64,000 nucleotides of DNA from Variovorax sp. PBL-E5. Lineage in GTDB: Bacteria; Pseudomonadota; Gammaproteobacteria; Burkholderiales; Burkholderiaceae_C. Where the stretch lies: positions 620,001 through 684,000 of the forward strand of contig NZ_LR594672.1 of assembly GCF_901827185.1 (NCBI RefSeq), in the 5' to 3' direction. Under the pieces are notes generated by a model, which worked only from the letters and a program-made list of their open reading frames with translations, ran no database searches and was not told the DNA's origin. This document shows, in pieces, positions 1 through 64,000 of this stretch (position 1 is the stretch's first letter; each line of letters begins with the position of its first letter). The position numbers and the translations under genes were made by a program.

Positions 1-357
1 GTCGTTGAGGTGGTGGCTCCACTGCTGATTGAACAGGTCGCACAGCCGTTGCGCCTCACGATTCAGTGCGACGGGCCCTTGACCGTAGAACCCGGGTGCG
101 CTCTCCAGGTTCCTCGACGCGAACGCGATGATGGGCGCGTCTTCGGTCGTCCAGGGCCTGCTGCCTCTGTCCTCCGGTCGAAAGGCCGAGTAGCCGTACC
201 ACTGGTTATGCAGCTCGGTGAGCTGCGGCGATTCGCCTCGCCCGCCGCATTGCCGGCACGGTCGGGCATGCTTGCTGAACGGATTCAGGAAGCCCTTCCA
301 GACCTTTTCCAGCGGCCACTTGAAGTCCAGTGCGACTCGCTTGAGTTCACGTCCCAT
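1..357 (-). CDS. hypothetical protein, N-terminal part (runs off the left edge)
   Basis: Read on the minus strand from an ATG at 355-357 to the window edge, giving at least 119 residues; the C-terminus is outside. An AAAGGAA ribosome site sits just upstream. The protein begins MGRELKRVALDFKWPLEKVW, has a CRQC pair near residue 33 and an aromatic stretch HNQWYGYSAF. The CxxC suggests a small metal-binding knuckle, which is inference. A TCTACAC box at 424-430 matches the -10-like element found before many genes here. I do not recognise the family. The overlapping plus-strand reading is a shadow. Confidence 0.75.
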   Translation of the reverse strand, partial: MGRELKRVALDFKWPLEKVWKGFLNPFSKHARPCRQCGGRGESPQLTELHNQWYGYSAFRPEDRGSRPWTTEDAPIIAFASRNLESAPGFYGQGPVALNREAQRLCDLFNQQWSHHLND

Positions 358-489
358 GGAAGTTCCTTTGACGCAGTGCGTCGTACTTGGGCTCGGGGCC
401 CGTTGATAGAAATGCTCTGGGACGTGTAGAAACCGCGCGAGGGCCGCGCAAGCCCGCCTTAGGGCCAAGCGCGTGGACCCTGGCTATGG

Positions 490-828
490 TCAGGTGAGCG
501 ATTCCAGGTCTGCTATGACCTTGGTGCAGACCTCGAGCGGAGGCTTCCCGGGGAACTCGTTGTTGGCCCGGTCCACGGCAGCGTGGACCGCTTTACCCAG
601 CGCCAGGCGGTCGGCACCGCTCTGGTCCGCCTCCGCGGCGACCACATCGGCCAGTGCGTCCGAGAGACGCTCGAGCGCGTCGGAGGGCATGCCGCACTTT
701 TCGGCAACCCGAAGGCCGTAACCGATTTTTCCTGCCGTAGCCAAGAGGTCGTCATCGGCTGCGGTCGCTGCCAGCGGCAGCAGCAGGAGGGCGGCCGCGA
801 GGCCGAAGGGGGCAAGTTTGCGAGTCAT
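490..828 (-). CDS. small secreted hypothetical protein
   Basis: About 112 residues if it starts at the ATG at 828; a GTG at 864 would add 12 residues and cannot be excluded, because neither start has a good ribosome site. The N-terminus is a textbook Sec signal peptide: MTRKLAPFG, a leucine/alanine core (LAAALLLLPLA), then an ATAA cleavage region. The mature part is alpha-helical and Ala/Asp-rich with two cysteines (EKCGM and EVCTK), which could form a disulfide in the periplasm. It stands alone on the minus strand. Function unknown. Confidence 0.65.
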   Translation of the reverse strand: MTRKLAPFGLAAALLLLPLAATAADDDLLATAGKIGYGLRVAEKCGMPSDALERLSDALADVVAAEADQSGADRLALGKAVHAAVDRANNEFPGKPPLEVCTKVIADLESLT

Positions 829-921
829 GTGCGTGAAGGAAGTGCGGTTGCGCAGTGCAGTCACCGCCTTTAGCCAGCCCTGCTGGGCCTAGGCGGCACG
901 GCGGCGTGGCGACTTTTGGCA

Positions 922-954
922 GAAAAAAAGAGCCCTCCGTCTAAGCGGAGGGCT
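922..954 (-). terminator. rho-independent terminator
   Basis: On the minus strand AGCCCTCCG / CGGAGGGCT form a perfect 9-bp stem with a 6-base loop, followed by CTTTTTTTC. It lies just beyond the stop of the gene at 976-1617. Confidence 0.85.
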
Positions 955-975
955 GAGCGCGGCGAGCGCGCGAAT

Positions 976-1617
976 CTAGGCGGTTGCGGTGCCCTTGCGA
1001 GCTTTGCTGGCCTTGGTAGCAGAGGGCTTCGCGCTGCCATTCGACTTGGCTGCGCGAGTGACACGATAGAGGTCGAAAATCATCGTGGCCTCGAGCTGCG
1101 CAGGCGCCATGCGGGCATGGTGAGCCACGAATTCATGAGGACGGGTGAACACCGCCTCGTGGTCCGCAGGAAGCTTCAGCGCACCGGGCGCCGGCAGCTT
1201 GCAGCGGTTCGCCAGAAAGATGGCGTGACCTGCGCACTGTGCTGAGGTCTTCGCCTGCTCCTCCCAGTTCGGGCTTTCGTAGTCGATGCCTGCCGTGTGG
1301 CAGGGCATCCGGATACCCGAGTCAGCTTGTGCCAGAAACTCGCCAGGCTCCGAGGCTCCGAGCCAGCCAGGAGCGCTGTTGCGCCGCCATGGACACTCGA
1401 AACATGGTTTTTCGTGTTGGGCGCAGGGCGATGCGTCGGCAGGCTTGAACTCGGGATACTCCTCGTAGAGCGCTTGCTCGGGCGTTTGCCCGTCCTCGTA
1501 GGGGCCCATCCAGGCGTCCTCGTCGGCGACGGATACGCCATGCTTGCCCGCGAGCTTCTCGAGCTCGAGGTACCAGTGTTCCCAGATGACGCCCCGGGCC
1601 TTGTTGAATTCAGGCAT
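976..1617 (-). CDS. cysteine-rich hypothetical protein
   Basis: 213 residues starting MPEFNKARGVIWEHWY, with a GAAGGAA ribosome site upstream and a GCTACAC box at 1646-1652. The middle holds a cysteine/histidine cluster: CAQHEKPCFECPWRR, then MPCHTAGIDYES and SAQCAGHAIF. The spacing suggests a metal-binding fold similar to proteins seen in phages and large plasmids that carry CPWRR motifs. The C-terminal 25 residues are Ala/Lys/Ser-rich and probably a disordered basic tail. A strong terminator follows. The function is not known to me. Confidence 0.8.
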   Translation of the reverse strand: MPEFNKARGVIWEHWYLELEKLAGKHGVSVADEDAWMGPYEDGQTPEQALYEEYPEFKPADASPCAQHEKPCFECPWRRNSAPGWLGASEPGEFLAQADSGIRMPCHTAGIDYESPNWEEQAKTSAQCAGHAIFLANRCKLPAPGALKLPADHEAVFTRPHEFVAHHARMAPAQLEATMIFDLYRVTRAAKSNGSAKPSATKASKARKGTATA

Positions 1618-1645
1618 TTCGTTCCTTCGTAGTTGACCTACAGGC

Positions 1646-1652
1646 GTGTAGC
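1646..1652 (-). promoter_or_regulatory. GCTACAC box, likely -10 element
   Basis: GCTACAC on the minus strand, 29 bases before the ATG at 1617. One of many matching boxes in the window; no convincing -35 is visible. Confidence 0.5.
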
Positions 1653-1699
1653 GAAGGGCGAGGCGCCGAGCTTGCCGGACCGCCGGCGCGGTTTAGGCA

Positions 1700-1726
1700 A
1701 GAAAATGGCGCCCGGTGAGGGGCGCC
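1700..1726 (-). terminator. rho-independent terminator
   Basis: Minus strand GGCGCCC-CTCACC-GGGCGCC, a 7-bp GC stem followed by ATTTTCTT, located just after the stop of the gene at 1751-2152. Confidence 0.65.
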
Positions 1727-1750
1727 AGTTGTAAGCAGGGAGGGGTGCGC

Positions 1751-2152
1751 TTAGCTGGCGTCACAGGTGACGCGCCAGGCGAGAAGGCGGCTAGCTGTGG
1801 CAACGACCTGGTCCGCCCAGGCCTTGTCCGCCTCGAAGTCCTCGGTCGAAACGCCGAATCGCGCCGCGATGTCCGCCATCTCGGCGGCCGACGCGACCGT
1901 GGCGCCCAGGGGGAGCGAGAACAGATTGCCTTGGTGGTCGTAGCCGACGCCATCGACCTCCACCCAAGCGTGGGTGAAGCCGTCCGCACGGTAGCGGAGT
2001 ACCGGAGCTGCGCCTAGTAGGGTGAAGCGCTCGTAGAGCGCTACCGCCATGGCCCAGCAGCCGCCCTCTTCGAAGTGGAAACCAGCTTCGGCATGTTCGA
2101 CGGCTAGCGCCATCCCGGAGGAGATGTTCCCCGGATGAAATTCAGCATGCAT
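1751..2152 (-). CDS. hypothetical protein with possible Cys-His-Asp catalytic layout
   Basis: 133 residues, MHAEFHPGNISSGMALAVEH. An EEGGCWAMAVALYERF segment near residue 30 is followed by FTHAWVEVDG near 60 and GYDHQGNLFSL shortly after. A cysteine at a helix start, then a histidine and an aspartate on strands, is the order seen in transglutaminase/papain-like folds, but similarity is too weak to assign one. A GCTACAC box lies at 2176-2182 on the minus strand, 24 bases upstream, and a terminator follows. Real gene by composition; function is a guess. Confidence 0.72.
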   Translation of the reverse strand: MHAEFHPGNISSGMALAVEHAEAGFHFEEGGCWAMAVALYERFTLLGAAPVLRYRADGFTHAWVEVDGVGYDHQGNLFSLPLGATVASAAEMADIAARFGVSTEDFEADKAWADQVVATASRLLAWRVTCDAS

Positions 2153-2175
2153 GGTGTCCTCTGTGTCCTTTCGCT

Positions 2176-2182
2176 GTGTAGC
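2176..2182 (-). promoter_or_regulatory. GCTACAC box, likely -10 element
   Basis: Minus-strand GCTACAC, 24 bases before the ATG at 2152. Confidence 0.5.
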
Positions 2183-2221
2183 AAGCGGAAGGCGAGGGAG
2201 GCCGTGGCGCGGCGCTTCGAG

Positions 2222-3113
2222 CTACCTCTTGAATTCCCAGTAGGTGCCTGTGGCCGTCGGCACCTTCGTCAGGCCGAACCGGCTGCTCGCTCCGAACCCT
2301 CGAAAAAGTGCTGCCAGGTCGCCAAGGAGAATGCGCGAGTCACCGTACGCTGAGTGGCCGAGGAAATCCGTGTTGACGTTTGAAGCGTCCATCGTCTCCA
2401 GGCCCGGCAGGACGATGAGGTCGGCGCCGGCGGAGCCCGCCCGTACTCCTCCCCAGAGACCCATAGATGCCGTCAGCGCTTTGTCCGCCTGGGAGGCGTA
2501 CAAGCTGACGGGGGCACCGACTGCGACCAGCCGGGGAATGGTTTGCGAGGCGGCCGTGAAGTCCCAGGTGTACGCGGGCAGGGAACCATTGGAGGGCCAA
2601 CTGTAAAAAACGGGGACCGAGGATAGGCCCAGGTCGGCGGAGATTTGTGCGGTCCGGTATGCCGCGTCTACGAAGGGAACGTTGAACCCGTGAATGAAAA
2701 GGAAGGCAGATTTCACACCTGGCGCCCGGCTAAGCGCAGTGTTCATCTCTTGGTAGAACTGTGCGGAAGTCAGCACCCGCTGGTCGAGAATTACGAAGTG
2801 CTTTTCGGTGCTCTCCTTCTGCCAGGAGGACGGCCTTTCGATACGGCCCATCTGATGAATAGGGCTAGGTGGGACGCTCACCTTCATGGCCCCCAGGACG
2901 ATTGGGCCCCCCCTCTTTTCCAAATCTCTCCGGGCCCTCAACAGCTTTGCGGTCCGTTCCGAAGAAAACGTCCAAGACCATTGGCTTGGGGGGCCCCGCC
3001 AGGCCCGCGCAGCCTGAGAGCGCCGCCGCCAGGACTGCAACGGCCATGGAGGCCGACCAAAGTTGACGCGATTTCGCGGCCATCAAGGATGCCAGTGCCA
3101 TGAACCCCTCCAT
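2222..3113 (-). pseudogene. DUF900 alpha/beta-hydrolase lipoprotein, frameshifted and internally deleted
   Basis: The N-terminus (from 3113, or the ATG at 3101) is a lipoprotein signal ending LSGCAG, followed by MVLDVFFGTDRKAV and ERFGKEGGP, the usual start of DUF900 hydrolases. At a run of seven C (plus strand 2907-2913) the frame must change to continue as IVLGAMKVSVP, FLFIHGFNVPF, VPVFYSWPSNG and the family C-terminus GHSAYGDSRILLGDLAAL. Six bases in that run would restore the frame. In addition the HSMGNR-type nucleophile segment, normally between YSWPS and the LYAS strand, is missing: YTWDFTAAS joins directly to QTIPRLVAVGAPVSLYAS. So even with the frame repaired the catalytic serine is absent. 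Confidence 0.75.
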
Positions 3114-3299
3114 TGTGGAAAAGCGGACAGACGATGGCGGCCTAGTGGTTTTAGGAGTTTGGCCGGCTACGCATTACAGCCGAATTCTGGAGTGACGAGA
3201 AGCCCCGCTCCGAGGGGCCAGCGCCCTGAAGCCACGTGCTCTGAACGACCGCGGGGCGAGCTCGAAGCGGGGAGGGCACCGGCTAGTGGTGGCTAGACC

Positions 3300-3319
3300 G
3301 AGAAGAACTACTTCTTCTC
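3300..3319 (+). promoter_or_regulatory. inverted repeat upstream of 3336 gene
   Basis: GAGAAGAA-CTAC-TTCTTCTC, a perfect 8-bp inverted repeat ending 16 bases before the ATG at 3336. The ribosome site AAGGAA follows directly. It could be an operator or a 5' mRNA hairpin. Confidence 0.4.
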
Positions 3320-3335
3320 AGTCGATAAGGAACCC

Positions 3336-3824
3336 ATGCCAACACACGCATCCCTCTCGAAGTACCAACAAGGCCAGAACCTCTGGTTTCACCCCGAAAC
3401 GGGCGTCGAGGTGCGCGCTGCCCTCGAAGCAGCGTTCAAGACGCGATATGCCGTCCGACTCTGGTTCGGCGACACCAAGACAGGCCGCGCCTGGCCGGAG
3501 CAAGACCACGTCATCGGGCAAATCGGACGGTCGGCGGGCAAGCGCAAGCTGCCGCTCCTCGCGTCAGCCGATGGCGAGGCCGAGCTGCAAATCGAAGACC
3601 AGTGCATCGTTCGAATCGACCTGGCCGCACCTGGAACGCTGCCGGGTAGCTCCGTTTACCGGCATCAGGCGTTCCACACTGGCGACTGGGCCGTATCGGC
3701 CTCAGATAAGCGTGGTTACGCCGAGGACGTGCTGAACGATGGAAAGGTGCTGGCGCGCTTCAAGCAGAATGGCGCCGGCGCCCGCTACATCGACTTTCTG
3801 ACCGGAGCATCGAATGCCTTCTGA
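3336..3824 (+). CDS. hypothetical protein
   Basis: 162 residues, MPTHASLSKYQQGQNLWFHP, with a TAAGGAA ribosome site. The sequence is mixed alpha/beta, with LWFGDTKTGRAWPEQDHVIGQIG early and YRHQAFHTGDWAVSASDKRG late. Its stop overlaps the start of the next gene by 11 bases, so the two are probably translated together. I recognise no family; GC and codon use match the neighbours. Confidence 0.75.
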   Translation: MPTHASLSKYQQGQNLWFHPETGVEVRAALEAAFKTRYAVRLWFGDTKTGRAWPEQDHVIGQIGRSAGKRKLPLLASADGEAELQIEDQCIVRIDLAAPGTLPGSSVYRHQAFHTGDWAVSASDKRGYAEDVLNDGKVLARFKQNGAGARYIDFLTGASNAF

Positions 3825-4092
3825 GCAACCACGGCCCGTCCGCCCGGAGCTCGCTCCCGCATTCCAGCCTGGCCAGGTCATCGAGTTCTGCGACGACTTC
3901 TTTGTCGTCAGGGACAACCTCGGCGCCAGCGGGACGGTTACCCACCTTGACGGGCAGCACTGCTCCAGCAACTGGCGCTGGTCCTTTGAAGACGAGGTCT
4001 GCCGTCTCGCGACGGAGGCAGAGCTCAAGGCTCTCGACACCGGCCTGCCTCTCGTTTCCGCCGCGCTGGCGAGACTCAAGGCAGCCTCCTAA
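3814..4092 (+). CDS. hypothetical protein
   Basis: 92 residues starting MPSEQPRPVRPELAPAFQPG inside the end of the upstream gene. It contains VIEFCDDFFVVRDNLGASGTV and SNWRWSFEDEVCRLAT, a short beta-rich domain with two cysteines. Second gene of a two-gene unit closed by a strong terminator. Function unknown. Confidence 0.75.
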   Translation: MPSEQPRPVRPELAPAFQPGQVIEFCDDFFVVRDNLGASGTVTHLDGQHCSSNWRWSFEDEVCRLATEAELKALDTGLPLVSAALARLKAAS

Positions 4093-4107
4093 CCAACGTC
4101 ATTCCAA

Positions 4108-4136
4108 GCCGGGCCCTATTTGGGCCCGGCTTTGCC
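4108..4136 (+). terminator. rho-independent terminator
   Basis: GCCGGGCCC-TATTT-GGGCCCGGC, a 9-bp perfect stem followed by TTTGCCTT, just after the stop at 4092. Confidence 0.8.
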
Positions 4137-4270
4137 TTGTGCTCGGTGAGCGTTCCCGCAGCGCCGCAGGCACCGGTAGTGAGCATCGGGCGCTTGGCCC
4201 CGCCACCAACCCCGAAAGAAGGGCCGCTGTCCGGGAGGGAGCAGCGGCCGCTGAATTTTCGCGCCCTGGG

Positions 4271-4504
4271 TCAGCAGGCTTGGGTCCAAGCCAGCTCGCC
4301 ACCCTGGTAGATGCGAAGAATGAGCTTGTCGTGGGTGCTTAACCATCGGCGCTTCACCTCAGGCACGAGGAGGAGCAGAAAAGATGAGAACTCATTAGGG
4401 TCGAGCCCTTGGGCAAGGTCTGGATGAAGGAGCTGAAGTTCAACTCGTGCAACATCGACCTCCTGGTCGCCTTTGACGGCAACAAAGACAATTGAAGTAG
4501 TCAT
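4271..4504 (-). CDS. hypothetical protein
   Basis: 77 residues from the ATG at 4504 (MTTSIVFVAVKGDQEVDVAR). An in-frame extension to 4573 looks non-coding and overlaps the CTATAG box near 4530. The protein has an amphipathic helix (PNEFSSFLLLLVPEVKRRWL) and a C-terminal strand ending in WTQAC. Antiparallel to its neighbours. No family recognised. Confidence 0.65.
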   Translation of the reverse strand: MTTSIVFVAVKGDQEVDVARVELQLLHPDLAQGLDPNEFSSFLLLLVPEVKRRWLSTHDKLILRIYQGGELAWTQAC

Positions 4505-4653
4505 GTGGTATCTGCTGAAGTTTTCCTGTCTTCTATAGCCAACCGCCGCCGCGTCGAGCCCTGCTCCGGGCAAGCTTCGGGAGGACAGGGGCCGGCGCGC
4601 CCAGCAACCCCCGGCACGCTAGCTTACCGGCGGGGCTCTCCTGGTTAGCTGCA

Positions 4654-4659
4654 TATACT
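4654..4659 (+). promoter_or_regulatory. -10 element of leader A
   Basis: TATACT followed by GAGCACG. The same TATACT-(TT)-GAGCACG string precedes the paralogous leader at 5921, so it is probably the promoter of both. Confidence 0.5.
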
Positions 4660-4822
4660 GAGCACGCGCAGCCCCAGCGCGCCGTCCTCGCCTGCTAACG
4701 CAGGTACGGTGAAACGGGGCATTCAGGACACACACACGAACTTTTTGCTTTGCGCAAAGGCGAGTATGTAAAGAGGACAGCATGCATTCACGCCAACGCG
4801 CGTATTGCAAGGAGTATTTCAC
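4660..4822 (+). ncRNA. conserved structured 5' leader, copy A
   Basis: Not coding. Matches the leader at 5930-6086 in order and structure. GTCCTC at 4684-4689 can pair with GAGGAC at 4773-4778 and close a domain. Inside lie a hairpin CCTGC-TAAC-GCAGG (4691-4704), a shared CGGGGCAT (4715-4722), GAACTT (4738-4743) and a second hairpin that ends in GCAAAGG (4754-4760). AAGGAG (4809-4814) and the GTG start follow. The closing stem is conserved between copies while sequence between the elements differs. A cis-regulatory RNA is the natural reading, but the ligand is unknown and folding was judged by eye. Confidence 0.55.
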
Positions 4823-5830
4823 GTGAACGTTACCCAACCTACGCCCAGCCAAGCCGCTGTGGTGCTGAAGAACTTTTTCCGTCGCAAGAGCATCCCGGTC
4901 GACCTGGGCACAGCCCAAGAGGCCGTGGCGCTTACCAGGGGCTACGCCTCCTGGAACGTCCTTGCAGCCAATGAAGCCCCGCGCGGTGGCAAGCAGCGCC
5001 CAGGTGCTGCGGCCTCCAAGCCGCTCGCTAGCGCCACAGGCGATGAGCTCTGGGTGGTCTGCGGCCGGCTCGGAGGCGATACATTCGACGAGCAACGTAG
5101 CATCTGGGCACCAAGCGGCCAAATCGCGGCTCAACGCTTTCAGCGTGCTCTTCTCGAAGACGACGGCCGCATCGATGAGGGTGAGACCTACGACCAATAC
5201 GACGAGTACTACTCGGTGCTCGTCAACTCCAAGACGCTCGTCGGCAAGCTGGCAGGCGGGCGGTTCGAACTGGACGCGGATACGCTGCCGGAGGAGCATG
5301 TCGCCAAGGAACCCGCTAACCCGCAGGCTCCAGAGCGCAGCGAGAAGGCCAGCGAGTCACCCTCTCTGGCGGATATTGAACAGTGGTCGGCCGAAGTTTC
5401 GGCGCTCAAGGCTGACAAAGAGGACGCCCTGGTCGTGCTCAAGGACCGGCTCGAGAAAGCCGTTGACGCTACCGGCCTGCTCAAGGCTGCCAAGCGGATG
5501 GACGGCCGCGATGAACGGGCCATCGAGGAAGACAAAGGTAGCCCCTACGTGCAGCTAAGCTACAACTTCAAGCTCAGCAATCGTTTTGCCACAGAGCTCG
5601 TGGTCACCCTTCGGGATGACACGCTTGCCGTCTACGTACGGACTTGGGAGATGCTCGATGAACTCGACATGAGCAGCAACTACCAAATCTTCGACGAGCG
5701 GTCTGGCGACTTCGACACCGATGCCGAGTTGCCTGACAAGGATGAGCCGCTCGCGGTGCTCTTGGCCAACGCGCTCAAGGAAGCGAGGGGCCACAAGGAA
5801 ATGCTGCAAGCACGCTACAACGTAGCTTGA
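4823..5830 (+). CDS. hypothetical protein with N-terminal helical module shared by three genes here
   Basis: 335 residues from GTG at 4823, chosen because AAGGAG lies 8 bases upstream and the paralog at 6087 starts at the same place. Residues 6-48 (SQAAVVLKNFFRRKSI, then QEAVALTRGYASWNVL) match the N-termini of the proteins at 6087 and 51571; similar modules occur in plasmid proteins of proteobacteria. A linker and an acidic central part follow, then ELVVTLRDDTLAVYVRTWEM and a C-terminal helix. Role unknown. It is controlled by leader A and followed by its own terminator. Confidence 0.75.
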   Translation: MNVTQPTPSQAAVVLKNFFRRKSIPVDLGTAQEAVALTRGYASWNVLAANEAPRGGKQRPGAAASKPLASATGDELWVVCGRLGGDTFDEQRSIWAPSGQIAAQRFQRALLEDDGRIDEGETYDQYDEYYSVLVNSKTLVGKLAGGRFELDADTLPEEHVAKEPANPQAPERSEKASESPSLADIEQWSAEVSALKADKEDALVVLKDRLEKAVDATGLLKAAKRMDGRDERAIEEDKGSPYVQLSYNFKLSNRFATELVVTLRDDTLAVYVRTWEMLDELDMSSNYQIFDERSGDFDTDAELPDKDEPLAVLLANALKEARGHKEMLQARYNVA

Positions 5831-5853
5831 GGGCGACCTAGCCTAAACCATTC

Positions 5854-5883
5854 GCCGCCGGACTCAGTCCGGCGGCTTTTTCT
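5854..5883 (+). terminator. rho-independent terminator
   Basis: GCCGCCGGA-CTCAG-TCCGGCGGC followed by TTTTTCTT, between the 4823 gene and the promoter of leader B. Confidence 0.85.
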
Positions 5884-5920
5884 TGGCGAGAAGGCATTGC
5901 CGACGCGGCTTCATGCCTCT

Positions 5921-5926
5921 TATACT
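5921..5926 (+). promoter_or_regulatory. -10 element of leader B
   Basis: TATACT followed by TTGAGCACG, nearly identical to the element at 4654-4659. Confidence 0.5.
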
Positions 5927-5929
5927 TTG

Positions 5930-6086
5930 AGCACGACATCCCTGATGAGCCGTCCTCACCTGTGAAAGCAGGTAGGCAATTCGGGGCATAAGCACCTCCG
6001 AACTTCTTGCAAAAGCAAAGGCTTCGCGTGTACCAGAGGACGACACCGAATCCAAGAACCCCTTTGTTTTAGCAAGGAGCATTTGC
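5930..6086 (+). ncRNA. conserved structured 5' leader, copy B
   Basis: Counterpart of 4660-4822. GCCGTCCTC at 5949-5957 supplies GTCCTC, which can pair with GAGGAC at 6036-6041. A hairpin CCTGT-GAAA-GCAGG (5959-5972) has a GNRA loop where copy A has TAAC. CGGGGCAT (5982-5989), GAACTT (6000-6005) and a TTGC-AAAA-GCAA hairpin (6007-6018) follow in the same order and spacing as in copy A. It ends in AAGGAG and the ATG at 6087. The conserved closing stem, with changed loops, supports a functional RNA. Confidence 0.55.
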
Positions 6087-6551
6087 ATGCCCGCTCGTTT
6101 TGTATCGCCAGGCCAAGCGGCATTGGCGCTGAAGTCGTATTTCTCTCGTCAGGGGATTGAACTCGCGCTGTGCATGGCAAAAGAAGCCGTCGCAGTGACG
6201 AGAGGCCACATCTCCTGGAACAGCCTCATGGCCGCGAGTGCGCCCGGTACCGACGAATCTGACGAGCCAACCTGGTGCCACCACTGTGAGGAGCCGCTCG
6301 AGGGCAAAACCGGTTACTGCACCGACCCGCGCTGCCCCTACCACCAATGGAAGCAGGAAGTGCCGTACGGCCGAATGGTCCTTCAAACGACCGAGCAGCT
6401 CGAGGCACGCTATGGGCCGAGACGTGGCCAAAGCGTCTGCCTGAACGAGGCCGAGAGCGTCGCCCGCACGGAAAGCGCCGGGCGGCTGGCCGCTGAGCGC
6501 ACCGATGGGCCCGACGCCAAGCTGTGGCTGGTGCCGCCGCCACAGGACTAG
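6087..6551 (+). CDS. hypothetical protein with shared N-terminal module and zinc-ribbon
   Basis: 154 residues. ATG with AAGGAG 7 bases upstream. Residues 7-50 (PGQAALALKSYFSRQGIEL, AKEAVAVTRGHISWNSL) are paralogous to the 4823 protein. After them comes a probable zinc ribbon: WCHHCEEPLEG, then YCTDPRCPYHQW. The C-terminal part is acidic and probably flexible. Pairing of the same N-terminal module and the same leader RNA at both genes implies common control. Function unknown. Confidence 0.75.
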   Translation: MPARFVSPGQAALALKSYFSRQGIELALCMAKEAVAVTRGHISWNSLMAASAPGTDESDEPTWCHHCEEPLEGKTGYCTDPRCPYHQWKQEVPYGRMVLQTTEQLEARYGPRRGQSVCLNEAESVARTESAGRLAAERTDGPDAKLWLVPPPQD

Positions 6552-6593
6552 CTCAGCCCGCGAGTGGAGTCCGGGGCGTCTCGGCCGGCCGGT

Positions 6594-6884
6594 TCAGGGC
6601 AATTCCTCTGGGTTCGGGCCCAGCCCGTCGATAGCCAGGTCCTGGTCGGCGGCGTTCTCCTCGGCTACGTCCCCAGAAATCTCGAAAACTTCCTTCCAAA
6701 CCTCCGGCAGGGGCACCCCGGTTTTTGCGGCCAGGTCAGCCGCGAGCCGGCCGGCATCTGTCGAACTCGGCTGCGCCTCCTCGTCATGAATCTGCGCGCT
6801 AGTCAGGTTATTGCAGATTTCTTTGATGCCGCTGTAGAAAACCGGGGAGTCTTTCGGGTCGGGGGTAGGGTTGTCGTGTTGCAT
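6594..6884 (-). CDS. small acidic hypothetical protein
   Basis: 96 residues from ATG at 6884 (MQHDNPTPDPKDSPVFYSG). Residues 15-40 include IKEICNNLTSAQIHDEEA; the end is strongly acidic (NAADQDLAIDGLGPNPEELP). Lies antiparallel between the 6087 gene and the methyltransferase. Short and without a recognised family, but composition and codon use look coding. Confidence 0.55.
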   Translation of the reverse strand: MQHDNPTPDPKDSPVFYSGIKEICNNLTSAQIHDEEAQPSSTDAGRLAADLAAKTGVPLPEVWKEVFEISGDVAEENAADQDLAIDGLGPNPEELP

Positions 6885-7013
6885 GTGTACTTTCAAAGGC
6901 CCCCGGAGTGGGGCGGCGATTCTAGTGAGCGACCCCGAGCTTGCCAAGTGCTTCGTTGAAGCGCTCCGACAGGCGGGGTTCTCGGAAGAAATCGCGGTCA
7001 CGGGGTCGAGCTA

Positions 7014-7020
7014 GCTACAC
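7014..7020 (+). promoter_or_regulatory. GCTACAC box, likely -10 element
   Basis: GCTACAC followed by GCAAGCAGGACAACC; the ATG is 27 bases further on. The downstream CAGGACAAC string recurs after the boxes at 22440 and 61021. Confidence 0.5.
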
Positions 7021-7047
7021 GCAAGCAGGACAACCACAAGCAACCTC

Positions 7048-8316
7048 ATGACCCCCAACAACCAAATGGACCTCTTCTCGAGCGTCCTGCACGCCTACTC
7101 CAAGGAGCAGGAAGGTACGCTGGACAACGACAGCCTGTACAAGGCCGTCGCCGTCGGCATGGAACTGCCTGACGACACCGTGAGCCTGCGCAAGGCCACG
7201 GGCGAAGAAGGCGCTTCATTTAATGTGTTCAAGCGCAAGTGCCGCTGGTACCAGCAAACGCTGAAGCAGGCAGGCATCCTCGAGCACGTCGAGGGCGAGC
7301 GCGGCGTTTGGCGCCTTACGCGACCTGCGTCGAAGGACCTGAACCGCATCGAGCCCACAGTTTCGGTGGTCGGCTTCTCCACGAAGCTGGGCATTGCCAT
7401 CCTAGGCTCATGCGAAACGGTCTTCGCCAGCATCGACTCGCCCATCACGCTTGTCATCACGAGCCCGCCGTATCCTCTGGCCAGCGCCCGAAAATACGGC
7501 AATCCCACGGAGCCCGAGTACGTCGACTGGATTTGCAAGACGCTGGAGCCAGTTGTTCGCAACCTGGTGCCTGGCGGCAGCATCTGCCTGAACATCTCCA
7601 ACGACATCTTCCTGCCCGGCTCACCGGCGCGCTCTCTCTACCGCGAGCGGCTGGTGCTGGCGCTGCATGACCGGCTCGGTCTCCACAAGATGGACGAGCT
7701 CATCTGGTCGAACCCTTCGAAGGCCCCAGGCCCGTTCCAATATGCCAGCAAGGCGCGCACGCAGCTCAACGTGGCGTACGAGCCAATTTACTGGCTGACA
7801 AACGACCCTCACCGGGTCAAGTCGGACAACCGTAGGGTGCTGCAAGCCCACACTGAAGAGCACCTGAGGCTCATCCAGCGTGGCGGCGAGACCCGCGATA
7901 CCAGCAACTCCGATGGTGCATATTCGATTCGGCCTGGCAGCTACGGCAACGAGACCGCCGGCCGCATTCCGCGGAACATCCTCACGTACGGCCACCGGTG
8001 TGCCGCTCAGACTGCTTACAAGCGGGATGCTCGAGCACTCGGCTTGCCTGCGCACGGAGCGCCCATGCCCCTGAAGCTTGCGTCGTTCCTGGTCGAGTTC
8101 CTCTCGGAGCCCGGCGACCTGGTGGCAGACCCATTTGGCGGTTCGTTCACAACCGCGGACGCTGCTGAACGGCTTGGCCGCAGGTGGTTGTCGACAGAGT
8201 GCATGGTCGAGTACGTGCTCGGCGGGGCCACGCGGTTCCGCCAGGCCGAAGGCTTCGTGCAGTCGCTGCTGCTACCAAGGAAGGCTCAGGCCGACCTGGA
8301 GCTGATGGCAGCGTAG
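7048..8316 (+). CDS. site-specific DNA methyltransferase (beta-class, probably m4C), orphan
   Basis: 422 residues. Residues about 10-95 look like a winged-helix domain (FNVFKRKCRWYQQTLKQAG, then GVWRLTRP). The catalytic motif IV is TSPPYPLAS; the SAM-binding motif I comes near the end as DPFGGSFTTADAAERLGRRW. Motif IV before I is the beta-class order, and an (S/T)PPY motif is typical of N4-cytosine enzymes, though N6-adenine activity cannot be ruled out. No restriction nuclease lies beside it, so it may be an orphan protecting the plasmid or regulating genes. A GCTACAC box and a strong terminator bracket it as a single-gene unit. Confidence 0.88.
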   Translation: MTPNNQMDLFSSVLHAYSKEQEGTLDNDSLYKAVAVGMELPDDTVSLRKATGEEGASFNVFKRKCRWYQQTLKQAGILEHVEGERGVWRLTRPASKDLNRIEPTVSVVGFSTKLGIAILGSCETVFASIDSPITLVITSPPYPLASARKYGNPTEPEYVDWICKTLEPVVRNLVPGGSICLNISNDIFLPGSPARSLYRERLVLALHDRLGLHKMDELIWSNPSKAPGPFQYASKARTQLNVAYEPIYWLTNDPHRVKSDNRRVLQAHTEEHLRLIQRGGETRDTSNSDGAYSIRPGSYGNETAGRIPRNILTYGHRCAAQTAYKRDARALGLPAHGAPMPLKLASFLVEFLSEPGDLVADPFGGSFTTADAAERLGRRWLSTECMVEYVLGGATRFRQAEGFVQSLLLPRKAQADLELMAA

Positions 8317-8341
8317 CCGGAGCACAGCTTCACTTCATTCA

Positions 8342-8377
8342 AGCCGCCGGACCTAGGTTCGGCGGCTCCTTTTTTTC
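8342..8377 (+). terminator. rho-independent terminator
   Basis: AGCCGCCG and CGGCGGCT pair around a short loop, followed by CCTTTTTTT. Confidence 0.85.
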
Positions 8378-8435
8378 CGGACAGGCCTGCGCCGGCGCTC
8401 TACTCCTGGCTCGCGCCAGGATGAACCGTATCTAC

Positions 8436-8831
8436 TCATCGGGGATGCAACAGTAGCCAGTCCTCTAGCGCGGCCGGAAGTTCCGAGTCGACAGATGCCT
8501 CCGCTACCCAGATGGTCCACTTTGCACCAAGCAGCCCCCATTTCCCGTCCTCGCCGGCGAACTTAAAGATGCCTTCGACCTGCACCGGCACGGCAGAGGG
8601 CGCAGGGAATCGTAGCGCCTCGTTCGCAGCTACGACGCGCGCGAACTCAGCGCGGGCTACCGCTCCAGCCGAGGAAATCAACAGCGAGAAGGTCGCGTCG
8701 ATAACGTCGCGGGCCGCTCCTGGCCCGACTTCGTACCGGCATTCAGCGTGGAGTACATGGTGCACGCGAAACTCGAAGGCGTCACACTGTTGCCAGTGGA
8801 GGGGGTGAGTGGAATACAAGTCTGTTTTCAT
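8436..8831 (-). CDS. hypothetical protein
   Basis: 131 residues from the ATG at 8831, which has GAAAGG 7 bases upstream. Starts MKTDLYSTHPLHWQQCDAFE. A beta-rich N-terminal half (FRVHHVLHAECRYEVG) is followed by a helix (AEFARVVAANEAL) and a strand region ending WKTIWVAE-like (AKWTIWVAEASV). I do not recognise it. Antiparallel to the tRNA operon whose promoter lies behind it. Confidence 0.65.
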   Translation of the reverse strand: MKTDLYSTHPLHWQQCDAFEFRVHHVLHAECRYEVGPGAARDVIDATFSLLISSAGAVARAEFARVVAANEALRFPAPSAVPVQVEGIFKFAGEDGKWGLLGAKWTIWVAEASVDSELPAALEDWLLLHPR

Positions 8832-8973
8832 TTGAGTACCTTTCAAAGGTTGGTTAGAGGGTCACGACGGAAGCAGTACTCGCCGTCAAAGAGTGGAGGG
8901 AGTGAACGCCGCACCCACGAAAATCCTCTAACGCCGGGCACCCGCACGCAGAACGAATTTTTCTAAAAAAGGC

Positions 8974-9002
8974 TTGCGCGTATAAACTCCGCGACCTATA
9001 AT
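8974..9002 (+). promoter_or_regulatory. sigma-70-type promoter of the tRNA operon
   Basis: TTGCGC (8974-8979), 17 bases, TATAAT (8997-9002). This is the closest match to a consensus promoter that I found in the window and it faces the leader ORF and tRNA genes. Start of transcription should be near 9009. Confidence 0.75.
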
Positions 9003-9036
9003 GCTCACACATTCAAACCTGACTGACCGCAACATC

Positions 9037-9144
9037 ATGAACGCCCTCAACATCACCGCCGCTTCCATCCGGGTCTCCCGGACGGTCGACTGCGCTCGTG
9101 ATGAGCGTCGTGATGAACGTGCGGAGCGCGACGAGCGCTCCTAA
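9037..9144 (+). CDS. 35-residue Asp/Glu/Arg leader peptide of the tRNA operon
   Basis: ATG at 9037, TAA at 9142-9144. The last 18 residues are DCARDERRDERAERDERS: four Asp, four Glu and six Arg. The tRNA genes that follow carry anticodons for exactly those three amino acids. No good Shine-Dalgarno sequence is seen, which weakens the case, but the ORF lies 28 bases after the expected transcript start of a strong promoter. Several mutually exclusive hairpins overlap its 3' end. The natural model is a sensor of charged tRNA-Asp/Glu/Arg, as in amino-acid attenuation. Translation is not proven and similarity of the composition could be coincidence. Confidence 0.5.
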   Translation: MNALNITAASIRVSRTVDCARDERRDERAERDERS

Positions 9145-9180
9145 GCAGTCACTGGTCGTCTCCGCCAGTGAGCTGGCGGA
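9092..9180 (+). promoter_or_regulatory. competing hairpins, possible attenuator
   Basis: Four stems can be drawn: CGCTC-GTGAT-GAGCG (9093-9107); GCGCTCGT (9092-9099) with ACGAGCGC (9131-9138); GGAGCGC-GACGA-GCGCTCC (9123-9141); and TCCGCCAG-TGAG-CTGGCGGA (9161-9180). The first and second exclude each other, as do the second and third. The last stem is not followed by a T-run, so it is not a classical terminator. Confidence 0.4.
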
Positions 9181-9272
9181 CCCTCAGACGGCCAAAGTCT
9201 CACGACACCTCCCTCTGTATTCCCGCTAGCTGCGTCCAACAGGACTCGGAGAGCTTGGTTTTGCCTTGCCGC

Positions 9273-9354
9273 GGGAAGCTTCCCCTGGCAATGCGGACCA
9301 TCGGTTTTAGACACCGAGGCGGAGCTATATCCGTCGAAATCTTAAAGGTTTCCT
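9273..9354 (+). tRNA. tRNA-Leu(TAG)-like relic
   Basis: A perfect anticodon arm TCGGT-TTTAGAC-ACCGA reads TAG (Leu). GGGAAGC and GTTTCCT can pair as an acceptor stem with two G-T pairs, and a CGGA/TCCG variable arm exists. There is no canonical T-loop, and the element abuts tRNA-Glu with no spacer. It may be a degenerate tRNA or chance. Confidence 0.25.
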
Positions 9355-9428
9355 ACTCCGTTCGACTTCTGGTTGAGGTCACCAGGCTTTCACCCTGGGC
9401 AGGCCGGGTTCAAATCCCGCACGGAGTA
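9355..9428 (+). tRNA. tRNA-Glu(TTC)
   Basis: 74-nt cloverleaf. Acceptor ACTCCGT/ACGGAGT, anticodon arm CCAGG-CTTTCAC-CCTGG (anticodon TTC), T-arm with loop TTCAAAT and one C-C mismatch at its base, discriminator A, CCA encoded at 9429-9431. The A1-T72 end is unusual for bacterial tRNA-Glu, which normally begins with G. Confidence 0.85.
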
Positions 9429-9474
9429 CCAAATTCGCCGCGTGTCGAGTGACGCCGACGCGCCTTAAACAACT

Positions 9475-9547
9475 GCGCCATTGGCTCAATGGATAGAGCA
9501 CCAGGTTGCGAACCTGGAGACTCCTGGTTCGATTCCAGGATGGCGCG
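9475..9547 (+). tRNA. tRNA-Arg(GCG)
   Basis: Acceptor GCGCCAT/ATGGCGC, anticodon arm CCAGG-TTGCGAA-CCTGG (anticodon GCG, codon CGC), T-loop TTCGATT, discriminator G and encoded CCA to 9550. GCG is uncommon in bacteria, which usually use an A34 (inosine) Arg tRNA for CGC/CGU. Confidence 0.9.
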
Positions 9548-9559
9548 CCATGCTTGCAA

Positions 9560-9633
9560 GGACTAGTAGCTCAGCTGAGAAGAGCAACCGCCTGTCCAGC
9601 GGTAGGTCGTGGGTTCGAGCCCCATCTAGTCCG
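9560..9633 (+). tRNA. tRNA-Asp(GTC), copy 1
   Basis: Acceptor GGACTAG/CTAGTCC, anticodon arm ACCGC-CTGTCCA-GCGGT, T-loop TTCGAGC, discriminator G, CCA encoded at 9634-9636. Confidence 0.9.
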
Positions 9634-9646
9634 CCAATCATTCGAT

Positions 9647-9719
9647 GCACCCGTAGCTCAGGGGATAGAGCGCCGGCGTCCGAAGCCGGAGGTCGTCTGT
9701 TCAATTCAGACCGGATGCG
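9647..9719 (+). tRNA. tRNA-Arg(CCG)
   Basis: Acceptor GCACCCG/CGGATGC with one C-A mismatch, anticodon arm CCGGC-GTCCGAA-GCCGG (anticodon CCG, codon CGG), T-arm GTCTG-TTCAATT-CAGAC, encoded CCA to 9722. Confidence 0.87.
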
Positions 9720-9771
9720 CCAGCGGCGCGAAAGCGCTGCCAAGGGCAGTTTTGTCAGATATGAAAGTTTT

Positions 9772-9849
9772 GCAGAGCCGTAGCGCAACTGGTTAGCGCA
9801 CCGGCCTGTCACGTCGGAGGTTGCGGGTTCGAGTCCCGTCAGCTCTGCA
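9772..9849 (+). tRNA. tRNA-Asp(GTC), copy 2
   Basis: Acceptor GCAGAGC/GCTCTGC, anticodon arm CCGGC-CTGTCAC-GTCGG (one G-T pair), T-arm GCGGG-TTCGAGT-CCCGT. Anticodon GTC again, but the body differs from copy 1. No CCA is encoded, unlike the other tRNAs here. Confidence 0.85.
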
Positions 9850-9859
9850 AAGCTTTTAC

Positions 9860-9918
9860 GTCACGTTCGTCTAGTGCTCAGGACGTCACCTTCTCAAGGT
9901 GATTACACGGGTTGGAAT
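9860..9918 (+). pseudogene. tRNA-Glu(CTC), 5' part, split by the IS3-family element
   Basis: GTCACGT acceptor strand, D-arm, and anticodon arm TCACC-TTCTCAA-GGTGA (anticodon CTC), then ACGGG-TTGGAAT where the element begins. Joined to 11296-11312 it forms an intact cloverleaf, so the gene was whole before the insertion. Confidence 0.85.
9915..9918 (+). repeat. left target-site duplication GAAT
   Basis: GAAT here and at 11296-11299 flank the element; 4 bp fits the IS3 family. Confidence 0.75.
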
Positions 9919-9948
9919 TGATCTTGCCCCCGTATTTCAGGACACGGG

Positions 9949-10881
9949 CTATTCGCAATGTAGCGCCTGCTCGATCTGAGCAAGACGCTGTTGGGCAGCG
10001 CGATGCTGCCTGAACTCCCTGGGTGATCTCATCTTCAATGCCGAGTGCGGGTGTACCTCATTGAAGTGCTCGAAGGCCGCGGCCATCTGCGCCATCACCG
10101 TTCTCGCGTCGGCGAGGTCCATGCGGCTGACGTAGTCGCGCTTAAATGTGTTGACGAAGCTCTCGGCCATGCCGTTGCTCTGCGGGCTACACACGGGCGT
10201 GTTCACCGGCTTCAGGCCCAGCTGTCGAGCAATCTTCCGGGTCTCGGCCGCGATGTACGCGCCGCCGTTGTCCGAGAGGAACTCCAGCGTGTGAGTCCCG
10301 GGGATGCCATCGATGTTGCCGAAGCGCTTTTCCACGGCTTCGATGAGCATCTCACGCACCGGCTCGCCCGGCAGCCCCTTCCCCTCCCAAGCCCGGAAGG
10401 CAAGGATCTCGCGGTCGCAGCAGTCCTTGGTGAAGGTCGCGGTGACTGTCTGTCCCGAGTCGCACTTGATCTCGAAGCCGTCCGAGCACCAGCGCACATT
10501 GCTGTGCGCGACCGCCACTTTCCCCTCGTGAGGCCGGCTGGACTGGCGCCGTCGGGGTGCCTTCGGCAACAGCAACGCGTGGCCCGCCATCACGCGGTAG
10601 ACGCGCTTGGCGTTCACGCGCGCAGCGCCGGTGTTGGCTCGATACCGGTTCACCAGTGCGCAGGCGCGTCGGTAGCCATAGGTTGGCAACTCGGTGATCT
10701 GCGCCTTGATCTCGTCGAGCAACGTGGCGTCGCTGAGCTTCGCCGGTCTCTGTGTGCGCGCGTCGATCCAGTTCTCTGGGCGGGTCCGCAGGCGATGAAC
10801 ATTCGAGCGCGCCAACCCCAAGGCCTGGCAGACAGCCTTCACTGGCCGTCCCCGTTCAGCAAGGGCGAGCGCGCAATCCAC
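9949..10881 (-). CDS. IS2-group transposase OrfB (catalytic part)
   Basis: 310 residues with an rve integrase core. The DDE residues are visible: [23 protein letters not shown] and [19 protein letters not shown] with the expected D-x35-E spacing of IS3. N-terminal HTH-like region ([18 protein letters not shown]). It overlaps OrfA out of frame; an A7G slippery run on the minus strand (10881-10888) should give the OrfAB fusion by -1 frameshifting, as in other IS3 elements. This reading begins in the overlap, so the separate start shown is only the open frame. Confidence 0.92.
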
Positions 10882-11231
10882 TTTTTTTCGGCGGCGTACT
10901 CCACGGCTTCCTTGAGGATTTCGTTCTCCAGCGTCTTCTTGCCGAGCACGCGCTGCAGCTTGGCAATCTCGGCACGAGCGGCGGCGAGCTCAGAAGCCGG
11001 CACCACGGCCTCGCCAGCGGAGACCGCCGTCAACGCTCCCTGTCGCTCCAGCTTGCGCCACTGGAACAACAAGCTGGCGGCAACGCCTTCCTGGCGTGCA
11101 ACCAGCGACACGCTCATGCCCGGTTCGTAGCTTTGGCGAACCAGTGCGGCCTTCTCTCCAAGGGACCAGCGCCTACGGCGCTGGTCCCTCATGATCACTT
11201 CAACGGTATCCGTATTCCTAGTCGTACTCAC
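10839..11231 (-). CDS. IS2-group transposase OrfA (HTH part)
   Basis: 130 residues from GTG at 11231, which has AGGAG upstream (an ATG at 11279 would lie in the IS end). [20 protein letters not shown] and [20 protein letters not shown] make an HTH_Tnp_1 domain, followed by a leucine-zipper-like helix ([17 protein letters not shown]). The stop lies 43 bases into the OrfB frame. Confidence 0.9.
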
Positions 11232-11295
11232 AGTCCTACTCCTATCTTGAAAGATAAGCGATAGACCGTGTCCTGTCATTCAAGGGGCCAGCTCA

Positions 11296-11312
11296 GAATC
11301 CCGTACGTGACT
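11296..11312 (+). pseudogene. tRNA-Glu(CTC), 3' part
   Basis: GAATCCCGT completes the T-arm and ACGTGAC the acceptor stem, with discriminator T and CCA encoded at 11313-11315. The T-loop of the reconstructed tRNA is TTGGAAT instead of TTCGAAT. Confidence 0.85.
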
Positions 11313-11342
11313 CCAAATCTCTCGGGGCTAGCGCCTCGAAAT

Positions 11343-11423
11343 CCGTCCGTAGCCGGTCTGGTCTTCGAAGCCAGTACGCCGTAGTTGGAGCTGCAATCGG
11401 GAGTTCGAATCTCTCCGGACGGG
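11343..11423 (+). tRNA. non-canonical tRNA-like element, candidate tRNA-Arg(TCG)
   Basis: Perfect acceptor CCGTCCG/CGGACGG, T-arm GGGAG-TTCGAAT-CTCTC, discriminator G and encoded CCA. The best anticodon arm is CTGGT-CTTCGAA-GCCAG, giving TCG (Arg, CGA). Only eight bases remain for the D-arm, while 24 bases lie between anticodon and T-arm. I could not fold a normal D-arm. It is either a rearranged tRNA, an armless type or a processed form with an insertion. Confidence 0.45.
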
Positions 11424-11471
11424 CCACTAAACTCAGTTCGTTAATCCACCTCTCCGACGAGCCAGCTGCCA

Positions 11472-12599
11472 ATGTCTCACCGCCGAGCACCCTTTCTGAT
11501 AACGGACTTCAAGACTATCGCGTGGCTGGCGGGGTACCTTGAGGGGGAGGGTTCGTTCCTGCGAAACTCCAAGCGCGTTGCCATAAGCCTTCAAACAACA
11601 GACTTTGACGTTGCGCAGAGGGTAGCTGGGCTTATGAACGCGAAGGTGCATCCGGTTTCTCAAGCGGCGGCGCACCACAAGCAGGCCTACGCTGTCCATG
11701 TCACCGGCAAGCGAGCGGTTTACTACATGCAACTCGTTCAACCCTACAGGGGGGTCCGTCGTCGCATCCGTATCGACGAGTGCCTCGACGCAGTCGCTCA
11801 AAACAGCCAGCATAGGAAGCGACTTGGCCAGGCGTCGGCCCGCATCTCGGATTCGGCTCTATTGGCGGCTTGGTTAGGCCGAGGAGAGGGCGTATCGCTT
11901 CGGGCGTTCTCAAACTCCGTTGGCATTGGCCGTAGCTCCGTGTCCCGTCGGTTGAACATCCTGGGTTGCAAGGTCAGTCGAGCCGCGCAGCATGACTCAT
12001 GCTCAGATGCGTCAAGTTCACCACCAACTCAAGCTTGCTACCCGGCCCTTGACGAGCCGTCGGAGGTCTCGCTGGAATGGACAGCTGGGCTACTTGAAGG
12101 GGAGGGGAGCTTCGATTTCATCCAGGGGCGCACACGCGTCTCACTGAAAATGACCGACGAGGACGTCGTTGCCCGGTTCTCCCGCCTCGTCTCAACGACC
12201 GTTTGCTACCAAGCGCCCACGCGCGTTGGGTGGAAGGCAAGCTACATCGCAGCAGTACACGGCAATGCGGCAAAGGACTTGATGAGTCGCGTTGCACCAC
12301 TGATGGGCAAGCGAAGACTAGCCAGAATCTCCCACTGCCTGACTGCGGCTCATGAGCATCGCGTGGCGCTGACGCTAGCGGCAAACCGCGTGTTCGAAGC
12401 CCGCTATCCCCAGGCGGCCATTTGCGCCAGATGGGCCAGCCGTCTGCCTGGCGAATCCCTCGAGTCTGTTGCAAAGGAGTTTGGAATCAGCCTCGAGTCG
12501 CTCCGGCGTCGGCTAACCGAATGGGGCGTCTATGAAGGCACGCCATCGAAGAGCATTCGCGCGTCAGTTCGCGTGGCCAGCCCTGCCTCTTTGCTCTAA
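11472..12599 (+). CDS. LAGLIDADG homing endonuclease (two motifs)
   Basis: 375 residues. Two LAGLIDADG-type motifs: IAWLAGYLEGEGSF near residue 17 and LEWTAGLLEGEGSF near 200, each starting a pseudo-symmetric half with an acidic residue for metal binding. That layout cuts as a monomer at a long asymmetric site. Between and after the halves are HTH-like segments (SLRAFSNSVGIGRSSVSRRL and SVAKEFGISLESLRRRL), probably extra DNA-binding modules. No intron or intein surrounds it, so it is free-standing. It sits between the tRNA array and gltX and probably targets a homologous locus on tRNA-bearing plasmids; that target is inference. Confidence 0.88.
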   Translation: MSHRRAPFLITDFKTIAWLAGYLEGEGSFLRNSKRVAISLQTTDFDVAQRVAGLMNAKVHPVSQAAAHHKQAYAVHVTGKRAVYYMQLVQPYRGVRRRIRIDECLDAVAQNSQHRKRLGQASARISDSALLAAWLGRGEGVSLRAFSNSVGIGRSSVSRRLNILGCKVSRAAQHDSCSDASSSPPTQACYPALDEPSEVSLEWTAGLLEGEGSFDFIQGRTRVSLKMTDEDVVARFSRLVSTTVCYQAPTRVGWKASYIAAVHGNAAKDLMSRVAPLMGKRRLARISHCLTAAHEHRVALTLAANRVFEARYPQAAICARWASRLPGESLESVAKEFGISLESLRRRLTEWGVYEGTPSKSIRASVRVASPASLL

Positions 12600-12653
12600 G
12601 CCTAGCGTATCAGCGCACGCCACTTTGTCCTGAACCTCTTTCTCTGAGCACCC

Positions 12654-13355
12654 ATGGTCTACAACACACGCATCGCCCCAAGCCCATCTGGATTCTTCCA
12701 TCTCGGAACCGCACGCACGGCTTACTTCAACTGGCTGGCCGCGCGCGCCTCTGGCGGCAAGTTCCTCCTGCGCATTGACGACACGAACACTGCCAAGTCG
12801 CAGGACCAGTTCGTTGACGTCATCTACCAGGCTATGGACTACCTCAAGCTCGGCCACGACCTCACCTTCAAGCAGAGCGACCGGCAGGCCCGCTACCAAA
12901 CGGTCGCCGGCGACCTGGTCGCAAAGGGCAGGGCGGTCCACCGCGATGGCGCGGTCTTTCTGCAGCACGACCTGGTCCATCAATCGTTCGACGACCGAGC
13001 GCTCGGCACAGTCAAGGTCACGAAGCTCGACCTCGACTTCATCAAGAACATGGTGCTGCTGAAATCGGACGGCATGCCGACGTACCACTTCGCGAGCGTC
13101 GTCGACGACATCGACTTTGACATCAACCTGGTCATCCGCGGCAACGACCACGTGAGCAACACCATGAAGCAGGTCGCCATCTACGATGCGCTAGACGCCG
13201 CCGTGCCCCAGTACGCGCATATCGGGTTGCTTTGCGACCTCAAGACCGGCAAGAAGCTCTCGAAGTCGGACGGCGCCAAGTCGCTGCTCGACTTCCAGGC
13301 AGACGGCATCGGCGCAGACGCCATGTGCAACTTTTTGCTCCGCCTGGGCTGGGGC
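12654..13355 (+). pseudogene. gltX: glutamyl-tRNA synthetase, truncated by the IS21-family element
   Basis: The first 234 residues of a class I GluRS: MVYNTRIAPSPSGFFHLGTA carries the HIGH-type motif (HLGT), LRIDDTNTAKSQDQF follows, and GKKLSKSDGAKS is the KMSKS loop. The usual length is about 470, so the anticodon-binding half is lost. After RLGWGC the reading continues 30 codons into the insertion sequence to 13445. The catalytic Rossmann core is present but such a half enzyme would not recognise tRNA-Glu normally. Location after Glu/Asp/Arg tRNA genes suggests it once charged the plasmid tRNA-Glu. Confidence 0.88.
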
Positions 13356-13445
13356 TGTTGGCGCCGATGGAATATTGACCAGCTGTGCCGGTTGAATTTT
13401 GACCAGGGGCTAAGGCTGCCTCCGCAGGAGGTCAGCTGTGGATAA

Positions 13446-14285
13446 CTATAGAGACGTTCCTGGTTTCTCGCTCCCTTCATTCAAGGGTTGACTGGCTGAA
13501 GTCTTGCGCTCCTGCTCCCTGGACTTGATGCGGCCCTTGGCCTCCTTGGAGCTGTGGCGGAAGCGGTAGGACTCGTTTCCGGTCTCGATGATGTGGCAGT
13601 GGTGCGTCAACCGATCGAGCAGCGCGGTGGTCATCTTGGCGTCCCCGAACACGCTGGACCATTCCGCGAAGGTCAGGTTGGTCGTGATCATCACGCTGGT
13701 GTGCTCGTAGAGCTTGGACAGCAGGTGGAACAGCAAGGCACCACCGGACTGGCTGAACGGCAAGTAGCCCAGTTCGTCCAGAACCACCAGGTCCATGCGC
13801 ACCAAACTCATGGCAATGCGGCCTGCGCGACCTTGGGCTTTCTCCTGCTCCAGCGCGTTGACCAGATCCACCGTGGAGTAGAACCGCACCCGCTTGGCGT
13901 GCCGGCTCAACCCGGCAATGCCCAGTGCGGTGGCCAGGTGCGTCTTGCCCGTGCCAGGCCCACCGATCAGCACAGCGTTCTGCGCATCGTCGGTGAAGGA
14001 CAGGTCTGAGAGTTTCTGGATCAGCGCCTTGTCCACCTGCGACACCTCGAAGTTGAACCCGGCCAAGTCGCGGTGCATGGGGAAGCGGGCCGACTTCATC
14101 TGGTGCGCAATCGAGCGCATCGCCCGGTCCGCATCTTCGGCTTGCAGCAGATGCTCCACCAGCCAGCGTGAGGCATCCAGCGTCGAGTCCCCACCTTGCT
14201 CGACCAGATCCGCCCAGGCCACGGCCATGCCGTTCAACCTCAATGCCTTGAGCTGCGCGTGAACATCCCGTGTCGTATCACGCAT
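13446..14285 (-). CDS. istB: IS21 helper ATPase IstB
   Basis: 279 residues from ATG at 14285 with AGGAGGT upstream, overlapping the istA stop (ATGCGTGA). Walker [10 protein letters not shown], Walker B-type [14 protein letters not shown] and sensor region [12 protein letters not shown] are those of DnaC-like AAA+ proteins. It assists IstA in transposition. Full length for the family apart from a Lys/Glu-rich tail. Confidence 0.95.
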
Positions 14286-15810
14286 GACGCACCTCCTGAT
14301 CATCCAGGTGGGTGGGACGCAGCCGGTCGTACCGCGCTGTGTCGGCCTTGGGCGCCAAGGTCAATTGCAGCGCGGTCTCGGCCTGCATTGGGGTCACCGG
14401 GTTGTTCAACCGCGCCAGCACATTGCGAACGTGCTCCACGCTGATGCTGCCGCTGGGGGCCATGCCTTCGAGCACCAGCTCTACAGCCACCAGCACCGCC
14501 TCCAAACCCGCCTGCGGAACCACCGCCAGCACCTGCGCCATGACCCGGTCACCTCCGGCGTGGCGCAACAAAGACTGCCGCAGCCGCAGCAGCGCAGGCG
14601 GCAGATCCAGGAAGGGTGTTCCATTGCGAAGCGCACCCGGCTTGCGCTGCACCAGGTCGATGTAGTGCTGCCAGTCAAAGACGGTCTGTCCACTGCCCGA
14701 GAGCCGGGCGTGGCTGGCCACCACCGCATCCATGGCAGCCACCTCCACCCGCTCCGGATACACCCGGGTGCTCACGATGTGACCCGCCCATTCACACGGC
14801 ACCGAGTAACGGTTGCGGGCGGCCACCACCAGGCAGGTGCTGCTTACCCGGGCCAGGCGCTCCACATAACCATCAAAGAGCGTCGGCATGGACATGAGGT
14901 GGCCCCTCTCCAACTCCAGCATCTCACCCACGGTGAACTGTCGATGGATCGGGTGCGACGTGTCGGCCCACACCGAGCGGCAACGCTCTGCCAGCCAGGC
15001 ATTGAGTTCGATGAATGAGCCGAAGCGCCGGGTGCTCGCCTCGATCCAGATACGCCGGCGGCTGTCCTGCACGTTCTTCTCCACCACCCCTTTCTCCCAA
15101 CCCGAGGCCACGTTGCAGAAGTCCGGGTCGAACAGGTAGTGGCTGCACATGGCCGCAAAGCGCGCGTTGACGATGCGCCCCTTGCCCCGCTTGACCTTGT
15201 CCACCGCGGTCTTCATGTTGTCGTAGATGCCCCGCCGCGCCACCCCGCCAAGCGCCTGGAACGAGCGCGTGTGCGCGTCAAACAGCATCTCGTGCCCCTG
15301 GCTGGGATACGCCACCAGCCAGAACGCTCGGCTGGCACACAGCTTCAAATGCGCGACCTGCACGTTGTAGAACACGCCGCCCACCACCATCGCCTCATCG
15401 CTCCAGTCAAACTGGAACGCCTCGCCCAACTCAAAGCTCAAGGGCACGAACGCCTTGGCCGGACTGCTGTCAGAGCGCGTGCGCCACGCCCGGATGAAGT
15501 CCGTGACCGCGCTGTAGCCACCGCGGTAACCCTGCGCCTGGATCTGGGAGAACAGTGCCCTTGCAGAACGCCGGCTTTGCTTGGGCCGGTGCGCATCGGC
15601 CGCCAGCGCCTGGTGCAGCGTGCCCTCGAACGCCGTGAGCTTGCGCTCAACGACGCGTCGCTCGTACTTCGGAGGCTCATGGCCGGGGGCCTTGAGCCAT
15701 TTCTTGACCGTGTTTCGGGCCAAGCCGGTTCGCTTGGAAATCTCGCTCAGGGAGAGTTGGTCGCGCAGCTTCATGCGCCTGACCTTGCCAATCATGTCCA
15801 TGGTGATCAC
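14278..15810 (-). CDS. istA: IS21 transposase IstA
   Basis: 510 residues from GTG 15810 (ATG 15801 is also possible). N-terminal HTH ([20 protein letters not shown]) followed by an rve-type catalytic core: [27 protein letters not shown] and [14 protein letters not shown] supply the acidic triad. Full length. Transposase of the element. Confidence 0.95.
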
Positions 15811-15913
15811 CTAATTTCCCTGCTGAAAGTTTCAGCAGGTCAGTGGAACACCCTGGTCAATTTTCAGTAGGCACTTCGACCTCTAGATGGTCAGTTTTCG
15901 GTCGGCGTCAACA

Positions 15914-15920
15914 CCTATAC
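15914..15920 (+). promoter_or_regulatory. CCTATAC box, likely -10 element
   Basis: CCTATAC directly abuts the right end of the IS21 element, followed by GAAGCAGGACCAC; the ATG is 29 bases downstream. The insertion has therefore removed any native -35 region. Confidence 0.5.
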
Positions 15921-15949
15921 GAAGCAGGACCACTTCGTACTAGGAAACC

Positions 15950-16249
15950 ATGGAACTCATCGGAACAATCAAGGCCTACGGTCAAGACCTCGAGGTCAGG
16001 GAGACACGCTATCGGGACGGAGCGCTCGCGTTTATCGTGCAATCCCGGCAAGGCGAGGCGTACGGGACTCTGAGCGTCAACGTGCCCGGCCTCGAGCTGG
16101 CCGAAGGCGAATTCCTCGCCAAGACCTGGTCGGAAAACGAACCGCTTCGCGCGCCAGCGCTGGCCTTGACAGCATTCACCGACACCGGCAAGCGCGTGCC
16201 AGTCGGGTTCTGCGACGCCGAGGTGTGGGTGCGGCAGAGGGCCCATTGA
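15950..16249 (+). CDS. hypothetical protein, DUF4313-like
   Basis: 99 residues, MELIGTIKAYGQDLEVRETR. The pattern YRDGALAFIV, YGTLSVNVPGLELAEGEFLAKTWSENE and TGKRVPVGFCDAEV resembles DUF4313 proteins of plasmids and phages (a small beta-rich family of unknown function), recalled from memory and not searched. Its stop TGA overlaps the next ATG, so it is coupled to the peptidyl-tRNA hydrolase. Confidence 0.65.
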   Translation: MELIGTIKAYGQDLEVRETRYRDGALAFIVQSRQGEAYGTLSVNVPGLELAEGEFLAKTWSENEPLRAPALALTAFTDTGKRVPVGFCDAEVWVRQRAH

Positions 16250-16698
16250 TGGCAGCCTTCGACCCTGACATCCAAGCCATGCTCGACGAGCGGGCACGCA
16301 CGATGGCAGCTTTCACGGCGGACCATCGGCCACTGGCGCTCTACGCGCTTTATCGTGCGGACCTCCAGATGCCGACCGGCAAGCTGGCTGCACAGTGCGG
16401 TCACGCGTTCGACCTGGCCCATGACCGCGCCAAGCTCGAGCGACCGGAAATCACCGCTCAGTACCGAGGCAGCGGCAACGGAACCAAGCTCGTGATGTAC
16501 GGCAAGAACGTCGGCCAGCTGATACGCGCATACCGGGAAGCGAAAGCCGCGGGCCTGCCCTGCGAGCTCATCATCGACCGGGGCCATATTCTCCTGCCGC
16601 ACTTCACCGGCAAGCCCATCATCACTGCCGTTGGTATCGGCCCAGCCTACAAGGACGAGGTCGCCAACATCACCAAGCGATTCACGCTGGCGCGCTAG
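16249..16698 (+). CDS. peptidyl-tRNA hydrolase, Pth2 family
   Basis: 149 residues from ATG at 16249, overlapping the upstream TGA. The Pth2 signature is clear: ALYRADLQMPTGKLAAQCGH, then GNGTKLVMYGKN, LPCELIIDRGHI and TAVGIGPAYKDEVANITKRF. Pth2 frees tRNA from peptidyl-tRNA dropped by stalled ribosomes. It is the archaeal/eukaryotic type and unrelated in fold to bacterial Pth, so it is unexpected in a bacterium with its own Pth. Position beside a tRNA operon and gltX suggests a plasmid translation-support set. The N-terminal 30 residues are an extension without match. Confidence 0.85.
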   Translation: MAAFDPDIQAMLDERARTMAAFTADHRPLALYALYRADLQMPTGKLAAQCGHAFDLAHDRAKLERPEITAQYRGSGNGTKLVMYGKNVGQLIRAYREAKAAGLPCELIIDRGHILLPHFTGKPIITAVGIGPAYKDEVANITKRFTLAR

Positions 16699-16718
16699 CC
16701 CCGTGCGTCTCATTCCAA

Positions 16719-16751
16719 CGCCCCCACGTCATCGACGCTGGGGGCGCTTTT
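16719..16751 (+). terminator. rho-independent terminator
   Basis: CGCCCCCA and TGGGGGCG pair, with further ACGTC/GACG pairing inside, followed by CTTTT. Lies between convergent genes. Confidence 0.75.
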
Positions 16752-16764
16752 CCTGGTCAGGCGC

Positions 16765-17622
16765 TCAACGCTCGCGCGGCGAGCTCCAGTTCAGCTTTTG
16801 CTGAAGCGTCTTGAACAGGTTGTAGTCCTTCAGGTGCAGCATCTTCACGGTGGTCGCACCCTGCGAGACGTGGACCCGCGTTCCGTCCGTGAGCGGCCCG
16901 CCGTATGGCTGCCCGTCGCAGACCACCCTCGACTCCACCGTCCCTCGCACAACGACTTCGACCTTCACCGAGCTCGGAAGCGAGATGGGCCTTGCGGTCA
17001 ACGAATGTGGGTTCAGTGGCACCAGGGCGATGGCTGCCAAGGAGGGGTGCAGGATGGGCCCGTTGGCCGACAGGGCGTAGGCGGTCGAGCCGGTGGGCGT
17101 CGTGATGATGAGCCCGTCCGCACGCAGGGAGAAGACGGGCTGCTCGTCCACGAAGACGTCGAACTGAGCGAGCCGGCCGAAGCCGCCGTTTGTGAACACG
17201 ACGTCGTTGAAGGCAAGCCCCCTCGACTCTTCGCCGTCCAGCCCTGCCTCCAGAAGAATGCGGTCCTCGACCGTGTACTCGCCGGCCTGGATAGCATCCA
17301 GCATCCGTTCAATGTCCTTGGCAGCAACGTCGGTGAGGAAGCCGAGGGTTCCAAGGTTGACGCCAAGAATGGGTTTGCCCCAGCCGAAGAGGTTGCGAGC
17401 CACCCCGAGCAGGGTGCCGTCCCCGCCGATGGCAATGGCAATGTCCGCCTCCTGCCTGGCCGACTCGATGAGCTCAGAACTCCAGTTCTTGCCGTCCCAT
17501 CCGCCCTTGTCGGGCCCCACCAGAACCCGTAGGCCCTTGAGCTGCGCCCAGGAGACGATTTCGTTGAGAACACCCCATGCGTGGGGGTTGTTGGGCTTGC
17601 TGAAGAGGGCCAGGGTCGTCAT
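16765..17622 (-). CDS. nadK: NAD kinase
   Basis: 285 residues, family length. Motif GGDGTLLGVARN (residues about 66-77), LGVNLGTLGFLTDV, FTNGGFGRLAQFDV and the TTPTGSTAYALSANGP nucleotide loop identify an ATP-NAD kinase making NADP from NAD in the cytosol. The second motif reads FNDVVF where NE is usual, a conservative change. Convergent with pth2 and first in a minus-strand set of nucleotide-related genes. Confidence 0.93.
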   Translation of the reverse strand: MTTLALFSKPNNPHAWGVLNEIVSWAQLKGLRVLVGPDKGGWDGKNWSSELIESARQEADIAIAIGGDGTLLGVARNLFGWGKPILGVNLGTLGFLTDVAAKDIERMLDAIQAGEYTVEDRILLEAGLDGEESRGLAFNDVVFTNGGFGRLAQFDVFVDEQPVFSLRADGLIITTPTGSTAYALSANGPILHPSLAAIALVPLNPHSLTARPISLPSSVKVEVVVRGTVESRVVCDGQPYGGPLTDGTRVHVSQGATTVKMLHLKDYNLFKTLQQKLNWSSPRER

Positions 17623-17670
17623 TGTTGTTTTTGCGGTGCAGGAATCGGAAAACTTGTTCTTTGGGGAAAC

Positions 17671-18159
17671 CTAGAAGGCCAGCTCTGCGCCGGCCCCGTT
17701 GAAGGGGTAAGGGTTCTTCGTCTTCTCGACCGCCGCCTCCAGCAGCTCGGCCAGGTCGGCGTGTACGGGGATGTGGTAGCGCTGTGCCAGGCGGTCAAGG
17801 TAGCGCATCTTCTGCGCGTCTCCAGGAAAGCCCAGCAGCAACTTTGACGACGCCGCCAGCAAGCCGAATTCGGTGTTAGTCGTGAAGCCAGGCAGGGTTG
17901 CGACGTCACGGGGCACCCAGAACACGACCACTGTGGCCTGATTTAGGGCCTGCCATTCCCACTGCACCTGCGGGTCATACGTGTTGGGAGGAAGCCCGCC
18001 TCCAACCGTCTCGGGGACGAAGACCTTCCCGTCGAAGTCCAGACCCCGAAGAATCTCCAGCGCTTGCGGGCGCCAGGACTTCGTGGCGGCATCGCGCGGC
18101 GTGGGGCCCGCGAGGAAGATGGATTTTTCGAGGGGCTGCTGTGCAAAGATGATGTGCAT
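17671..18159 (-). CDS. nucleoside 2-deoxyribosyltransferase-like protein
   Basis: 162 residues. SIFLAGPTPRDAATKSWRPQ, VFVPETVGGG, QVQWEWQALNQATVVVFWVP and LPGFTTNTEFGLL match the nucleoside 2-deoxyribosyltransferase-like fold (same family as the PF15891 type). Such proteins cleave or exchange N-glycosidic bonds of nucleotides. Together with NAD kinase and nicotinamidase it suggests a nucleotide recycling role, inferred only from position. Confidence 0.8.
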   Translation of the reverse strand: MHIIFAQQPLEKSIFLAGPTPRDAATKSWRPQALEILRGLDFDGKVFVPETVGGGLPPNTYDPQVQWEWQALNQATVVVFWVPRDVATLPGFTTNTEFGLLAASSKLLLGFPGDAQKMRYLDRLAQRYHIPVHADLAELLEAAVEKTKNPYPFNGAGAELAF

Positions 18160-18216
18160 TTGGAGAAAGAAGTAGGATTTCGAGGGCTTTAGCCCGTGAA
18201 GCGGACGGGGTGCTGC

Positions 18217-18840
18217 TCACCCCGGGAACTGACGAAAGCGGCCCGCGCCATGCCACTCATCGCCATCCACCGGATAGGCATGACCAATACGCGCAGACCA
18301 GACGTCCACCATGTGGCAGAACGCCGCGAGCTCGTTCATCACACGACCGTTGCTCGAGTAGTCCTGCATTTCGCCTTCCACGTACGTCAGCGCGTTGAGC
18401 TGCGCAGGTGTCAGTACCAACGCATACTCCTGCAGCTTGGCCGCGCGAAAAGCCTTGAACGCGGCTTTGGTATCCAGGCCCTGGCGGTTTACAACCTGGC
18501 CGTCGGAGTGCACCAATATGCGCCAAGGCTTCTCGAGGTCGTGCAGGTACAGGATGAGCAATGCGTCTGAAATCGAGAACGGCAGCGGGCGACCCAACGC
18601 TTTGGTCAGCGCATACAGGTGGCGACCGTAGTTCATCGAATCGACCACATGGTCCAGGTAGCCCCCATCCCAGGCCTGATGGTTGTGCGTCGACCCGCGC
18701 GTGGTCTCGAACAGCTTGCGGTTGTCCGCGAGGATGTGCTTGCAGGCTGTGTGGGCAGGTTCGTCGATAAGGTCCAGCAGGTCCTGGATTTGCAGGTAGT
18801 CCAGGATTTGACTAAGGCAGCGAACGTTGGTGGTAGGCAT
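18217..18840 (-). CDS. HD-domain phosphohydrolase-like protein
   Basis: 207 residues from the ATG at 18840; an in-frame extension to 19074 is low-complexity and antisense to the next gene, so it was rejected. HNHQAWDGGYLDHVVDSM and LLILYLHDLEKPWR give the H...HD metal-binding pattern of HD hydrolases, and EMQDYSSNGRVMNELAAFCH follows. The substrate is not predictable; family members act on (deoxy)nucleotides or cyclic nucleotides. Same strand as the NAD-related genes. Confidence 0.75.
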   Translation of the reverse strand: MPTTNVRCLSQILDYLQIQDLLDLIDEPAHTACKHILADNRKLFETTRGSTHNHQAWDGGYLDHVVDSMNYGRHLYALTKALGRPLPFSISDALLILYLHDLEKPWRILVHSDGQVVNRQGLDTKAAFKAFRAAKLQEYALVLTPAQLNALTYVEGEMQDYSSNGRVMNELAAFCHMVDVWSARIGHAYPVDGDEWHGAGRFRQFPG

Positions 18841-18880
18841 GAAGCAAAGGCTAGATTGAGCGAAGCCTGGCCGGGCGTTC

Positions 18881-19606
18881 TCAGAAGACGAGAGCTTGGC
18901 TGGGACCGCCAGTGCCAAGGGATTGGGACTGCGCGGAGATGGAGCGGCTGACAAAGTCCGCGAGCTTGGCCAGGCGTTGTGGCGTTGCATCCGCCAAGTC
19001 GACGTACTGGTCGATGCCCGCTTCGACCTGGAAGGCCTGGAGCTCGCGGGCGTATTGGGCGGCGTTGATGCCAATCAGGACGGTGCGCAGCGATTCGATG
19101 TGCTCGCCCTTCAACGCACCCACAATCTCCTTCTGGATGTCCGCTGGCCGCATGCGACTATCGTTGTCGACGCCGTCGGTGCCGATGAAGACGATGCCGT
19201 TGACCAGGTAGTCCTGCTGGGCCAGCGTCTTGGCGTAGGCGTTGGTTGCACTTACCGCGGCAAAGGTGGCGTCGGCCAAGGCGGTCAGCCCCTCGCAGGT
19301 TGGGGCCACGTACGAGGCCACATCCACCTGATTCAGAGGCAGGAACCCGTGCACCTCGTCGACGCTGCGATTGAATTCGACGACGCGCAGCAGGAGGAAC
19401 TCGGCACGAGGGCTCTTTCTGCAAGCACCGACCACCGTGACTTTGAGCTTGTTCAACTCGTCCGCGAACGAGGAAACCGAGCCGGTCTTGTCCATCACGA
19501 CGGTCACAAGGGTGTACTCCGTCGAGCCGAGCGTCTCTGGACGGACGGCGGAGAACGCAAAGCCGGAGACGCTGCCGAGCGTCATGGTGTCATCAACGAG
19601 TTTCAT
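18881..19606 (-). CDS. VWA-domain protein
   Basis: 241 residues from ATG at 19606 with AGAAAGGA upstream. A von Willebrand A fold: YTLVTVVMDKTGSVSSFADE holds a MIDAS-like DxTGS, and GIVFIGTDGVDND the second metal motif. It stays close to the TerY/tellurite-type and cytosolic VWA proteins that bind a metal-dependent partner. The final 20 residues (QSQSLGTGGPSQALVF) are flexible. The partner is unknown, but two more VWA proteins lie at 44923 and 63032. Confidence 0.78.
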   Translation of the reverse strand: MKLVDDTMTLGSVSGFAFSAVRPETLGSTEYTLVTVVMDKTGSVSSFADELNKLKVTVVGACRKSPRAEFLLLRVVEFNRSVDEVHGFLPLNQVDVASYVAPTCEGLTALADATFAAVSATNAYAKTLAQQDYLVNGIVFIGTDGVDNDSRMRPADIQKEIVGALKGEHIESLRTVLIGINAAQYARELQAFQVEAGIDQYVDLADATPQRLAKLADFVSRSISAQSQSLGTGGPSQALVF

Positions 19607-19668
19607 GGGAATCCTTTCTGGTCTAGAGACGGGTTGTCTCAACCCGCCCGGTCCAAGCGGTTTAGAGG

Positions 19669-20541
19669 TTACTTGCGCCCGTTGGCCACGAGTTCGCCCA
19701 GCACGTCGGTCGACGTCGCCGTACGCAGGCCGCGAGCGGTCATGTCCGCCAGGAACGACTGGTACTGGGCTTCGAACCCACCTACCGGCGAGATGCAGTC
19801 GGTCAGGAGCACCAGCTTGCTGAGACTGTCGGCGCCGAAGTTGTCGGCAATGTGCTCGGTCGTGGCCTTGACGCAGTGGCTGCCCGCCTCGCCGGCAATG
19901 AGCACTATGTCGGCCTGGGCCAGGATGTCGATGAGGCCGCGATTGAGCTGCGTGGTGGGGTCGTCGGCCGCCGGAACCTCGGCCATGACCGCGCTGTAGT
20001 GCTCGGTCCAGGGGTTCGAGCCCTTGGTCACCTTGTTTACGATGCCGAGGAACGCCTCCTCCCATGCGACGTAGGCGGCGCGCACATCGGCGTGCACGTT
20101 GTGCCCCCAGGTTCCGATTTCGCAGTGTGGCGTCCAAACCATGTGGACGTAGCGGCCACCCGCCTCGAGCGCGTCCAGGTAGGCCAGCACGCGGTCCGTG
20201 GCCTTCGGGTGGCGCGGCAGATAGGCGCCAGCTCGCACCTGGGCGGCGGTGATTTGGGTGAACGGGTCAACGGGCGAACCGTCACCCTTCATCCACATGG
20301 CCGGGCGCTCGATGCCCACACGGTGATGGGAGTCCAGCGTGACGGAGATATCCGAGAGGCCGCGCAGACCGCGATTCAGGAGCTCGGTCAGTCTCAGCAT
20401 GTCAGCGTGCGCGCCGGGGACGGCGAGTTGCGGCCGGAGGACCTCGCCAGGCTTCAGTGGGTCCGCGGGCAGGTAGGCGGACGGCAGGTCGCAGAAGTCG
20501 TTTTGCGGGTCGATGACGAGAAGGTGGATGTTGTGCTTCAT
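19669..20541 (-). CDS. pncA: nicotinamidase-like cysteine hydrolase (isochorismatase family)
   Basis: 290 residues, longer than the usual ~210 of PncA. HLLVIDPQNDFCD supplies the catalytic Asp, the DSHHR region and WTPHCEIGT the metal/active-site pocket, and IAGEAGSHCVKATTEHIAD the nucleophile cysteine. It fits nicotinamide deamidation to nicotinate in NAD salvage, and control by an NrtR-type repressor fits too. A related amidase cannot be excluded. Starts with GGAGCTCC region upstream and reads away from nrtR. Confidence 0.82.
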   Translation of the reverse strand: MKHNIHLLVIDPQNDFCDLPSAYLPADPLKPGEVLRPQLAVPGAHADMLRLTELLNRGLRGLSDISVTLDSHHRVGIERPAMWMKGDGSPVDPFTQITAAQVRAGAYLPRHPKATDRVLAYLDALEAGGRYVHMVWTPHCEIGTWGHNVHADVRAAYVAWEEAFLGIVNKVTKGSNPWTEHYSAVMAEVPAADDPTTQLNRGLIDILAQADIVLIAGEAGSHCVKATTEHIADNFGADSLSKLVLLTDCISPVGGFEAQYQSFLADMTARGLRTATSTDVLGELVANGRK

Positions 20542-20572
20542 GCGGAGCTCCTTTGCCGTTGTGTTGTGCTCA

Positions 20573-20579
20573 GTATAGC
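20573..20579 (-). promoter_or_regulatory. -10 element of the pncA-like gene
   Basis: Minus-strand GCTATAC(T), 32 bases before the ATG at 20541. Operator 1 lies immediately upstream. Confidence 0.5.
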
Positions 20580-20582
20580 ATC

Positions 20583-20605
20583 GTTAGTTTCTCCGTGCAA
20601 CTAAC
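20583..20605. promoter_or_regulatory. NrtR-like operator 1
   Basis: GTTAGTT-TCTCCGTGC-AACTAAC, a 7-bp inverted repeat just upstream of the -10 of the minus-strand pncA-like gene. Half-site is the same as in operator 2. Confidence 0.7.
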
Positions 20606-20677
20606 AGCGGAATCGAGGGCGCCCAGCGCAAAAAAAATGAGTGCGGAACAGGCAAGGGGAGGGGCCTTGTCGTGGCC

Positions 20678-20707
20678 TTGCCCAAAAAGTGTCGTTAGTT
20701 CTATAAT
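20678..20707 (+). promoter_or_regulatory. nrtR promoter
   Basis: TTGCCC (20678-20683), 18 bases, TATAAT (20702-20707). Its -10 lies inside operator 2, so repressor binding would block it. Confidence 0.6.
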
Positions 20708-20716
20708 GATACTAAC
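20694..20716. promoter_or_regulatory. NrtR-like operator 2
   Basis: GTTAGT-TCTATAATGAT-ACTAAC, inverted repeat with the same half-site and 23-bp length as operator 1, overlapping the nrtR -10. Confidence 0.72.
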
Positions 20717-20765
20717 GGCCTTCCCGCAGGCTTATCCCACAAAGCTCCCTCTAAAGAGGAATCCC

Positions 20766-21440
20766 ATGTTTCAAACTGTCATCTGCACGGTCGACGTCGT
20801 GCTACTGACCCTGAAGGAGCACAAGCTCCACGTCGCGCTCTTCAAGCGGGACAAAGAGCCCTTCGCCGGCAGCTACGCCCTGCCCGGGGGCTATATCCAT
20901 GCCGACGAAGACAACACAGCGTTTGATGCGGCGCTGCGCGTTCTCAAGGCCAAGACCGGGGTCACGAGCCCCTACCTCGAGCAGTTGGCGACATTCTCGG
21001 GCGCGGAGCGCGACCCTCGCGGATGGTCCGTCTCCATCGTCTACTACGCGCTGATGCCGCTGGAGGTTTTGGAAGCCGCCGACCAGGCGGGAATGCAGGT
21101 GTTGCCCGTCAGCGCCGTCAAAGACCTGCCCTTTGACCACAATGACATTGTTGCGGCGGCCGTCAAGCGCGTGCGCAGCAAGAGCATCTACTCATCGCTG
21201 CCGGCACATCTGTGCGGCCCGCAGTTCACGCTGCCTGAGTTGCAGTCGGTTTACGAAGCGGTGCTGGGCAAGACACTGAACAAGGTGAGCTTTCGCCGAA
21301 AGGTGGACGAGCTCGACCTGGTGGAAGAGATTCCTGGCGCCAAGACCGAGGTCATCTCGCAGCGGCCCGCGCAAATCTACCGCCTGAAGCGCAAGTTCCG
21401 CCACAAGCTTTCGACCGTCGAGCGGGCACTGCTGTCCTGA
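20766..21440 (+). CDS. nrtR: NrtR-type transcriptional regulator (Nudix plus winged helix)
   Basis: 224 residues from ATG at 20766 with AAGAGGA; the in-frame extension to 20553 passes through the operators and was rejected. N-terminal Nudix-like domain (VALFKRDKEPFAGSYALPGG, DAALRVLKAKTGV: a degenerate Nudix box lacking several catalytic glutamates, as in NrtR) senses ADP-ribose in known members. C-terminal winged helix (YEAVLGKTLNKVSFRRKV, AQIYRLKRKF) binds DNA. It should repress itself and the divergent pncA-like gene through the two operators. Confidence 0.88.
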   Translation: MFQTVICTVDVVLLTLKEHKLHVALFKRDKEPFAGSYALPGGYIHADEDNTAFDAALRVLKAKTGVTSPYLEQLATFSGAERDPRGWSVSIVYYALMPLEVLEAADQAGMQVLPVSAVKDLPFDHNDIVAAAVKRVRSKSIYSSLPAHLCGPQFTLPELQSVYEAVLGKTLNKVSFRRKVDELDLVEEIPGAKTEVISQRPAQIYRLKRKFRHKLSTVERALLS

Positions 21441-21452
21441 GGCGGCAACGCG

Positions 21453-21899
21453 ATGAAGACCACATCGTGCGGCGTGCTCATCCGGAACGCGGCCGGCCAA
21501 CTCCTGGTGGCCCATGCCACGGGCCAGCGCCACTGGGACATCCCCAAGGGCGGTGCCGAACCCGGTGAATCGCCCAGGGAGGCAGCGGTCCGGGAGGTCC
21601 TGGAGGAAACAGGGCTGGTGCTGGCGGCCGAAGCGCTTCGGGAAGTGGGCCTTTTCGCCTACAGGTCCGGCAAGGACCTCCATTTGTTCACAACGACGCT
21701 GGCGGAGGCCGATTGCGACCTGGGCCGGTGCCAGTGCACAAGCCATTTCCCTCACTTCCGGACCGGCGTCTTGACGCCTGAGGTCGACGAGTACAGGTGG
21801 GTGGACCTGCCGGAAGTACCGAAGTACTGCGCGCTTTCGATGACGGCGCTTCTCCGAACGTTGCCGGGCCTCGAGGCAATCGCCGGACCAAAACGCTGA
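21453..21899 (+). CDS. Nudix hydrolase
   Basis: 148 residues, 12 bases after nrtR. Complete Nudix box: GGAEPGESPREAAVREVLEE followed by TGL. An N-terminal CGVLIRNAAGQLLVAHATG strand pair and WDIPKGG precede it. Probably hydrolyses a nucleoside diphosphate derivative such as ADP-ribose or Ap4A; with nrtR, a macro protein and NAD kinase around it, ADP-ribose or NAD turnover is the best guess. Substrate not proven. Confidence 0.88.
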   Translation: MKTTSCGVLIRNAAGQLLVAHATGQRHWDIPKGGAEPGESPREAAVREVLEETGLVLAAEALREVGLFAYRSGKDLHLFTTTLAEADCDLGRCQCTSHFPHFRTGVLTPEVDEYRWVDLPEVPKYCALSMTALLRTLPGLEAIAGPKR

Positions 21900-21908
21900 A
21901 ACCCGGCC

Positions 21909-21915
21909 GCTACAC
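21909..21915 (+). promoter_or_regulatory. GCTACAC box, likely -10 element
   Basis: Only 6 bases from the ATG of recX, so a transcript starting about 7 bases downstream would be nearly leaderless. Confidence 0.4.
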
Positions 21916-21921
21916 AGGCTC

Positions 21922-22419
21922 ATGCCCAAGCACACTCGCGAACCACCGAAGCGCTCTGCAAAGTCCTACGCCGTCTGGCTCCTGAGCCGCCGGGAATACT
22001 CGGCCAGGGAGCTTCAGGACAAGCTCACGAACCGCGGGTACCCGGCCGAGGAGGCGACCTCTGCGGTGGGTGAAATGCAGCGTCACGGCTTCCAGGATGA
22101 CGGGCGGTTTGCCGCGGGTGCCGCGCGCACCTCCGCCCTCCGACTGGGCAACCGCAGCGTGACCGCGAAGCTTGCGGCCAAAGGCATCTCCAAAGAGCTC
22201 GCGGCTGAGCAGCTCGAGCAGCTCGAGCCCGAGGAGACACGCGCCCTACGCGTTGCGGAGCGTTTCGAGGGAAAGCCCCTCGACGAGGCCCTCAAGGCCA
22301 AGGCCTACCGGTACCTGGCATCGCGGGGATTTTCTGGTGGGGCGGTCAAGGCCGCCATGCGTCACCTCCACGCAGAGGCCCAGCGGCGCGCCGAAGAGGA
22401 GGATGGACGGCCTGTCTAA
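21922..22419 (+). CDS. recX: RecX-family regulator of RecA
   Basis: 165 residues. AVWLLSRREYSARELQDKLT and GYPAEEATSAVGEMQRHGFQDD are the first of the three RecX three-helix repeats; LAAKGISKELAAEQLEQLE and KAYRYLASRGFSGGAVKAAM are the others. RecX blocks or shortens RecA filaments. Possession by a plasmid could damp the SOS response, a role inferred from the family. Confidence 0.9.
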   Translation: MPKHTREPPKRSAKSYAVWLLSRREYSARELQDKLTNRGYPAEEATSAVGEMQRHGFQDDGRFAAGAARTSALRLGNRSVTAKLAAKGISKELAAEQLEQLEPEETRALRVAERFEGKPLDEALKAKAYRYLASRGFSGGAVKAAMRHLHAEAQRRAEEEDGRPV

Positions 22420-22439
22420 AGGGGTGAGGGGTCGAGTTG

Positions 22440-22446
22440 CCTATAC
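22440..22446 (+). promoter_or_regulatory. CCTATAC box, likely -10 element
   Basis: Followed by GGCTGCAGGACAACAC; the ATG of the macro gene is 32 bases downstream. Confidence 0.5.
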
Positions 22447-22477
22447 GGCTGCAGGACAACACACAAAGGAACCCTTC

Positions 22478-23011
22478 ATGACCATCCGCTTCAACACCGG
22501 TGACCTCCTGGCCCAGCAAGGAATCATCGTCCACGGCTGCAACTGCTTCGGCAAGATGGGCTCCGGCATGGCCAAGGCCATTCGAAACCGCTACCCGTTC
22601 GCCTACCGCGCCTACATGAACCGCTTCGAGGTGTTCGGCCTGCAGCTCGGCGACATCGTCGCGGTGGCCAATCCAAAGCTGCGCATGCAGCAGCCCGAGC
22701 TCATGAGGCACATCAGCCAGTTCGACGAGAGCATCCCCGAGGGAGTCATCGTCGTCAACGCCATGACGCAATACGACTACGCCACGAGCGACGACACCAG
22801 CACCCGCGTCTTCGCCGACTATCCGGCCATCGAAGCTGCGTTTGCCCGCATCTACATGATTGCCGCGGCAACCAAGATGCCGGTGAACTACCCCCTCATT
22901 GGCTGCGGCCTTGCCCGAGGCAAGTGGCCCGAGGTCCGCGAGCGTATCGAACGCTCGATGAAGAACATCGACAGCGACCTGTGGCTCCTCCCCGGCGCAA
23001 CCGTCGAGTAA
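22478..23011 (+). CDS. macro-domain ADP-ribose-binding protein
   Basis: 177 residues from ATG 22478 with AAAGGA. IIVHGCNCFGKMGSGMAKAI is the macro-domain phosphate loop with catalytic-type Asn/Gly, and NYPLIGCGLARGKWPEVR the second loop. It is of the phage/plasmid type that hydrolyses ADP-ribose-1''-phosphate or removes ADP-ribose from targets. Adjacent to nrtR and Nudix genes it supports an ADP-ribose circuit. Standard length for the domain. Terminator follows. Confidence 0.88.
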   Translation: MTIRFNTGDLLAQQGIIVHGCNCFGKMGSGMAKAIRNRYPFAYRAYMNRFEVFGLQLGDIVAVANPKLRMQQPELMRHISQFDESIPEGVIVVNAMTQYDYATSDDTSTRVFADYPAIEAAFARIYMIAAATKMPVNYPLIGCGLARGKWPEVRERIERSMKNIDSDLWLLPGATVE

Positions 23012-23030
23012 GAAATCCGTTCTCTACTTC

Positions 23031-23067
23031 AACCACCGCTCCTTTTCCAAAGGGCGGTGGTTTTCTT
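23031..23067 (+). terminator. rho-independent terminator
   Basis: AACCACCGC pairs with GCGGTGGTT, followed by TTCTT. Confidence 0.8.
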
Positions 23068-23224
23068 ATGGGGTTGGGCGTGATGTTCGTCGCGCATTGA
23101 CGGGATTTGGGACGCACCGAGGCGCGTTTCGGACACGAGGCGACAGCTATCATTGGCGCCAAACAGGCAAGAAGCAGATGATGAGATTCGACTTTCGCAG
23201 GGAGGGGCTTTTAGCCTGCTTCCC

Positions 23225-23785
23225 ATGACCGCGCGCAGCACGCAGGCGCTTCGCGCCCGAACCGCTCAAATCCTCAAATTCCTGGACTCCCCCGTCTACG
23301 GGGTGACGCGGACATCCAGCCTCCCGCTCACCGGCGCGGCATTCTTCTACGCGACAGGCGCTGCAAGTTGGCTGTTCAGCCCCGCCCTGGCTGGCGCCCT
23401 GGCAGCCACGTTGACGCTGCGAGCGGCGCTCAAAGGCCTTCGCATTCGCCTCGACGCTGCTGGGTTCGCGGCACAGAGCCACCCGAGCATGTCTGCCGCC
23501 GAGCGAGCCGCGATGCAAGAGATTTGGGGCCGCTGGTCGATACATGCCGGCAAGAGTGCGCTCCAGGCGCTTGCGTTCTGCGCAGGCGCCGGCCTGACTC
23601 CCGCGATTGCCTACGGACTTGGAACGCTCCTGGCCGACCCTCTCGAAATCTTGATGCAAGCGTTGGGCACAACAGGAATTGCACTGGCCTGGAGCCTCGT
23701 TTTCATGTCCAGGCGAGGGTACTGGGTGCGGCCGCTGCGAAGGGTCTTCGGCAGTTCAGGGTCGGTCCAGAACACTGACATTTAG
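23225..23785 (+). CDS. membrane protein, unknown
   Basis: 186 residues from ATG at 23225 (MTARSTQALRARTAQILKFL). Hydrophobic segments around residues 36-70 (GAAFFYATGAASWLFSPALA, then GALAATLTL), 118-135 and 145-165 suggest three or four transmembrane helices, with a basic loop (GLRIRLDAAG). Inner-membrane protein with no recognised family. The last residues are polar and cytoplasmic. Confidence 0.7.
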   Translation: MTARSTQALRARTAQILKFLDSPVYGVTRTSSLPLTGAAFFYATGAASWLFSPALAGALAATLTLRAALKGLRIRLDAAGFAAQSHPSMSAAERAAMQEIWGRWSIHAGKSALQALAFCAGAGLTPAIAYGLGTLLADPLEILMQALGTTGIALAWSLVFMSRRGYWVRPLRRVFGSSGSVQNTDI

Positions 23786-23855
23786 TTTAGGTCGAGGGCT
23801 TCCTAAAACGTATCGGTCGTGCTAAAATGCTTCTCCTACGCTAAAGAGAAGAGCC

Positions 23856-24401
23856 ATGAACGCGCCAATCACGTACATCCCCGGATTTCTGAAAGACCCC
23901 GACGCCGTCTTGAACGCGCTTTGGAACGAGCTCGCCTGGGAACGCCGCGGCACGACGCCGCGTCGTGAGTACTACTCCAACGAGCATCCGGTGCCCTACG
24001 CCTACGGGGTGGAGGAGTTCAAGCGCGAATACCAGCCACAGCCTTGGCATCCGGTCGTCCTTGACATCAAGGCGGCTCTCGAGGAGCGCACGAACACCAA
24101 GTTCGAGGTCTGCTTCTTGAACGGATACGAAGACCAGCGTGACCACCTTGGGTGGCATGGCGACAATTCCAGCGAAATGGACGACGCTCGCCCTATTGGC
24201 ATCGTCACAGTCGGCGCGGAGCGCGACATCATGTTTCGACGCAGAGGCGACAAGGAAAGCATCGAGCGGCTCAAGCTCCAGCATGGAAGCCTGTGTCTCA
24301 TGGCCCCAGGTATGCAAGACCTGTGGGACCACAAAATCCCAAAGGCCGGCTTCTCCTGCGGCACGCGCATCAGCTTGACGTTCCGCGGCTACGTCGCCTG
24401 A
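23856..24401 (+). CDS. AlkB-like 2-oxoglutarate/Fe(II) oxygenase
   Basis: 181 residues. LGWHGDNSSEMDD carries the HxD iron ligands, QDLWDHKIPKAG the distal histidine and GTRISLTFRGY the arginines for 2-oxoglutarate. VCFLNGYEDQRDHLGWHGDN matches the AlkB nucleotide-recognition region. Repairs alkylated bases in DNA or RNA by oxidation. ATG lies 34 bases after a GCTAAAAT box. Plasmid-borne AlkB is also common in phages; likely for genome protection. Confidence 0.88.
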   Translation: MNAPITYIPGFLKDPDAVLNALWNELAWERRGTTPRREYYSNEHPVPYAYGVEEFKREYQPQPWHPVVLDIKAALEERTNTKFEVCFLNGYEDQRDHLGWHGDNSSEMDDARPIGIVTVGAERDIMFRRRGDKESIERLKLQHGSLCLMAPGMQDLWDHKIPKAGFSCGTRISLTFRGYVA

Positions 24402-24418
24402 CAACAACTGACCCTACG

Positions 24419-24456
24419 AGCCCCGAAGCCGCAGCTGGCCTCGGGGCTTTTTCTTT
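24419..24456 (+). terminator. rho-independent terminator
   Basis: AGCCCCGA pairs with TCGGGGCT, followed by TTTTCTTT. Confidence 0.85.
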
Positions 24457-24695
24457 GCCGCCGTGCGTGCATCCAACGAAGGAGGCAAAGGCGCGGCCGG
24501 CGGGGGACTGAGGCCGGCACGACTCCGTGCGAAACACAGCAAAAGGCTAAGGGCGCTATCCCTAAGGGCGGGGAGTGAATCGCGGTGGTGGGCCCGCTGC
24601 GCTCCCGGGTCAGCGCAAGCTGTTAGCAGCCGCTTGATTCCCGCCGGACCCCGCCACCTCGACGGAGTTTTCCTTGGTCGGGCGCGATGGCTTTC
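24457..24695. other. no gene seen
   Basis: About 240 bases, GC-rich, no coding frame with supported start on either strand, no repeats recognised. Confidence 0.5.
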
Positions 24696-25283
24696 CTATC
24701 GACGCGCGGCCGCCCGGACCGGAGCAAACGATTGCCGGTGCTCGGGGCAGGGACCGCGCGTGCGTAGTGCTTCCATATGGGCGGCAACGCCGTACCCGGA
24801 GTGCTTGGAGAAGCCATAGCCGGGGTAACGCGCGTCCAGCTCGACCATATGCCGGTCTCTGCGCACCTTGGCAACGATGGACGCGGCGGAAATTTGCGGG
24901 CATAGGGCATCACCGCCGACCAGGCTCTCCAGCTGGTTGGCTGCAAAGTTCTCGAAGCGTGGCAGCCGGTTTCCGTCAACGCGAATCAGGTCCGGACGGA
25001 CGGGCAAGGCGGCAACGGCGCGCTCCATGGCCAGGAAGGTCGCCTGCAGGATGTTGATTTTGTCGATTTCCTCGGCGGTGGCCACCCCGACGCCTACCCA
25101 GCAATGCTCCTCGATGAGCGGCAGAAGAGCCTCGCGTCGGCGTGCACTCAGTTTCTTTGAATCGTCGAGGCCTGGAACCAAGACGTCGCGGAAGATGACC
25201 GCAGCCGCATAGACAGGCCCCGCGAGCGGGCCGCGGCCTGCTTCGTCAACACCGCAAACCAGCTTGAAGGGGGAATTGCTCAT
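24696..25283 (-). CDS. rnhB: ribonuclease HII
   Basis: 195 residues from ATG 25283; a TTG at 25328 would add a tail with no family match. [20 protein letters not shown] has the catalytic [13 protein letters not shown] and [13 protein letters not shown] follow, then [18 protein letters not shown] with the remaining acidic residue. Removes RNA from RNA-DNA hybrids and single ribonucleotides. A second RNase H (type I) lies at 60402, so the plasmid encodes both classes. Confidence 0.93.
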
Positions 25284-25385
25284 GTGGCGCCATTTCGAGA
25301 CCTGTGAGCTTTTCGAGGGATTCGCCAAGTCTCTGGTCCGTCCCCCTATAGGCGCCGTCGTTTAGCCGCTGGCCCGGGCGGCTTC

Positions 25386-25392
25386 GCTACAC
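25386..25392 (+). promoter_or_regulatory. GCTACAC box, likely -10 element
   Basis: Followed by CGGGGCAGGACCAACAG; ATG 29 bases downstream. A TTTAGCC element lies 15-16 bases upstream and may be a -35. Confidence 0.5.
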
Positions 25393-25420
25393 CGGGGCAG
25401 GACCAACAGAAAGGAATGAC

Positions 25421-25828
25421 ATGACAATCTCTCTTGCGCCCACCGATGCAAATGCGACCGACCCTCTAAGCTCAGTCGCGCTCAACCAAGCGCTGGCGGA
25501 AAATGAGGCTGAACTTGCCGCCGTACAGGCGGAGATGGACCGCCTGCGAAAAATCCGAAGCGGGCTGCTGCGACAAACGCCCGTCGCTTGCGAGCGCAAC
25601 AACTTCGGCCAAGGCTGCGGTGCGGTCACCTCCATCGGCGAACTGACCTACATCCAGACGCACTGGTATGAGGGCCCGCATGGCTGCAGCGGCGGCGACA
25701 CCTGGCATCGAGGTGAAGGTCAATTCGTCTGCCCAAGCTGTGGGCACCGCAACCGGCTTTACAACCGAAAGGACGTCGAAAAGCTGGCTGGGCTCTTCAG
25801 GGTCATCCAAGCCGTGTACGACCGCTGA
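25421..25828 (+). CDS. hypothetical protein with zinc-ribbon-like end
   Basis: 135 residues. Residues 22-55 form a coiled coil (LAENEAELAAVQAEMDRLRK). CERNNFGQGCGAV, then HGCSGGDTWHRGEGQFVCPS followed by CGH, give C-x-C/CxxC pairs suited to zinc. The HTHWYEGPHGC part is conserved-looking. Unknown function. Promoter box upstream, terminator downstream. Confidence 0.7.
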   Translation: MTISLAPTDANATDPLSSVALNQALAENEAELAAVQAEMDRLRKIRSGLLRQTPVACERNNFGQGCGAVTSIGELTYIQTHWYEGPHGCSGGDTWHRGEGQFVCPSCGHRNRLYNRKDVEKLAGLFRVIQAVYDR

Positions 25829-25840
25829 ACTGATTGAACG

Positions 25841-25870
25841 AACGCCTTGGTCCTTCCGGGGCGTTTTCTT
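25841..25870 (+). terminator. rho-independent terminator
   Basis: AACGCC and GGCGTT pair (loop of 13), followed by TTCTT. Confidence 0.6.
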
Positions 25871-25940
25871 CTGCCTGCCAGGCTAACGAAGAACGCAGAG
25901 CCAGCACCAAAGAGTACTTCCGGCTAAACGAATGCTCTAG

Positions 25941-26363
25941 ATGTGCAAACGACTCTACGCAGCACACCCAATGGAATTCCCGGCCCTCACGGAACGAACC
26001 TACAACGACAGCCGCCGCAAGCTCTCCGTGCTGGCACAAGCCATGGCACTGGACGTCATCCACCGCGCCCAATCGCAGGCCGTCACTCTCATCCTTCAGG
26101 CCGGCCTGCCGGACGATGCTGCACGGCTCCTCAAGAGCGATATTGCCGAGTCGCTGCTGGCAAAGGACGTTGCCCGCGTTGTGGAATGCGAGGGCTACCT
26201 GCAAGTTCCAACTGCAGCCCGGAGGGAGGAAATCCTCGAGCAGGCGCTGGTGGGTACCTTGCTCGGCTGGGTTTCGCAGAAGGTGGAGCAGGAGGACGCC
26301 CATCGGCTGCTTCAGGCGGTGCTTTCGCTATACGAGCCGTCCAACCCTGACGGAAGACCCTGA
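25941..26363 (+). CDS. hypothetical helical protein
   Basis: 140 residues from ATG 25941, or 130 from ATG 25971. All-helical appearance (LTERTYNDSRRKLSVLAQAM, ARLLKSDIAESLLAKDVARV). No ribosome site is obvious at either start. Precedes the S49 protease by 51 bases and is probably cotranscribed. No family recognised. Confidence 0.6.
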   Translation: MCKRLYAAHPMEFPALTERTYNDSRRKLSVLAQAMALDVIHRAQSQAVTLILQAGLPDDAARLLKSDIAESLLAKDVARVVECEGYLQVPTAARREEILEQALVGTLLGWVSQKVEQEDAHRLLQAVLSLYEPSNPDGRP

Positions 26364-26414
26364 CCACCCCGAGCGGGTCGCCCCCAGGCAGTGCCACCCC
26401 AAGCGAGACCCGCG

Positions 26415-27374
26415 ATGACAACTGAATACACTCCTGACCGCAAAGAGACGCTCGAGCGTCGCATGTTCGACGACCTCCTCGCGGACCGACGGCTCTCCCG
26501 CCGATTGACCTACGCGAAGTACGCGGTCATCGCGACCCTCGGCCTGAGCTATCTGGGCGTGCTCGGTTTCGGCTTCTTCAAGTCCGCGGCCCAGCCCATC
26601 GTTCCCGGTGGATACGCTGCCATGATTCGCATCGAAGGCGAAATCGGACCAGGCAAGGCGGCCAGCGCCGAGCGGCTGAATCCCCTCCTGGAGAAGGCCT
26701 TCGCTGACGTGAACGCCAAGGGCGTCATCCTGCGCATCAACAGCCCGGGAGGCACGCCGGTCCAGTCGGCGCTCATCAACGACCGCATCCTGCAGCTCAA
26801 GAAGCAATACCCGGAGAAGAAAGTGGTGGCGGTCGCCGAGGACATGATGACCTCGGGCGCGTACTTCATCTCCGTCGCAGCGGACAAGATTGTGGTCAAC
26901 CGCTCCACCATCGCTGGCTCCATCGGCGTCATTACCAAGGGCTTCGGTTTCCAGGGTCTGATGGACAAGCTGGGCGTGGAACGCCGGGTCGTGACCGCAG
27001 GTGAGTCAAAAAACATGATGGACCCGTTCGGGCCCCAGACGGACGACGAGAGGACGAAGCAGTCGGAGCTCCTGTCGGCCATCCACAAGCACTTCATCGA
27101 TGCGGTCAAGGCCGGCCGGGGTGCCCGACTTCACATGGAGACACCGAATTTGTTCTCGGGAACCGTTTGGACGGGCGAAGAGGCCGTTCAACTCGGCCTT
27201 GCTGACACCCTCGGAGATATCGAATCTGCGGCCCAGGCAAGCTTCGGCACCAAGAACATCCATGAGTACGCGCCGGCGCGTGGTCTGCTGGAGTCCCTCA
27301 TCTCGGGCGTCAGCGTGCAAGCTGCGGCGCTCCTCAAGCCAGAGGTCGAAGGCCCGCAACTCCTTCCCCGATAG
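26415..27374 (+). CDS. S49 family peptidase (SppA/SohB-like)
   Basis: 319 residues from ATG 26415. One transmembrane segment at about residues 35-56 anchors it. GVILRINSPGGTPVQSALIN and EDMMTSGAYFISVAADKIVV contain the serine nucleophile (Ser147 in TSG), and STIAGSIGVITKGFG follows; a lysine later in the fold acts as base in the family. Cleaves signal peptides or membrane-protein fragments. C-terminal about 40 residues are variable. Such short SppA homologs occur in phages and plasmids. Confidence 0.88.
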   Translation: MTTEYTPDRKETLERRMFDDLLADRRLSRRLTYAKYAVIATLGLSYLGVLGFGFFKSAAQPIVPGGYAAMIRIEGEIGPGKAASAERLNPLLEKAFADVNAKGVILRINSPGGTPVQSALINDRILQLKKQYPEKKVVAVAEDMMTSGAYFISVAADKIVVNRSTIAGSIGVITKGFGFQGLMDKLGVERRVVTAGESKNMMDPFGPQTDDERTKQSELLSAIHKHFIDAVKAGRGARLHMETPNLFSGTVWTGEEAVQLGLADTLGDIESAAQASFGTKNIHEYAPARGLLESLISGVSVQAAALLKPEVEGPQLLPR

Positions 27375-27447
27375 GGTCATTGCTGAGTCCAAAGGAGGGC
27401 GCCATTGGCGCCTTTCCTCATGGCCCAACCCGGTCTACGACTGGCAA

Positions 27448-27473
27448 GAAAAAAGCGCCTCCTGGGGAGGCGC
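27448..27473 (-). terminator. rho-independent terminator
   Basis: Minus-strand GCGCCTCC-CCA-GGAGGCGC followed by TTTTTTC, at the end of the gene at 27486. Confidence 0.85.
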
Positions 27474-27485
27474 AGAAGAAGAGAC

Positions 27486-27842
27486 TTAGTGAACCGTCGA
27501 GAATTCTGCCTTGAAGCGGTCGATTTCCTTGAGAATCCCTGCGTCGCGGCAGCACAAGTTGTCGATGAGGCAGACGCGGTGGCTGCCGTTGACCACAAGC
27601 TGGGCTCGGAGGAACCAACCTCGAAGCCAGTCCTTCCGGACATTCTCCACGACGTACTTGCGGCCGGTCGTCTTGTCGATGACCTGCTTGCCGACCAGGG
27701 GATGGCCGGGCACGTAGTGGTGCGACGGGTAGAAGGCATTGCGTTGAGCGCGCGCAGCCTTCACCTTGAGCCAATGAACCAGGTCGAAATGCGAGTACTC
27801 GACAGCGGGAACCGAAGAGTGCGGGAGAGCGATGGCGTTCAT
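27486..27842 (-). CDS. hypothetical protein
   Basis: 118 residues, MNAIALPHSSVPAVEYSHFD. Middle reads KTTGRKYVVENVRKDWLRGW, a small beta domain, then two cysteines close together (NLCCRDAG). A GTCTAGA-like box lies near 27876. Strong terminator follows. Family not recognised. Confidence 0.7.
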   Translation of the reverse strand: MNAIALPHSSVPAVEYSHFDLVHWLKVKAARAQRNAFYPSHHYVPGHPLVGKQVIDKTTGRKYVVENVRKDWLRGWFLRAQLVVNGSHRVCLIDNLCCRDAGILKEIDRFKAEFSTVH

Positions 27843-27938
27843 GAAGCGTCCTTACTGAGTTAACCTGCCTCGTCTAGATACGAGCTCGAGTGGCCGGCGG
27901 CGAGGTCTAACCCTTAGGCACCGCCGCTGCCAACACGG

Positions 27939-27964
27939 CAAAACGCCCTCGGGGGAGGGCGTTT
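27939..27964 (-). terminator. hairpin terminator
   Basis: AAACGCCCTC-GGGG-GAGGGCGTTT, a 10-bp stem at the end of the minus gene at 27986; T-run is short, GTTTTGCC on the minus strand. Confidence 0.6.
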
Positions 27965-27985
27965 CACGGAGGAATCGGAGAGCTG

Positions 27986-28375
27986 CTAGTCCGAGCGAAG
28001 GCAGAACTGCTCGAAGGCTGCCTGAAGAAAGCCGACCGGTCCGTACTCGCGGTTGACCGCCTCTGCGCCTTCGTGGCCACCGGATTGCCGATACGCAAGC
28101 GTTTCTCCTTCGCGCACGTACCAAAGCTGCTCTCCCGCTGGTCCACGGTCCAGGCTGACGAACAGCGAAAGAGCCGGGCGCAGAAGAGAGAGGCCATGAC
28201 AGACGTCCGACAAGATGCTCTCCGAGGGCTTGGTCTCGTGCAGCCACATGGCGGTCGGTTCCTCGCGCCGAACCTCGACCCCTCTCGCCTTTAGAAGAGG
28301 CAGGACTTCGGCTTTGAACGCGTTGATTGCGGTCGCGCTGGCGTGAACAACGAGGGTGGTCTCGTACTTGGACAA
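27986..28375 (-). CDS. hypothetical protein
   Basis: 129 residues from a TTG at 28375, chosen because AGGAG lies 8 bases upstream; an ATG at 28519 would overlap the leader of the divergent gene and is less likely. LSKYETTLVVHASATAINAF begins an alpha/beta domain; ARGVEVRREEPTAMWL and GPAGEQLWYVREGETLAYRQ follow. Unknown function. Confidence 0.6.
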   Translation of the reverse strand: MSKYETTLVVHASATAINAFKAEVLPLLKARGVEVRREEPTAMWLHETKPSESILSDVCHGLSLLRPALSLFVSLDRGPAGEQLWYVREGETLAYRQSGGHEGAEAVNREYGPVGFLQAAFEQFCLRSD

Positions 28376-28610
28376 AGGTAGCGCTCCTGTTGGGTTAGAT
28401 GCTCGGTGTAGCCATATGAGTTTGGCGAGCACATCGCGAACCGCAGGCTCGCTCCCGCAAGGTTGGGGCGGCGAGATGAAGCTGGCCGGCAACACTTCCC
28501 CCTCCGTTAGTGCGCCCAATCTGGCGCAAAGGCACTGGAAAGGCTATTCTCCGAACGTCGCGATAGCCCGCGTAATTGGATTCAAACTGAGCCAACGCGA
28601 AGGTGCACTT

Positions 28611-29501
28611 ATGGACATTCCCAAACTCCCCGCCTTCGTTGGCCCTGATTCACCCACCGCGGACCGCATGCATTGGGTCCGTGTCCCTTTCGATGTTGTG
28701 CTCGGGATGTACAAGGAGTCCGTGCTTCGCGTACAGCGCCATCACTTGCGCCGCGCTAAGGAAGCTCGACACATCACAGGTTCCGACAACCCCCTGCACG
28801 TCAACTTTCTTGCAGCACGGACTGCTGACGGAAAGACTCGACTGATTGACGGGTACACCCGCATCACCGCCATCCTGCACGAGGGGAAGGTTGCTCCTGC
28901 CCAGGTGTGGCTGGGGGTTGCCGATTGCGAGAGCATCACGGATGCAGAGAAGCTCTATGACGCCGTCGATAGCCGCGCGGCCGTCAAGCGGGGCCGGGAT
29001 GCATTTGAGGAAGGGTTACGTCGCTCAGGCCTTCTGGGCAAGCTCACCAGCCCGGCCTTCGTGCGAGGCCAGGCCGTGTCAGCTGTCGCTGCGGCTGCCG
29101 GCGACCGCGACATCCGTAAGGCCGTCTACGAGCTGCGCAAGGGTATTCAGGTGCTCGACCCCATTTCAATTCGAGCGGGCCGCAGCGGGCTTCCTGCTGG
29201 CGCCCTGGCAGCACTGCTGGTCGTCGCATCGAAGGAGGAAAGCCGGGCGCCGGAGGTACAGGCCTTTGCAGCTGCGATTCAGCATCCAAAGGAGGTGCCG
29301 CTCGAACGACGCAAGGAGCTCGAAGCAGCCTTCAAGTGTGCCGAAGCCTTGAAGCATCGACGAGAGGCAAACGCGCTTTCCGGCAAGAACGTGGAACCCA
29401 TCATGGAGTTGGTCCTCGGGTACTGGGAGCAGCATTCGGGCAGGGGTGGTCCTCGAGCAACTCCTGTCAAACGCGACGAGTACCTGGCGACCCCCGCCTG
29501 A
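28611..29501 (+). CDS. ParB/sulfiredoxin-fold-like protein (tentative)
   Basis: 296 residues from ATG 28611 (GAAGG upstream); an in-frame extension to 28356 is antisense to the previous gene and was dropped. KTRLIDGYTRITAILHEGKV looks like the DGxxR signature of ParB/Srx-type domains that bind a nucleotide, and MHWVRVPFDVVLGMYKESVL precedes it. C-terminal half is helical (GRDIRKAVYELRKGIQ-like repeats). It is not a canonical partition ParB, since no ParA lies beside it. Assignment is weak. Confidence 0.6.
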   Translation: MDIPKLPAFVGPDSPTADRMHWVRVPFDVVLGMYKESVLRVQRHHLRRAKEARHITGSDNPLHVNFLAARTADGKTRLIDGYTRITAILHEGKVAPAQVWLGVADCESITDAEKLYDAVDSRAAVKRGRDAFEEGLRRSGLLGKLTSPAFVRGQAVSAVAAAAGDRDIRKAVYELRKGIQVLDPISIRAGRSGLPAGALAALLVVASKEESRAPEVQAFAAAIQHPKEVPLERRKELEAAFKCAEALKHRREANALSGKNVEPIMELVLGYWEQHSGRGGPRATPVKRDEYLATPA

Positions 29502-29506
29502 AGCAC

Positions 29507-29543
29507 GAAAAAGCTCCCCTCAAAGCACTTGCTTCAAGGGGAG
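29507..29543 (-). terminator. rho-independent terminator
   Basis: Minus-strand CTCCCCT ... AGGGGAG stem with extra TGAAGCA pairing, then CTTTTTCG. Confidence 0.75.
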
Positions 29544-29558
29544 TGTTCGGAATGATGG

Positions 29559-29948
29559 CTAGGCCAGTTCGGTTTCGAGCGATTCGATGGCGGTGATTTC
29601 CCATCCTCGCTCCAGGCTGAGAGAGGCTTCGTTGCCCTGGTTCTCGCCCAGCACATCGAAGAGGAGCTTCAGGAAAGCACTTGGAGGATAGAAATTCTCC
29701 GCGGCCTCCTCATGTGGGGCCTCGACTGCCAACACGATGGTGACAAAGCAGCGGGTTCCAGCTCGGTTACCAGAGCGCTCCGGGCAAACCTGGCCGCGCA
29801 CCAGGGTCGCCACGCCTTTCGGGAAGGTCCGAGCCTTCGCGTGACGGGCATTGAACGCCTGGATGAACGCGTCACTCAACTGGCCTGCGGAGACCGTAGC
29901 GTTGCGGGTAAAGCCGGTAGCGTCGAATTCGACGTTAAATTGCGCCAT
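29559..29948 (-). CDS. hypothetical protein
   Basis: 129 residues, MAQFNVEFDATGFTRNATVS. The start reads like a beta strand domain; LSDAFIQAFNARHAKART is a helix, then FVTIVLAVEAPHEEAAENFY. Acidic overall. No family recognised. Convergent with the 28611 gene. Confidence 0.68.
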   Translation of the reverse strand: MAQFNVEFDATGFTRNATVSAGQLSDAFIQAFNARHAKARTFPKGVATLVRGQVCPERSGNRAGTRCFVTIVLAVEAPHEEAAENFYPPSAFLKLLFDVLGENQGNEASLSLERGWEITAIESLETELA

Positions 29949-30060
29949 TTATGTTGCCTTTTTGATTACAGGAGGGGCACAACGTGCCGATGTACTACTT
30001 CCTGTAGAGACGCCGGCAAGGCGGCCCTATACCGAGCAGGTCAACTCAGCGAGCATCTCC

Positions 30061-30306
30061 ATGCCCAACAAAATCGTGTTCATCGGCAACTGGCGCTTCT
30101 TCGAAGGCCGCAAGTACTGGCACACGGACATCGACCTTGTTGCCGATATGCGGCGCAAAGGCGTGCGTGACGGCAAACTCCACGGGGTTGCCCTGGAAGC
30201 GTTCGTCGTCGCCTGTCTGCGGACGCCGGACTATCAGGTACTCGGCGTCCCAATGGACGCTCAGGACTATGCCGCGGTCAGCGCTGCTGCACTCGAGGCG
30301 GCGTAA
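30061..30306 (+). CDS. hypothetical protein
   Basis: 81 residues, MPNKIVFIGNWRFFEGRKYW. Alpha/beta with a basic segment (DMRRKGVRDGKLHGVALEAF). Followed by a very strong terminator. Start lacks a clear ribosome site apart from GAG. Unrecognised, but length and codon use support it. Confidence 0.6.
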   Translation: MPNKIVFIGNWRFFEGRKYWHTDIDLVADMRRKGVRDGKLHGVALEAFVVACLRTPDYQVLGVPMDAQDYAAVSAAALEAA

Positions 30307-30321
30307 AGGCGCCTCGTTCTT

Positions 30322-30360
30322 CAATCCCCTGTCGACTCCTTGTCTACAGGGGATTTTTTT
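30322..30360 (+). terminator. rho-independent terminator
   Basis: AATCCCCTGT pairs with ACAGGGGATT, followed by TTTTT. Confidence 0.9.
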
Positions 30361-30363
30361 CAG

Positions 30364-30403
30364 CCAAAAAGGAAATCCCCCGGCAGCTCAAGCTGCGGGG
30401 GGA
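30364..30403 (-). terminator. rho-independent terminator
   Basis: Minus-strand ATCCCCC and GGGGGAT enclose GCAGC-TTGA-GCTGC, followed by TTCCTTTTT; ends the DUF262 gene. Confidence 0.85.
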
Positions 30404-30424
30404 TGAATCATCCCGCGGGGCCCA

Positions 30425-31147
30425 TCACGGAACCCAAGAGAGCGCGGCATCGAAGTCGCTTGCGGCCATGGGGACGCCGACCTTGCAGATATGCAAAAAC
30501 GCGTCCTTTGCTTCCTGCGCAGTGGCGTACTCCATCTCGGTGACCACCACGCGCGCTCCTGAGAATGCCCCAGAAGCTTCGTCGAACCACTTCAGGCCAT
30601 CGTTGAGAACGGTTTCCTCGAAACCAGCCCACTCGTTGGTCCAGCGGCGGCGCATCAGCGGGCTTGCGACCAGACTGCTGAGCAGGGCTCGCGCCGGCAG
30701 CCGGAATCCCGAGTCAGCCTCTGCCTGGTCGACGAACTCCAACTTCTTCTCCCGGAGGTTGGCAACCAGCGCCTTGCCGTCGGCCCACACTGCTCGTTCG
30801 GCAGTCGTCAGGTCGTCAGGAAGGGGGCTCGCCTCGTCACGGGCCACCCAAGCGAGGGTCGCAAGCCGGTTCTGGCCGTCCAGTAGCAGCGAACTCGTGG
30901 AGTTCCCGCGCAGCATGTGCACGGGGCCCAGCCTTGTACGGCCGGCTTGACTGATGTCGGCCCGGCCATAGGGGGACCAGAGCAGGAAGGCGCCGATAGG
31001 GTAGCCGCGCAGGATGGATTCCAAAAGCGCCATTACATCGGCCCTTGTCCAAACGTAGGGGCGTTGGAAGCCGGCGGGCAAGAGCCGCGCGTTGGTTAGG
31101 TCCTTCAGCAGGTTGATGAGGAACACCGAATTTTGCTGAATGTTCAT
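30425..31147 (-). CDS. DUF262-domain protein (GmrS-like N-terminal domain)
   Basis: 240 residues. LLPAGFQRPYVWTRADVMAL, LESILRGYPIGAFLLWSPYG and SSLLLDGQNRLATLAWVARD (the DGQ-R motif) match the DUF262 domain of type IV GmrSD-like nucleases and of many plasmid proteins. Only this one domain is present, without the DUF1524 HNH half, so it is unlikely to be a complete restriction enzyme. It may regulate or act with another protein. Strong terminator downstream. Confidence 0.85.
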   Translation of the reverse strand: MNIQQNSVFLINLLKDLTNARLLPAGFQRPYVWTRADVMALLESILRGYPIGAFLLWSPYGRADISQAGRTRLGPVHMLRGNSTSSLLLDGQNRLATLAWVARDEASPLPDDLTTAERAVWADGKALVANLREKKLEFVDQAEADSGFRLPARALLSSLVASPLMRRRWTNEWAGFEETVLNDGLKWFDEASGAFSGARVVVTEMEYATAQEAKDAFLHICKVGVPMAASDFDAALSWVP

Positions 31148-31203
31148 TCGTTCTAGTCCTGTGATGTTGTCCTGCGCCGTATAGCTGACGGTCGCGGGAG
31201 GCC

Positions 31204-31230
31204 AAAAAAAACCTCGCGTTAAGCGAGGTT
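31204..31230 (-). terminator. rho-independent terminator
   Basis: Minus-strand AACCTCGC-TTAAC-GCGAGGTT followed by TTTTTT, after the gene at 31236. Confidence 0.9.
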
Positions 31231-31235
31231 TGGAA

Positions 31236-31673
31236 TCAGGAGTGCAAGCGGGAAGCTTGCGAATGATGAATCAGGGGTTCAGAAAAAAGCAGCGGTTTGC
31301 TGCGCAACTTCAATCGAAGCACGAAACTGAGAGCAGAAGCCCTCAAAACGCGCATCGCAGAAGGCGTTGCGAGCACAGCGATTGCAAAAGCAATCGTTGA
31401 ATAGCCCAACGAAGCAGTGAAATTCGCATCCATCACAATGGACGCAAATAACATGGCTACGGAACATCCCGTAGCCAGCATGTGAGACATGAAGAAGCGT
31501 GACAGCTTCAACATAGCCTTCAACATGGCTAGGAATGCTTCGGCGCCACTGATTTGCTTGCCAAGGAGACCTTGCTCCCAGACAGACACAATCAGTACCT
31601 TTGTCATACCGCCGACGGCAGCAACGACGAGGGCTAGTGTTACCAGCGACCCAATAAAGTTTGCGATTTCCAT
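31236..31673 (-). CDS. membrane protein, unknown
   Basis: 145 residues from ATG at 31673. Helices at about 5-25 (IGSLVTLALVVAAVGGMTKV), 55-80 (FFMSHMLATGCSVAMLFASI) and 88-108 (YSTIAFAIAVLATPSAM) look transmembrane. The base composition is lower in GC than the rest of the window, which may indicate a separate origin. C-terminal tail is basic. A CATATAGG element lies near 31747. Confidence 0.7.
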   Translation of the reverse strand: MEIANFIGSLVTLALVVAAVGGMTKVLIVSVWEQGLLGKQISGAEAFLAMLKAMLKLSRFFMSHMLATGCSVAMLFASIVMDANFTASLGYSTIAFAIAVLATPSAMRVLRASALSFVLRLKLRSKPLLFSEPLIHHSQASRLHS

Positions 31674-31856
31674 ATGTGTGCCTCGATGGACGACGCGCAG
31701 CGCTCGATGACGAACTCTGGCGAACAACCAAAAAATGTTTCCTATGCACCATATAGGCACCCGAATCAATCGGGTTCGCAGGGCACCCTTCAGGGTCGCT
31801 AAAGCGCGGATTTCCCTTTTTGCATCAATGACTTAGGCGCGCATGCCGCGCCAACA

Positions 31857-31942
31857 GATGTCCATCTTCGACATCCAACGTCATGGGCGCACATGAAGCG
31901 CCGCTTCACATGTCACCTCTTGCGACTTCATGACCTAAAACG
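31857..31942. repeat. cluster of palindromes upstream of the recombinase
   Basis: GATGTC-CATCTTC-GACATC (31857-31875), ACATGAAGCG-CCGCTTCACATGT (31891-31913) and repeated GTCATG/TTCATGACC words. No gene here. A recombination site or operator for the recombinase module is possible. Confidence 0.4.
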
Positions 31943-32008
31943 TCATACTGGGACGGCTGCAAGACCCTCATCGCGCAGCACTCCCTCAACAATACAGTTC
32001 GTTGTACT

Positions 32009-33118
32009 TTGAATACTAACCGTAATGCTTTAGACGCGCAACCGACCCGTCTAAAACGCTTGTCCTGGGCCAATGACTCCCATCGGCAGCTCGTGGATGA
32101 ACTCCTGGAGGCCTATCGCGTCCACCGAGGCAGCCTTCGCCATCGCGAGCGGACCGTCACCCTGGAAGAAGGCATCATCTTTGACTTCATGCGGCATGCC
32201 CAATGCCCGCCAGGCCATACGCAGCCGCACCACTTCGAGCAGTGGGGCGACAGCCTGTTTCAGCAGCGTGGGGTTAGCGCGGGCACGCAGCGGCGCTACC
32301 AGTCCAGCGTGCGCCTGTTCTACGACTACGTGGGCAGGGAGCCGCGGCTACGGCAACGCGTGCGCGACGTCACTGGGCAGGAGCTCGTGCAGGTCGCAAC
32401 GCCCGAGAACTGCATCGTGCACGTGCGTGTACGAGAGCTCGAGGCCGACAGCAGCCGACGGTCATTCACCGATGACGAGACGCAGGCCCTCATCGAACGC
32501 ATGGACCTCGAGATTCGTCTGGCTCACCAGCAACGCTCCAAGGCACTGAAAGCGCTGCGACGCGACAAGGTCGTGTTTTGCACCGTGCTCGAGCTCGGGT
32601 TGCGCGCAGCCGAAGTCTTGGGACTGAACATCGACTCCTTTGAGCGCAACCCCAAGCATCCGAAGATGGGACGGTTCGGCCTGGTGAGGGTCTACGGCAA
32701 AGGGGGCGTGTGGCGCAGCGTCCCCATCCTGAACCCAGACCTCAGCCGACTCCTGCAGTGGTACCTCGACGAGGTACGCCCAGACTTCCTGGGCAACGCG
32801 GCCAACGGGGAGAAGGCCTTGTTCCTCTCTGAGCAAGGCAAGCGCCTGAGCTACAGCGCGCTTTACCGGTCCTTTGTGCGAATGCGGCGCCTGGCCGGTC
32901 TGTCCGAGGAGCTTGTGATGCATTGCCTGCGGCATACCTCGGTGTCCAACAACACGATGCTGGGCTTGTCATCCGAGAGCGTGCGGCTTCGCCACGGTCA
33001 CCGCCACCAAGCCACGACGCAGGGGTACACCCACTTCCCCGACAAGTTCGTACAGAAAGACTTCAGCAAGGTCATCAAGAGGAACCTGAAGGAACGTGAC
33101 GATGGCGACTCGGATTGA
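32009..33118 (+). CDS. tyrosine recombinase/integrase
   Basis: 369 residues if started at TTG 32009; a later start is possible because no ribosome site is clear. An N-terminal SAM-like DNA-binding domain (GDSLFQQRGVSAGTQRRYQS) precedes the catalytic domain: LELGLRAAEVLGL with Arg I, VRVYGKGGVWRSVP with the lysine, MHCLRHTSVSNN with HxxR and HQATTQGYTHF with the nucleophile tyrosine. All residues present, so probably active. Translation is coupled to the next gene, which starts 16 bases before its stop. Confidence 0.9.
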   Translation: MNTNRNALDAQPTRLKRLSWANDSHRQLVDELLEAYRVHRGSLRHRERTVTLEEGIIFDFMRHAQCPPGHTQPHHFEQWGDSLFQQRGVSAGTQRRYQSSVRLFYDYVGREPRLRQRVRDVTGQELVQVATPENCIVHVRVRELEADSSRRSFTDDETQALIERMDLEIRLAHQQRSKALKALRRDKVVFCTVLELGLRAAEVLGLNIDSFERNPKHPKMGRFGLVRVYGKGGVWRSVPILNPDLSRLLQWYLDEVRPDFLGNAANGEKALFLSEQGKRLSYSALYRSFVRMRRLAGLSEELVMHCLRHTSVSNNTMLGLSSESVRLRHGHRHQATTQGYTHFPDKFVQKDFSKVIKRNLKERDDGDSD

Positions 33119-33551
33119 CGTCCAGGAGGCCCCCGCGCTGCAGTGGCGGCTGCATACCGTCATGTCCGAGCGGGGCATCCGTAGCAGCGCCGAGCTGCAT
33201 CGGCGACTGCAGTCCCGAAAGGTGGACATCACCCACCGCCAGCTGGCCCGTATCGTCTCCCAGCTGCCGCAGCGCCTGAGCACCGAGCTCATCCTGGCGT
33301 TGATGGTCGAGCTCGATTGCCGCGCCGACGAGCTGCTCAGGCTTTCGCGTACCGGCAGAAGGCAGGTCAAGGCCACGCCGACGAAGGCCTCCGTCGCAGA
33401 GGCCCCGCGCCAGGAGGGAGGGGAGCCACCGGTGACGGGGGCCGACGGCACGCAACCGCCGGCCACCATCGCGCCGGCGCCGGACGACGGTGTCTGCGGA
33501 CCCGACATGAGTTCGTTGGTGCTGCGCCTGGACGAGGATGAACTTGGATGA
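33102..33551 (+). CDS. HTH protein between recombinase genes
   Basis: 149 residues from ATG 33102, which has AAGGAA 7 bases upstream. SSAELHRRLQSRKVDITHRQ followed by LARIVSQL and LILALMVELDCRADELLRL is an XRE-like helix-turn-helix. The C-terminal half is Pro/Ala-rich and flexible. Overlaps genes on both sides, a strict operon. Likely regulates or bridges the two recombinase proteins. Confidence 0.75.
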   Translation: MATRIDVQEAPALQWRLHTVMSERGIRSSAELHRRLQSRKVDITHRQLARIVSQLPQRLSTELILALMVELDCRADELLRLSRTGRRQVKATPTKASVAEAPRQEGGEPPVTGADGTQPPATIAPAPDDGVCGPDMSSLVLRLDEDELG

Positions 33552-35353
33552 GCAGCAACACCAGTTCGGCCAAATCGAGCGAGCCCTGCGCGCTGTGCAA
33601 GACCTTCACAGACGAGCCGCAGGCTTTCCTTCCCGACGGACCTGTTTGCTTTGCGTGCTACCAGCGCGACTTCATCGCCGTGGCGTGCAGCGGTTGCGGT
33701 GCCTCCACTAGGACGTACCTCGGGCAGGGTGAGGCGCTGTGCCGCAGTTGCCGGGCCGCGGCGCGACCTGGCTGCCTGCGTTGCGCTAAACCGGTCTCTC
33801 GACGCTCGTTCGAAGTCCCTGGTGGCCACGTCTGCGCGTACTGCAGACGCTTCTACGAGCCACCCAGGACCTGCTGCCGTTGTGGTCGCGAAAGCCGTCA
33901 CTTCAGCAGCAACCGAGCCATCGGCCTGACGGAGCGGGTCTGCGCAGGTTGCGCCCGAGGTGACTGCCAGACATGCCGAGGTTGCCGAAAGCACCGGCGT
34001 GTCTTTGCACGCGATGCGAAAGGCCACCCGCTTTGCCGCCATTGCGCAAGCGGCCAACCGTTCCAGTGCCCGTCGTGCGGGGAGCAGGGCCGGCGACATT
34101 CGTCTACCGAGTGTGAGCGCTGCTACCGACGCCGCGGCGTCCAGGAGGAAGCAGCAAGCCTGGCCAGCCAGATTGCGGCACCTTGGGCTCGCGCGTGCTT
34201 CCTCGAGTTCGCGGGGGCCTACGCCGGACAGCTCCTCAACGGACGCGCCAAGGTCAAGTTGAGACGCTACGCCAGGTTCTTTGCGGCGGTGGGAGAGCTT
34301 TGTACCTCTGCCGGCGAACTAACCTCCATCGCGTTGCTCAACACTTTTGGAACCGAGGGTTTGCGTCGGCACAAGGTCCCCTTCAGCTGGATGGCTGCGC
34401 GATATGCCAATGCTCGCGTCGATTTAGAGCAGTCAGTCGCCCATTCCGGCATGAGTACGCGAAGTCGCTTGCTCGCTCGAGTGGAAAGCGGCTGGCAACA
34501 GGAAATCCTGCGTCGCTACCTCGCGTTCCTGATGCGCTGCCAACAGCGTTGGCGTGAGCACGGCTGGGTCGGTGACCACGAACGGTTCACGGACCGTACC
34601 GTCACGCTCCTGCTGCGCGCAGCAAAGCGGTTTCTGGAGACGCTGGATGACGACGTGACCTCGGTTCATGCCATCGACCGGCTCGCCCTTGAGCGTTTTG
34701 TGACAAAACTGCCTGGGCAACGCAATGCTCTGCACTCGTTCATTCAATACCTCAACCGGCGCGAGAGGCTGTTCCAGAAGCTGGAGCTCGTGTCACCGCC
34801 CAAGGGTGCGCTGCCCTACCATCACCTGCTCACGGAGCCGCGGGCTCGCGCCCTGATTCAACGCTGGCTCCATGACGAATCCGTGCACCCCCGAAACGCG
34901 CTGATGTGCCTGTTCATGCTGCTGTATGCGCGCAAGGCCGTGCAGGTATGTCGGCTGCGCAGGAAGGTGTTCAGGGTCCACGAAGATGGCCGCGTGTTCG
35001 CAAGGTTCGGCCCGGTTTCAACTCCGCTGCCCGAGCCACTCGCACGGATGCTCCTGGACTACCTGGCCGCCATTGAAGAGGCAAGGGGCGAGTTCCTGGC
35101 GCCTGATGACTACCTGTTCCCAGGACAACTGCCTGGCCGACCGTTTACGCCGGAAGGCCTGCGCTACATCCTGAACCAGGAAGGGGTCAGCGCCCACGAA
35201 CTGTTCACCACGGCCATGGCCTCCCTCTTCAGAGGGAGGCTGACCCATCCGAAAGTCATTGCGCGGGCCCTGGGAATATCCATCCCGACGGTTATCCGCT
35301 ACTGGGAAGCGTTCAGTCCGCGCGTCTCCGACGAGATGACGCAGCTGACGTGA
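33548..35353 (+). CDS. zinc-knuckle recombinase-like protein, probably catalytically dead
   Basis: 601 residues. The first 210 hold about six paired zinc knuckles: CALCKTF and CFACYQR, CSGCGAS and CRSCRAA, CLRCAKP and CAYCRRF, CCRCGRE and CAGCARG, CRGCRKH and CRHC, CPSCGEQ and CERCYRR. The remaining 390 resemble a tyrosine recombinase: SLEKRLFLL-type core-binding helices, LYARKAVQVCRL at the Arg I position and IPTVIRYWEAFS at the tyrosine. The HxxR motif is not seen (HELFTTAMASLFRGRLTHPK). It probably works as an accessory subunit of the recombinase at 32009. Confidence 0.8.
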   Translation: MSSNTSSAKSSEPCALCKTFTDEPQAFLPDGPVCFACYQRDFIAVACSGCGASTRTYLGQGEALCRSCRAAARPGCLRCAKPVSRRSFEVPGGHVCAYCRRFYEPPRTCCRCGRESRHFSSNRAIGLTERVCAGCARGDCQTCRGCRKHRRVFARDAKGHPLCRHCASGQPFQCPSCGEQGRRHSSTECERCYRRRGVQEEAASLASQIAAPWARACFLEFAGAYAGQLLNGRAKVKLRRYARFFAAVGELCTSAGELTSIALLNTFGTEGLRRHKVPFSWMAARYANARVDLEQSVAHSGMSTRSRLLARVESGWQQEILRRYLAFLMRCQQRWREHGWVGDHERFTDRTVTLLLRAAKRFLETLDDDVTSVHAIDRLALERFVTKLPGQRNALHSFIQYLNRRERLFQKLELVSPPKGALPYHHLLTEPRARALIQRWLHDESVHPRNALMCLFMLLYARKAVQVCRLRRKVFRVHEDGRVFARFGPVSTPLPEPLARMLLDYLAAIEEARGEFLAPDDYLFPGQLPGRPFTPEGLRYILNQEGVSAHELFTTAMASLFRGRLTHPKVIARALGISIPTVIRYWEAFSPRVSDEMTQLT

Positions 35354-35882
35354 CGGACAGTTCAGCGCGGAGGTCGTACAGCTCTTCTGTCATGCGTGGG
35401 CTCAAGCACGGGCCATATTCCGAAGTGAAAGGGAGCAGTTCATTGATATTCGCCATCCCTCCGCTAGCTGCCATGTGGCTCATGAGTCCCTTGGCTAGCT
35501 CACGAGTCGACGCGGGCAATGGCCGTTGCCCTTGAGCCAACTCCGCTTTGTAGCCGGGCAGAGCTTTTCCCAAGGCCTCACCCGCAGCAGTCTGCCGCCG
35601 CCCAAAATCGGACATGTGGCCCACGAGGTCCTCATACTCTCCCAGCCACGATTCGGACTCAACCTCGGAGAGAGTGCGCAACTTGTGGTCCTTGACCTCC
35701 CAGAGCCCTTTCGCAATGGCGTGGTCCACGAAGCTTGCGTAGACCGACTGCAGGGTGTCCGGGCAGTAGGCACGCTCAACGTACCCCTGACTCATTGCTG
35801 AGAACAGATGAAGTTTGATGACCGACTGGTTATCGATGAAGAAGGCAGGAGGCTTGATGGTGGGGATTCCGATGCAAGACAT
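35313..35882 (-). CDS. hypothetical protein
   Basis: 189 residues from ATG 35882 (an in-frame ATG at 35945 is possible). MSCIGIPTIKPPAFFIDNQS, then long helices (VYASFVDHAIAKGLWEVKDH, EYEDLVGHMSDFGRRQTAAG). Convergent with the zinc-knuckle gene and overlapping its 3' end by 41 bases. Cargo of the recombination module is possible. Family not recognised. Confidence 0.65.
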   Translation of the reverse strand: MSCIGIPTIKPPAFFIDNQSVIKLHLFSAMSQGYVERAYCPDTLQSVYASFVDHAIAKGLWEVKDHKLRTLSEVESESWLGEYEDLVGHMSDFGRRQTAAGEALGKALPGYKAELAQGQRPLPASTRELAKGLMSHMAASGGMANINELLPFTSEYGPCLSPRMTEELYDLRAELSVTSAASSRRRRAD

Positions 35883-35945
35883 CGCAGTACATGGGGGAGT
35901 TGATGGTCCGCCGTGTAGCGAGGCTCTCCGGAAACTTTTTCCCAC

Positions 35946-36277
35946 CCCTGCTTAGCGCAAACCTGCCGGCTTGGAAGCAGGCTCGGAAGCACTGCCAGCG
36001 GCCAACCCGTGAAGGCGAAACCCCTTCCCCGGACCCCATCCCCAGCCTATGGATTTGTGAATTTCTCCTTCGGAGACCGGCAGCTTCCTGATGGACAAGC
36101 TCATGGACAACCCTTTGGGTTGCCCACGACCTTGACCACAGGACTCCTGCCTAATTCACAAGCTCCACAGGCTTCTAGTCACTGCGTTTTAGAAAGAAAG
36201 AAGAGAAAGACATTCGTGGCAAAGGTCAAGGGTTCGTGGATTTGAAGGAACAAGCTTCCCAGTCGAAAAAAACAGCC
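35946..36277. other. no gene seen
   Basis: About 330 bases without a convincing coding frame. Contains TGGACAAGCTCATGGACAA-type short repeats (36090-36115) but nothing I can name. Confidence 0.4.
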
Positions 36278-36745
36278 TCAGGCGGCCACAGGCGCCAGGC
36301 CGAAGATGGCGAAGTGCACGTTCCCGCGCCCTCGCGGCGCACTGCGCTGCACGACCCAAGGCGGGTAGGGCATATGCTTGGGGCTGTCGTCGGTCACCAG
36401 CCCCAGGCCACTCGGATTCTTGGAAGATTTGACAACCAGGCAATCGAGAATTGGCTTGAGCCCGCCATAGGCGTTGTCCCAATCGAGCTCGCCGGCTGAC
36501 CTACGGACCACGACCAAGGCAGCCTGCGCGAGCGGCGCGGCAGGCCTCCGGTCGGCAAGGCCCCGGCTGAAGACCTTCACCGTCCACAACCGGCGAAGTG
36601 CCATGTAGGCCTTGGGCGCCATCCCCCGAATCATGTTGTTCGATGACGTCTCCTGGCCAATTTCAAAGCTGTAGGCCAGTCGCGCGCCCTCGCACCACCG
36701 CGGCAGCTCGAGGTCGCCTGGAAGCTCAAGGGGGAGGGTGGTCAG
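36278..36745 (-). CDS. RusA-like Holliday junction resolvase family protein (tentative)
   Basis: The open frame runs back to 36752, but the usual starts are absent; ATG at 36634 gives only 118 residues, while a CTG at 36745 gives 155 and keeps LTTLPLELPGDLELPRWCEG. ELDWDNAYGGLKPILDCLVV and GLGLVTDDSPKHMPYPPW show the D-DN-K and DD pattern of RusA-type proteins in plasmids, which resolve Holliday junctions. The start is unsettled. Confidence 0.6.
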   Translation of the reverse strand: MTTLPLELPGDLELPRWCEGARLAYSFEIGQETSSNNMIRGMAPKAYMALRRLWTVKVFSRGLADRRPAAPLAQAALVVVRRSAGELDWDNAYGGLKPILDCLVVKSSKNPSGLGLVTDDSPKHMPYPPWVVQRSAPRGRGNVHFAIFGLAPVAA

Positions 36746-36815
36746 AACGGTCTACACAGGTGCAAAGCAAAGTCCCGGCATATCCCGTCGGGCCGTCGGC
36801 GGCTGATGGGCAAGC

Positions 36816-37472
36816 TCAGCCCATCTGGACGGCAGCACGCTGGCCAGGATTCGGGTCTTCTGGCAAGCCAGCCTGGTCAATGTCCAGAGAATGCCGGTGC
36901 GCGGACTCCGGATACTTGGCAAGGCCCACGGCGTACGCATTCTTTCCCAGCTCGATGGAGAACGCCGGTCCGCTGATATTGAGCGCCGGATTCGCACGCA
37001 GTTGCGCACCGGTGGCCGCCCGCAGGTGCCAGTTGGAGAACTCCGGGTCGGTGGGCTCCGACTGCGGCTCGTAAAGCAGCACCGGACCATGGCGGCCCTT
37101 GAAAGCCGGACGCAACGCGCCCCACTGCTTCACGCGAGCGCTATGGATGAACAAGGTCCAGACATCGTGCTGTGCCTCTCGGGGGAGCACCACGCGATGG
37201 AAGCACTCTGGCCCGATGTAGTTGAGAAAGCGCTTTACGACACGGCCCGACCACCGGTCCTCGTAGTACCAGCCAGCCAGAATGAGCGACAGGCTGCGCA
37301 GGAACGGGTGGTCGTGAAGGCCGTCAGCGTCGCAAGCAACGAATCGGTGCAGGTAGAAGCGCAGCCCCATCGCCGTTCCGATGTACGACCTCTCCATGTA
37401 GGGTTGGCCGAGATGGGAAATGTGACGGGTGGGAAGACGGCCTTGCAGCCAAAAGAGACCTCGACGAATCAT
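36816..37472 (-). CDS. cupin-fold protein
   Basis: 218 residues from ATG 37472; the extension upstream to 37595 is outside the gene. GLRFYLHRFVACDADGLHDH followed by PFLRSLSLILAGWYYEDRW is a cupin metal-binding motif (H, D, H), and IGPECFHRVVLPREAQHDVW supplies the second motif. Small-molecule or protein-modifying role unknown. Confidence 0.72.
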   Translation of the reverse strand: MIRRGLFWLQGRLPTRHISHLGQPYMERSYIGTAMGLRFYLHRFVACDADGLHDHPFLRSLSLILAGWYYEDRWSGRVVKRFLNYIGPECFHRVVLPREAQHDVWTLFIHSARVKQWGALRPAFKGRHGPVLLYEPQSEPTDPEFSNWHLRAATGAQLRANPALNISGPAFSIELGKNAYAVGLAKYPESAHRHSLDIDQAGLPEDPNPGQRAAVQMG

Positions 37473-37635
37473 TCCTATGCACTTTCTCGTGGGTGAGGCG
37501 ACATCCAATATAGATGCAAGCCTGTTACATTTTAGCACGGCTAATCTAAAACGCAATATCTCTTCGGTTCGGGGCCACTCGGGCCCGCCAATCACCGCGG
37601 GCTATACGCGGAAGGACAACTTCACAGGAGAATGG

Positions 37636-38511
37636 ATGAGTTACTCATCAAAGGTGCTGAAGCTCTACTTCAGCAAGGGAACCTCCGACAAGGAGTACCA
37701 CATCGTCATCGAGGCAATGGCGGGCGGCTACCGCGTTTACGGTCTCAACGGACGCCGCGGCAATGCCACGACGCTTCAGACCAAGGCTTCCGGCCCCGTG
37801 TCGCTGCGCGCCGCTGAAGCCGCGTTCCACGCGGTCGTCGAGGAGAAGCGAAAGAAGCAGTACACCACCGACTGGTCGGGTCGACCAGGCGCCGGCATCG
37901 ACTTCAGCGCCGCAATCATTTCCGGCACGGCGCCCGCATCAGTGGTCAGCCCCGTCATGACCGCAATGGAAGCCGAGCACCTGGTACCGGCTCCTTGGCT
38001 GGGCAGCGGTCCGGACATCGACGAGGCCCTCCTGAGCGGTGAATCGGGGACAAGCGCCCAGCTATTGCCAGCAGGGGAGCGGCTCATGGCCCTCGCCACG
38101 GTCGGGAACCCTCTCGTGGTGAGCGCCGACGACGGCAAGCCCGGCTTCCTTCCGAAGGACGTGTTGGATGAGCTGGAGGCAGCGCTGCCCCAGTATGTCC
38201 TGGACGGCTGCTACGCAGCGGGCACGTTCGTCATTTGTGACGGCTACAGCCTGAAGGACACAGCGGCAGGGCAGGGGGCGCCCTTCGCAGACCGCATCCG
38301 GTCCATCGAGGCAGGCCTGCGCCGGCGCAAGCTGGCACCAAGCCATGTGATGCTCCAGCAAGTCTTCTTCGACAGCGACATCCCCCAAGGGGTATACATG
38401 CTGGCCAAGCCAGGCTCGGACGTCTTGGTTCGAAGGAACCACCTTCCGTACCAGCGCGCGGCCGCTACGAATGCCGCAGAAGCCTACGTTTGCCGCTTGA
38501 CGGTCGATTGA
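37636..38511 (+). CDS. WGR-domain pseudo-ligase
   Basis: 291 residues from ATG 37636 with AGGAG. Residues 1-75 are a WGR domain (KVLKLYFSKGTSDKEYHIVI, YRVYGLNGRRGNATTLQ) similar to the start of the ligase at 52943. The rest aligns in order with that ligase (LPQYVLDGCYAAGTFVICDG against PYVLDGELIGETYFVFDI), but the KxDG nucleotidyl lysine motif is absent: the corresponding site reads VSADDGKPGF. It probably binds DNA or protein without sealing nicks. Strong terminator downstream. Confidence 0.75.
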   Translation: MSYSSKVLKLYFSKGTSDKEYHIVIEAMAGGYRVYGLNGRRGNATTLQTKASGPVSLRAAEAAFHAVVEEKRKKQYTTDWSGRPGAGIDFSAAIISGTAPASVVSPVMTAMEAEHLVPAPWLGSGPDIDEALLSGESGTSAQLLPAGERLMALATVGNPLVVSADDGKPGFLPKDVLDELEAALPQYVLDGCYAAGTFVICDGYSLKDTAAGQGAPFADRIRSIEAGLRRRKLAPSHVMLQQVFFDSDIPQGVYMLAKPGSDVLVRRNHLPYQRAAATNAAEAYVCRLTVD

Positions 38512-38519
38512 TTTTTCCT

Positions 38520-38546
38520 GGTCCGCCTCCGTGGCGGACCTTTTTT
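38520..38546 (+). terminator. rho-independent terminator
   Basis: GGTCCGCC-TCCGT-GGCGGACC followed by TTTTTT. Confidence 0.9.
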
Positions 38547-38572
38547 GACCCGCGGGCCAGGCAGCGGGGATG

Positions 38573-39721
38573 TCAGACCGGCGGAAAGGCAACGAACGTT
38601 TCCGGCGCTTCTTGCCAACCCTTGCCGGGCACCAGGAATCTGAAAGTGCCGCCCTTGTCGACCTCTCCGCAGCCGAAGGCAGAGTCGGAGACCGACAGGG
38701 CCCCAAACCGCAGATTTCCCATCATCCGGCGCACCGCGGCCGCGTACTGGTCAGGCTCCGCCAGGTCGTGTTCGATGACGCCCGTCAGGAGACCTTTTTC
38801 TGGATGGATGACGGCTGCCCGTGCAGTCATGCTCTCCCCGTCCGGGTGGTCAACGAAGGCCAGGCTGACCTGCAGCTGCGCAGGGTCACAGCGGTGGTCG
38901 ACCGCTGCCTGAGCCATGAGTCGACATAGCCCGAATGCCTGTGCAGTGTGCAGTGAGGCTCGGAAGACCTCCCAGGGGGTGCCAAAGCCAAGCACGGTGT
39001 GGTGAATCTCGAGCGGCTCGGCGATACCGCCGTCCATCTCGTAGCGTGCGCTGAACGTCAGGGCCGGGCGGCCGGCATCGGAGTCATTTTCTCCGGGCGT
39101 GATATCGCCCCGAATGAGAACCATGAAGAGCGCTTCGTCGTTCACAGGGTGCGCCTCCGGCGCACGCCATCCATTGACAGCATCCAGGGCCAGAACCGGC
39201 GCCAGGCGGTTGGCTAGCCGCTGCCGGCGCGCAAGGGCGCCTACGAGATTGGACTCCACCTCCATCGCCGTCTTCAGCTCGCGGCAGAAGCGAAAGACAT
39301 CGGCAGGAGGCATCAGGTACGCGTCCTGGGTCGCCACCTGGCCCGCGACGACCCGGATGTCCTCGACGGGGATTCCGGTCGAAGCGGCGATAGACCTGGC
39401 GATGACGCGCGGGTTGGCGGCAAGCGAGAGCACGGCTCCCGCGGGGCGCTCGAAAATCGTCGAAAGGGCGTACGCGCGCCAACCACTCGTCGGAAAGCCG
39501 CGCAGCGGGACCGGCTCGCAGGTCAGCATGCCCATGAGAGCGTCGAAGGCGCTCAGCGCACCATCGTCATTGAGTCGGGTGAGCTCTACGGACAGCCGCA
39601 TCAGCTTCAGGCTGTTCCGCGCGTCCAGCATCTCGAACATGTCTTCGATGAGTGCTCGCCGATGCGCTTCATCTCCCCGTGCGAATGCGTAGAAGCTCTG
39701 GGCCAGGTCTTGCGGGGTCAT
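38573..39721 (-). CDS. hypothetical protein
   Basis: 382 residues from ATG 39721 (MTPQDLAQSFYAFARG). Helical first 60 residues, then an alpha/beta body with RGFPTSGWRAYALSTIFERP, VAGQVATQDAYLMPPADVFR and a C-terminal part GKGWQEAPETFVAFPPV. Good codon use. No family recognised; divergent from thioredoxin. Confidence 0.72.
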   Translation of the reverse strand: MTPQDLAQSFYAFARGDEAHRRALIEDMFEMLDARNSLKLMRLSVELTRLNDDGALSAFDALMGMLTCEPVPLRGFPTSGWRAYALSTIFERPAGAVLSLAANPRVIARSIAASTGIPVEDIRVVAGQVATQDAYLMPPADVFRFCRELKTAMEVESNLVGALARRQRLANRLAPVLALDAVNGWRAPEAHPVNDEALFMVLIRGDITPGENDSDAGRPALTFSARYEMDGGIAEPLEIHHTVLGFGTPWEVFRASLHTAQAFGLCRLMAQAAVDHRCDPAQLQVSLAFVDHPDGESMTARAAVIHPEKGLLTGVIEHDLAEPDQYAAAVRRMMGNLRFGALSVSDSAFGCGEVDKGGTFRFLVPGKGWQEAPETFVAFPPV

Positions 39722-39798
39722 GGGGCGGGTACGTTGTAGTAGTAAGGTGCTGGTAGTATTGTAACCAGTTCTATCACTGTCAGTCAAATCGTGCCCTG

Positions 39799-39805
39799 CC
39801 TATAC
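39799..39805 (+). promoter_or_regulatory. CCTATAC box, likely -10 element
   Basis: 31 bases before the thioredoxin ATG. Confidence 0.5.
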
Positions 39806-39836
39806 GGTTGCCGAACTATTTTTTAGGACTTACACA

Positions 39837-40148
39837 ATGGTTGCTTCCATCACTGACTCCACCTTCGAGCAAGACGTCGTCAAGTCCGATGTGCCCGTGC
39901 TCGTCGACTTCTGGGCGCCCTGGTGCGGCCCCTGCAAGCTGCTTGCGCCTGTCCTGGACCAACTCGCGGCCAACCACGAGGGCAAGCTGAAGGTTGTCAA
40001 GGTCAACATCGACGAGGACCGGGAACACGCCAAGAAGCTGGCCATTCGCGGGGTGCCCACGCTCGTGCTTTACCGGCACGGGGAGGTCGTTGCCCGAGCA
40101 ACCGGCGCCCAGTCGCTAGGAAAGCTTGAAGCGATGGTCGCCGCCTAA
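39837..40148 (+). CDS. trxA: thioredoxin
   Basis: 103 residues, full length. Active-site WCGPC at residues 29-33 in VLVDFWAPWCGPCKLLAPVL, cis-proline loop RGVPTLVLYRHGE. Cytosolic disulfide reductase; a plasmid copy may serve its own redox enzymes. Small strong terminator downstream. Confidence 0.95.
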   Translation: MVASITDSTFEQDVVKSDVPVLVDFWAPWCGPCKLLAPVLDQLAANHEGKLKVVKVNIDEDREHAKKLAIRGVPTLVLYRHGEVVARATGAQSLGKLEAMVAA

Positions 40149-40170
40149 GCCGTCAGCCTCTTTTTTCACA

Positions 40171-40193
40171 GCCCGCTTCGTGCGGGCCTTTTT
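40171..40193 (+). terminator. rho-independent terminator
   Basis: GCCCGC-TTCGT-GCGGGC followed by CTTTTTG. Confidence 0.85.
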
Positions 40194-40245
40194 GTTAGAA
40201 ACCAACCCCCGCGATTCCTGGCCGGCCGCCAATTTTTCCGACGTC

Positions 40246-40252
40246 CCTACAC
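40246..40252 (+). promoter_or_regulatory. CCTACAC box, likely -10 element
   Basis: 47 bases before the ATG at 40300. Confidence 0.4.
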
Positions 40253-40299
40253 GTGGCTTCCTCAACAGATTCGCCCGAGCAGGGCAGGAGACACACAAC

Positions 40300-40521
40300 A
40301 TGGCAATCAAGCTCGCCGTCGGCGACGTCGTAGAACTCAAGTCGGGCGGCCCGCTGCTGACCGTGGTCAAGGACCGCGTCGAGCAGGGCAGCAAGTTCGT
40401 CCAGGTCGCATGGTTCGACGGTGCGGCGGTTCTGAAGCAGGAAGTGCTGCCGAAGGATTCCTTTCAGGTAAAGGGCATCAAACCGTCACCCGAAGGTGGT
40501 ACGGCGCCCACCGCTGAGTAA
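40300..40521 (+). CDS. DUF2158 (YodC-like) protein
   Basis: 73 residues from ATG at 40300. IKLAVGDVVELKSGGPLLTV and VQVAWFDGAAVLKQEVLPKD match DUF2158, a small beta-barrel protein of unknown function found on many proteobacterial plasmids. C-terminal end is flexible. Terminator follows. Confidence 0.85.
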   Translation: MAIKLAVGDVVELKSGGPLLTVVKDRVEQGSKFVQVAWFDGAAVLKQEVLPKDSFQVKGIKPSPEGGTAPTAE

Positions 40522-40539
40522 CGGGTAACACCCAAGACT

Positions 40540-40567
40540 GAAGCCGCCCACGAGGCGGCTTCTTCAC
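40540..40567 (+). terminator. rho-independent terminator
   Basis: GAAGCCGCC-CACGA-GGCGGCTTC followed by TTCACG; the T-run is short. Confidence 0.7.
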
Positions 40568-40596
40568 GCGCGCCCGGCCCGGCGCGCGAGGCCCGA

Positions 40597-41085
40597 TTAC
40601 AGGCAGGTGTCGTGGGCCACCAGGTTCGGCGAGTCGAACCGGGCACCTGTGGGAGAGATGTAGCCCCCTTTAACGTCAAACGCGATGAGTGGGTAGCCCC
40701 CGTCATCGTCCACCACCGCCTCCGACACAGTGGCCACGAGCCATGCGCGCTCCTTACCCGGGGCCCGGAATTTCAGGTTAAGCGTGTCGCCTCGGCCCAA
40801 TACGTCCTTCACCCGTAGTTTTTGGTCCAGGCTGGCAAGCTCGAGTGTGCGAACGCCGTCCGCGGTGCGCAGGAAGAGCACTCGGTCGGTCGACATGAAC
40901 ATCACACTGGCTGCGCCGGGCAGCGTCCCCTTGCTGTGCACGTAGGTCCCGCACTCGCCTTGCGGCGCATCGCCGACTTGCAGAAGCTGGAAGGCGCCAT
41001 CGGCGGGGGCGGCGGGAGGAGGTGCGGACGCGGCTCCGCTTCCCAGGTACAGGGCAGCAGTGAGCGCGAGTAGGGGCTTGAGCAT
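40597..41085 (-). CDS. secreted hypothetical protein
   Basis: 162 residues with a signal peptide (MLKPLLALTAALYLGSGAAS), then a proline/alanine-rich stretch and a beta-rich body (FLRTADGVRTLELASLDQK, RAWLVATVSEAVVDDDGG). Two cysteines (GECGTY and HDTCL) could pair. Periplasmic. A GCTAGAC box lies near 41110. Family unknown. Confidence 0.7.
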   Translation of the reverse strand: MLKPLLALTAALYLGSGAASAPPPAAPADGAFQLLQVGDAPQGECGTYVHSKGTLPGAASVMFMSTDRVLFLRTADGVRTLELASLDQKLRVKDVLGRGDTLNLKFRAPGKERAWLVATVSEAVVDDDGGYPLIAFDVKGGYISPTGARFDSPNLVAHDTCL

Positions 41086-41179
41086 GGTGCAGAGGAAGTG
41101 AACAACCGCGTCTAGCTTCCCGCCTTTAGCCCGCTCGACGAGGGGCCGCCCTGGGCGTCTCCGTGGGGCTCCGCGCCGC

Positions 41180-41677
41180 CTACCCGTTCGCTGGCAGCCG
41201 TAGCCGGTTCACCACCTGCTCATACACCCAGCTGCTGCGATTCACCTCCGCCGGAGCCGCCGGGCCGACCGCCCTCACAAGTTTCGTGACCGTCCCGGCG
41301 TCGGGCTGCAACTCCAGGAGGGCGGCCCACTTGTCGGCTGCCAGGCTGACTGACGTTCGGTGGCCGTTGGCTTCCTTGAAAACAACGATGACGGGCTTGC
41401 GTTTCGGCTGCGCCCCTGTGGACAGATTGGGGGATACCAGGCCACCCGGCCGTTCCGCGGTGCTACGGGGGAGGCCGAATGGCGTCGTTATGTCGCGCGG
41501 GCTCGCCGGCGTGGGGACCGTTTGTGCACGGTCGCTCGTTGGCGGAACTGCCGAGAAGCCCGTGCGCTCCCCCGCTGCAAGCAACTCGCGTACGGCTTGG
41601 CTGAGCAATTGGTCCGACGCACCGGCGGCCGCTAAGGCTCGAAGGGCTTCAAGGTAAACGGGGTCTTCAGCCGACAT
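41180..41677 (-). CDS. hypothetical protein next to the origin
   Basis: 165 residues. Helical N-terminus (EALRALAAAGASDQLLSQAV), Pro-rich middle, then KRKPVIVVFKEANGHRTSVS and AALLELQPDAGTVTKLVRAV. A CATAA repeat array overlaps its start codon. That and position by the origin suggest an auto-regulated DNA-binding or partition-associated protein, but no fold is recognised. Confidence 0.65.
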   Translation of the reverse strand: MSAEDPVYLEALRALAAAGASDQLLSQAVRELLAAGERTGFSAVPPTSDRAQTVPTPASPRDITTPFGLPRSTAERPGGLVSPNLSTGAQPKRKPVIVVFKEANGHRTSVSLAADKWAALLELQPDAGTVTKLVRAVGPAAPAEVNRSSWVYEQVVNRLRLPANG

Positions 41678-41736
41678 AACTTCGAATTATGCCTGTCCGA
41701 CCGGCATAACATAAACATAACTCGCATAAGTTATGC
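41675..41736. promoter_or_regulatory. CATAA operator array
   Basis: CATAAC at 41675-41680, TTATG at 41688-41692, GCATAAC (41704-41710), ACATAAC (41714-41720) and the palindrome GCATAA-G-TTATGC (41724-41736). Overlaps the start of the 41180-41677 gene, so likely autoregulatory. Confidence 0.55.
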
Positions 41737-41870
41737 CGTATTATGTCGTTTATGCGATGTGAGGCAATGCAGTAGCGTTGCTTTTCGTGACCGATGCGTT
41801 TGATTTCTTTAATTCAATGTTTACTTGCTTTACGCCATCTAAGCTGTTGATATGGAAGGAATTTCCGTTG

Positions 41871-42214
41871 GACATGTGAGTCTTTTGAGGGGCAAATGTG
41901 AGCGAATTGAGGGACACCCGGAGCTTTTGGAGGGACCGTTGTGAGCATAAGGAGGGCGCATAAAGCCCCACATGTGAGCGTTTTGAGGGACTGGGCTGTG
42001 GATAACCGGCCAGCTTCGCAAAGGACGACATGTGAGCTTTTTGAGGGATACCCGAACCGCCGACATGTGAGCTTTTTGAGGGAGAGTCATGTGCACGTGT
42101 CGGCCAGGCCCGGGCAGTTGTGAGCTTTTTGAGGGACCTTCCCTGGACAGGCCGACCTGTGAGTGTTTCGAGGGACTGAGAATCCGTGCGCGACCTGTGA
42201 GCTTTTTGAGGGAC
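41871..42214. repeat. iteron array of the replication origin
   Basis: About ten directly repeated copies around TGTGAGCTTTTTGAGGGA. Clear ones: 41871, 41894, 41969, 42027, 42062, 42115, 42154 and 42192; degenerate ones near 41921 and 41938. Upstream of the rep gene on the same strand, so initiator binding sites of the origin. Spacing is irregular (about 23-65 bases). Confidence 0.9.
41997..42005 (-). promoter_or_regulatory. DnaA box
   Basis: TGTGGATAA, the exact complement of TTATCCACA, lying between iterons. Confidence 0.85.
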
Positions 42215-42343
42215 CTACTCGACCGCGTGGCAACTCGCCGATAAATGAGGGGATGTCTGTTTGCAAGGAGACAACCTCGTCCGAGGACCCCGATGCCCAT
42301 CGAAAGAACAGCGGCCTCATTACCTCGTTGCTCGCCGTTGACC

Positions 42344-42373
42344 TGTGAGGAGGTGACTGTTAGCCTTCTCACA
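42344..42373. promoter_or_regulatory. inverted iteron half-sites, likely rep operator
   Basis: TGTGAG (42344-42349) and CTCACA (42368-42373) form an inverted repeat of the iteron core 26 bases before the rep start, as in autoregulated iteron plasmids. Confidence 0.6.
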
Positions 42374-42398
42374 TCAAACGACCTACGCGAAAATCCCA

Positions 42399-43901
42399 TT
42401 GGCCAAAGTCATAGGGGTCACCGGCGAGATACTGACCGATGACAGCCGCCAGCTATCCTTGCTCGCCGACAGCAATCTGCCGGAGCGACTTCGCAAGGCC
42501 GTTGAGGTCGTTCACATGTACCCGGTGTCCGGCCAATACAGCCATTTTTGCCGCCGGGTGTTCAACGCTTTGTTGTTGGTGACGACCAAGGGCTGGCAAT
42601 CTATCCCTTCCGAGCTGCAGGCCAAGGTTCTAGACGAGCGACGAGTCCTCAGGTTCGCCGCCACCGTGGGGGAGCTGGGTAAGGTGTTGCGGGCCACGAC
42701 CAGAGCAACTGAGAGAATTTACGACGCCGTGGAGAACCTGTACGGCCAGGAATTCCGCTTCGACGCGATGGGCGAGCGGGGCGACATGTACAAGGTGGCC
42801 AGCCGCCTGATATCCCAGTATTCGAGGAGTTCGGACGGCTCGGGAGAGGTGCAATGGGAGTTTCCGCCGGATGTATTCGAGATGCTCATGAGCCCAGGGC
42901 GCTGGGCGGCCATCGATATCCACCTAGCAAACCGGTTCAATTCGGGCCATTCGCTCGCGCTCTATGAAAACACGCACCGGTACATTCGCGTTCAACTGAC
43001 GGCGCGGATGCCGGTTGTCGATTGGGTCAAGCTGCTCGTGAGCCCTGATGCGGCCGAGACCTTTCTCCAGCAAGGGAACTATCGCTACTTCAAGCGCGAC
43101 ATTCTCTTACCGGCAATGCGAGAGCTGGAGAGCACCGAGGCCTGTCCGTTTAGCGTCGAGCTGCTGGAGACCACAGGTTCGCGTAATAAGGTGACCCACC
43201 TTCAATTCCGGCTGCACCTGAAGGTCCAGGCCGCTTTAGACATGGACACCAGCCAGACCGGGGACCCTCGCCTCGAGGCCAAGCTGCGTGAATACGGAAT
43301 CACGGAACGGGGCATCGACCAACTGCTGACGAAATACGACGAGCCCGTTCTCAGGCTCCACATAGCCGCGTTCGACAAGCGCCTGGCGGAAGGGGGTATC
43401 CGGGACAAGGCTGCAGCCTTCGTCCATCAGGTCAAGAATGATTACTACGGTCGCAGTCCCCAGCAGGAAGGTCAGGCCGACGCCCCCGCTCTCCCGGCTC
43501 CCGCGGTGGACACGCGGAAGCAGGATGAGGCCGATTTCGCCAAGCATATTGCGCAGCGAGTTCGAAAGTACTACTTGGGCCAGCCGCGATTTGTCCAGGA
43601 CCAGCTGCTCCAGGCCTTCCTCAACAGCCCGGACACTCCGAACCTGGTGCGAGAACAGTTCGCGAAAAAGGGGTTCAAGACACCCGCCGTGTCCGGGACG
43701 TTCTACGCGTGGATGGCGAAGCAAGAAGGAGTTCTTTCCCTTCCGGAAGACGCATCACTAGATGCGTACCTCGACTGGCGCAACGAACCCAAAAGAAGCA
43801 AGGGCCCGAGAGTTTTGTCGACCAAAATCTCTGTAGGGGGGCCAATCTCTTCCGGCACGCGAAAGAAGGCGGCATCGCCTCGGGAGGTTCCGGCCGACTA
43901 G
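42399..43901 (+). CDS. replication initiator protein, RepB/Rep_3 family
   Basis: 500 residues from TTG 42399; the start is uncertain because no good ribosome site is seen. ATERIYDAVENLYGQEFRFD and LANRFNSGHSLALYENTHRY are typical of the two winged-helix Rep_3 domains. C-terminal 130 residues (from about YYGRSPQQEGQADA) are extra, with a Lys/Arg-rich end. It binds the iterons and opens the origin with host DnaA. It is longer than the usual 300-residue RepB. Confidence 0.9.
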   Translation: MAKVIGVTGEILTDDSRQLSLLADSNLPERLRKAVEVVHMYPVSGQYSHFCRRVFNALLLVTTKGWQSIPSELQAKVLDERRVLRFAATVGELGKVLRATTRATERIYDAVENLYGQEFRFDAMGERGDMYKVASRLISQYSRSSDGSGEVQWEFPPDVFEMLMSPGRWAAIDIHLANRFNSGHSLALYENTHRYIRVQLTARMPVVDWVKLLVSPDAAETFLQQGNYRYFKRDILLPAMRELESTEACPFSVELLETTGSRNKVTHLQFRLHLKVQAALDMDTSQTGDPRLEAKLREYGITERGIDQLLTKYDEPVLRLHIAAFDKRLAEGGIRDKAAAFVHQVKNDYYGRSPQQEGQADAPALPAPAVDTRKQDEADFAKHIAQRVRKYYLGQPRFVQDQLLQAFLNSPDTPNLVREQFAKKGFKTPAVSGTFYAWMAKQEGVLSLPEDASLDAYLDWRNEPKRSKGPRVLSTKISVGGPISSGTRKKAASPREVPAD

Positions 43902-44656
43902 CCCGGTATTGCCGCCACGGCAGCGCCTGGCGGGCGCTCCTTGTCGAGCAAGGTGCCAAGCAGGCTGTAAGCGAACGCTTCGTCGACGACCCCAGCCTTG
44001 GCCAAGTCTAGATACTTAGCCAGCACCGTTTGGTGAATTGGCGCCACTGCCGTCGGCAGCGGCCAGTCGCCCAGCCCGGCAGCGCCCCCCACCGAAGGCC
44101 CACGTGCGGCAATGGCTCGTGTACGAGGGGCAGAGCTCAACTGCCGGGCTCGCATCCCTAAAGCCGGGGGTACCGGCTCGTCCCGGTCCAACCAGCCGTC
44201 CGGCAGGCCAAGAGCGTCCTCCATCGCTCGCGCCCGTCGCGGTCCGAAGGCGCGCCGCTGGCTAGCAGCCCGCGTCTCCGAGTTCATCAGGTCAGAGAGC
44301 ATCGACGGTGCCGTGTTCAGCAACGTCGCCAAATGGGTCGTATGCGTGCAGGCGTCCGCCAGTCGCCTAAGGTTGCCGCGCCGCAAACGCTGGAGTTCCA
44401 CGCTGCTGGCTTTCGCCCTGGAGTTGCGCTGAAGCGCTCGAATCATGTCCGGATGCCAAGGCTCGCCCGAACCCAGCCACGTCGCCGGTACCTCGGCGCA
44501 CTCCGCGATTTGTGCCCATTGCAAGGGGGACAGCAACCCGTAGTCGTCCATGGCTCGCTGAAGCAGTGGCACTGAGCATTCAGCAGCTTTTGCCACGGCA
44601 CCTGCCAAGTCGGGCGATTGCTCAAGGAGCTGGGCGACATGTGCGGCGGGGTTCAT
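43898..44656 (-). CDS. HTH regulator-like protein beside rep
   Basis: 252 residues from ATG 44656 with AAGGAG upstream. Two phage-repressor-type HTH segments: LSPLQWAQIAECAEVPATWL near residue 40, and ATLLNTAPSMLSDLMNSETR with RRARAMEDALGLPDGWLDRD near 110. The LGLPxGWLD end is typical of Xre-type regulators. C-terminal half is Pro/Ala-rich. Convergent with rep, overlapping by 4 bases; copy or gene control likely. Confidence 0.75.
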   Translation of the reverse strand: MNPAAHVAQLLEQSPDLAGAVAKAAECSVPLLQRAMDDYGLLSPLQWAQIAECAEVPATWLGSGEPWHPDMIRALQRNSRAKASSVELQRLRRGNLRRLADACTHTTHLATLLNTAPSMLSDLMNSETRAASQRRAFGPRRARAMEDALGLPDGWLDRDEPVPPALGMRARQLSSAPRTRAIAARGPSVGGAAGLGDWPLPTAVAPIHQTVLAKYLDLAKAGVVDEAFAYSLLGTLLDKERPPGAAVAAIPG

Positions 44657-44712
44657 GGTCACTCCTTGCTGACAGCCTCGGGTCAGGTTGTACTGCGACT
44701 TTAAGGCGTTGA

Positions 44713-44718
44713 AGTATA
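44713..44718 (-). promoter_or_regulatory. -10 element of the 43898 gene
   Basis: TATACT on the minus strand, about 57 bases before the ATG at 44656. Confidence 0.4.
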
Positions 44719-44798
44719 ACTTTACCCAGGCTACACCTTGAGGTCAAGAAGAACGGCGCGGCTGCGTGGAATTAGGGCAGGCCGGCCGCGCGAGCCCA

Positions 44799-44823
44799 GA
44801 AAAAAAGAGAGCCTGGGGCTCTC
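44799..44823 (-). terminator. rho-independent terminator
   Basis: Minus-strand GAGAGCC-CCA-GGCTCTC followed by TTTTTTTC; probably ends the 44923/45713 operon. Confidence 0.8.
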
Positions 44824-44922
44824 CTGGGGGAATGTGCCGTGGGGACCGGGCGTGCCCGCTGGACGGCCCATGGCAAGACGCCCCGCGCTGGGCGGGGCGT
44901 TCGCTGACAAAGCTAGCAAGCC

Positions 44923-45723
44923 CTATCGGCCGGCGTAGAGCGAGGCGGAGGCCATAACCCCGGCAGAGCGCATCGCCATGTAGCGTGTACTGGCCCCTGC
45001 CATCTCCGTGAATGCGGAGGTCACCGATTCGGTTTTGGTCGCATCGTAGGCCTTGATGTTGCCCGCCTGGAGGTTCAGGGCAGCGGCAAACTCGTCCACC
45101 TGGCCGGTGGGGCCCACCAGGGTGAACGTCCAGCGGCCTGTGGCCTCGAGCTTGGCGACGAGTTCGCGCAGCAGCTGCGGAGGGTAGCGGTACGACGAGG
45201 TGTCCTCGCCATCGGTGAACGGTGCCACGAGGAACGCAGTCGACGGCGAATCAGCGTCCGGGCGGGCCAGGAGCGAGGCGATGGTGTCCCCGATGGCGTC
45301 GTAGAGGGCGGTGCCGCCGGTGGGCGTGTACTCTTCCTCGGGCAGCGGACTCAGTTGCTCCGTCGGCGCCGCGCTCAGGACTTCCCGCGGCGTGCTGCTG
45401 AACACGTTCAGCGTGACCAGTGTCTTTCCGGCCTCCTTGGCGCCTTCCTTGATGACGCCGACCTGGTGGTTGTAGCCAGCCAAGGCAGCTGCGCGGTGGC
45501 GGTTCATCGACCAGGACTCGTCGAGGAGCAGCGCCGCATGTGTGGTTTGTTCGCCAACGGCGGGCCGGGAACGCTCGGCGCGACAGTCTTCAATCGAACG
45601 CGCGAGCAGGCGCTGGATGGCGGCAGGTAACTCGAAGGCCGGGAGGGTGGGCCGGACATGGGACTGGACGGTGAGGCCAAGGTAGGGCAGTACCAGGGGG
45701 CCGAGGCGGGGGTTATTGAGCAC
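44923..45723 (-). CDS. VWA-domain protein
   Basis: 266 residues from GTG 45723 with AAGGAG; an upstream extension is out of place. HAALLLDESWSMNRHRAA carries the MIDAS DxSxS, TPTGGTALYDAIGDTIASLL the helix behind it and FTDGEDTSSYRYP the last metal loop. A cytosolic VWA protein. Coupled with the upstream RHH-like gene (11-base overlap). Near the replication block, role unknown. Confidence 0.85.
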   Translation of the reverse strand: MLNNPRLGPLVLPYLGLTVQSHVRPTLPAFELPAAIQRLLARSIEDCRAERSRPAVGEQTTHAALLLDESWSMNRHRAAALAGYNHQVGVIKEGAKEAGKTLVTLNVFSSTPREVLSAAPTEQLSPLPEEEYTPTGGTALYDAIGDTIASLLARPDADSPSTAFLVAPFTDGEDTSSYRYPPQLLRELVAKLEATGRWTFTLVGPTGQVDEFAAALNLQAGNIKAYDATKTESVTSAFTEMAGASTRYMAMRSAGVMASASLYAGR

Positions 45724-46141
45724 GGTGAGTCTCCTTGCGCGATTTGAAGAATTGAGCGATGGGGTTGGCGGGGGTGTGCACGAGCTCAGGAGAGGCCGCG
45801 CTGGGGGTGGTCGGGAAGTTGGCCTGGGCCGAATGGGCGCATGCGCCCTGCACACCGCCAGATGCGGCGAGCCAGTCGGAAGAAGTTGTCTGAAGGCTCG
45901 CGCCAGGTCCCTGGCGCATTGCGCTTTCGTAGGCGCTCAGCCCCAGCCGAACAAGGCCTGCGACCGCAACGTCGGAGGTCACCTGCAGCTCTTGGCGGAC
46001 GCGGTCCACGCGCTCCTTTTCGTCGCTGGCGATATAGCCCTCGACTCGGCGGAAGCTGCTCTCCGCCAAGCGGCTTCGAAAGGCCTTCGTTCGTTCCGCG
46101 GGCTCGAGTGGCTCGGGGGGTGGTGATTGCTTGTACGTCAT
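45713..46141 (-). CDS. small DNA-binding protein, RHH-like (tentative)
   Basis: 142 residues. Basic helical N-terminus (RSRLAESSFRRVEGYIASDE, then RVDRVRQELQVTSDVAVAGL with VRLGLSAYE) resembles plasmid replication-regulator proteins with a ribbon-helix-helix. The C-terminal half is disordered (Ser/Ala/Pro). GTTACCGGTAAC lies 12 bases upstream of its start and may be its operator. Confidence 0.65.
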   Translation of the reverse strand: MTYKQSPPPEPLEPAERTKAFRSRLAESSFRRVEGYIASDEKERVDRVRQELQVTSDVAVAGLVRLGLSAYESAMRQGPGASLQTTSSDWLAASGGVQGACAHSAQANFPTTPSAASPELVHTPANPIAQFFKSRKETHRAQ

Positions 46142-46153
46142 CGGTTTTCTGTC

Positions 46154-46165
46154 GTTACCGGTAAC
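46154..46165. promoter_or_regulatory. palindromic operator candidate
   Basis: GTTACCGGTAAC, perfect 12-bp palindrome just upstream of the minus-strand gene at 46141. Confidence 0.5.
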
Positions 46166-46364
46166 GTCTAGCGTGATGTTTTATACGCGCCGTTTTCGTC
46201 AGTTCGCTGGTTAAAGGCCCGCCCGCCCCACAGTGCCGAGCGAGAACCAGCGCCTTGCGAAGGGGCGGGCGGGCCCCTCGGATGTCCCGCCGAGAGCCGG
46301 AGGTCCAACCGGTCCGTACCCGTGTCACGCCCATGGGCACAAGAGCTTGATTGCTATCCGAGGG

Positions 46365-46646
46365 ATGCCTGTCCTCGTTCCCGCCGCCTATTGCCTGGTC
46401 GTCATGCTGCTCGCAGCGTGGTTCGCCATGGACGCGCTCACGCTTCCCATTGGGCGTGGGCTGAAGCGCTATGCGATTGTCGTTTGCGCCTTGTCTGCGG
46501 CCCCCTTGCTGCACTTGCTCGAATCGCGAGCGCAGGCACCAGGCTGGACGACCGCCATATTTCTCGGCTGGGCGCTCGCCTTGGCGTCCGTAGCGGTCCT
46601 GCGCGACCGCCGGCTCGCACAAACTCGCGCGGCAAAACCGGCGTAG
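46365..46646 (+). CDS. small membrane protein
   Basis: 93 residues from ATG 46365 (MPVLVPAAYCLVVMLLAAWF). Two or three hydrophobic helices (about 5-20, 35-50 and 60-78), short basic loop (RGLKRY) and a basic tail. Inner-membrane protein; no family recognised. Confidence 0.55.
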   Translation: MPVLVPAAYCLVVMLLAAWFAMDALTLPIGRGLKRYAIVVCALSAAPLLHLLESRAQAPGWTTAIFLGWALALASVAVLRDRRLAQTRAAKPA

Positions 46647-46729
46647 TGAGCCCGCCTCGGGCGGCGCGGAGGCCCCTTGGCCGCGGTGACTATAGGGGGA
46701 AGGTCACATCTTCTCTTTAAAGGCAAATC

Positions 46730-47023
46730 ATGCAAACCGTTTTCGCTATCGCCATCCTCGCTGTTGTCATCGCCTCGACTTCTGTCCTGGTAACGATGCT
46801 CATCGAGCAGGTCAAGGCTGAACGTCGCGTGGCTGCCGAAAAGGCCGCCAAGCATCAACGTCTCCGCACGCTGGAAATGAACCTCCGGCACCTGGAAGCA
46901 GACTCGAAGTCCCGTAAGCTTTCCCAAGCTGAAATGGACGACTACGCTGCTTTCATCGCTGAGCGCAATGACTTGTCGGCCGCGTTGTTCCCGCAACGCA
47001 ATCCGTCCCTGGCATTCGCTTAA
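46730..47023 (+). CDS. small membrane-anchored coiled-coil protein
   Basis: 97 residues. Signal-anchor at 3-24 (VFAIAILAVVIASTSVLVTM), then a charged coiled coil (EQVKAERRVAAEKAAKHQRL, LEMNLRHLEADSKSR). Cytosol-facing or periplasmic helix on a membrane anchor. A GACTATAGG box lies at about 46688. Terminator downstream. Confidence 0.7.
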   Translation: MQTVFAIAILAVVIASTSVLVTMLIEQVKAERRVAAEKAAKHQRLRTLEMNLRHLEADSKSRKLSQAEMDDYAAFIAERNDLSAALFPQRNPSLAFA

Positions 47024-47030
47024 ATTGATT

Positions 47031-47061
47031 CCGCGCCCCTAACCCGGGCGCGTTTCTTTTT
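47031..47061 (+). terminator. rho-independent terminator
   Basis: CGCGCCC pairs with GGGCGCG, followed by TTTCTTTTT. Confidence 0.85.
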
Positions 47062-47082
47062 GGGCCTCGGCCTTGCCGACTA

Positions 47083-47089
47083 GCTACAC
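47083..47089 (+). promoter_or_regulatory. GCTACAC box, likely -10 element
   Basis: Followed by GAGGCAGGAAATT; ATG 28 bases downstream. Confidence 0.5.
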
Positions 47090-47117
47090 GAGGCAGGAAA
47101 TTTGCCAGGAACACACC

Positions 47118-47822
47118 ATGAACCAAGATTCGAACACCGGCCTTTCGGTGCGCTACCTGCTGACAGTGCAGGGGCAGCCAGAGGAACTCGAGGTCTTCGT
47201 GACCAGCGTGCGGCATCCGACGGACGGCGACAAGCTGTTCCAGCCGAGTAGGGCGGTACCGGTGCCTGCTGGCCTGGAGGCCGTCGACCCCTTCGCTATC
47301 CCGTACTATCACTTCATCCAGAACCAATACCGCATGGCGGCTGAGGCGCTGGAGGCGCTCAACGAAGAGCCCAAGCTGGTGGCGTTGCTGAAGGACCCCG
47401 CCAAGCACCAGGAAGCACGCGTGCTCCTGAACCGCACACTGGACACCGAGGCGCTAGCCGGCGTTGCCCTTGTTCGCAAGAACGTGCGTCAGTACAACGC
47501 CCTCACACGTGCCCAGTGGGCGCAGAAGAACTGGGGGCAGTTTGACGACCGGCTGACATGCGCGCAGTTCGAGCGTGTCACGAACCGCCGAGGGCAGTAC
47601 CACTTCACGTGGCACACCCTGGACGTTCGGATTCTCGACCAGCTCGGCGCGCTCCATCCGACCCTCTCCTTTGGCCTCGTCGGGGTGGACGAGCTCAACC
47701 TCAAGCAGGCCTACGGTTGGCACTGCGAAGGCTCAAGCACGTTCCACCACGGGGCCGGCGCAGTCGACCCGGGCAGGCCTACCTGGCTTGACCATCTCCC
47801 CGCGGCGTTTTCCGTCGCGTGA
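47118..47822 (+). CDS. hypothetical protein
   Basis: 234 residues from ATG 47118 with CAGGAA. VRYLLTVQGQPEELEVFVTS, FIQNQYRMAAEALEALNEEP and KLVALLKDPAKHQEARVLLN give a mixed fold; the last 100 residues include HFTWHTLDVRILDQLGALHP. Function unknown. Confidence 0.72.
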   Translation: MNQDSNTGLSVRYLLTVQGQPEELEVFVTSVRHPTDGDKLFQPSRAVPVPAGLEAVDPFAIPYYHFIQNQYRMAAEALEALNEEPKLVALLKDPAKHQEARVLLNRTLDTEALAGVALVRKNVRQYNALTRAQWAQKNWGQFDDRLTCAQFERVTNRRGQYHFTWHTLDVRILDQLGALHPTLSFGLVGVDELNLKQAYGWHCEGSSTFHHGAGAVDPGRPTWLDHLPAAFSVA

Positions 47823-47832
47823 TTCTCTCCAA

Positions 47833-47864
47833 GGGGCCGCATCTGCGGTCCCTTCCTTTTTTTT
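47833..47864 (+). terminator. rho-independent terminator
   Basis: GGGGCCGCA / TGCGGTCCC stem followed by TTCCTTTTTTTT. Confidence 0.8.
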
Positions 47865-48217
47865 GGAGGCGCGCTCATCGCGTCCTTCGCTACCTCCACA
47901 AAAACTCCTTTTCTTCCGCCTCAGCGCACAAGCGCAGCCTCCTTAGCTGGTCACTTGGCGGCCAAGGCGACGACAGGGGGAGCCAGGGCGGCCTGGGTCG
48001 AAGGTTCGAAGGGGTCGGCGGGTGGCAGAGGTCGCGAGAGACCGTTTACAGAAAAATAAACGTCATCCGCTAAAAGACTCTTTCTCTCGCCTGAGACTTC
48101 ATCAATAACTCTTAAACAAGAGCAAGAGTCCTTCGTGCGAGCGCGAGCGCGCGACCGCTCAAGCCCGGTCTAAAAACTCGCCCCTATACCTTGCATGTTC
48201 AACGAACCCGCCCCGCC
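47865..48217. other. no gene seen
   Basis: About 350 bases, lower in GC around 48060-48130, with AAGAG/CTCTT words (CTCTTAAACAAGAG near 48110). No coding frame with a good start. A CCCTATACC box (48181-48189) near the right end probably serves the next gene. Confidence 0.4.
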
Positions 48218-48457
48218 GTGACACACCGGTGCCATGCGCAGGCCTGCCTGACCGCTGTGCGCCCCGAGCTGCTGATGTGCGCGAAGCACTGGCGAATGGT
48301 TCCTCGAGCACTGCAGCGCGACGTGTGGCGGGAATACCGCCCGGGTCAATGCGATGACAAAAAGCCTTCGAGTGCCTGGAGGGGTGCCGCCTGTGCGGCT
48401 ATCAACTTCGTGGCCGAAATCGAGGGTCAACCCAAACTTCCGCCGCTGGCGGTCTGA
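48218..48457 (+). CDS. small Cys/His protein
   Basis: 79 residues from GTG 48218 (or TTG 48191). CHAQACLTAVRPELLMCAKHW gives C-x4-C ... C-x2-HW, a zinc-site pattern, followed by MVPRALQRDVWREYRPGQCD. Similar small proteins occur in phages and plasmids. Unknown role. First of four closely spaced genes. Confidence 0.68.
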   Translation: MTHRCHAQACLTAVRPELLMCAKHWRMVPRALQRDVWREYRPGQCDDKKPSSAWRGAACAAINFVAEIEGQPKLPPLAV

Positions 48458-48463
48458 AAAATC

Positions 48464-48883
48464 ATGTCTCTCGACCTTATCCCCAACGAAGTCGCCCGGT
48501 ACGGACTCAGAGCCGACTGGCACTCCATGAACGTCGTCGTGGTCAAGCGCCGCGGGGCGTCATCGAAGAACGCCGGCCAGGAGTACGAGGAAACGCTGGC
48601 GTACTGCCGCGACGTCCGAAACGCTTCGCTCTGGCTGTTCAACCACATCATCCGTGCGAACGGGGCTGACGCCCAGGCGGCCGCGGAGGTGACCACCAGG
48701 TCGCTCGCCGACGTCGAGGCCTTGATGGCTGTCGTCGACGAGGCCCAGCGGCACGTGCTGGCTGCGGTCGAATCGCTGGAGACCAACCTTGCAGCGCTGG
48801 GGCTCAGCCAAAAGGAGCTCGTGAAGGCTTTGGCGGCCGCGGATACGCCTGCAAAGGCCGACGGCGAATCTTCGGGCCAGTGA
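48464..48883 (+). CDS. hypothetical protein
   Basis: 139 residues, MSLDLIPNEVARYGLRADWH. First half alpha/beta (YEETLAYCRDVRNASLWLFN); second half helical with heptads (ADVEALMAVVDEAQRHVLAA, VESLETNLAALGLSQKELVK). Likely in an operon with neighbours. Not recognised. Confidence 0.7.
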   Translation: MSLDLIPNEVARYGLRADWHSMNVVVVKRRGASSKNAGQEYEETLAYCRDVRNASLWLFNHIIRANGADAQAAAEVTTRSLADVEALMAVVDEAQRHVLAAVESLETNLAALGLSQKELVKALAAADTPAKADGESSGQ

Positions 48884-48896
48884 GCCTTCGGCGGCG

Positions 48897-49241
48897 ATGA
48901 GCGGCGAGTTCTCCTATCGGCTTCGGAACGACCTGTACGAGTTGTACCAGGGGGAGAAGTTGCTTGGCCAGCCCATGCTGGCCGTCTCATTGGCTCTCGA
49001 TGAGGTAAGCGGTGCGGTGCTTCAGCACGGCAGCCCGGAGCTCGTGGAGCCGTGGGGCATGGACCGCCGCGCCAAGCTTCGAGCCGACAAGAATTCCGCG
49101 GAGGCCGAGCGCCTGGTGGTGCTCACCGGCCGAATTCCGGTGGTCGAGCTGAACCGCTGCTTCACCCAGCCTGGGCATGCAGCCGAAGTCCTGGCGCGCG
49201 CCAGGGCGGGCACCCTTGAGCCGGAGCCGACAAACAGCTAA
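48897..49241 (+). CDS. hypothetical protein
   Basis: 114 residues, MSGEFSYRLRNDLYELYQGE. Beta-rich start, then GAVLQHGSPELVEPWGMDRR and VVLTGRIPVVELNRCFTQPG. Follows the 48464 gene by 13 bases. No family recognised. Confidence 0.68.
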   Translation: MSGEFSYRLRNDLYELYQGEKLLGQPMLAVSLALDEVSGAVLQHGSPELVEPWGMDRRAKLRADKNSAEAERLVVLTGRIPVVELNRCFTQPGHAAEVLARARAGTLEPEPTNS

Positions 49242-49267
49242 GCGGCGTTCAGCAGATAAGTCGCGGC

Positions 49268-49274
49268 GCTACAC
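49268..49274 (+). promoter_or_regulatory. GCTACAC box, likely -10 element
   Basis: Only 9 bases before the ATG at 49284, so a short 5' leader. Confidence 0.4.
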
Positions 49275-49283
49275 GCCGGACCT

Positions 49284-49613
49284 ATGCCCAACTCCATTGA
49301 GCCCCGCCCCGACCACCACGGTGGTGAGCATGACGCGCCAGAGCTCCTGCGAGACCGACTTGCAGCTGCTTACGACGACGAGATGCTGTTCCTGGACCCT
49401 CCAAGTCTCGACAAGGCAATCGTTGGTGTCGCCGAGCGCATCAACCTCGGGCCGGTCGTCGTATACGACCGGAACAAGCTGGTGCAGGCCTTTGCTGAGG
49501 AGGGCATGACCGAGGAAGAGGCGGACGAGTGGGTCTCGTTCAACGTCGAAGGCGCCTTCGTCGGCGAGCGAACGCCGCTTATCCTTTGCTCGGTCGACCC
49601 CCTGGCGCCATAA
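49284..49613 (+). CDS. hypothetical protein
   Basis: 109 residues. Acidic N-terminus (PRPDHHGGEHDAPELLRDRL), central VAERINLGPVVVYDRNKLVQ and VSFNVEGAFVGERTPLIL at the end, reading like a small alpha/beta protein. No family recognised. Confidence 0.65.
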   Translation: MPNSIEPRPDHHGGEHDAPELLRDRLAAAYDDEMLFLDPPSLDKAIVGVAERINLGPVVVYDRNKLVQAFAEEGMTEEEADEWVSFNVEGAFVGERTPLILCSVDPLAP

Positions 49614-49619
49614 GCTCGG

Positions 49620-49938
49620 TCATCGGCTTACACCAGAGACGTCGCGCCCCCGAAAAAAGCGCCTCGAAGGTTCGGCATTGAATTTCGACGTGGCGGTGCA
49701 GTTGGCGGGCCAGTACTGGAAGTTGCCTTGGCCGGCCTCGTTCCAAGCACCCAGGAGCGCCGGTAGGCTGGAGCATTCCGACGTGGCGTCGAGGGTTGCC
49801 ATGTCGAAAACCACCGATGCGGGACCGAATAGCCTCAGGGCGGAGCGCCTCGGCCTCAATGCACCCGTTGGCATGTGTCGGCGAAATGCCGCGTGTCCGG
49901 AAGAATGCGGAGCTTGCGAGCAAGGCAGCTTTCGTCAT
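49620..49938 (-). pseudogene. frameshifted hypothetical gene
   Basis: Two frames must be joined near 49833-49843. The first gives MTKAALLASSAFFRTRGISP to CIEAEALRP; the second continues LFGPASVVFDMATLDATSEC, ALLGAWNEAGQGNFQYWPAN and FNAEPSRRFFRG. Each looks like protein and neither is complete alone. One base deleted in the GGG/CCC context would join them. A sequencing error is as likely as decay. Confidence 0.5.
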
Positions 49939-50002
49939 GCGGAAAGGTCTTTCGTCGAGAATGTACGACTTGGCATGTTGGTTGTCCTTGGTTGCCGAAC
50001 GT

Positions 50003-50009
50003 CCTATAG
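50003..50009 (+). promoter_or_regulatory. CCTATAG box, likely -10 element
   Basis: 51 bases before the ATG at 50060. Confidence 0.35.
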
Positions 50010-50059
50010 CCGGCCAAGCCGACGCTCGCTAAACCGAGAAGACCATTTCTAGGAACACC

Positions 50060-50473
50060 ATGGCAGTGAATCTTCCAGTTAGGAAGCTGGCGAAGCTTTG
50101 CAACCCCTTCTCGAACCCCTGGACGACCGGCCGCTTCTCGGCACCAGACGTGCGCCGGGCATTGGCAGAGGGTCGCCTACGCTCCGAAGCCTTCGGGATG
50201 GCCACTGTCGAGTGGACCTTGACGGAGCACATCGAGCGCATCGCCTTTCTGGTCCACTACGGCTGGTCAGAGGCGGTAGCGGTCGATGTCGGCGTCCCCA
50301 GCCTAGGCTGCGTCGTCAATTGGCCCCTGACCGACGGCAACCATCGCCTCGGTGCAGCCCTCGTTCGCGGTGATGACGTCATCGCAGCTTCGGTCGCCGG
50401 GGACATCGACTATGCCTTCAGGCTCTTCGGGGTGGACGTGCGAGAATCGGATTTCGAGACCGTGCCGGCGTAG
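50060..50473 (+). CDS. hypothetical protein with DGNHR motif
   Basis: 137 residues, ATG with AGGAA. CVVNWPLTDGNHRLGAALVR resembles the DGxxR nucleotide-binding site of ParB/Srx-like proteins; the rest includes AFLVHYGWSEAVAVDVGVPS and a C-terminal GDIDYAFRLFGVDV. A phage/plasmid family of unknown function. Terminator follows. Confidence 0.7.
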   Translation: MAVNLPVRKLAKLCNPFSNPWTTGRFSAPDVRRALAEGRLRSEAFGMATVEWTLTEHIERIAFLVHYGWSEAVAVDVGVPSLGCVVNWPLTDGNHRLGAALVRGDDVIAASVAGDIDYAFRLFGVDVRESDFETVPA

Positions 50474-50514
50474 CGCACCCTTCGACGGACACATTTTCTT
50501 CTTTTCGATTCCTA

Positions 50515-50549
50515 GAGGTCCTCGCTCTTGCGGGGACCTCTTCCTTTTG
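50515..50549 (+). terminator. rho-independent terminator
   Basis: GAGGTCC pairs with GGACCTC, followed by TTCCTTTT. Confidence 0.75.
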
Positions 50550-50564
50550 CCGTCCGCGCGCATG

Positions 50565-50571
50565 GCTACAC
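50565..50571 (+). promoter_or_regulatory. GCTACAC box, likely -10 element
   Basis: Followed by CATTGGCAAAACAAC; ATG 32 bases downstream. Confidence 0.5.
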
Positions 50572-50603
50572 CATTGGCAAAACAACTTTTCCAAAGGATT
50601 TCC

Positions 50604-51323
50604 ATGCGCCTTCATCGCTCCCTCATTTCAATCCTCGCCGCCACCGTTTTGGTCGCCGGCGCACACGCTGCTCAGGAAGGGCTGGAGTCCCAACCTCCGA
50701 CGCTGCGCCTCGATGCAGCGGCGAATCTGGAGGTCGTGGAAGACACTGCATGGGCCAGCCTGACCGTCGAGCGTGAGGCGCGCGAGGCCAAGGACGCCCA
50801 GCGCCAGGCTGCAGCAGCGTTCGCGAAGGTCGTGGCACAAGCCAAGGAGACGTCCGGTCTCGATGTGCGCACGGAGAGCTTCTACACCGGCCCGGTCTAC
50901 GGGCGCGACGGAAAAATCGCCAGTTGGCGCTCGCGCGGCGAGATTCGCATCGAATCCAAGAACACCAGTGCCGTTGCCCAAGCGGCCGCGGAACTGGGCA
51001 CTCAAGCGCGTCTGACCGGCTCCGGCTTCTATCTCTCGACCACGGCGCGTACCCAGGCCGAGAAGGGACTCATCGGGACGGCTGTCGAAGAATTCCAGGG
51101 TAAGGCCAAGGTGACTGCCCTCGCCCTGGGGTTCCCTCAGACCGAAATCAAGGAAATTTCCATCGGCCAGAGCGGCTACAACCCCCGCCCGCCGGGGCCG
51201 ATGATGAAATCGATGGCAATGTCGGCCGAAATGGCATCGCGAGCGACTGAGCCGCTGCCCATGGAGCCTGGCAAGGCGACGGTGTCCGTCACGGTGTCCG
51301 GCGCGGTCACCCTAAAGCGTTGA
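50604..51323 (+). CDS. SIMPL-domain (DUF541) secreted protein
   Basis: 239 residues from ATG 50604 with AAAGGA; a longer in-frame reading to 50352 overlaps the previous gene. Signal peptide (RSLISILAATVLVAGAHA), then TLRLDAAANLEVVEDTAWAS and TEIKEISIGQSGYNPRPPG, the DUF541/SIMPL fold of periplasmic proteins. C-terminus ends with a strand VSVTVSGAVTLKR. Periplasmic; biological role unclear. Confidence 0.85.
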   Translation: MRLHRSLISILAATVLVAGAHAAQEGLESQPPTLRLDAAANLEVVEDTAWASLTVEREAREAKDAQRQAAAAFAKVVAQAKETSGLDVRTESFYTGPVYGRDGKIASWRSRGEIRIESKNTSAVAQAAAELGTQARLTGSGFYLSTTARTQAEKGLIGTAVEEFQGKAKVTALALGFPQTEIKEISIGQSGYNPRPPGPMMKSMAMSAEMASRATEPLPMEPGKATVSVTVSGAVTLKR

Positions 51324-51341
51324 GCCATTGTGAACTCCTGA

Positions 51342-51364
51342 AGCCCCGCTAGCGGGGCTTTTTC
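51342..51364 (+). terminator. rho-independent terminator
   Basis: AGCCCCGC-TA-GCGGGGCT followed by TTTTC. Confidence 0.85.
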
Positions 51365-51570
51365 AATTCTGGCCCTTCCCTATACGTGCCAGGCGCGCGC
51401 TGTCGCCCTCCGCCTGCCCCCTCACGGGGACGGTGAATTGAGCAGCGCATTCAAGGAAAACACACCCTGAGTGCCTTCGTGCATGTCACGCGAGGCGCCT
51501 ATCGGTAATGCAGGCAATCGACACGAAATGAACGTGATGGCGCTTCGCGCTCATCCACAAAGGAAAACTC

Positions 51571-52521
51571 ATGCTTCACATCTACAACGCACAGTCCGCC
51601 AAGAAGGCGGCTCGCTCCCTCGAGAAGTTCGCTACGAGCCTGGGCTTCGAGCTCAAGCATGGCCAGGCGCTCGACGCCCTTGCCACCATGACCGGCTTCC
51701 AGAATTGGGCCGCTTTGAACGACAGCGTCTCCCAGGAGGCGATTGACGCCAAGCTGATGCCAGTCGAGCTCGACCACATCGAGGACAACCAGGACGTCAC
51801 CTATGGACCGGAGTATGCGGTCATGGCCCACAACGGCTTTGAGCTGCGCTACGCCCAAGGGGACGAACCGTTGGACTACGTGCGCATCTGCGACCCACTG
51901 GGCCGCGAGATTGCCTACTGGGTCAGCGATGAGTGGCAGCAGGACCCGCAGGCGGTGATGGGCGCCATTCTTGGAGCCCTGGTTCAGGGCGGACCTCTCG
52001 AGGTCGGCGCGGCCAAGAAGCCTGCGAAGGCGTCCGGGCCGGCGCGCGAGGCGACTCGCCCGCCCACCATCATGGACCTTTACCCCTTCGACGCGGTCGC
52101 GCACGTTGTCGTTGACGGTCGTTCGTTCCCAGTGCGTTACCTCGACGGCGATGTCGCGCAGCTGCTGGAGGAACCGGCCGCCGACTTCGACGAGGAGGAC
52201 GACGCAAGCCATGTCGTTCTCGACTTGCACTTCGAAGAGGACGGGCGCGACGTGGACCACCCGCTGACCGTCGCCGAGCTCCGCGAACTCCGCTGGAGCG
52301 CGAAGGAGGGCGGGTTTGTGAACAAGAAAGGGACCCTCTACGAGTTCTACATCGAGCAGAAGTTTGGAGCTTCCGCTTCCGTTGCCCCCAAGGCGGCGGA
52401 GGTGGCCAGGTCCGAGGATGGTCCGATTGAGCTTTTTGAGGTTTTCTGCCGCGCGCCTGACGGGGTTCAAGCCACATCGGGTGTTGCCCGCGTGGCGGCC
52501 AAGAGCGCACAGGGGCCATAG
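51571..52521 (+). CDS. hypothetical protein with shared N-terminal module, C-terminus frameshifted
   Basis: 316 residues. N-terminal 50 residues (AKKAARSLEKFATSLGFELK, then LDALATMTGFQNWAALND) match the modules of the 4823 and 6087 genes. Middle: acidic (FDEEDDASHVVLDLHFEEDG). It ends at a TAG at 52519-52521, yet a second frame (52503 onward) continues as a natural-looking C-terminus to 52790. One added base in the GGGG at 52512-52515 restores the frame. ATG follows AAAGGAAAA. Leader from a CCTATAC box near 51376 is 190 bases long. Confidence 0.7.
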   Translation: MLHIYNAQSAKKAARSLEKFATSLGFELKHGQALDALATMTGFQNWAALNDSVSQEAIDAKLMPVELDHIEDNQDVTYGPEYAVMAHNGFELRYAQGDEPLDYVRICDPLGREIAYWVSDEWQQDPQAVMGAILGALVQGGPLEVGAAKKPAKASGPAREATRPPTIMDLYPFDAVAHVVVDGRSFPVRYLDGDVAQLLEEPAADFDEEDDASHVVLDLHFEEDGRDVDHPLTVAELRELRWSAKEGGFVNKKGTLYEFYIEQKFGASASVAPKAAEVARSEDGPIELFEVFCRAPDGVQATSGVARVAAKSAQGP

Positions 52522-52790
52522 CCGCCTGCCGCGCTGCTCAGCAGCGGTTCTGGAACGGACCGCAGCGGCCGCCCGTTGGCGAGTTCTCGTTCGATACGAG
52601 GAAACTGTCCAAGGACGCGTTTGGGCCCTACAACGTTTATGTTGACGGTGGCTATTACGACACGGTCGAAACCCTGACACACGCCATGGATTTGGTGGAA
52701 CTCTTGCAGGGGGCAGCGACCAGCGATGTCGAGGTTCGGGATAGAGACGCATGGACAGTTGGATTCGCAGCCGCGGACAACCAGGCGTAG
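52522..52790 (+). other. out-of-frame C-terminus of the 51571 gene
   Basis: In a shifted frame this reads PQRPPVGEFSFDTRKLSKDA, GPYNVYVDGGYYDTVETLTH and AMDLVELLQG, ending at TAG 52788-52790. No start codon near its beginning, so it needs the upstream frame. Confidence 0.5.
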
Positions 52791-52897
52791 TTGTCTAAAC
52801 GAGCACTGACGCTCAATTTCATAGCCGCACCAGTTTCCTGGTGCGGCTTTCCTTTGCGGACGCGCCGGCGCCAGTTTTAGCGGAGGGCCGAAGGCTA

Positions 52898-52904
52898 GCT
52901 AGAC
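52898..52904 (+). promoter_or_regulatory. GCTAGAC box, likely -10 element
   Basis: Preceded 17 bases upstream by TTTTAGC, a possible -35. ATG 38 bases downstream. Confidence 0.45.
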
Positions 52905-52942
52905 CTTGTACAGCGGATGCTGTTTTCAACACAAGGACATCG

Positions 52943-54052
52943 ATGCAAGCAGAAAAAATCTCGCTCTTTTACAAGGACGCCAAGTCCAACAAAGAATACC
53001 ACGCCCAGTTGGAGCAGAAGGAGCCAGGGTGGGTGGTTCTGTTTCAATACGGGCCGCGTGGCGGTACGCTGACCTCGGGCGCGAAAACGAAGGCTCCCGT
53101 CGGCTACGAGGCGGCGAAGAAGACCTACGACAAGCTCGTCAGCGAGAAGGTGGGCAAGGGTTACTCGCCGGGTGAAGCCGGCAGCGCCTTTGTCAACACG
53201 TCGATGGAGGAGCGCTTCACCGGCGTCGTGCCGCAGCTGCTCAACGTCATTGATGAAGAGCAGGCTCAGCGCTTGCTGGACGACCCCGACTGGCTGATGC
53301 AGCCGAAATACGACGGACACCGTCGTCTCACTCAGCACACCGGCACCGAACTGCTGGGCATCAACCGAAAGGGCCTGGCAACGGGCCTCCCAGAGTGTGT
53401 GGCCAAGGCGCTTGCTGCGCTCGAAGGGCATGCACCCTACGTCCTGGATGGCGAGCTCATCGGTGAGACGTACTTCGTGTTCGACATCCTCGAGTGGGAA
53501 GGCATGGACATGAAGGTGCAGGAGTGCGGGTACCGGGTGAGTATGCTGCAGGCTGTGCAGGACCTCCTGAAGGCCGCCGGCGCCAAGCAAGTGGCCATCA
53601 CCGGCACGGCCTACACCAGCGAAGCCAAGAGAGCGCTCTATGCGGCTGTGAAGTCCGCGTCCGGCGAAGGCCTTGTCTTCAAGCATCGAGACGCCCAGTA
53701 TGTGCCTGGTCGCCCCAACTCCGGCGGCAACCAGCTCAAGCGAGTGTTCACCCATCGAGCCACCGTGATTGTCGGAGCGCAAAGCACGACCAAGCGCAGC
53801 GTGAGCATGGTGCTGCTGGACGAAGCCGGGGCCGAAGTCGATGTGGGCAACGTGACGATTCCGCCCAACCACCTCATCCCGGCCGTGCGCGCGCTGGCTG
53901 AGGTCGAGTATCTGTATGCGTTCAAGGGCGGTAGCCTGTTCCAGCCGCGGTACCAAGGCGCTCGTGACGACGTCGGCACCGACGCCTGCTCGTTGAAGCA
54001 GCTCGTGTTCAAGCCTGAAGGCGTGAGCAGCGACGAGGCTGACGAAGCCTGA
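52943..54052 (+). CDS. ATP-dependent DNA ligase with WGR domain
   Basis: 369 residues from ATG 52943. Residues 1-75 are a WGR domain (KISLFYKDAKSNKEYHAQLE, WVVLFQYGPRGGTLTSGAKT). The adenylation domain follows: LMQPKYDGHRRLTQHTGTEL with nucleophile lysine (KYDGHR), PYVLDGELIGETYFVFDILE (motif with E-G), EGLVFKHRDAQYVPGRPNSG. OB-fold-like C-terminus. It seals nicks using ATP; the WGR domain suggests binding to DNA damage or a poly-ADP-ribose-type partner. A paralog without catalytic lysine lies at 37636. Confidence 0.88.
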   Translation: MQAEKISLFYKDAKSNKEYHAQLEQKEPGWVVLFQYGPRGGTLTSGAKTKAPVGYEAAKKTYDKLVSEKVGKGYSPGEAGSAFVNTSMEERFTGVVPQLLNVIDEEQAQRLLDDPDWLMQPKYDGHRRLTQHTGTELLGINRKGLATGLPECVAKALAALEGHAPYVLDGELIGETYFVFDILEWEGMDMKVQECGYRVSMLQAVQDLLKAAGAKQVAITGTAYTSEAKRALYAAVKSASGEGLVFKHRDAQYVPGRPNSGGNQLKRVFTHRATVIVGAQSTTKRSVSMVLLDEAGAEVDVGNVTIPPNHLIPAVRALAEVEYLYAFKGGSLFQPRYQGARDDVGTDACSLKQLVFKPEGVSSDEADEA

Positions 54053-54061
54053 TTCTGAAAA

Positions 54062-54095
54062 GGCCGCCGAGTTACCTCGGCGGCCCTTCTTTTTG
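54062..54095 (+). terminator. rho-independent terminator
   Basis: GGCCGCCGAG-TTAC-CTCGGCGGCC followed by CTTCTTTTT. Confidence 0.9.
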
Positions 54096-54103
54096 TCGAG
54101 GCA

Positions 54104-54514
54104 CTAGTTCTGCGCAGGTGCCGCTGTTGACGCAGGCTTGTCAGAAGTCGCCTCAAGGACCAACTCGCCGAGCGAGGTGAGCCTATTTGAGACGTGCTGG
54201 ACGCCGGCTTGCGCCGCCTCACCGACCTTGGTCAGCGTGGACGCTGCAGTGTCGCTCGCTGAAGTGACGTTCTCACCGAACGAGGTGAGGGACTCCTTGA
54301 CGCCATCCGCGGTACTCGTCGCAGTGACCGCCGCGCCCTCTGCGCTGGACTTTGCGGTCTCGGCAGACTGCTTCGCAGAGTGCATCGTTGTCTCGGTGGA
54401 CTGTCCGAGCCGGATGAGCTGCTCCTTCAGCTGGTGAGGGCTCGAGGGCACGTTGCCATTGCAGCCAGCAAGTAGCGCAAAGGCGGCCACGAAGGGAAAA
54501 AGATTTAGATTCAC
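54104..54514 (-). CDS. lipoprotein with helical repeat
   Basis: 136 residues from GTG 54514 with GGAG 8 bases upstream. Lipobox LLAGCNG after a hydrophobic start (NLNLFPFVAAFA). The rest is Ser/Thr/Ala-rich with heptad-like repetition (AETAKSSAEGAAVTATSTAD), probably a helical surface rod. A GCTACAC box lies at 54541-54547. Antiparallel and close to the ligase. Confidence 0.7.
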   Translation of the reverse strand: MNLNLFPFVAAFALLAGCNGNVPSSPHQLKEQLIRLGQSTETTMHSAKQSAETAKSSAEGAAVTATSTADGVKESLTSFGENVTSASDTAASTLTKVGEAAQAGVQHVSNRLTSLGELVLEATSDKPASTAAPAQN

Positions 54515-54540
54515 GAAGGGGCTCCAAGGGTTGATACCGG

Positions 54541-54547
54541 GTGTAGC
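54541..54547 (-). promoter_or_regulatory. GCTACAC box, likely -10 element
   Basis: Minus strand, 27 bases before the GTG at 54514. Confidence 0.5.
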
Positions 54548-54565
54548 GGAGTGCCCTGGAGAGGC

Positions 54566-54595
54566 CAAGAAAAAGAGCCCTCGGAGAGGGCTCTT
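54566..54595 (-). terminator. rho-independent terminator
   Basis: Minus-strand AAGAGCCCTC-TCC-GAGGGCTCTT followed by TTTCTTGG, at the end of the YqeY-like gene. Confidence 0.85.
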
Positions 54596-54614
54596 AAATT
54601 GCTCCCGGATAGGC

Positions 54615-55079
54615 CTAGCTGGCGGATGCCAGAGCCTCCTTGGCGATGGCGCTCGCGGCACTGCCGTCGTAGTTGGTGCCATGCTGTTCCTTCAGGGCCT
54701 TCATCACAGCGCCCATCTGTTTGGGTGAGCGCTCGGCCAGGCCCTGGACAATGCCAAGGATGGCCGAGGTGAGCTGCCCGTGGTCGAGCTGCTGCGGAAG
54801 GTAGGCGTTGTAGACGCTGACTTCCTGGCGCAACGCGTCGCGCGCGGCAATACGTGCGTCATCGGTTGCATTCTCAAGTACCACGATGGCTTCCTTCGCG
54901 TTCTTGATGAACTTCTTGACGGTCGCTGCGACCTCCTCGTCGGTCGTCTCGCGATTGCCGGCATTCTTGCCAATCATGGCTGCCTCGGAGTAGAGGGTGG
55001 TCAGTGTTGCCGCCTTTGCCGCCTCCTTGGCCTTGCGGGCTTGGAGAGAGTCGTCTTTGATGCGTTGAAGCAAACTCAT
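54615..55079 (-). CDS. GatB/YqeY-domain protein
   Basis: 154 residues. MSLLQRIKDDSLQARKAKE, TLTTLYSEAAMIGKNAGNRE, EEVAATVKKFIKNAKEAIVV and the C-terminal LDHGQLTSAILGIVQGLAER match the YqeY family, whose C-terminal domain resembles the tRNA-binding tail of GatB. Family members are linked with tRNA-dependent amidation of Glu-tRNA(Gln) but their own reaction is unproven. Near-box GTATAGG upstream (55112). With gltX and tRNA-Glu elsewhere in the plasmid it adds to a translation-related set. Confidence 0.82.
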   Translation of the reverse strand: MSLLQRIKDDSLQARKAKEAAKAATLTTLYSEAAMIGKNAGNRETTDEEVAATVKKFIKNAKEAIVVLENATDDARIAARDALRQEVSVYNAYLPQQLDHGQLTSAILGIVQGLAERSPKQMGAVMKALKEQHGTNYDGSAASAIAKEALASAS

Positions 55080-55111
55080 GGGGGTCCTTTGTTGTTTAGA
55101 GGTCTACTTCC

Positions 55112-55118
55112 GTATAGG
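55112..55118 (-). promoter_or_regulatory. CCTATAC box, likely -10 element
   Basis: Minus strand, 33 bases before the ATG at 55079. Confidence 0.5.
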
Positions 55119-55242
55119 CGACGCCGAAGCCCGTCGTACACGTCTAGCCTTCCAAGCCTTACCGATTAGAAGGTGGACAGCCTCGATGGCCCGATTAGAA
55201 CCTGGAGGGTTGGCGGGAAAGCCGCACAGTGCGGGTACCCGC

Positions 55243-55277
55243 CCAAAAAGCGAAACGGCCCGGTTGGGACCGGGCCG
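55243..55277 (-). terminator. rho-independent terminator
   Basis: Minus-strand CGGCCCGGT-CCCA-ACCGGGCCG followed by TTTCGCTTTTT; ends the double-HTH gene. Confidence 0.85.
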
Positions 55278-55303
55278 CCTGACGGTCGGAGGGGGGCTAG
55301 CGC

Positions 55304-56635
55304 CTACAGTGCGGCAGCCTGCGTCAGCATTTTGAGAGCGGTAGCCTCATCCAAGCGACCCTCGCGCGCCTTCAGCGCCAGCGTTTGGACCAGCGCGGTC
55401 GCGATGGGCCCGATGGTTCCCACGTCTTCCGGAATCGCAGAAGCAGCCGGCGCTGCAGCGAAACGCCGCTGCTCTGCCGAAGCCGGTGCGCGGACCGTGG
55501 CGGGAGCAAAATCGGCCGCCGACGGTGTGGACACGGGCGCCGATGCACCCACGGAGGCCAGCGCAGGGACTGACACGGGAGCGGGCGCGCGCGTCGGAGC
55601 GACAACACCCGTCGAGAGCCGAGGCATCTTGACATCAGCCGGCGCCAGGACACGGGTGGTGGGGCCCTTGCGAGCAGCAGGCTTGCCAGGAATGAGGCCC
55701 TGGGCAGCCTCGCGAAGGGCCTTCTTGGTACCACGAGGCTGCTTCGGGCCCGGGTCCAGCATTTTTACGACTGCAGGAGGAATGTCCTTCGCCGTCCGCG
55801 GACCATCGAACCAGTCCTTGGGAAGGTGGAGAGCAGTCGTAAACCGCTTGACCTCCGCATCGTCGAGCTTCTTGTTCCTGTGAATCCGATGGGAGATGTT
55901 GGCCGGGCTCATGCCCATGATTTCACAGAGCTTGCTCTTGGCACCAGGGGCTTCGGTCAGCACGGCCAAGTTGATGCGGCGGGTGTCGAGGATGTCCTCG
56001 CCGGGCGTGTGTGTCGTTGGAGCGGTCGCAGCGGGCGCCCGCGTCTTCTTGGCGGCCGCCGCGGGCGGAGCCACGGTCTTGGCCGCCGCTGTCTTCTTCG
56101 CGGGCTGAGAGCTTTGTTTTTTGGCCATGTCTTCGTCCTGTCGTTGAGGTGCGGCTTCTGTGCTGGCTGGCGCTGCTTCCGGCACCGCTGCGAGCGTCAA
56201 CTGGACCGGTGCCTGAACTGCCACTGCTGTTTGCGTTTCGGTTGATTCCGCTTCGTTTTCAGTCGCGTTGAAGTTTAGCGGAGATTTTAAACGATTTACA
56301 ACTTCAGGTGTCAAGCGGGCGTTTACGCGGTCAAGGAACCCGCTGGGCAGCTCTAGCGTTACCTCGATGTGGTACGCAACGTCGTGGGGAAAGTTTTCGC
56401 CTCGAAGCAGCTCATTCACGCGCTGCAGTGGCATGTCCAGGGCTAGGGCGAGGTTTTCGACGGAGGTCGCGGCGTCCAGGAGAGCTTTAAAGTTTCTGAC
56501 CTGGATGGCCGAGGCGAGCTGGGTGGGGTCTATCGCGGGCGGTTGATGCCGTGGCGCATTGTTGCGCTTCTGAAACTCACCAAATTGGGGCTGTCGGTTC
56601 GACCGTGCCTGGTGTCTTCCGGGGCTTTGATACAT
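55304..56635 (-). CDS. double-HTH protein with basic Ala/Lys linker
   Basis: 443 residues from ATG 56635, supported by AGGAG upstream. First HTH unit: NLALALDMPLQRVNELLRGE with LPSGFLDRVNARL. Second: AKSKLCEIMGMSPANISHRI with FTTALHLPKDWFDGPRTA, a LP-x-WFD end. Between them is a Lys/Ala/Pro linker (KKQSSQPAKKTAAAKTVAPP) like H1-type tails. The last 170 residues are low-complexity with a final helical segment. DNA-binding regulator or nucleoid-type protein; related in pattern to the gene at 43898. Confidence 0.75.
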   Translation of the reverse strand: MYQSPGRHQARSNRQPQFGEFQKRNNAPRHQPPAIDPTQLASAIQVRNFKALLDAATSVENLALALDMPLQRVNELLRGENFPHDVAYHIEVTLELPSGFLDRVNARLTPEVVNRLKSPLNFNATENEAESTETQTAVAVQAPVQLTLAAVPEAAPASTEAAPQRQDEDMAKKQSSQPAKKTAAAKTVAPPAAAAKKTRAPAATAPTTHTPGEDILDTRRINLAVLTEAPGAKSKLCEIMGMSPANISHRIHRNKKLDDAEVKRFTTALHLPKDWFDGPRTAKDIPPAVVKMLDPGPKQPRGTKKALREAAQGLIPGKPAARKGPTTRVLAPADVKMPRLSTGVVAPTRAPAPVSVPALASVGASAPVSTPSAADFAPATVRAPASAEQRRFAAAPAASAIPEDVGTIGPIATALVQTLALKAREGRLDEATALKMLTQAAAL

Positions 56636-56767
56636 AGGGAGACGCTCCTGAAACGAATAAAGCACGTTAAGACGGCGAGTATAGCCCATGAACACTTTCG
56701 ATTGCCTGTCTTTTTATCGGTATGAAACAGGCCCTCTATACGCCCAAAGCACTTTGAAGCGGATTGA

Positions 56768-57844
56768 ATGGACCACGATTTTGGCTACGTCTACGTACTC
56801 ACCAACCCCTCGATGCCGGGGCAGGTGAAAGTGGGCATGACCAGGCGACGGCCTGAGCGTCGAGGCGCGGAGCTGTCCAGTGCCACCGGGGTTCCGCAGC
56901 AGTTTGAGCTCTTCTACGCGCGCTCGTTCGAGGACTGCGCGCTCGCCGAAAAGGTCGTGCATTCGGTCCTGGATGAGCAGGGTGCCAGGACGGCGAAGAA
57001 CCGCGAATTCTTTAACCTTACGCCCGAGCAGGCTAAAGAACTGATTGACAAGGTCGCGGAAAGGCTTGCGGTACCCGAAACGGCCGATGTCTTCGCCGAA
57101 GCCTTCACCGCCCGCGCCCAGCAACACCTGACCTTACCCCGGCCTAGCGTCGCCGAGCTGGAGGAGGCTTTAACGCTCTTGGAACACGCGGCGTCTCTCG
57201 GTCACCATCTGGCGCCATATCTGGCCGGCGAAACAGCCGTTGCGCTGTCCGAGAGAAAGAAGGGTCCTGCAGGGGTCGCCGAGCGATTGGTTGCTCGGGG
57301 CCGCGAGCTCTTTCAGCTGTCCGCGGAGCGCGGAGTCAGTCGCGGCTTCGGTAGGGCCGCCGAGGCCTCTTTGCGCCTGGGAGAGACCTTTGAGTACGCC
57401 ACGCTCTGGGGCCGCTACCTCGCGGCGCTTCCTCCGGACGAGCCTATTCCCGAAGAGGAGCTCGAATTCATCCTCGTTTTCGTGCACGACCACATGTTCA
57501 GCGGCGAAAAGGCATGCCCACCGGTTCATGGCTATCTCCAGGCAAACTATCGTCAGTTGCGCGCCGGCGCACGCGGGGGAGGGGCGTCCAAGGAGTTTCT
57601 TGTCTGGCTTGACGAATACGCCAGTACGCTCAGCAGCCGGCTGGTGACAAAGGCGAAGTGGCCCCTGGTCGGCCTCGCTGGTCTAGCGGCATTCTGGGCC
57701 ATTCGGCCGGAGGCCTTCGTGCTCTTCCTCGCTGCAGCCTTGCTCCTCGCGGGCGTAGGTGCCGGCATCAGAAGGCGGTACCGGACACGCGCCGCTTTGA
57801 AGGCACCGAAGACGGGCCGAATCGACGTTAGCGGGCGACGCTAA
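56768..57844 (+). CDS. T5orf172 (GIY-YIG-like) domain protein with C-terminal membrane segments
   Basis: 358 residues. YVYVLTNPSMPGQVKVGMTR, RPERRGAELSSATGVPQQFE and EKVVHSVLDEQGARTAKNRE match the T5orf172 domain, a GIY-YIG relative in phage and plasmid proteins. The middle is helical repeats. Two TM segments near residues 295-340 (PLVGLAGLAAFWAIRPEAFV, LFLAAALLLAGVGAGI) anchor it. TCTATAC box at 56735-56741. Nuclease at the membrane is possible; unusual fusion. Confidence 0.78.
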   Translation: MDHDFGYVYVLTNPSMPGQVKVGMTRRRPERRGAELSSATGVPQQFELFYARSFEDCALAEKVVHSVLDEQGARTAKNREFFNLTPEQAKELIDKVAERLAVPETADVFAEAFTARAQQHLTLPRPSVAELEEALTLLEHAASLGHHLAPYLAGETAVALSERKKGPAGVAERLVARGRELFQLSAERGVSRGFGRAAEASLRLGETFEYATLWGRYLAALPPDEPIPEEELEFILVFVHDHMFSGEKACPPVHGYLQANYRQLRAGARGGGASKEFLVWLDEYASTLSSRLVTKAKWPLVGLAGLAAFWAIRPEAFVLFLAAALLLAGVGAGIRRRYRTRAALKAPKTGRIDVSGRR

Positions 57845-58540
57845 AGCCTTGGCGCAGGAGGATTTACCCCATCCACTGCGCTTTTCGACCCGTAGGTGTA
57901 ACCGATGAAGACGAGGTTGCTATAGGTGTTTGCTGACGCTTTCTGAAGCACTCAGCGGCCTTTCATCGGCAAGCGGCGTGTCCGGACGCGCTGCTTCCCG
58001 GGGAACAAGCAACTACCGACCCACCGGGCGCGCTCGTCGCGATGGCCGGGAATCCAGAGTGGCACCAAGTGCGCCTGGGTCGTGTCGCGGGGCCGTTGAA
58101 GCGGGGAAGTTGGTCCGCTGGCTTGGCCAGTCGTTGCTTTCGTAGATTTGTCCTGACGAAACTCGGGGCTCCGCGGAAATCGAAAGAGCAATGGCGCGTG
58201 CTGGGCCGGCGGGCTGAAATCCCCTTCGCATTCGTGCGAGCGCCAGCAAAAACCAGACAGTCGGTTTGAGCCAGGCAGGAAACTGCTTGACTGGGTCCAC
58301 TTGAGGTGACGTCGTCGACGGGACTCGAAGTCGTTGCCAATGGTAAGCTCTACGCTCACCAGGCCGAACGCGTTGACACAGGGCTGCCTTAGCCTAGAGA
58401 CCGGTGGAGTTCGCTTCACCGCGGTACACGAGGCGGCCACCGTGGGTTTGTTGCAGGTTGCGCTATGTCTCACCAGGCCGACCATGGAATCGACCATTCA
58501 GAGGGCTCACGTACGGGAATACGGGGGCCCTTTTTTCTGC
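57845..58540. other. no confident gene
   Basis: About 700 bases. Several open frames on both strands, all low-complexity or Arg/Ser/Pro-rich, none with ribosome site or family likeness. A minus-strand phrase (MDPVKQFPAWLKPTVWFLLA) near 58300 is the least bad. Possibly a remnant of a lost gene or element. Confidence 0.35.
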
Positions 58541-59047
58541 TCAGCTGCCGCCTCGCATGACATTCCCCAGGCTGATGACGTTGGAATCGACCTCATGCGG
58601 CGTCATTTCGTCCAACCCAAGGAACACCATTCCCCGGCCGGCTGGACCGTCTCCCGCGCAAATGAAAGTGCACCGGCCCGGTGCAGGCAGCGCTTCCGCG
58701 GGGCGAAGAAAGTCCACAACGAACCGCGCACGCTCTTCGGAAGCGGCGCAGAAACGATATTCCCTGCCCAGGCGCACGCCCCAGTTGCGATAGGCCGCCT
58801 GGCCGGAGAGCAGTAACGCCCTGCGCCGAGCGGCAGCCTGCTTGGCCACTGCGTTGTCGTGCAGGAGCTGCGCCTTTGACAGGGCTTCGGAAGCCAGGCC
58901 CCTCGAAAATGCATTCGACCAGACCATCTCGGCTTGGCACCGGTTCACCGAGTCCGCAAAGAAAGCTGCCTCCCGCTCGGCCTCGTCCACAACCTTCCAT
59001 TGCTGGCAGGCCTGGATGTACGTGAGGTCGATTACCTGCGCTTGCAT
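58541..59047 (-). CDS. hypothetical protein
   Basis: 168 residues, MQAQVIDLTYIQACQQWKVV. Helical N-terminal half (EREAAFFADSVNRCQAEMVW, KAQLLHDNAVAKQAAARRRA), then an alpha/beta part with GRCTFICAGDGPAGRGMVFL. Downstream of a small ORF by 18 bases and probably in operon with it. Family not recognised. Confidence 0.72.
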   Translation of the reverse strand: MQAQVIDLTYIQACQQWKVVDEAEREAAFFADSVNRCQAEMVWSNAFSRGLASEALSKAQLLHDNAVAKQAAARRRALLLSGQAAYRNWGVRLGREYRFCAASEERARFVVDFLRPAEALPAPGRCTFICAGDGPAGRGMVFLGLDEMTPHEVDSNVISLGNVMRGGS

Positions 59048-59065
59048 TGCTGAGGGGTCGGCCGC

Positions 59066-59179
59066 TTAGTGACCCGCGTCCTCGACACCCAATGACTTCG
59101 CACCGCCGCCGATGATGCGGTAAGGCAGAAAGGCGAGCTGTACCCAAAGGCGAATGCAGCTGTCGAAGTACGCTTCCAT
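59066..59179 (-). CDS. 37-residue putative membrane peptide
   Basis: ATG 59179 to TAA 59066. MEAYFDSCIRLWVQLAFLPY then a Gly-rich tail. Hydrophobic with an amphipathic start. GGGAA lies upstream. The next gene starts 18 bases after its stop, as in an operon. Short, so only probable. Confidence 0.4.
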   Translation of the reverse strand: MEAYFDSCIRLWVQLAFLPYRIIGGGAKSLGVEDAGH

Positions 59180-59253
59180 GAAATGGTTCCCGTTGAGGTG
59201 ACCGGCTGTTTAGGCAAGCGACTTAAATGTTTGCGCAACGGCATAAAAGTCAG

Positions 59254-59260
59254 CGCTACA
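59254..59260 (+). promoter_or_regulatory. GCTACAC box, likely -10 element
   Basis: 51 bases before ATG 59312. Confidence 0.4.
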
Positions 59261-59311
59261 CGACGTCAATCCAGCCAGCCGCTGGCGTCAAGGCTCACTT
59301 CGGGAGATTCC

Positions 59312-60283
59312 ATGAGTCAGTTCACGATGTCGCTGTCCCTCGGCGGAACCCGCGAGATTTACAGCCCCGAAGCTGTGGTCAAAGCCATGGCCCGCTCAGA
59401 AGGAACGAACAACGCGCTCCTGATGAAAACCTACGGTCGAATGCTTGACGTCGGTGCCCAGCGCTTCATCTCCAAGCCGTCTTCCTCCGACGCGCTTGCG
59501 CCGCTCGCCCAGGCGTGCCCCAACTTCCAGGGCGTGGTCGACGACTTGCGCAAATACCTGGAGCTCGCGCTCTATGGCTCATCCCCGCTCAACTTCGTGC
59601 CAATCCTGCTGGCAGGCGAGCCTGGGGTCGGAAAGACGCACTTCGCCGCAGAACTGGCGAAGGCGCTGAACATCCCGCATCGCTTCGTCTCGATGGGCAC
59701 CATGACCAGTGGCTGGGTGCTGTCCGGGAGCTCGTCGGGCTGGAGCGGTGCACGCCACGGCAAGGTGGCCCAGGCGCTGATTGAGGAGACCATCGCCAAC
59801 CCGGCGTTCACCCTCGATGAGGTGGACAAGGCAGGTGGCGACCACCGCTATGACCCCTTCGGCGCGCTGCTGCAGTTGTTGGAGCCGGACACGGCCAAAC
59901 ACTTCACCGATGAGTTCCTCGACGTCGAAATCGACACGTCAGGCATCTTCTGGGTCGGAACCGCGAACAATCTCTCGGCCATCCCCGACTACATCCTCCA
60001 GCGAATGATGGTGTACGAGGTGCCGTCCCCGACGCGCGCCCAGGCCGCCAGCATCGCTCAAAGCATCTATTCGGGGCTTCTGGCCGCTAACGGCTGGGGT
60101 TTCGACCCGGACCTCACCGATGCCGTGCTCGAACACATGGCGGAAGTGTCCCCGCGGGAAATGAAGAAGGCCCTGCTCGACGCCATGGGGTCCGCGCGCC
60201 TGGCCAAGCGTGAGACGGTCCTTGCCGACGACGTCGGACATTCGCACGTGAAGAAGAAGACGTCGATGGGCTTTCGAGCCTGA
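59312..60283 (+). CDS. Lon-like AAA+ ATPase
   Basis: 323 residues from ATG 59312; the in-frame extension to 59183 passes the promoter box and was dropped. Walker A LLAGEPGVGKTHFAAEL, Walker B AFTLDEVDKAGGD (like Lon), sensor FWVGTANNLSAIPDYIL with arginine finger region after it. No peptidase domain, so it is an AAA+ module working on other substrates. Paired on the same strand with the MoxR gene at 61063. Confidence 0.85.
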   Translation: MSQFTMSLSLGGTREIYSPEAVVKAMARSEGTNNALLMKTYGRMLDVGAQRFISKPSSSDALAPLAQACPNFQGVVDDLRKYLELALYGSSPLNFVPILLAGEPGVGKTHFAAELAKALNIPHRFVSMGTMTSGWVLSGSSSGWSGARHGKVAQALIEETIANPAFTLDEVDKAGGDHRYDPFGALLQLLEPDTAKHFTDEFLDVEIDTSGIFWVGTANNLSAIPDYILQRMMVYEVPSPTRAQAASIAQSIYSGLLAANGWGFDPDLTDAVLEHMAEVSPREMKKALLDAMGSARLAKRETVLADDVGHSHVKKKTSMGFRA

Positions 60284-60401
60284 ATGCTCGCCGGCAGGAT
60301 TCGGGCGTGATTGAGCGGGAAACGCCGAGCTTTAGCTGGGCGTTATGGCATGAGGGGCCTGCGGCAGCTAGCCGTCGGCTTGCCGGCGGGCCGGAGCCAG
60401 G

Positions 60402-60902
60402 TCAGGCGGACGCGAGGGCGTTCGCCGCGCCGAGATTGGCCAGCGCATCCGCGCGTTCATTGCCTGGGTCGCCATTGTGGCCCTTAACCCAGGTCATCTT
60501 CACCTTCCGCTTCGCGAAGAGGGCATCCAGCTGCTGCCAGAGGTCGACATTCTTGACGGCGTCGCCGCCGGCGGTACGCCAGCCCTTGCGCTTCCACCCG
60601 GGCATCCACTCGGTTAGGCCCTGAATTACGTACTTCGAGTCGGTGAAGACCTCGATGCGGGCGCCTTCCGGGACGCGGCGAAGCGTCTCGATTGCAGCCG
60701 ACAGCTCCATCTTGTTGTTGGTCGTTCCAAGGGCACCGCCGTGTCCTTCCACAACCACGGTGCCATTCTGGTCGCGGAGCGAGAACCCCCAACCTCCGTT
60801 GGCTGCGGCGCCGACCTTGCCGTTGGCCTTGCAGGCACCGTCGCAGTAGGCGACGTAGCTGAGAGCAGTCGGAGCAGGGGCGGCGAACAGGTCGTTTTGC
60901 AT
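60402..60902 (-). CDS. rnhA: ribonuclease HI
   Basis: 166 residues. All four carboxylates of RNase HI are visible: YVAYCDGACKANG, NKMELSAAIETL, VFTDSKYVIQG and GNERADALANLG. KGHNGDP supplies the histidine loop. Degrades RNA in RNA-DNA hybrids. N-terminal MQNDLFAAPAPTA is extra. Antiparallel to the AAA genes on both sides. Confidence 0.95.
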   Translation of the reverse strand: MQNDLFAAPAPTALSYVAYCDGACKANGKVGAAANGGWGFSLRDQNGTVVVEGHGGALGTTNNKMELSAAIETLRRVPEGARIEVFTDSKYVIQGLTEWMPGWKRKGWRTAGGDAVKNVDLWQQLDALFAKRKVKMTWVKGHNGDPGNERADALANLGAANALASA

Positions 60903-61020
60903 TTTAGATTCTTGTGAGTGGTGTCAGCATTATAGCAGAAAGAGCTTGGCTCTAAAGCCCCCTAAAACGTTTTAGCCTTCGGGCGTCGTGGATGCACCGA
61001 TAGCCGCGTGCGGGCTGTTC

Positions 61021-61027
61021 GCTAGAC
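61021..61027 (+). promoter_or_regulatory. GCTAGAC box, likely -10 element
   Basis: Followed by CAAGCAGGACAAC; ATG 35 bases downstream. A second AGAGGAC lies just before the start codon as its ribosome site. Confidence 0.45.
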
Positions 61028-61062
61028 CAAGCAGGACAACTTTCACTCAAGAGGACAAACCA

Positions 61063-62097
61063 ATGAAAATCAACAGAGTTCGTCAAAGCCTGGTGCGCAA
61101 CATCAGTGCGGGTCTGGCGGTTCTGCTTGTTGGCGCCCCTGGCGTCGGCAAGACGGACGTCGTGCACGAAGTCGCAAGACAAACTGAGCGGGAACTGCTC
61201 GTTTCGCACCCGGTGGTCTCCGACCCGACGGACGCGAAGGGCTTGCCCTACCCGAACAAGAAGGGCGACGCAGCGCGGTTTCTGCCGTACGGTGTGATGG
61301 CTCAGGCGCTCAGCGCCACGAAGCCGACGCTCTGGTTCCTGGACGACCTTGGCCAGGCTGCCCCGGCGGTGCAAGCCGCCTTCATGCAGCTGCTGCTGGC
61401 GCGGCGCATCGACGAGCACGTTCTCCCGAACTGTGTCACCTTCGTTGCCGCCACGAATCGCAAGCAGGACCGCGCCGGCGTCTCTGGACTGCTGGAGCCC
61501 GTCAAGAGCCGCTTCGTGACCATCTTGGAGGTCGAGCCTGACCTGGATATGTGGATTGACTGGGCGCTCGCGAAGGGACTTCCTCCGGAGCTCGTCGCTT
61601 TCCTGCAGTTTCGCGGGGGCGACCTCTTTCACAAGCCCAACCCGACGACCGAGCTGGTGAACAGCCCGTCGCCACGTACCTGGCACAACCTGGCAAAGCT
61701 GCTCAAGGCTGGCGCTGCCGATGACCTCAAGGAGGACAAGGCCGGCGTACTGGAAGAGCTAAGCGGCTCTGTGGGCAAGGAAGCGGCAACCGAATTCGTC
61801 AACTTCCTGGAAGTGGCGAAGGACCTGCCGAGCCTGGACGACATCCTGCTGTATCCGGACACCGCGCGCATCCCTGATGAGGTCTCCACTTTGTGGGTCC
61901 TGGCATCAGGGCTCGCATCGGCAGCGACGAAGACCAACTTCGGTGCGCTGAGCACCTATGCAGGACGCATGGTCCAACAAGCCTACGGCGAAGCCGCGGC
62001 CTTCATGGTCCGCAAGAGCATCGTTCTGACCCCCGGAATCACCCAAACCGCAGCCTACTCACGGCTGCTGGCTGGTGAGGTGGGCGCATTGCTGTAA
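61063..62097 (+). CDS. MoxR-type AAA+ ATPase
   Basis: 344 residues from ATG 61063. Walker A VLLVGAPGVGKTDVVHEVA, Walker B LWFLDDLGQAAPAVQ, sensor 1 VTFVAATNRKQDRAG and Arg finger PVKSRFVTILEVEPD. MoxR AAA+ proteins act with VWA proteins; the DUF3150 and VWA/metallopeptidase genes follow, as in conserved neighbourhoods. Chaperone-like remodelling of a partner is the common idea. Confidence 0.88.
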   Translation: MKINRVRQSLVRNISAGLAVLLVGAPGVGKTDVVHEVARQTERELLVSHPVVSDPTDAKGLPYPNKKGDAARFLPYGVMAQALSATKPTLWFLDDLGQAAPAVQAAFMQLLLARRIDEHVLPNCVTFVAATNRKQDRAGVSGLLEPVKSRFVTILEVEPDLDMWIDWALAKGLPPELVAFLQFRGGDLFHKPNPTTELVNSPSPRTWHNLAKLLKAGAADDLKEDKAGVLEELSGSVGKEAATEFVNFLEVAKDLPSLDDILLYPDTARIPDEVSTLWVLASGLASAATKTNFGALSTYAGRMVQQAYGEAAAFMVRKSIVLTPGITQTAAYSRLLAGEVGALL

Positions 62098-62115
62098 ACG
62101 AACAAGGAATCAAAC

Positions 62116-63042
62116 ATGGAAATCAAGAATGCAGTGCTCGTTTCGCTGAACATCAGCGTGTGGCAAGCCAACCGCCAAGACAAGAAGATTTCGGAGCAGG
62201 TCACCGACGCCCACCAGGTGACGGACCGCCGCCTCGGACGATTCTGGAAGAGCCTTCTGCCGAAGTGCCAGGTGCTGGACACGCTCTACGCGGCCCAACG
62301 GGCGGCGCGGACGTTCCACTACGAAAACACCCTGGCGTGGATGCATGACGGCCCGCGCATCTTGCCGACGGCAAACTACGAGTCCTACATGAAGGCGATG
62401 CGCGGCTTCAAGCATCAGTTTGAAGTCGCCGTGCTCGGTCTCATCGACCAGTACGACGGTATCCGCGAAGAAGCGCGCAAGGTGCTCGGCCAGCTGTACA
62501 GCGAGAGCGACTACCCTGACAAGCAGTCGCTCAAGTACAAGTACGACTTCGACATGAAGGTGATGACGATGCCGGCGTCTGAAGGGATGCTGCATCTGGG
62601 CCTGGCCGACAAGGAGGCGCAAGACCTTTGCGCCAAGCTGGAAGCCGACATGCGTGACACGTTCAAACGGGCCAACCGCCGGATGTGGGAAGACCTGCAC
62701 GAGCGCCTCGAGCGCCTGTCGGCGAAGCTGATGGACGGGGACGCCTACGTGCGCGAAGAGACGATTGCAGCGGTGCGCGACCTCGCGGACCTTCTGCCTC
62801 GGCTCAACGTGACGAACGACGAAAAGCTGGACATGCTGGCAAACCGCCTGAAGGGCTCGTTGACCAACGTCAGCGCCGCGATGGTGAAAAACGACCCCAG
62901 CGCGCGCAAGCGCGTCGCGGACGAAGCCAAGACGGTGTTCAGTGTCATGCAGGCGTTCATGGGCCAGAAGCGTGCCCCGCCGGCGCCAATGGCCGCACCT
63001 GCGGTCAACGCGACGGTGATGGAGCTCAAGCGTGCAGCCTAA
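62116..63042 (+). CDS. DUF3150 protein
   Basis: 308 residues, ATG 18 bases after the MoxR gene (AAGGA before it). NAVLVSLNISVWQANRQDKK, DRRLGRFWKSLLPKCQVLDT and FKHQFEVAVLGLIDQYDGIR match DUF3150, a helical protein found with MoxR/VWA genes on phages and plasmids. Coiled-coil middle and an Ala/Pro-rich end. Overlaps the next gene by 11 bases. Function unknown, likely a partner of the ATPase. Confidence 0.85.
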   Translation: MEIKNAVLVSLNISVWQANRQDKKISEQVTDAHQVTDRRLGRFWKSLLPKCQVLDTLYAAQRAARTFHYENTLAWMHDGPRILPTANYESYMKAMRGFKHQFEVAVLGLIDQYDGIREEARKVLGQLYSESDYPDKQSLKYKYDFDMKVMTMPASEGMLHLGLADKEAQDLCAKLEADMRDTFKRANRRMWEDLHERLERLSAKLMDGDAYVREETIAAVRDLADLLPRLNVTNDEKLDMLANRLKGSLTNVSAAMVKNDPSARKRVADEAKTVFSVMQAFMGQKRAPPAPMAAPAVNATVMELKRAA

Positions 63043-64000
63043 GTCGGCACACGTCAAGCGGGTCATGAAGGCCCGCTCCGACATGCTGGCCGACCAGCCG
63101 TTCTTCGGGTTTCTGGCGCTGCGCCTGAAACTCGCCGAGGACCCGACGTGTGCGGGCATGTGGACGGATTCGGTGACGCTGGGATTCAACCCCCGGTATA
63201 TCGATACCCTGGTCGACGTTGAGCTCAAGGGCTTGATTTCGGCTACCGTCCTGCACATCGTAGCGGGCCATCCCTGGAGGCAAGACAGTCGAGAGACAGT
63301 TCTCTGGAACGAGGCGTGCGACGAGGCCATCCATCCGATGGTCCTGAAATCGGGTTTCCGACTGCCGCAAGGCATGGCAACAGGCAAGGAGCACCTCGGA
63401 TTCTCCGCGGAGTTCATCTACTCGAAGCTTCTCGAAGCTCGGCCGCCGGCGCCGCCGCCCGCGCCCCCCACACCGGAAGGTGGCGGCGGGGACGCGGATG
63501 GCGGGGACGGAGGCAGCGACCCCACCCCCTCACCCGAGGGTCAGGAAGGCCCCGAGCCCCGGTCACCGGACAACGGAAGCGGGTCGGGCGAGCCGGAGAC
63601 CGGCGAGCAGGACGGCGAGGGCGGGCAACCGCAGGCCGCTCCCGTAACGCCGCAGATGCTGGGTGAAGTACGCCAGGCCCCCAAGGAGGCCGAGAACGGC
63701 CAAGGCACCAAAAGCCTGGAGACCGAATGGCAGCTTGCGGTGGAAGCGGCGACGCACATGCAGGGTGACCTGCCTGGCAACGTGATGTCACTAGTCGGTG
63801 AGGCGCTGAAAAGCAGGGTCGACTGGAAGTCGGTGCTGCAAAACTTCGTCGAAACGTCGATGCACGCCCCGGACTACACGATGGCCGTCGTCAATCGCCG
63901 CTACCTGCACCTGGGGTTCATTCTCCCAGGCCTGCGCGGGGCGAGCATGAAGACGTTGGTCGTCGCGCGGGACACCAGTGGCTCGGTGAAGAACGACTAC
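63032..64000 (+). CDS. DUF2201-like putative metallopeptidase/VWA protein, N-terminal part
   Basis: At least 323 residues, starting with GTG 63032 (GGAG 7 bases upstream) and cut by the window edge. N-terminal domain: MLADQPFFGFLALRLKLAED, then ISATVLHIVAGHPWRQDS, where the usual HE..H zinc helix is degenerate (LH...GH). A long Pro/Gly/Asp/Glu linker (residues about 135-200) is followed by the VWA domain with TLVVARDTSGSVKNDY, a full DxSxS MIDAS. Goes with MoxR and DUF3150 genes. Confidence 0.82.
   Translation, partial: MQPKSAHVKRVMKARSDMLADQPFFGFLALRLKLAEDPTCAGMWTDSVTLGFNPRYIDTLVDVELKGLISATVLHIVAGHPWRQDSRETVLWNEACDEAIHPMVLKSGFRLPQGMATGKEHLGFSAEFIYSKLLEARPPAPPPAPPTPEGGGGDADGGDGGSDPTPSPEGQEGPEPRSPDNGSGSGEPETGEQDGEGGQPQAAPVTPQMLGEVRQAPKEAENGQGTKSLETEWQLAVEAATHMQGDLPGNVMSLVGEALKSRVDWKSVLQNFVETSMHAPDYTMAVVNRRYLHLGFILPGLRGASMKTLVVARDTSGSVKNDY

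Follow-up and report, generated by a model that had tools for sequence, protein, structure and literature searches.

The window, by which we mean the whole 64,000-nt stretch of Variovorax megaplasmid DNA analysed, contains a short leader ORF just upstream of tRNA-Glu, Arg, Asp, Arg and Asp genes. The features of this locus, in window coordinates, are:

8974..9002, + strand: promoter TTGCGC - 17 nt - TATAAT (read from the sequence; resembles the main-array promoter)
9009..9354, + strand: structured 5' leader RNA (MFE z -6.2; no Rfam family above cut-off)
9037..9144, + strand: leader ORF of 35 codons, MNALNITAASIRVSRTVDCARDERRDERAERDERS (read from the sequence; D/E/R rank 1/88)
9088..9141, + strand: D/E/R core of the leader, 14/18 residues (sequence reading, ORF count, codon count)
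9160..9180, + strand: hairpin after the ORF, CTCCGCCAG-TGAG-CTGGCGGA, a candidate attenuator hairpin without a U-run (-14.1 kcal/mol)
9355..9431, + strand: tRNA-Glu(ttc) (ARAGORN; Rfam)
9475..9550, + strand: tRNA-Arg(gcg) (ARAGORN; Rfam)
9560..9636, + strand: tRNA-Asp(gtc) (ARAGORN; Rfam)
9647..9722, + strand: tRNA-Arg(ccg) (ARAGORN; Rfam)
9774..9848, + strand: tRNA-Asp(gtc) (ARAGORN; Rfam)
9862..9936, + strand: 5' part of a Glu(CTC)-like tRNA, interrupted by an IS3-family element (by eye)
about 9937..11278, - strand: IS3-family element inside the array (ends by eye, from inverted ends; annotated IS3 family transposase)
11279..11314, + strand: 3' part of the Glu(CTC)-like tRNA (by eye)
11342..11423, + strand: tRNA-like element with TCG at the anticodon position and a long variable region (tRNA-Sec model)
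11472..12599, + strand: LAGLIDADG-type endonuclease ORF (PF14528, E 7.6e-9)
12654..13370, + strand: mini-GluRS (gltX), C-terminus replaced by IS21 sequence (alignment with relatives, annotation, domain search)

The leader ORF extends from an ATG at 9037 to a TAA at 9144, and its C-terminal end is DCARDERRDERAERDERS. Asp, Glu and Arg make up 14 of the final 18 residues, and just one of the 950 ORFs of at least 20 aa in the window has 14 or more of these residues within 18; throughout the leader Arg is encoded by CGN alone (eight codons), the box decoded by the Arg tRNAs of the array. The sequence-only reading of this DNA had noted such a D/E/R leader ahead of D/E/R tRNAs, and this is confirmed, with five of the tRNAs called by ARAGORN. 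A further Glu(CTC) gene that it counted as a clear tRNA is not intact: it contains the IS3-family element, it has no ARAGORN call, and its 5' part gives a partial tRNA match (9869-9902, 17.4 bits) that is under the cut-off. The Arg(TCG) element, described as tRNA-like, reaches 26.7 bits (E 0.0018) against the tRNA-Sec model, under the cut-off of 47.

The promoter had been described as strong. Its -10 box (TATAAT, 8997-9002) is perfect, and it resembles the promoter of the main tRNA array of the same megaplasmid (L131, -10 box at 6040; local score 43, compared with a random-segment maximum of 31, n=1,989), but the -35 box (TTGCGC, 8974-8979) agrees with the consensus at just 3/6 positions, and for this reason a standard promoter scan missed it. 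Inspection of the sequence shows no Shine-Dalgarno-like motif ahead of 9037. The 5' leader RNA, folded as 9009-9360, has an MFE z of -6.2 relative to dinucleotide shuffles, with a mononucleotide z exceeded by 1/60 other window segments, and the leader region includes a 12-nt tandem repeat in 2.1 copies. An Rfam scan of 8950-9960 gave tRNA alone above cut-off, with no T-box even in the E <= 10 list, and a tmRNA, RNase P RNA or extra tRNA proposed by eye within 9009-9354 is unsupported by ARAGORN and Rfam.

Searches with the 35-aa leader yielded little. Among 100 relatives there were weak matches alone (best E 0.028), which we take as chance, and no homologue was found among 50,697 phages. The same leader was recovered only in part from 72,556 plasmids (BLAST), with SRS16 the sole match, at residues 1-19, and the D/E/R part was probably masked because the low-complexity filter was on. 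As far as searched, there thus appears to be no convincing homologue outside the Variovorax plasmid. This absence of conservation, together with the fold far beyond shuffles, the tandem repeat and the lack of a Shine-Dalgarno motif, would fit an account in which the D/E/R run arises incidentally from a 5' leader RNA that is structured but does not code, its self-complementary CGCTCG/CGAGCG repeats merely reading as Asp, Glu and Arg. We regard this as quite unlikely; it leaves unexplained both a second leader on the same plasmid and a matching of leaders to arrays that recurs in two sets of tRNA clusters with null controls.

The second leader belongs to the main array. The same megaplasmid carries 43 other tRNAs, which serve every amino acid except Asp and Glu, and behind the related promoter there is a 64-codon leader that contains exactly the 18 amino acids of the main array, D and E being absent; this composition is found in 6 of 6,113 64-residue windows. 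Between them the two arrays encode tRNAs for all 20 amino acids, with one predicted leader each. The main-array leader and the first tRNA behind it are about 880 nt apart, and like the D/E/R leader this one has no U-run terminator; its ORF-tail pairing has a p of 0.86. By reading, the main array also contains a boxA-like sequence, a motif that occurs in rRNA leaders.

Matching of leaders to arrays was scored in tRNA clusters of phage-like contigs that encode a related GluRS. There are 110 clusters of at least two tRNAs, of which 92 were kept after excluding a duplicate plasmid locus (L130), repeated upstream sequences, and clusters with less than 200 nt upstream or no readable anticodon; the 88 scored are those with an ORF and no more than nine kinds of amino acid. 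The main-array leader falls outside this test because of its distance from the first tRNA, and that of contig G497 because its array has more than nine amino-acid kinds. The scoring script takes the longest ATG frame, so the window leader was scored from an ATG at 9001, inside the -10 box, with its core unchanged, and this region ranks first of 88 for the set D/E/R. The mean own z is 1.11 (permutation SD 0.10; 0/10,000 permutations as high) and the own ORF ranks first in 17/88 clusters (expected 1), the clusters not all being independent because some leaders are homologous or identical in related phages. Antisense (1,459/10,000) and downstream (1,555/10,000) controls are null. A separate set of four huge-phage records, with all 32 clusters scored in the same way, gives a z of 1.67 (0/10,000 permutations), 11/32 ranking first, and control values of 733/10,000 (antisense) and 3,239/10,000 (downstream). 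Host, E. coli K-12 and XacN1 clusters taken together as a comparison set (18 clusters) give z 0.15 and 2,226/10,000. A D/E/R frame arising by chance is expected neither to recur nor to exceed controls, and the pairing does both. The proposal that a leader samples the codons of the tRNAs behind it is therefore strongly supported by the second plasmid array and many phage arrays, mostly with a terminator.

The sequence-only reading named tRNA arrays without such a leader as evidence against its proposal, and arrays of this kind make up part of the sample. An own z below 0.5 is listed for 55 of the 120 scored clusters of both sets, and four of the six XacN1 clusters are below z 2 (the other two are above it); the feature is therefore common in the group and not universal. 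Clusters with no convincing leader on inspection include L150, L165 and most of L137, and for L149 (Q,Q,L,L,L,Q,Q) the candidate leader MFKNLLQQLQLTNEGQPRVQ is situated beyond the upstream limit of the scored region. Codon boxes were compared in 40 leaders listed by hand and chosen by eye. Leaders of CGN-only arrays have 29 CGN and no AGR codons for Arg, and those of AGR-only arrays have 11 AGR and 3 CGN, an agreement that may reflect genome base composition; Ser boxes show no agreement with the array in these leaders, and Leu codons are too few to judge.

The sequence-only reading placed gltX after an endonuclease gene and under control of the leader. The gene order is correct, but gltX is cut by an IS21 element, with 234-239 aa aligning with relatives of about 289 aa. 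(A GluQRS identity was not adopted; the bacterial gltX model scores best, at 233 to 253 bits for five GluRS proteins scanned, under its cut-off of 290, and GluQRS models score lower.) Nothing ties gltX to the transcript, and it starts 3.3 kb past the first tRNA, beyond the IS element and a separate ORF. Its downstream position on the same strand, and the presence of GluRS beside Glu tRNAs in a few relatives (L081, L109), could be taken to mean that the leader senses amino-acid supply through charging and adjusts GluRS as well as tRNAs. We consider this highly improbable given the truncation and distance of gltX, and the two GluRS-adjacent clusters are poorly matched (z 1.21 for L081, E,E,E; z -1.10 for L109, E,D,D,A,A), whereas well-matched clusters sit elsewhere, for example far from GluRS in a 608-kb contig. 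Moreover, many leaders mix several amino acids, and what they have in common is the array.

Terminators were compared using 35 matched clusters, these being every one listed with an own z of at least 2 (21 and 14 from the two sets). An intrinsic terminator lies between the leader stop and the first tRNA in 27 of them and is absent from eight; the U-run is 48-63 nt past the leader stop in 26 clusters and 97 nt past it in one. A terminator within 250 nt upstream is present in 26/35 matched clusters, compared with 12/92 others, 0 to 1 of 35 shuffled sequences and 1/18 in the comparison set. In 20 leaders picked by eye, pairing between ORF tail and terminator arm reaches p <= 0.05 in eight (Fisher p 2.7e-9) and is not significant in the other 12. 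At the window locus itself neither feature is supported: terminator scans found no canonical U-run terminator and the pairing of the ORF tail with the 9160-9180 hairpin is not significant (p 0.10). Because this hairpin lacks a U-run, termination in the Variovorax plasmid may depend on Rho, follow some other mechanism or have been lost.

No terminator is called within 250 nt for the window or for eight further matched clusters of the 35, and together with the boxA-like sequence of the main array this would fit leaders that are translated but act otherwise than by intrinsic termination, such as through stalled ribosomes that stabilise or destabilise the transcript, control how the array is processed, or keep Rho off RNA that is otherwise untranslated. 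We find this rather unlikely, since most matched clusters do have an intrinsic terminator, at near-constant spacing. The leader ORF is probably the sensor of a ribosome-mediated transcription attenuator of the trp/his type whose output is tRNA genes. The array would be transcribed from a promoter followed by a short ORF with a high density of codons decoded by the array's own tRNAs. When the matching charged tRNAs are plentiful a ribosome would complete the ORF, the terminator hairpin would form, and the array would be expressed at low levels; when any of them is scarce, a ribosome stalled within the codon run would leave the ORF's distal part available for pairing with the terminator's 5' arm, and transcription would enter the tRNA genes. 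The sequences show the ORF-array matching, a terminator at near-constant distance in most of the matched relatives and, in a subset, a complementary ORF tail; that the arrays are transcribed, that the ORFs are translated, that ribosomes stall and that control runs in this direction is inferred. The recurrent leader/tRNA pairing, often with a terminator in between, suggests that a shortage of the matching tRNAs turns on the tRNA genes of these elements. It seems likely that the huge phages and the related megaplasmid have a dispersed, codon-resolved feedback in which the tRNA complement is split into sub-arrays, each behind a leader spelling its amino acids, and each set is made when decoding of just those codons falters, for example after host tRNA cleavage or a shift to phage codon usage.

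Ribosome-mediated transcription attenuators include the trp, his, leu, ilv, pheA and thr leaders of enteric bacteria, and the arrangement described here resembles these in its promoter, its short ORF rich in relevant codons, in most matched clusters an intrinsic terminator before the putatively regulated genes and, in a subset, possible alternative pairing of the ORF tail with a terminator arm. It differs in that the genes regulated would be tRNA genes rather than those for amino-acid biosynthesis or synthetases, in that many leaders combine several amino acids at once, in agreement with the array that follows, and in where it occurs, namely in huge phages, phage-like contigs and a megaplasmid. 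In T-box leaders uncharged tRNA is bound directly and no leader ORF is needed; here too tRNA supply is predicted to control a terminator, although there is a leader ORF and no non-tRNA Rfam family above cut-off.

Tallied in the available excerpts, an account of tRNA-rich huge phages, which carry large tRNA sets and synthetases, describes tRNA content and not its control, with no occurrence of 'attenuat' or 'leader peptide' (PMC7162821). Phage tRNAs can evade tRNA-targeting host defences, and the reason phages carry tRNAs is a long-standing question, according to excerpts of a second paper (PMC10264068); evasion is a possible motive for making tRNAs on demand, although that work, so far as excerpted, concerns tRNA function and not control of transcription. 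Among the literature matches listed, a scope mostly outside subscription literature, there is no account of leader-controlled tRNA arrays. If the leaders work as we read them, classical attenuation would control tRNA supply itself, each leader would be a written record of the tRNAs its element expects to run short, and the competing ideas of codon compensation and rescue from tRNA-cleaving defences would become open to direct reporter tests. Leaders may also help to locate odd or hidden tRNAs. Finally, in jumbo phage XacN1, for which excerpts report 56 tRNA genes covering all 20 amino acids (PMC5852040), the K,K,Y cluster has the sequence MNKPYYKRYYAKA followed by a hairpin without a U-run.

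The leader rich in Asp, Glu and Arg codons ahead of the window array is real and belongs to a larger pattern, which we read from the sequences as leader-peptide attenuators regulating the very tRNA genes that the leader needs. Attenuation of amino-acid operons is classical and the mechanism is of that known kind; the output (tRNA genes), the codon-matched mosaic and the setting are new as far as we have found. Leader peptides controlling tRNA arrays did not appear among the matches listed in full-text searches of mostly open-access literature, and 'attenuat' and 'leader peptide' have 0 occurrences in the main texts of PMC7162821 and PMC13037316.

The window lies within the 839-kb contig C2, and plasmid 2 of Variovorax sp. 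SRS16 (NZ_LR594667.1) matches the first 25 kb of the window at 100.0%. The sequence-only reading of a promoter with TATAAT, a 35-codon ORF and the first five tRNAs is borne out: the TATAAT is perfect, the ORF has the C-terminal end DCARDERRDERAERDERS and all five tRNAs are confirmed. That reading also placed a Glu(CTC) tRNA and gltX here; both are located, but each is interrupted by an IS.

9037-9144, 35-codon leader ORF
9355-9848, tRNA-Glu, Arg, Asp, Arg, Asp
9862-9936 and 11279-11314, Glu(CTC)-like sixth tRNA, split by an IS3-family element
11342-11423, tRNA-like element with TCG at the anticodon position
12654-13370, mini-GluRS (short gltX-like ORF) 3' of the sixth tRNA, cut short by an IS21 element

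With the sixth tRNA and mini-GluRS interrupted, the locus is, judged by its sequence, partly decayed; the leader and first five tRNAs look intact. By eye, the T loop of the sixth tRNA seems to hold an extra ~40-nt hairpin besides the IS3-family insertion. In the tRNA-Asp at 9560-9636 the anticodon loop (CTGTCCA) carries a C at position 37; the second tRNA-Asp differs (CTGTCAC). The tRNA-like element is a weak match to the tRNA-Sec model and seemingly lacks a normal D arm. NAD-related genes annotated near the array (16765-20541 and locus L026) include NAD kinase, NAD synthase, pncB, NADAR and a cysteine hydrolase, together with macro-domain and AlkB proteins.

C2 carries 43 further tRNAs, all but two of which (41) cluster at 763-775 kb; together the 43 serve all amino acids but Asp and Glu (one anticodon is unreadable) and have Arg anticodons for AGA/AGG only. 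The gap in this main set is therefore D, E and CGN-Arg, and the window array, as its anticodons are read, completes the plasmid set, giving 48 tRNAs for all 20 amino acids. The full set stands in two groups (L131 and L132, C2:756001-793000; window 9355-9848) and includes an Arg tRNA with anticodon GCG. The sister plasmid of Variovorax WDL1, 99.5% identical to window 15914-25000, has a tRNA set similar to the 43; its 43 tRNA matches all fall at 46857-75001 of its record, and it therefore lacks the window array.

The main array has a promoter resembling that of the window array (score 43; maximum 31 among 1,989 random segments), and 3' of it a 64-codon leader ORF, MKTQMTNLTTAMCSLHSVVAHAPRALPGGYQQPSLPSTPKCSVLAVASIGNSIQGWFNSNNRLT, with exactly 18 kinds of amino acid and no D or E. 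Only 6 of 6,113 64-residue windows, taken in all six reading frames across the window and the two array regions, lack D and E yet contain all 18 kinds, and the leader itself may be among the 6. Its two Arg codons are AGG, read by the main array, and CGG, which is not. The main-array leader also contains, at about L131:6521, a boxA-like CGCTCTTTAAAAATTC of the kind present in rRNA leaders.

The match between leader and array was scored as the best local enrichment of a cluster's own amino acids in any ATG ORF up to 420 nt upstream, with the same ORFs scored for other clusters' amino-acid sets as reference. The mean own z of 88 clusters is 1.11, with a permutation SD of 0.10 and a highest value of 0.39 among 10,000 permutations. 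Antisense (0.11) and downstream (0.10) ORFs are ordinary, and the window leader ranks 1/88 for its own set. Four previously unused huge-phage records, scored identically, give a mean z of 1.67 over 32 clusters (maximum permutation 0.76), with antisense and downstream controls of 0.27 (733/10,000) and 0.07 (3,239/10,000). Eighteen clusters scored for comparison (4 from the host chromosome, 8 from E. coli K-12 and 6 from phage XacN1) give 0.15 (2,226/10,000), two XacN1 clusters nonetheless lying above 2. Several phage leaders are homologous and two identical, so the clusters are not all independent and permutation counts are generous. Own z is below 0.5 in 55 of 120 scored clusters and the leader is not universal to arrays; perhaps some of these reflect one transcript holding several clusters, or leaders farther upstream than the scored range (locus L149).

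By eye, striking leaders on other contigs with relatives of the window GluRS contain VTTTVVIITTV upstream of an I,T,T,T,V array, SSYSYCYSSHCSSS upstream of S,S,S,S,Y,?,H, DEREED upstream of D,E,E,E, LYPMPCYP upstream of Y,P,L,P,M,C,P,C and NRNNSNN upstream of N,N. LR756502.1 has QQQQQQQ ahead of Q,Q,Q,Q, and LR756504.1 has LSLCLSLSLSL ahead of L,L,S,C,S; the named records, these included, are 635 to 736 kb long and probably derive from a published huge-phage study whose abstract names a 735-kb genome (PMC7162821).

IMG/VR contigs reaching 608 kb in length encode relatives of the window GluRS, and all 17 contigs searched (GluRS 38-71% identical) carry tRNAs, with 2 to 67 matches each. The closest long contig (113 kb, GluRS 71% identical) has a 48-residue leader from which S, C, Y and E are absent. 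Behind this leader come a strong terminator and an array that lacks tRNAs for Cys, Tyr and Glu and includes a single Ser-like tRNA (anticodon act). Compact self-complementary RNA-like segments, each with a promoter-like sequence ahead, were seen by eye upstream of this array (L135 about 3240-4400, minus strand). GluRS-like proteins (window 12654-13370; P0002-P0120) are numerous in metagenomes (1,032 at E <= 0.001); most of the best 120 are about 290 aa long, a length that does not accommodate the usual anticodon-binding domain. Locus L123 also has a PTH2-like ORF near its GluRS (by eye); L123, L137 and L147 also encode tRNAs whose anticodons read stop codons (tta, cta), in L123 a short way upstream of the GluRS.

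Arg codon boxes in the leaders follow the array, for which base composition could be the cause, Ser boxes do not (11 own versus 11 other, TCN-only arrays), and Leu codons are few. The data therefore support sensing of the right amino acids; individual tRNAs might or might not be sensed.

In 27 of 35 matched clusters (own z >= 2) the stretch from the leader stop codon to the first tRNA contains a strong hairpin with a U-run, the U-run starting 48 to 63 nt past the stop in 26 and 97 nt in one. Such hairpins occur within 250 nt upstream in 26/35 matched clusters versus 12/92 others, some of these 12 having leaders that match the array by eye (L144 4940, L139), and 0 to 1/35 shuffled sequences. 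For 8 of 20 hand-picked leaders, all with a terminator, the last 16 codons pair better with the terminator 5' arm than shuffled sequences do (p <= 0.05; Fisher p over the 20 is 2.7e-9), reaching 12 consecutive pairs in L129 5597 and L118. With this pairing geometry, antitermination would be favoured when a ribosome stalls in the codon run, and termination when it completes the ORF.

No U-run terminator was called for either plasmid leader, and their ORF-tail pairing is not significant (p 0.10, window; 0.86, main array). Both have a hairpin directly 3' of the ORF, as do the XacN1 K,K,Y leader and the phage-contig leader L156, perhaps a second class working through Rho or processing. In XacN1, an isolated phage, ORF MNKPYYKRYYAKA (L188 30428-30469) lies immediately ahead of tRNA-Lys, Lys, Tyr, with a strong hairpin without a U-run behind it. 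A TAAATA motif stands 3 to 5 nt ahead of the leader ATG here and in L144 (both arrays), L151, L152 and L156, a spacing that suggests a promoter of phage type and a 5' untranslated region that is very short or missing. At L145 3385-3799, upstream of another tRNA array, a tmRNA is predicted whose tag, AKNKRIAEGGAILRNIFSKSEAPCAIAA, is unusually long.
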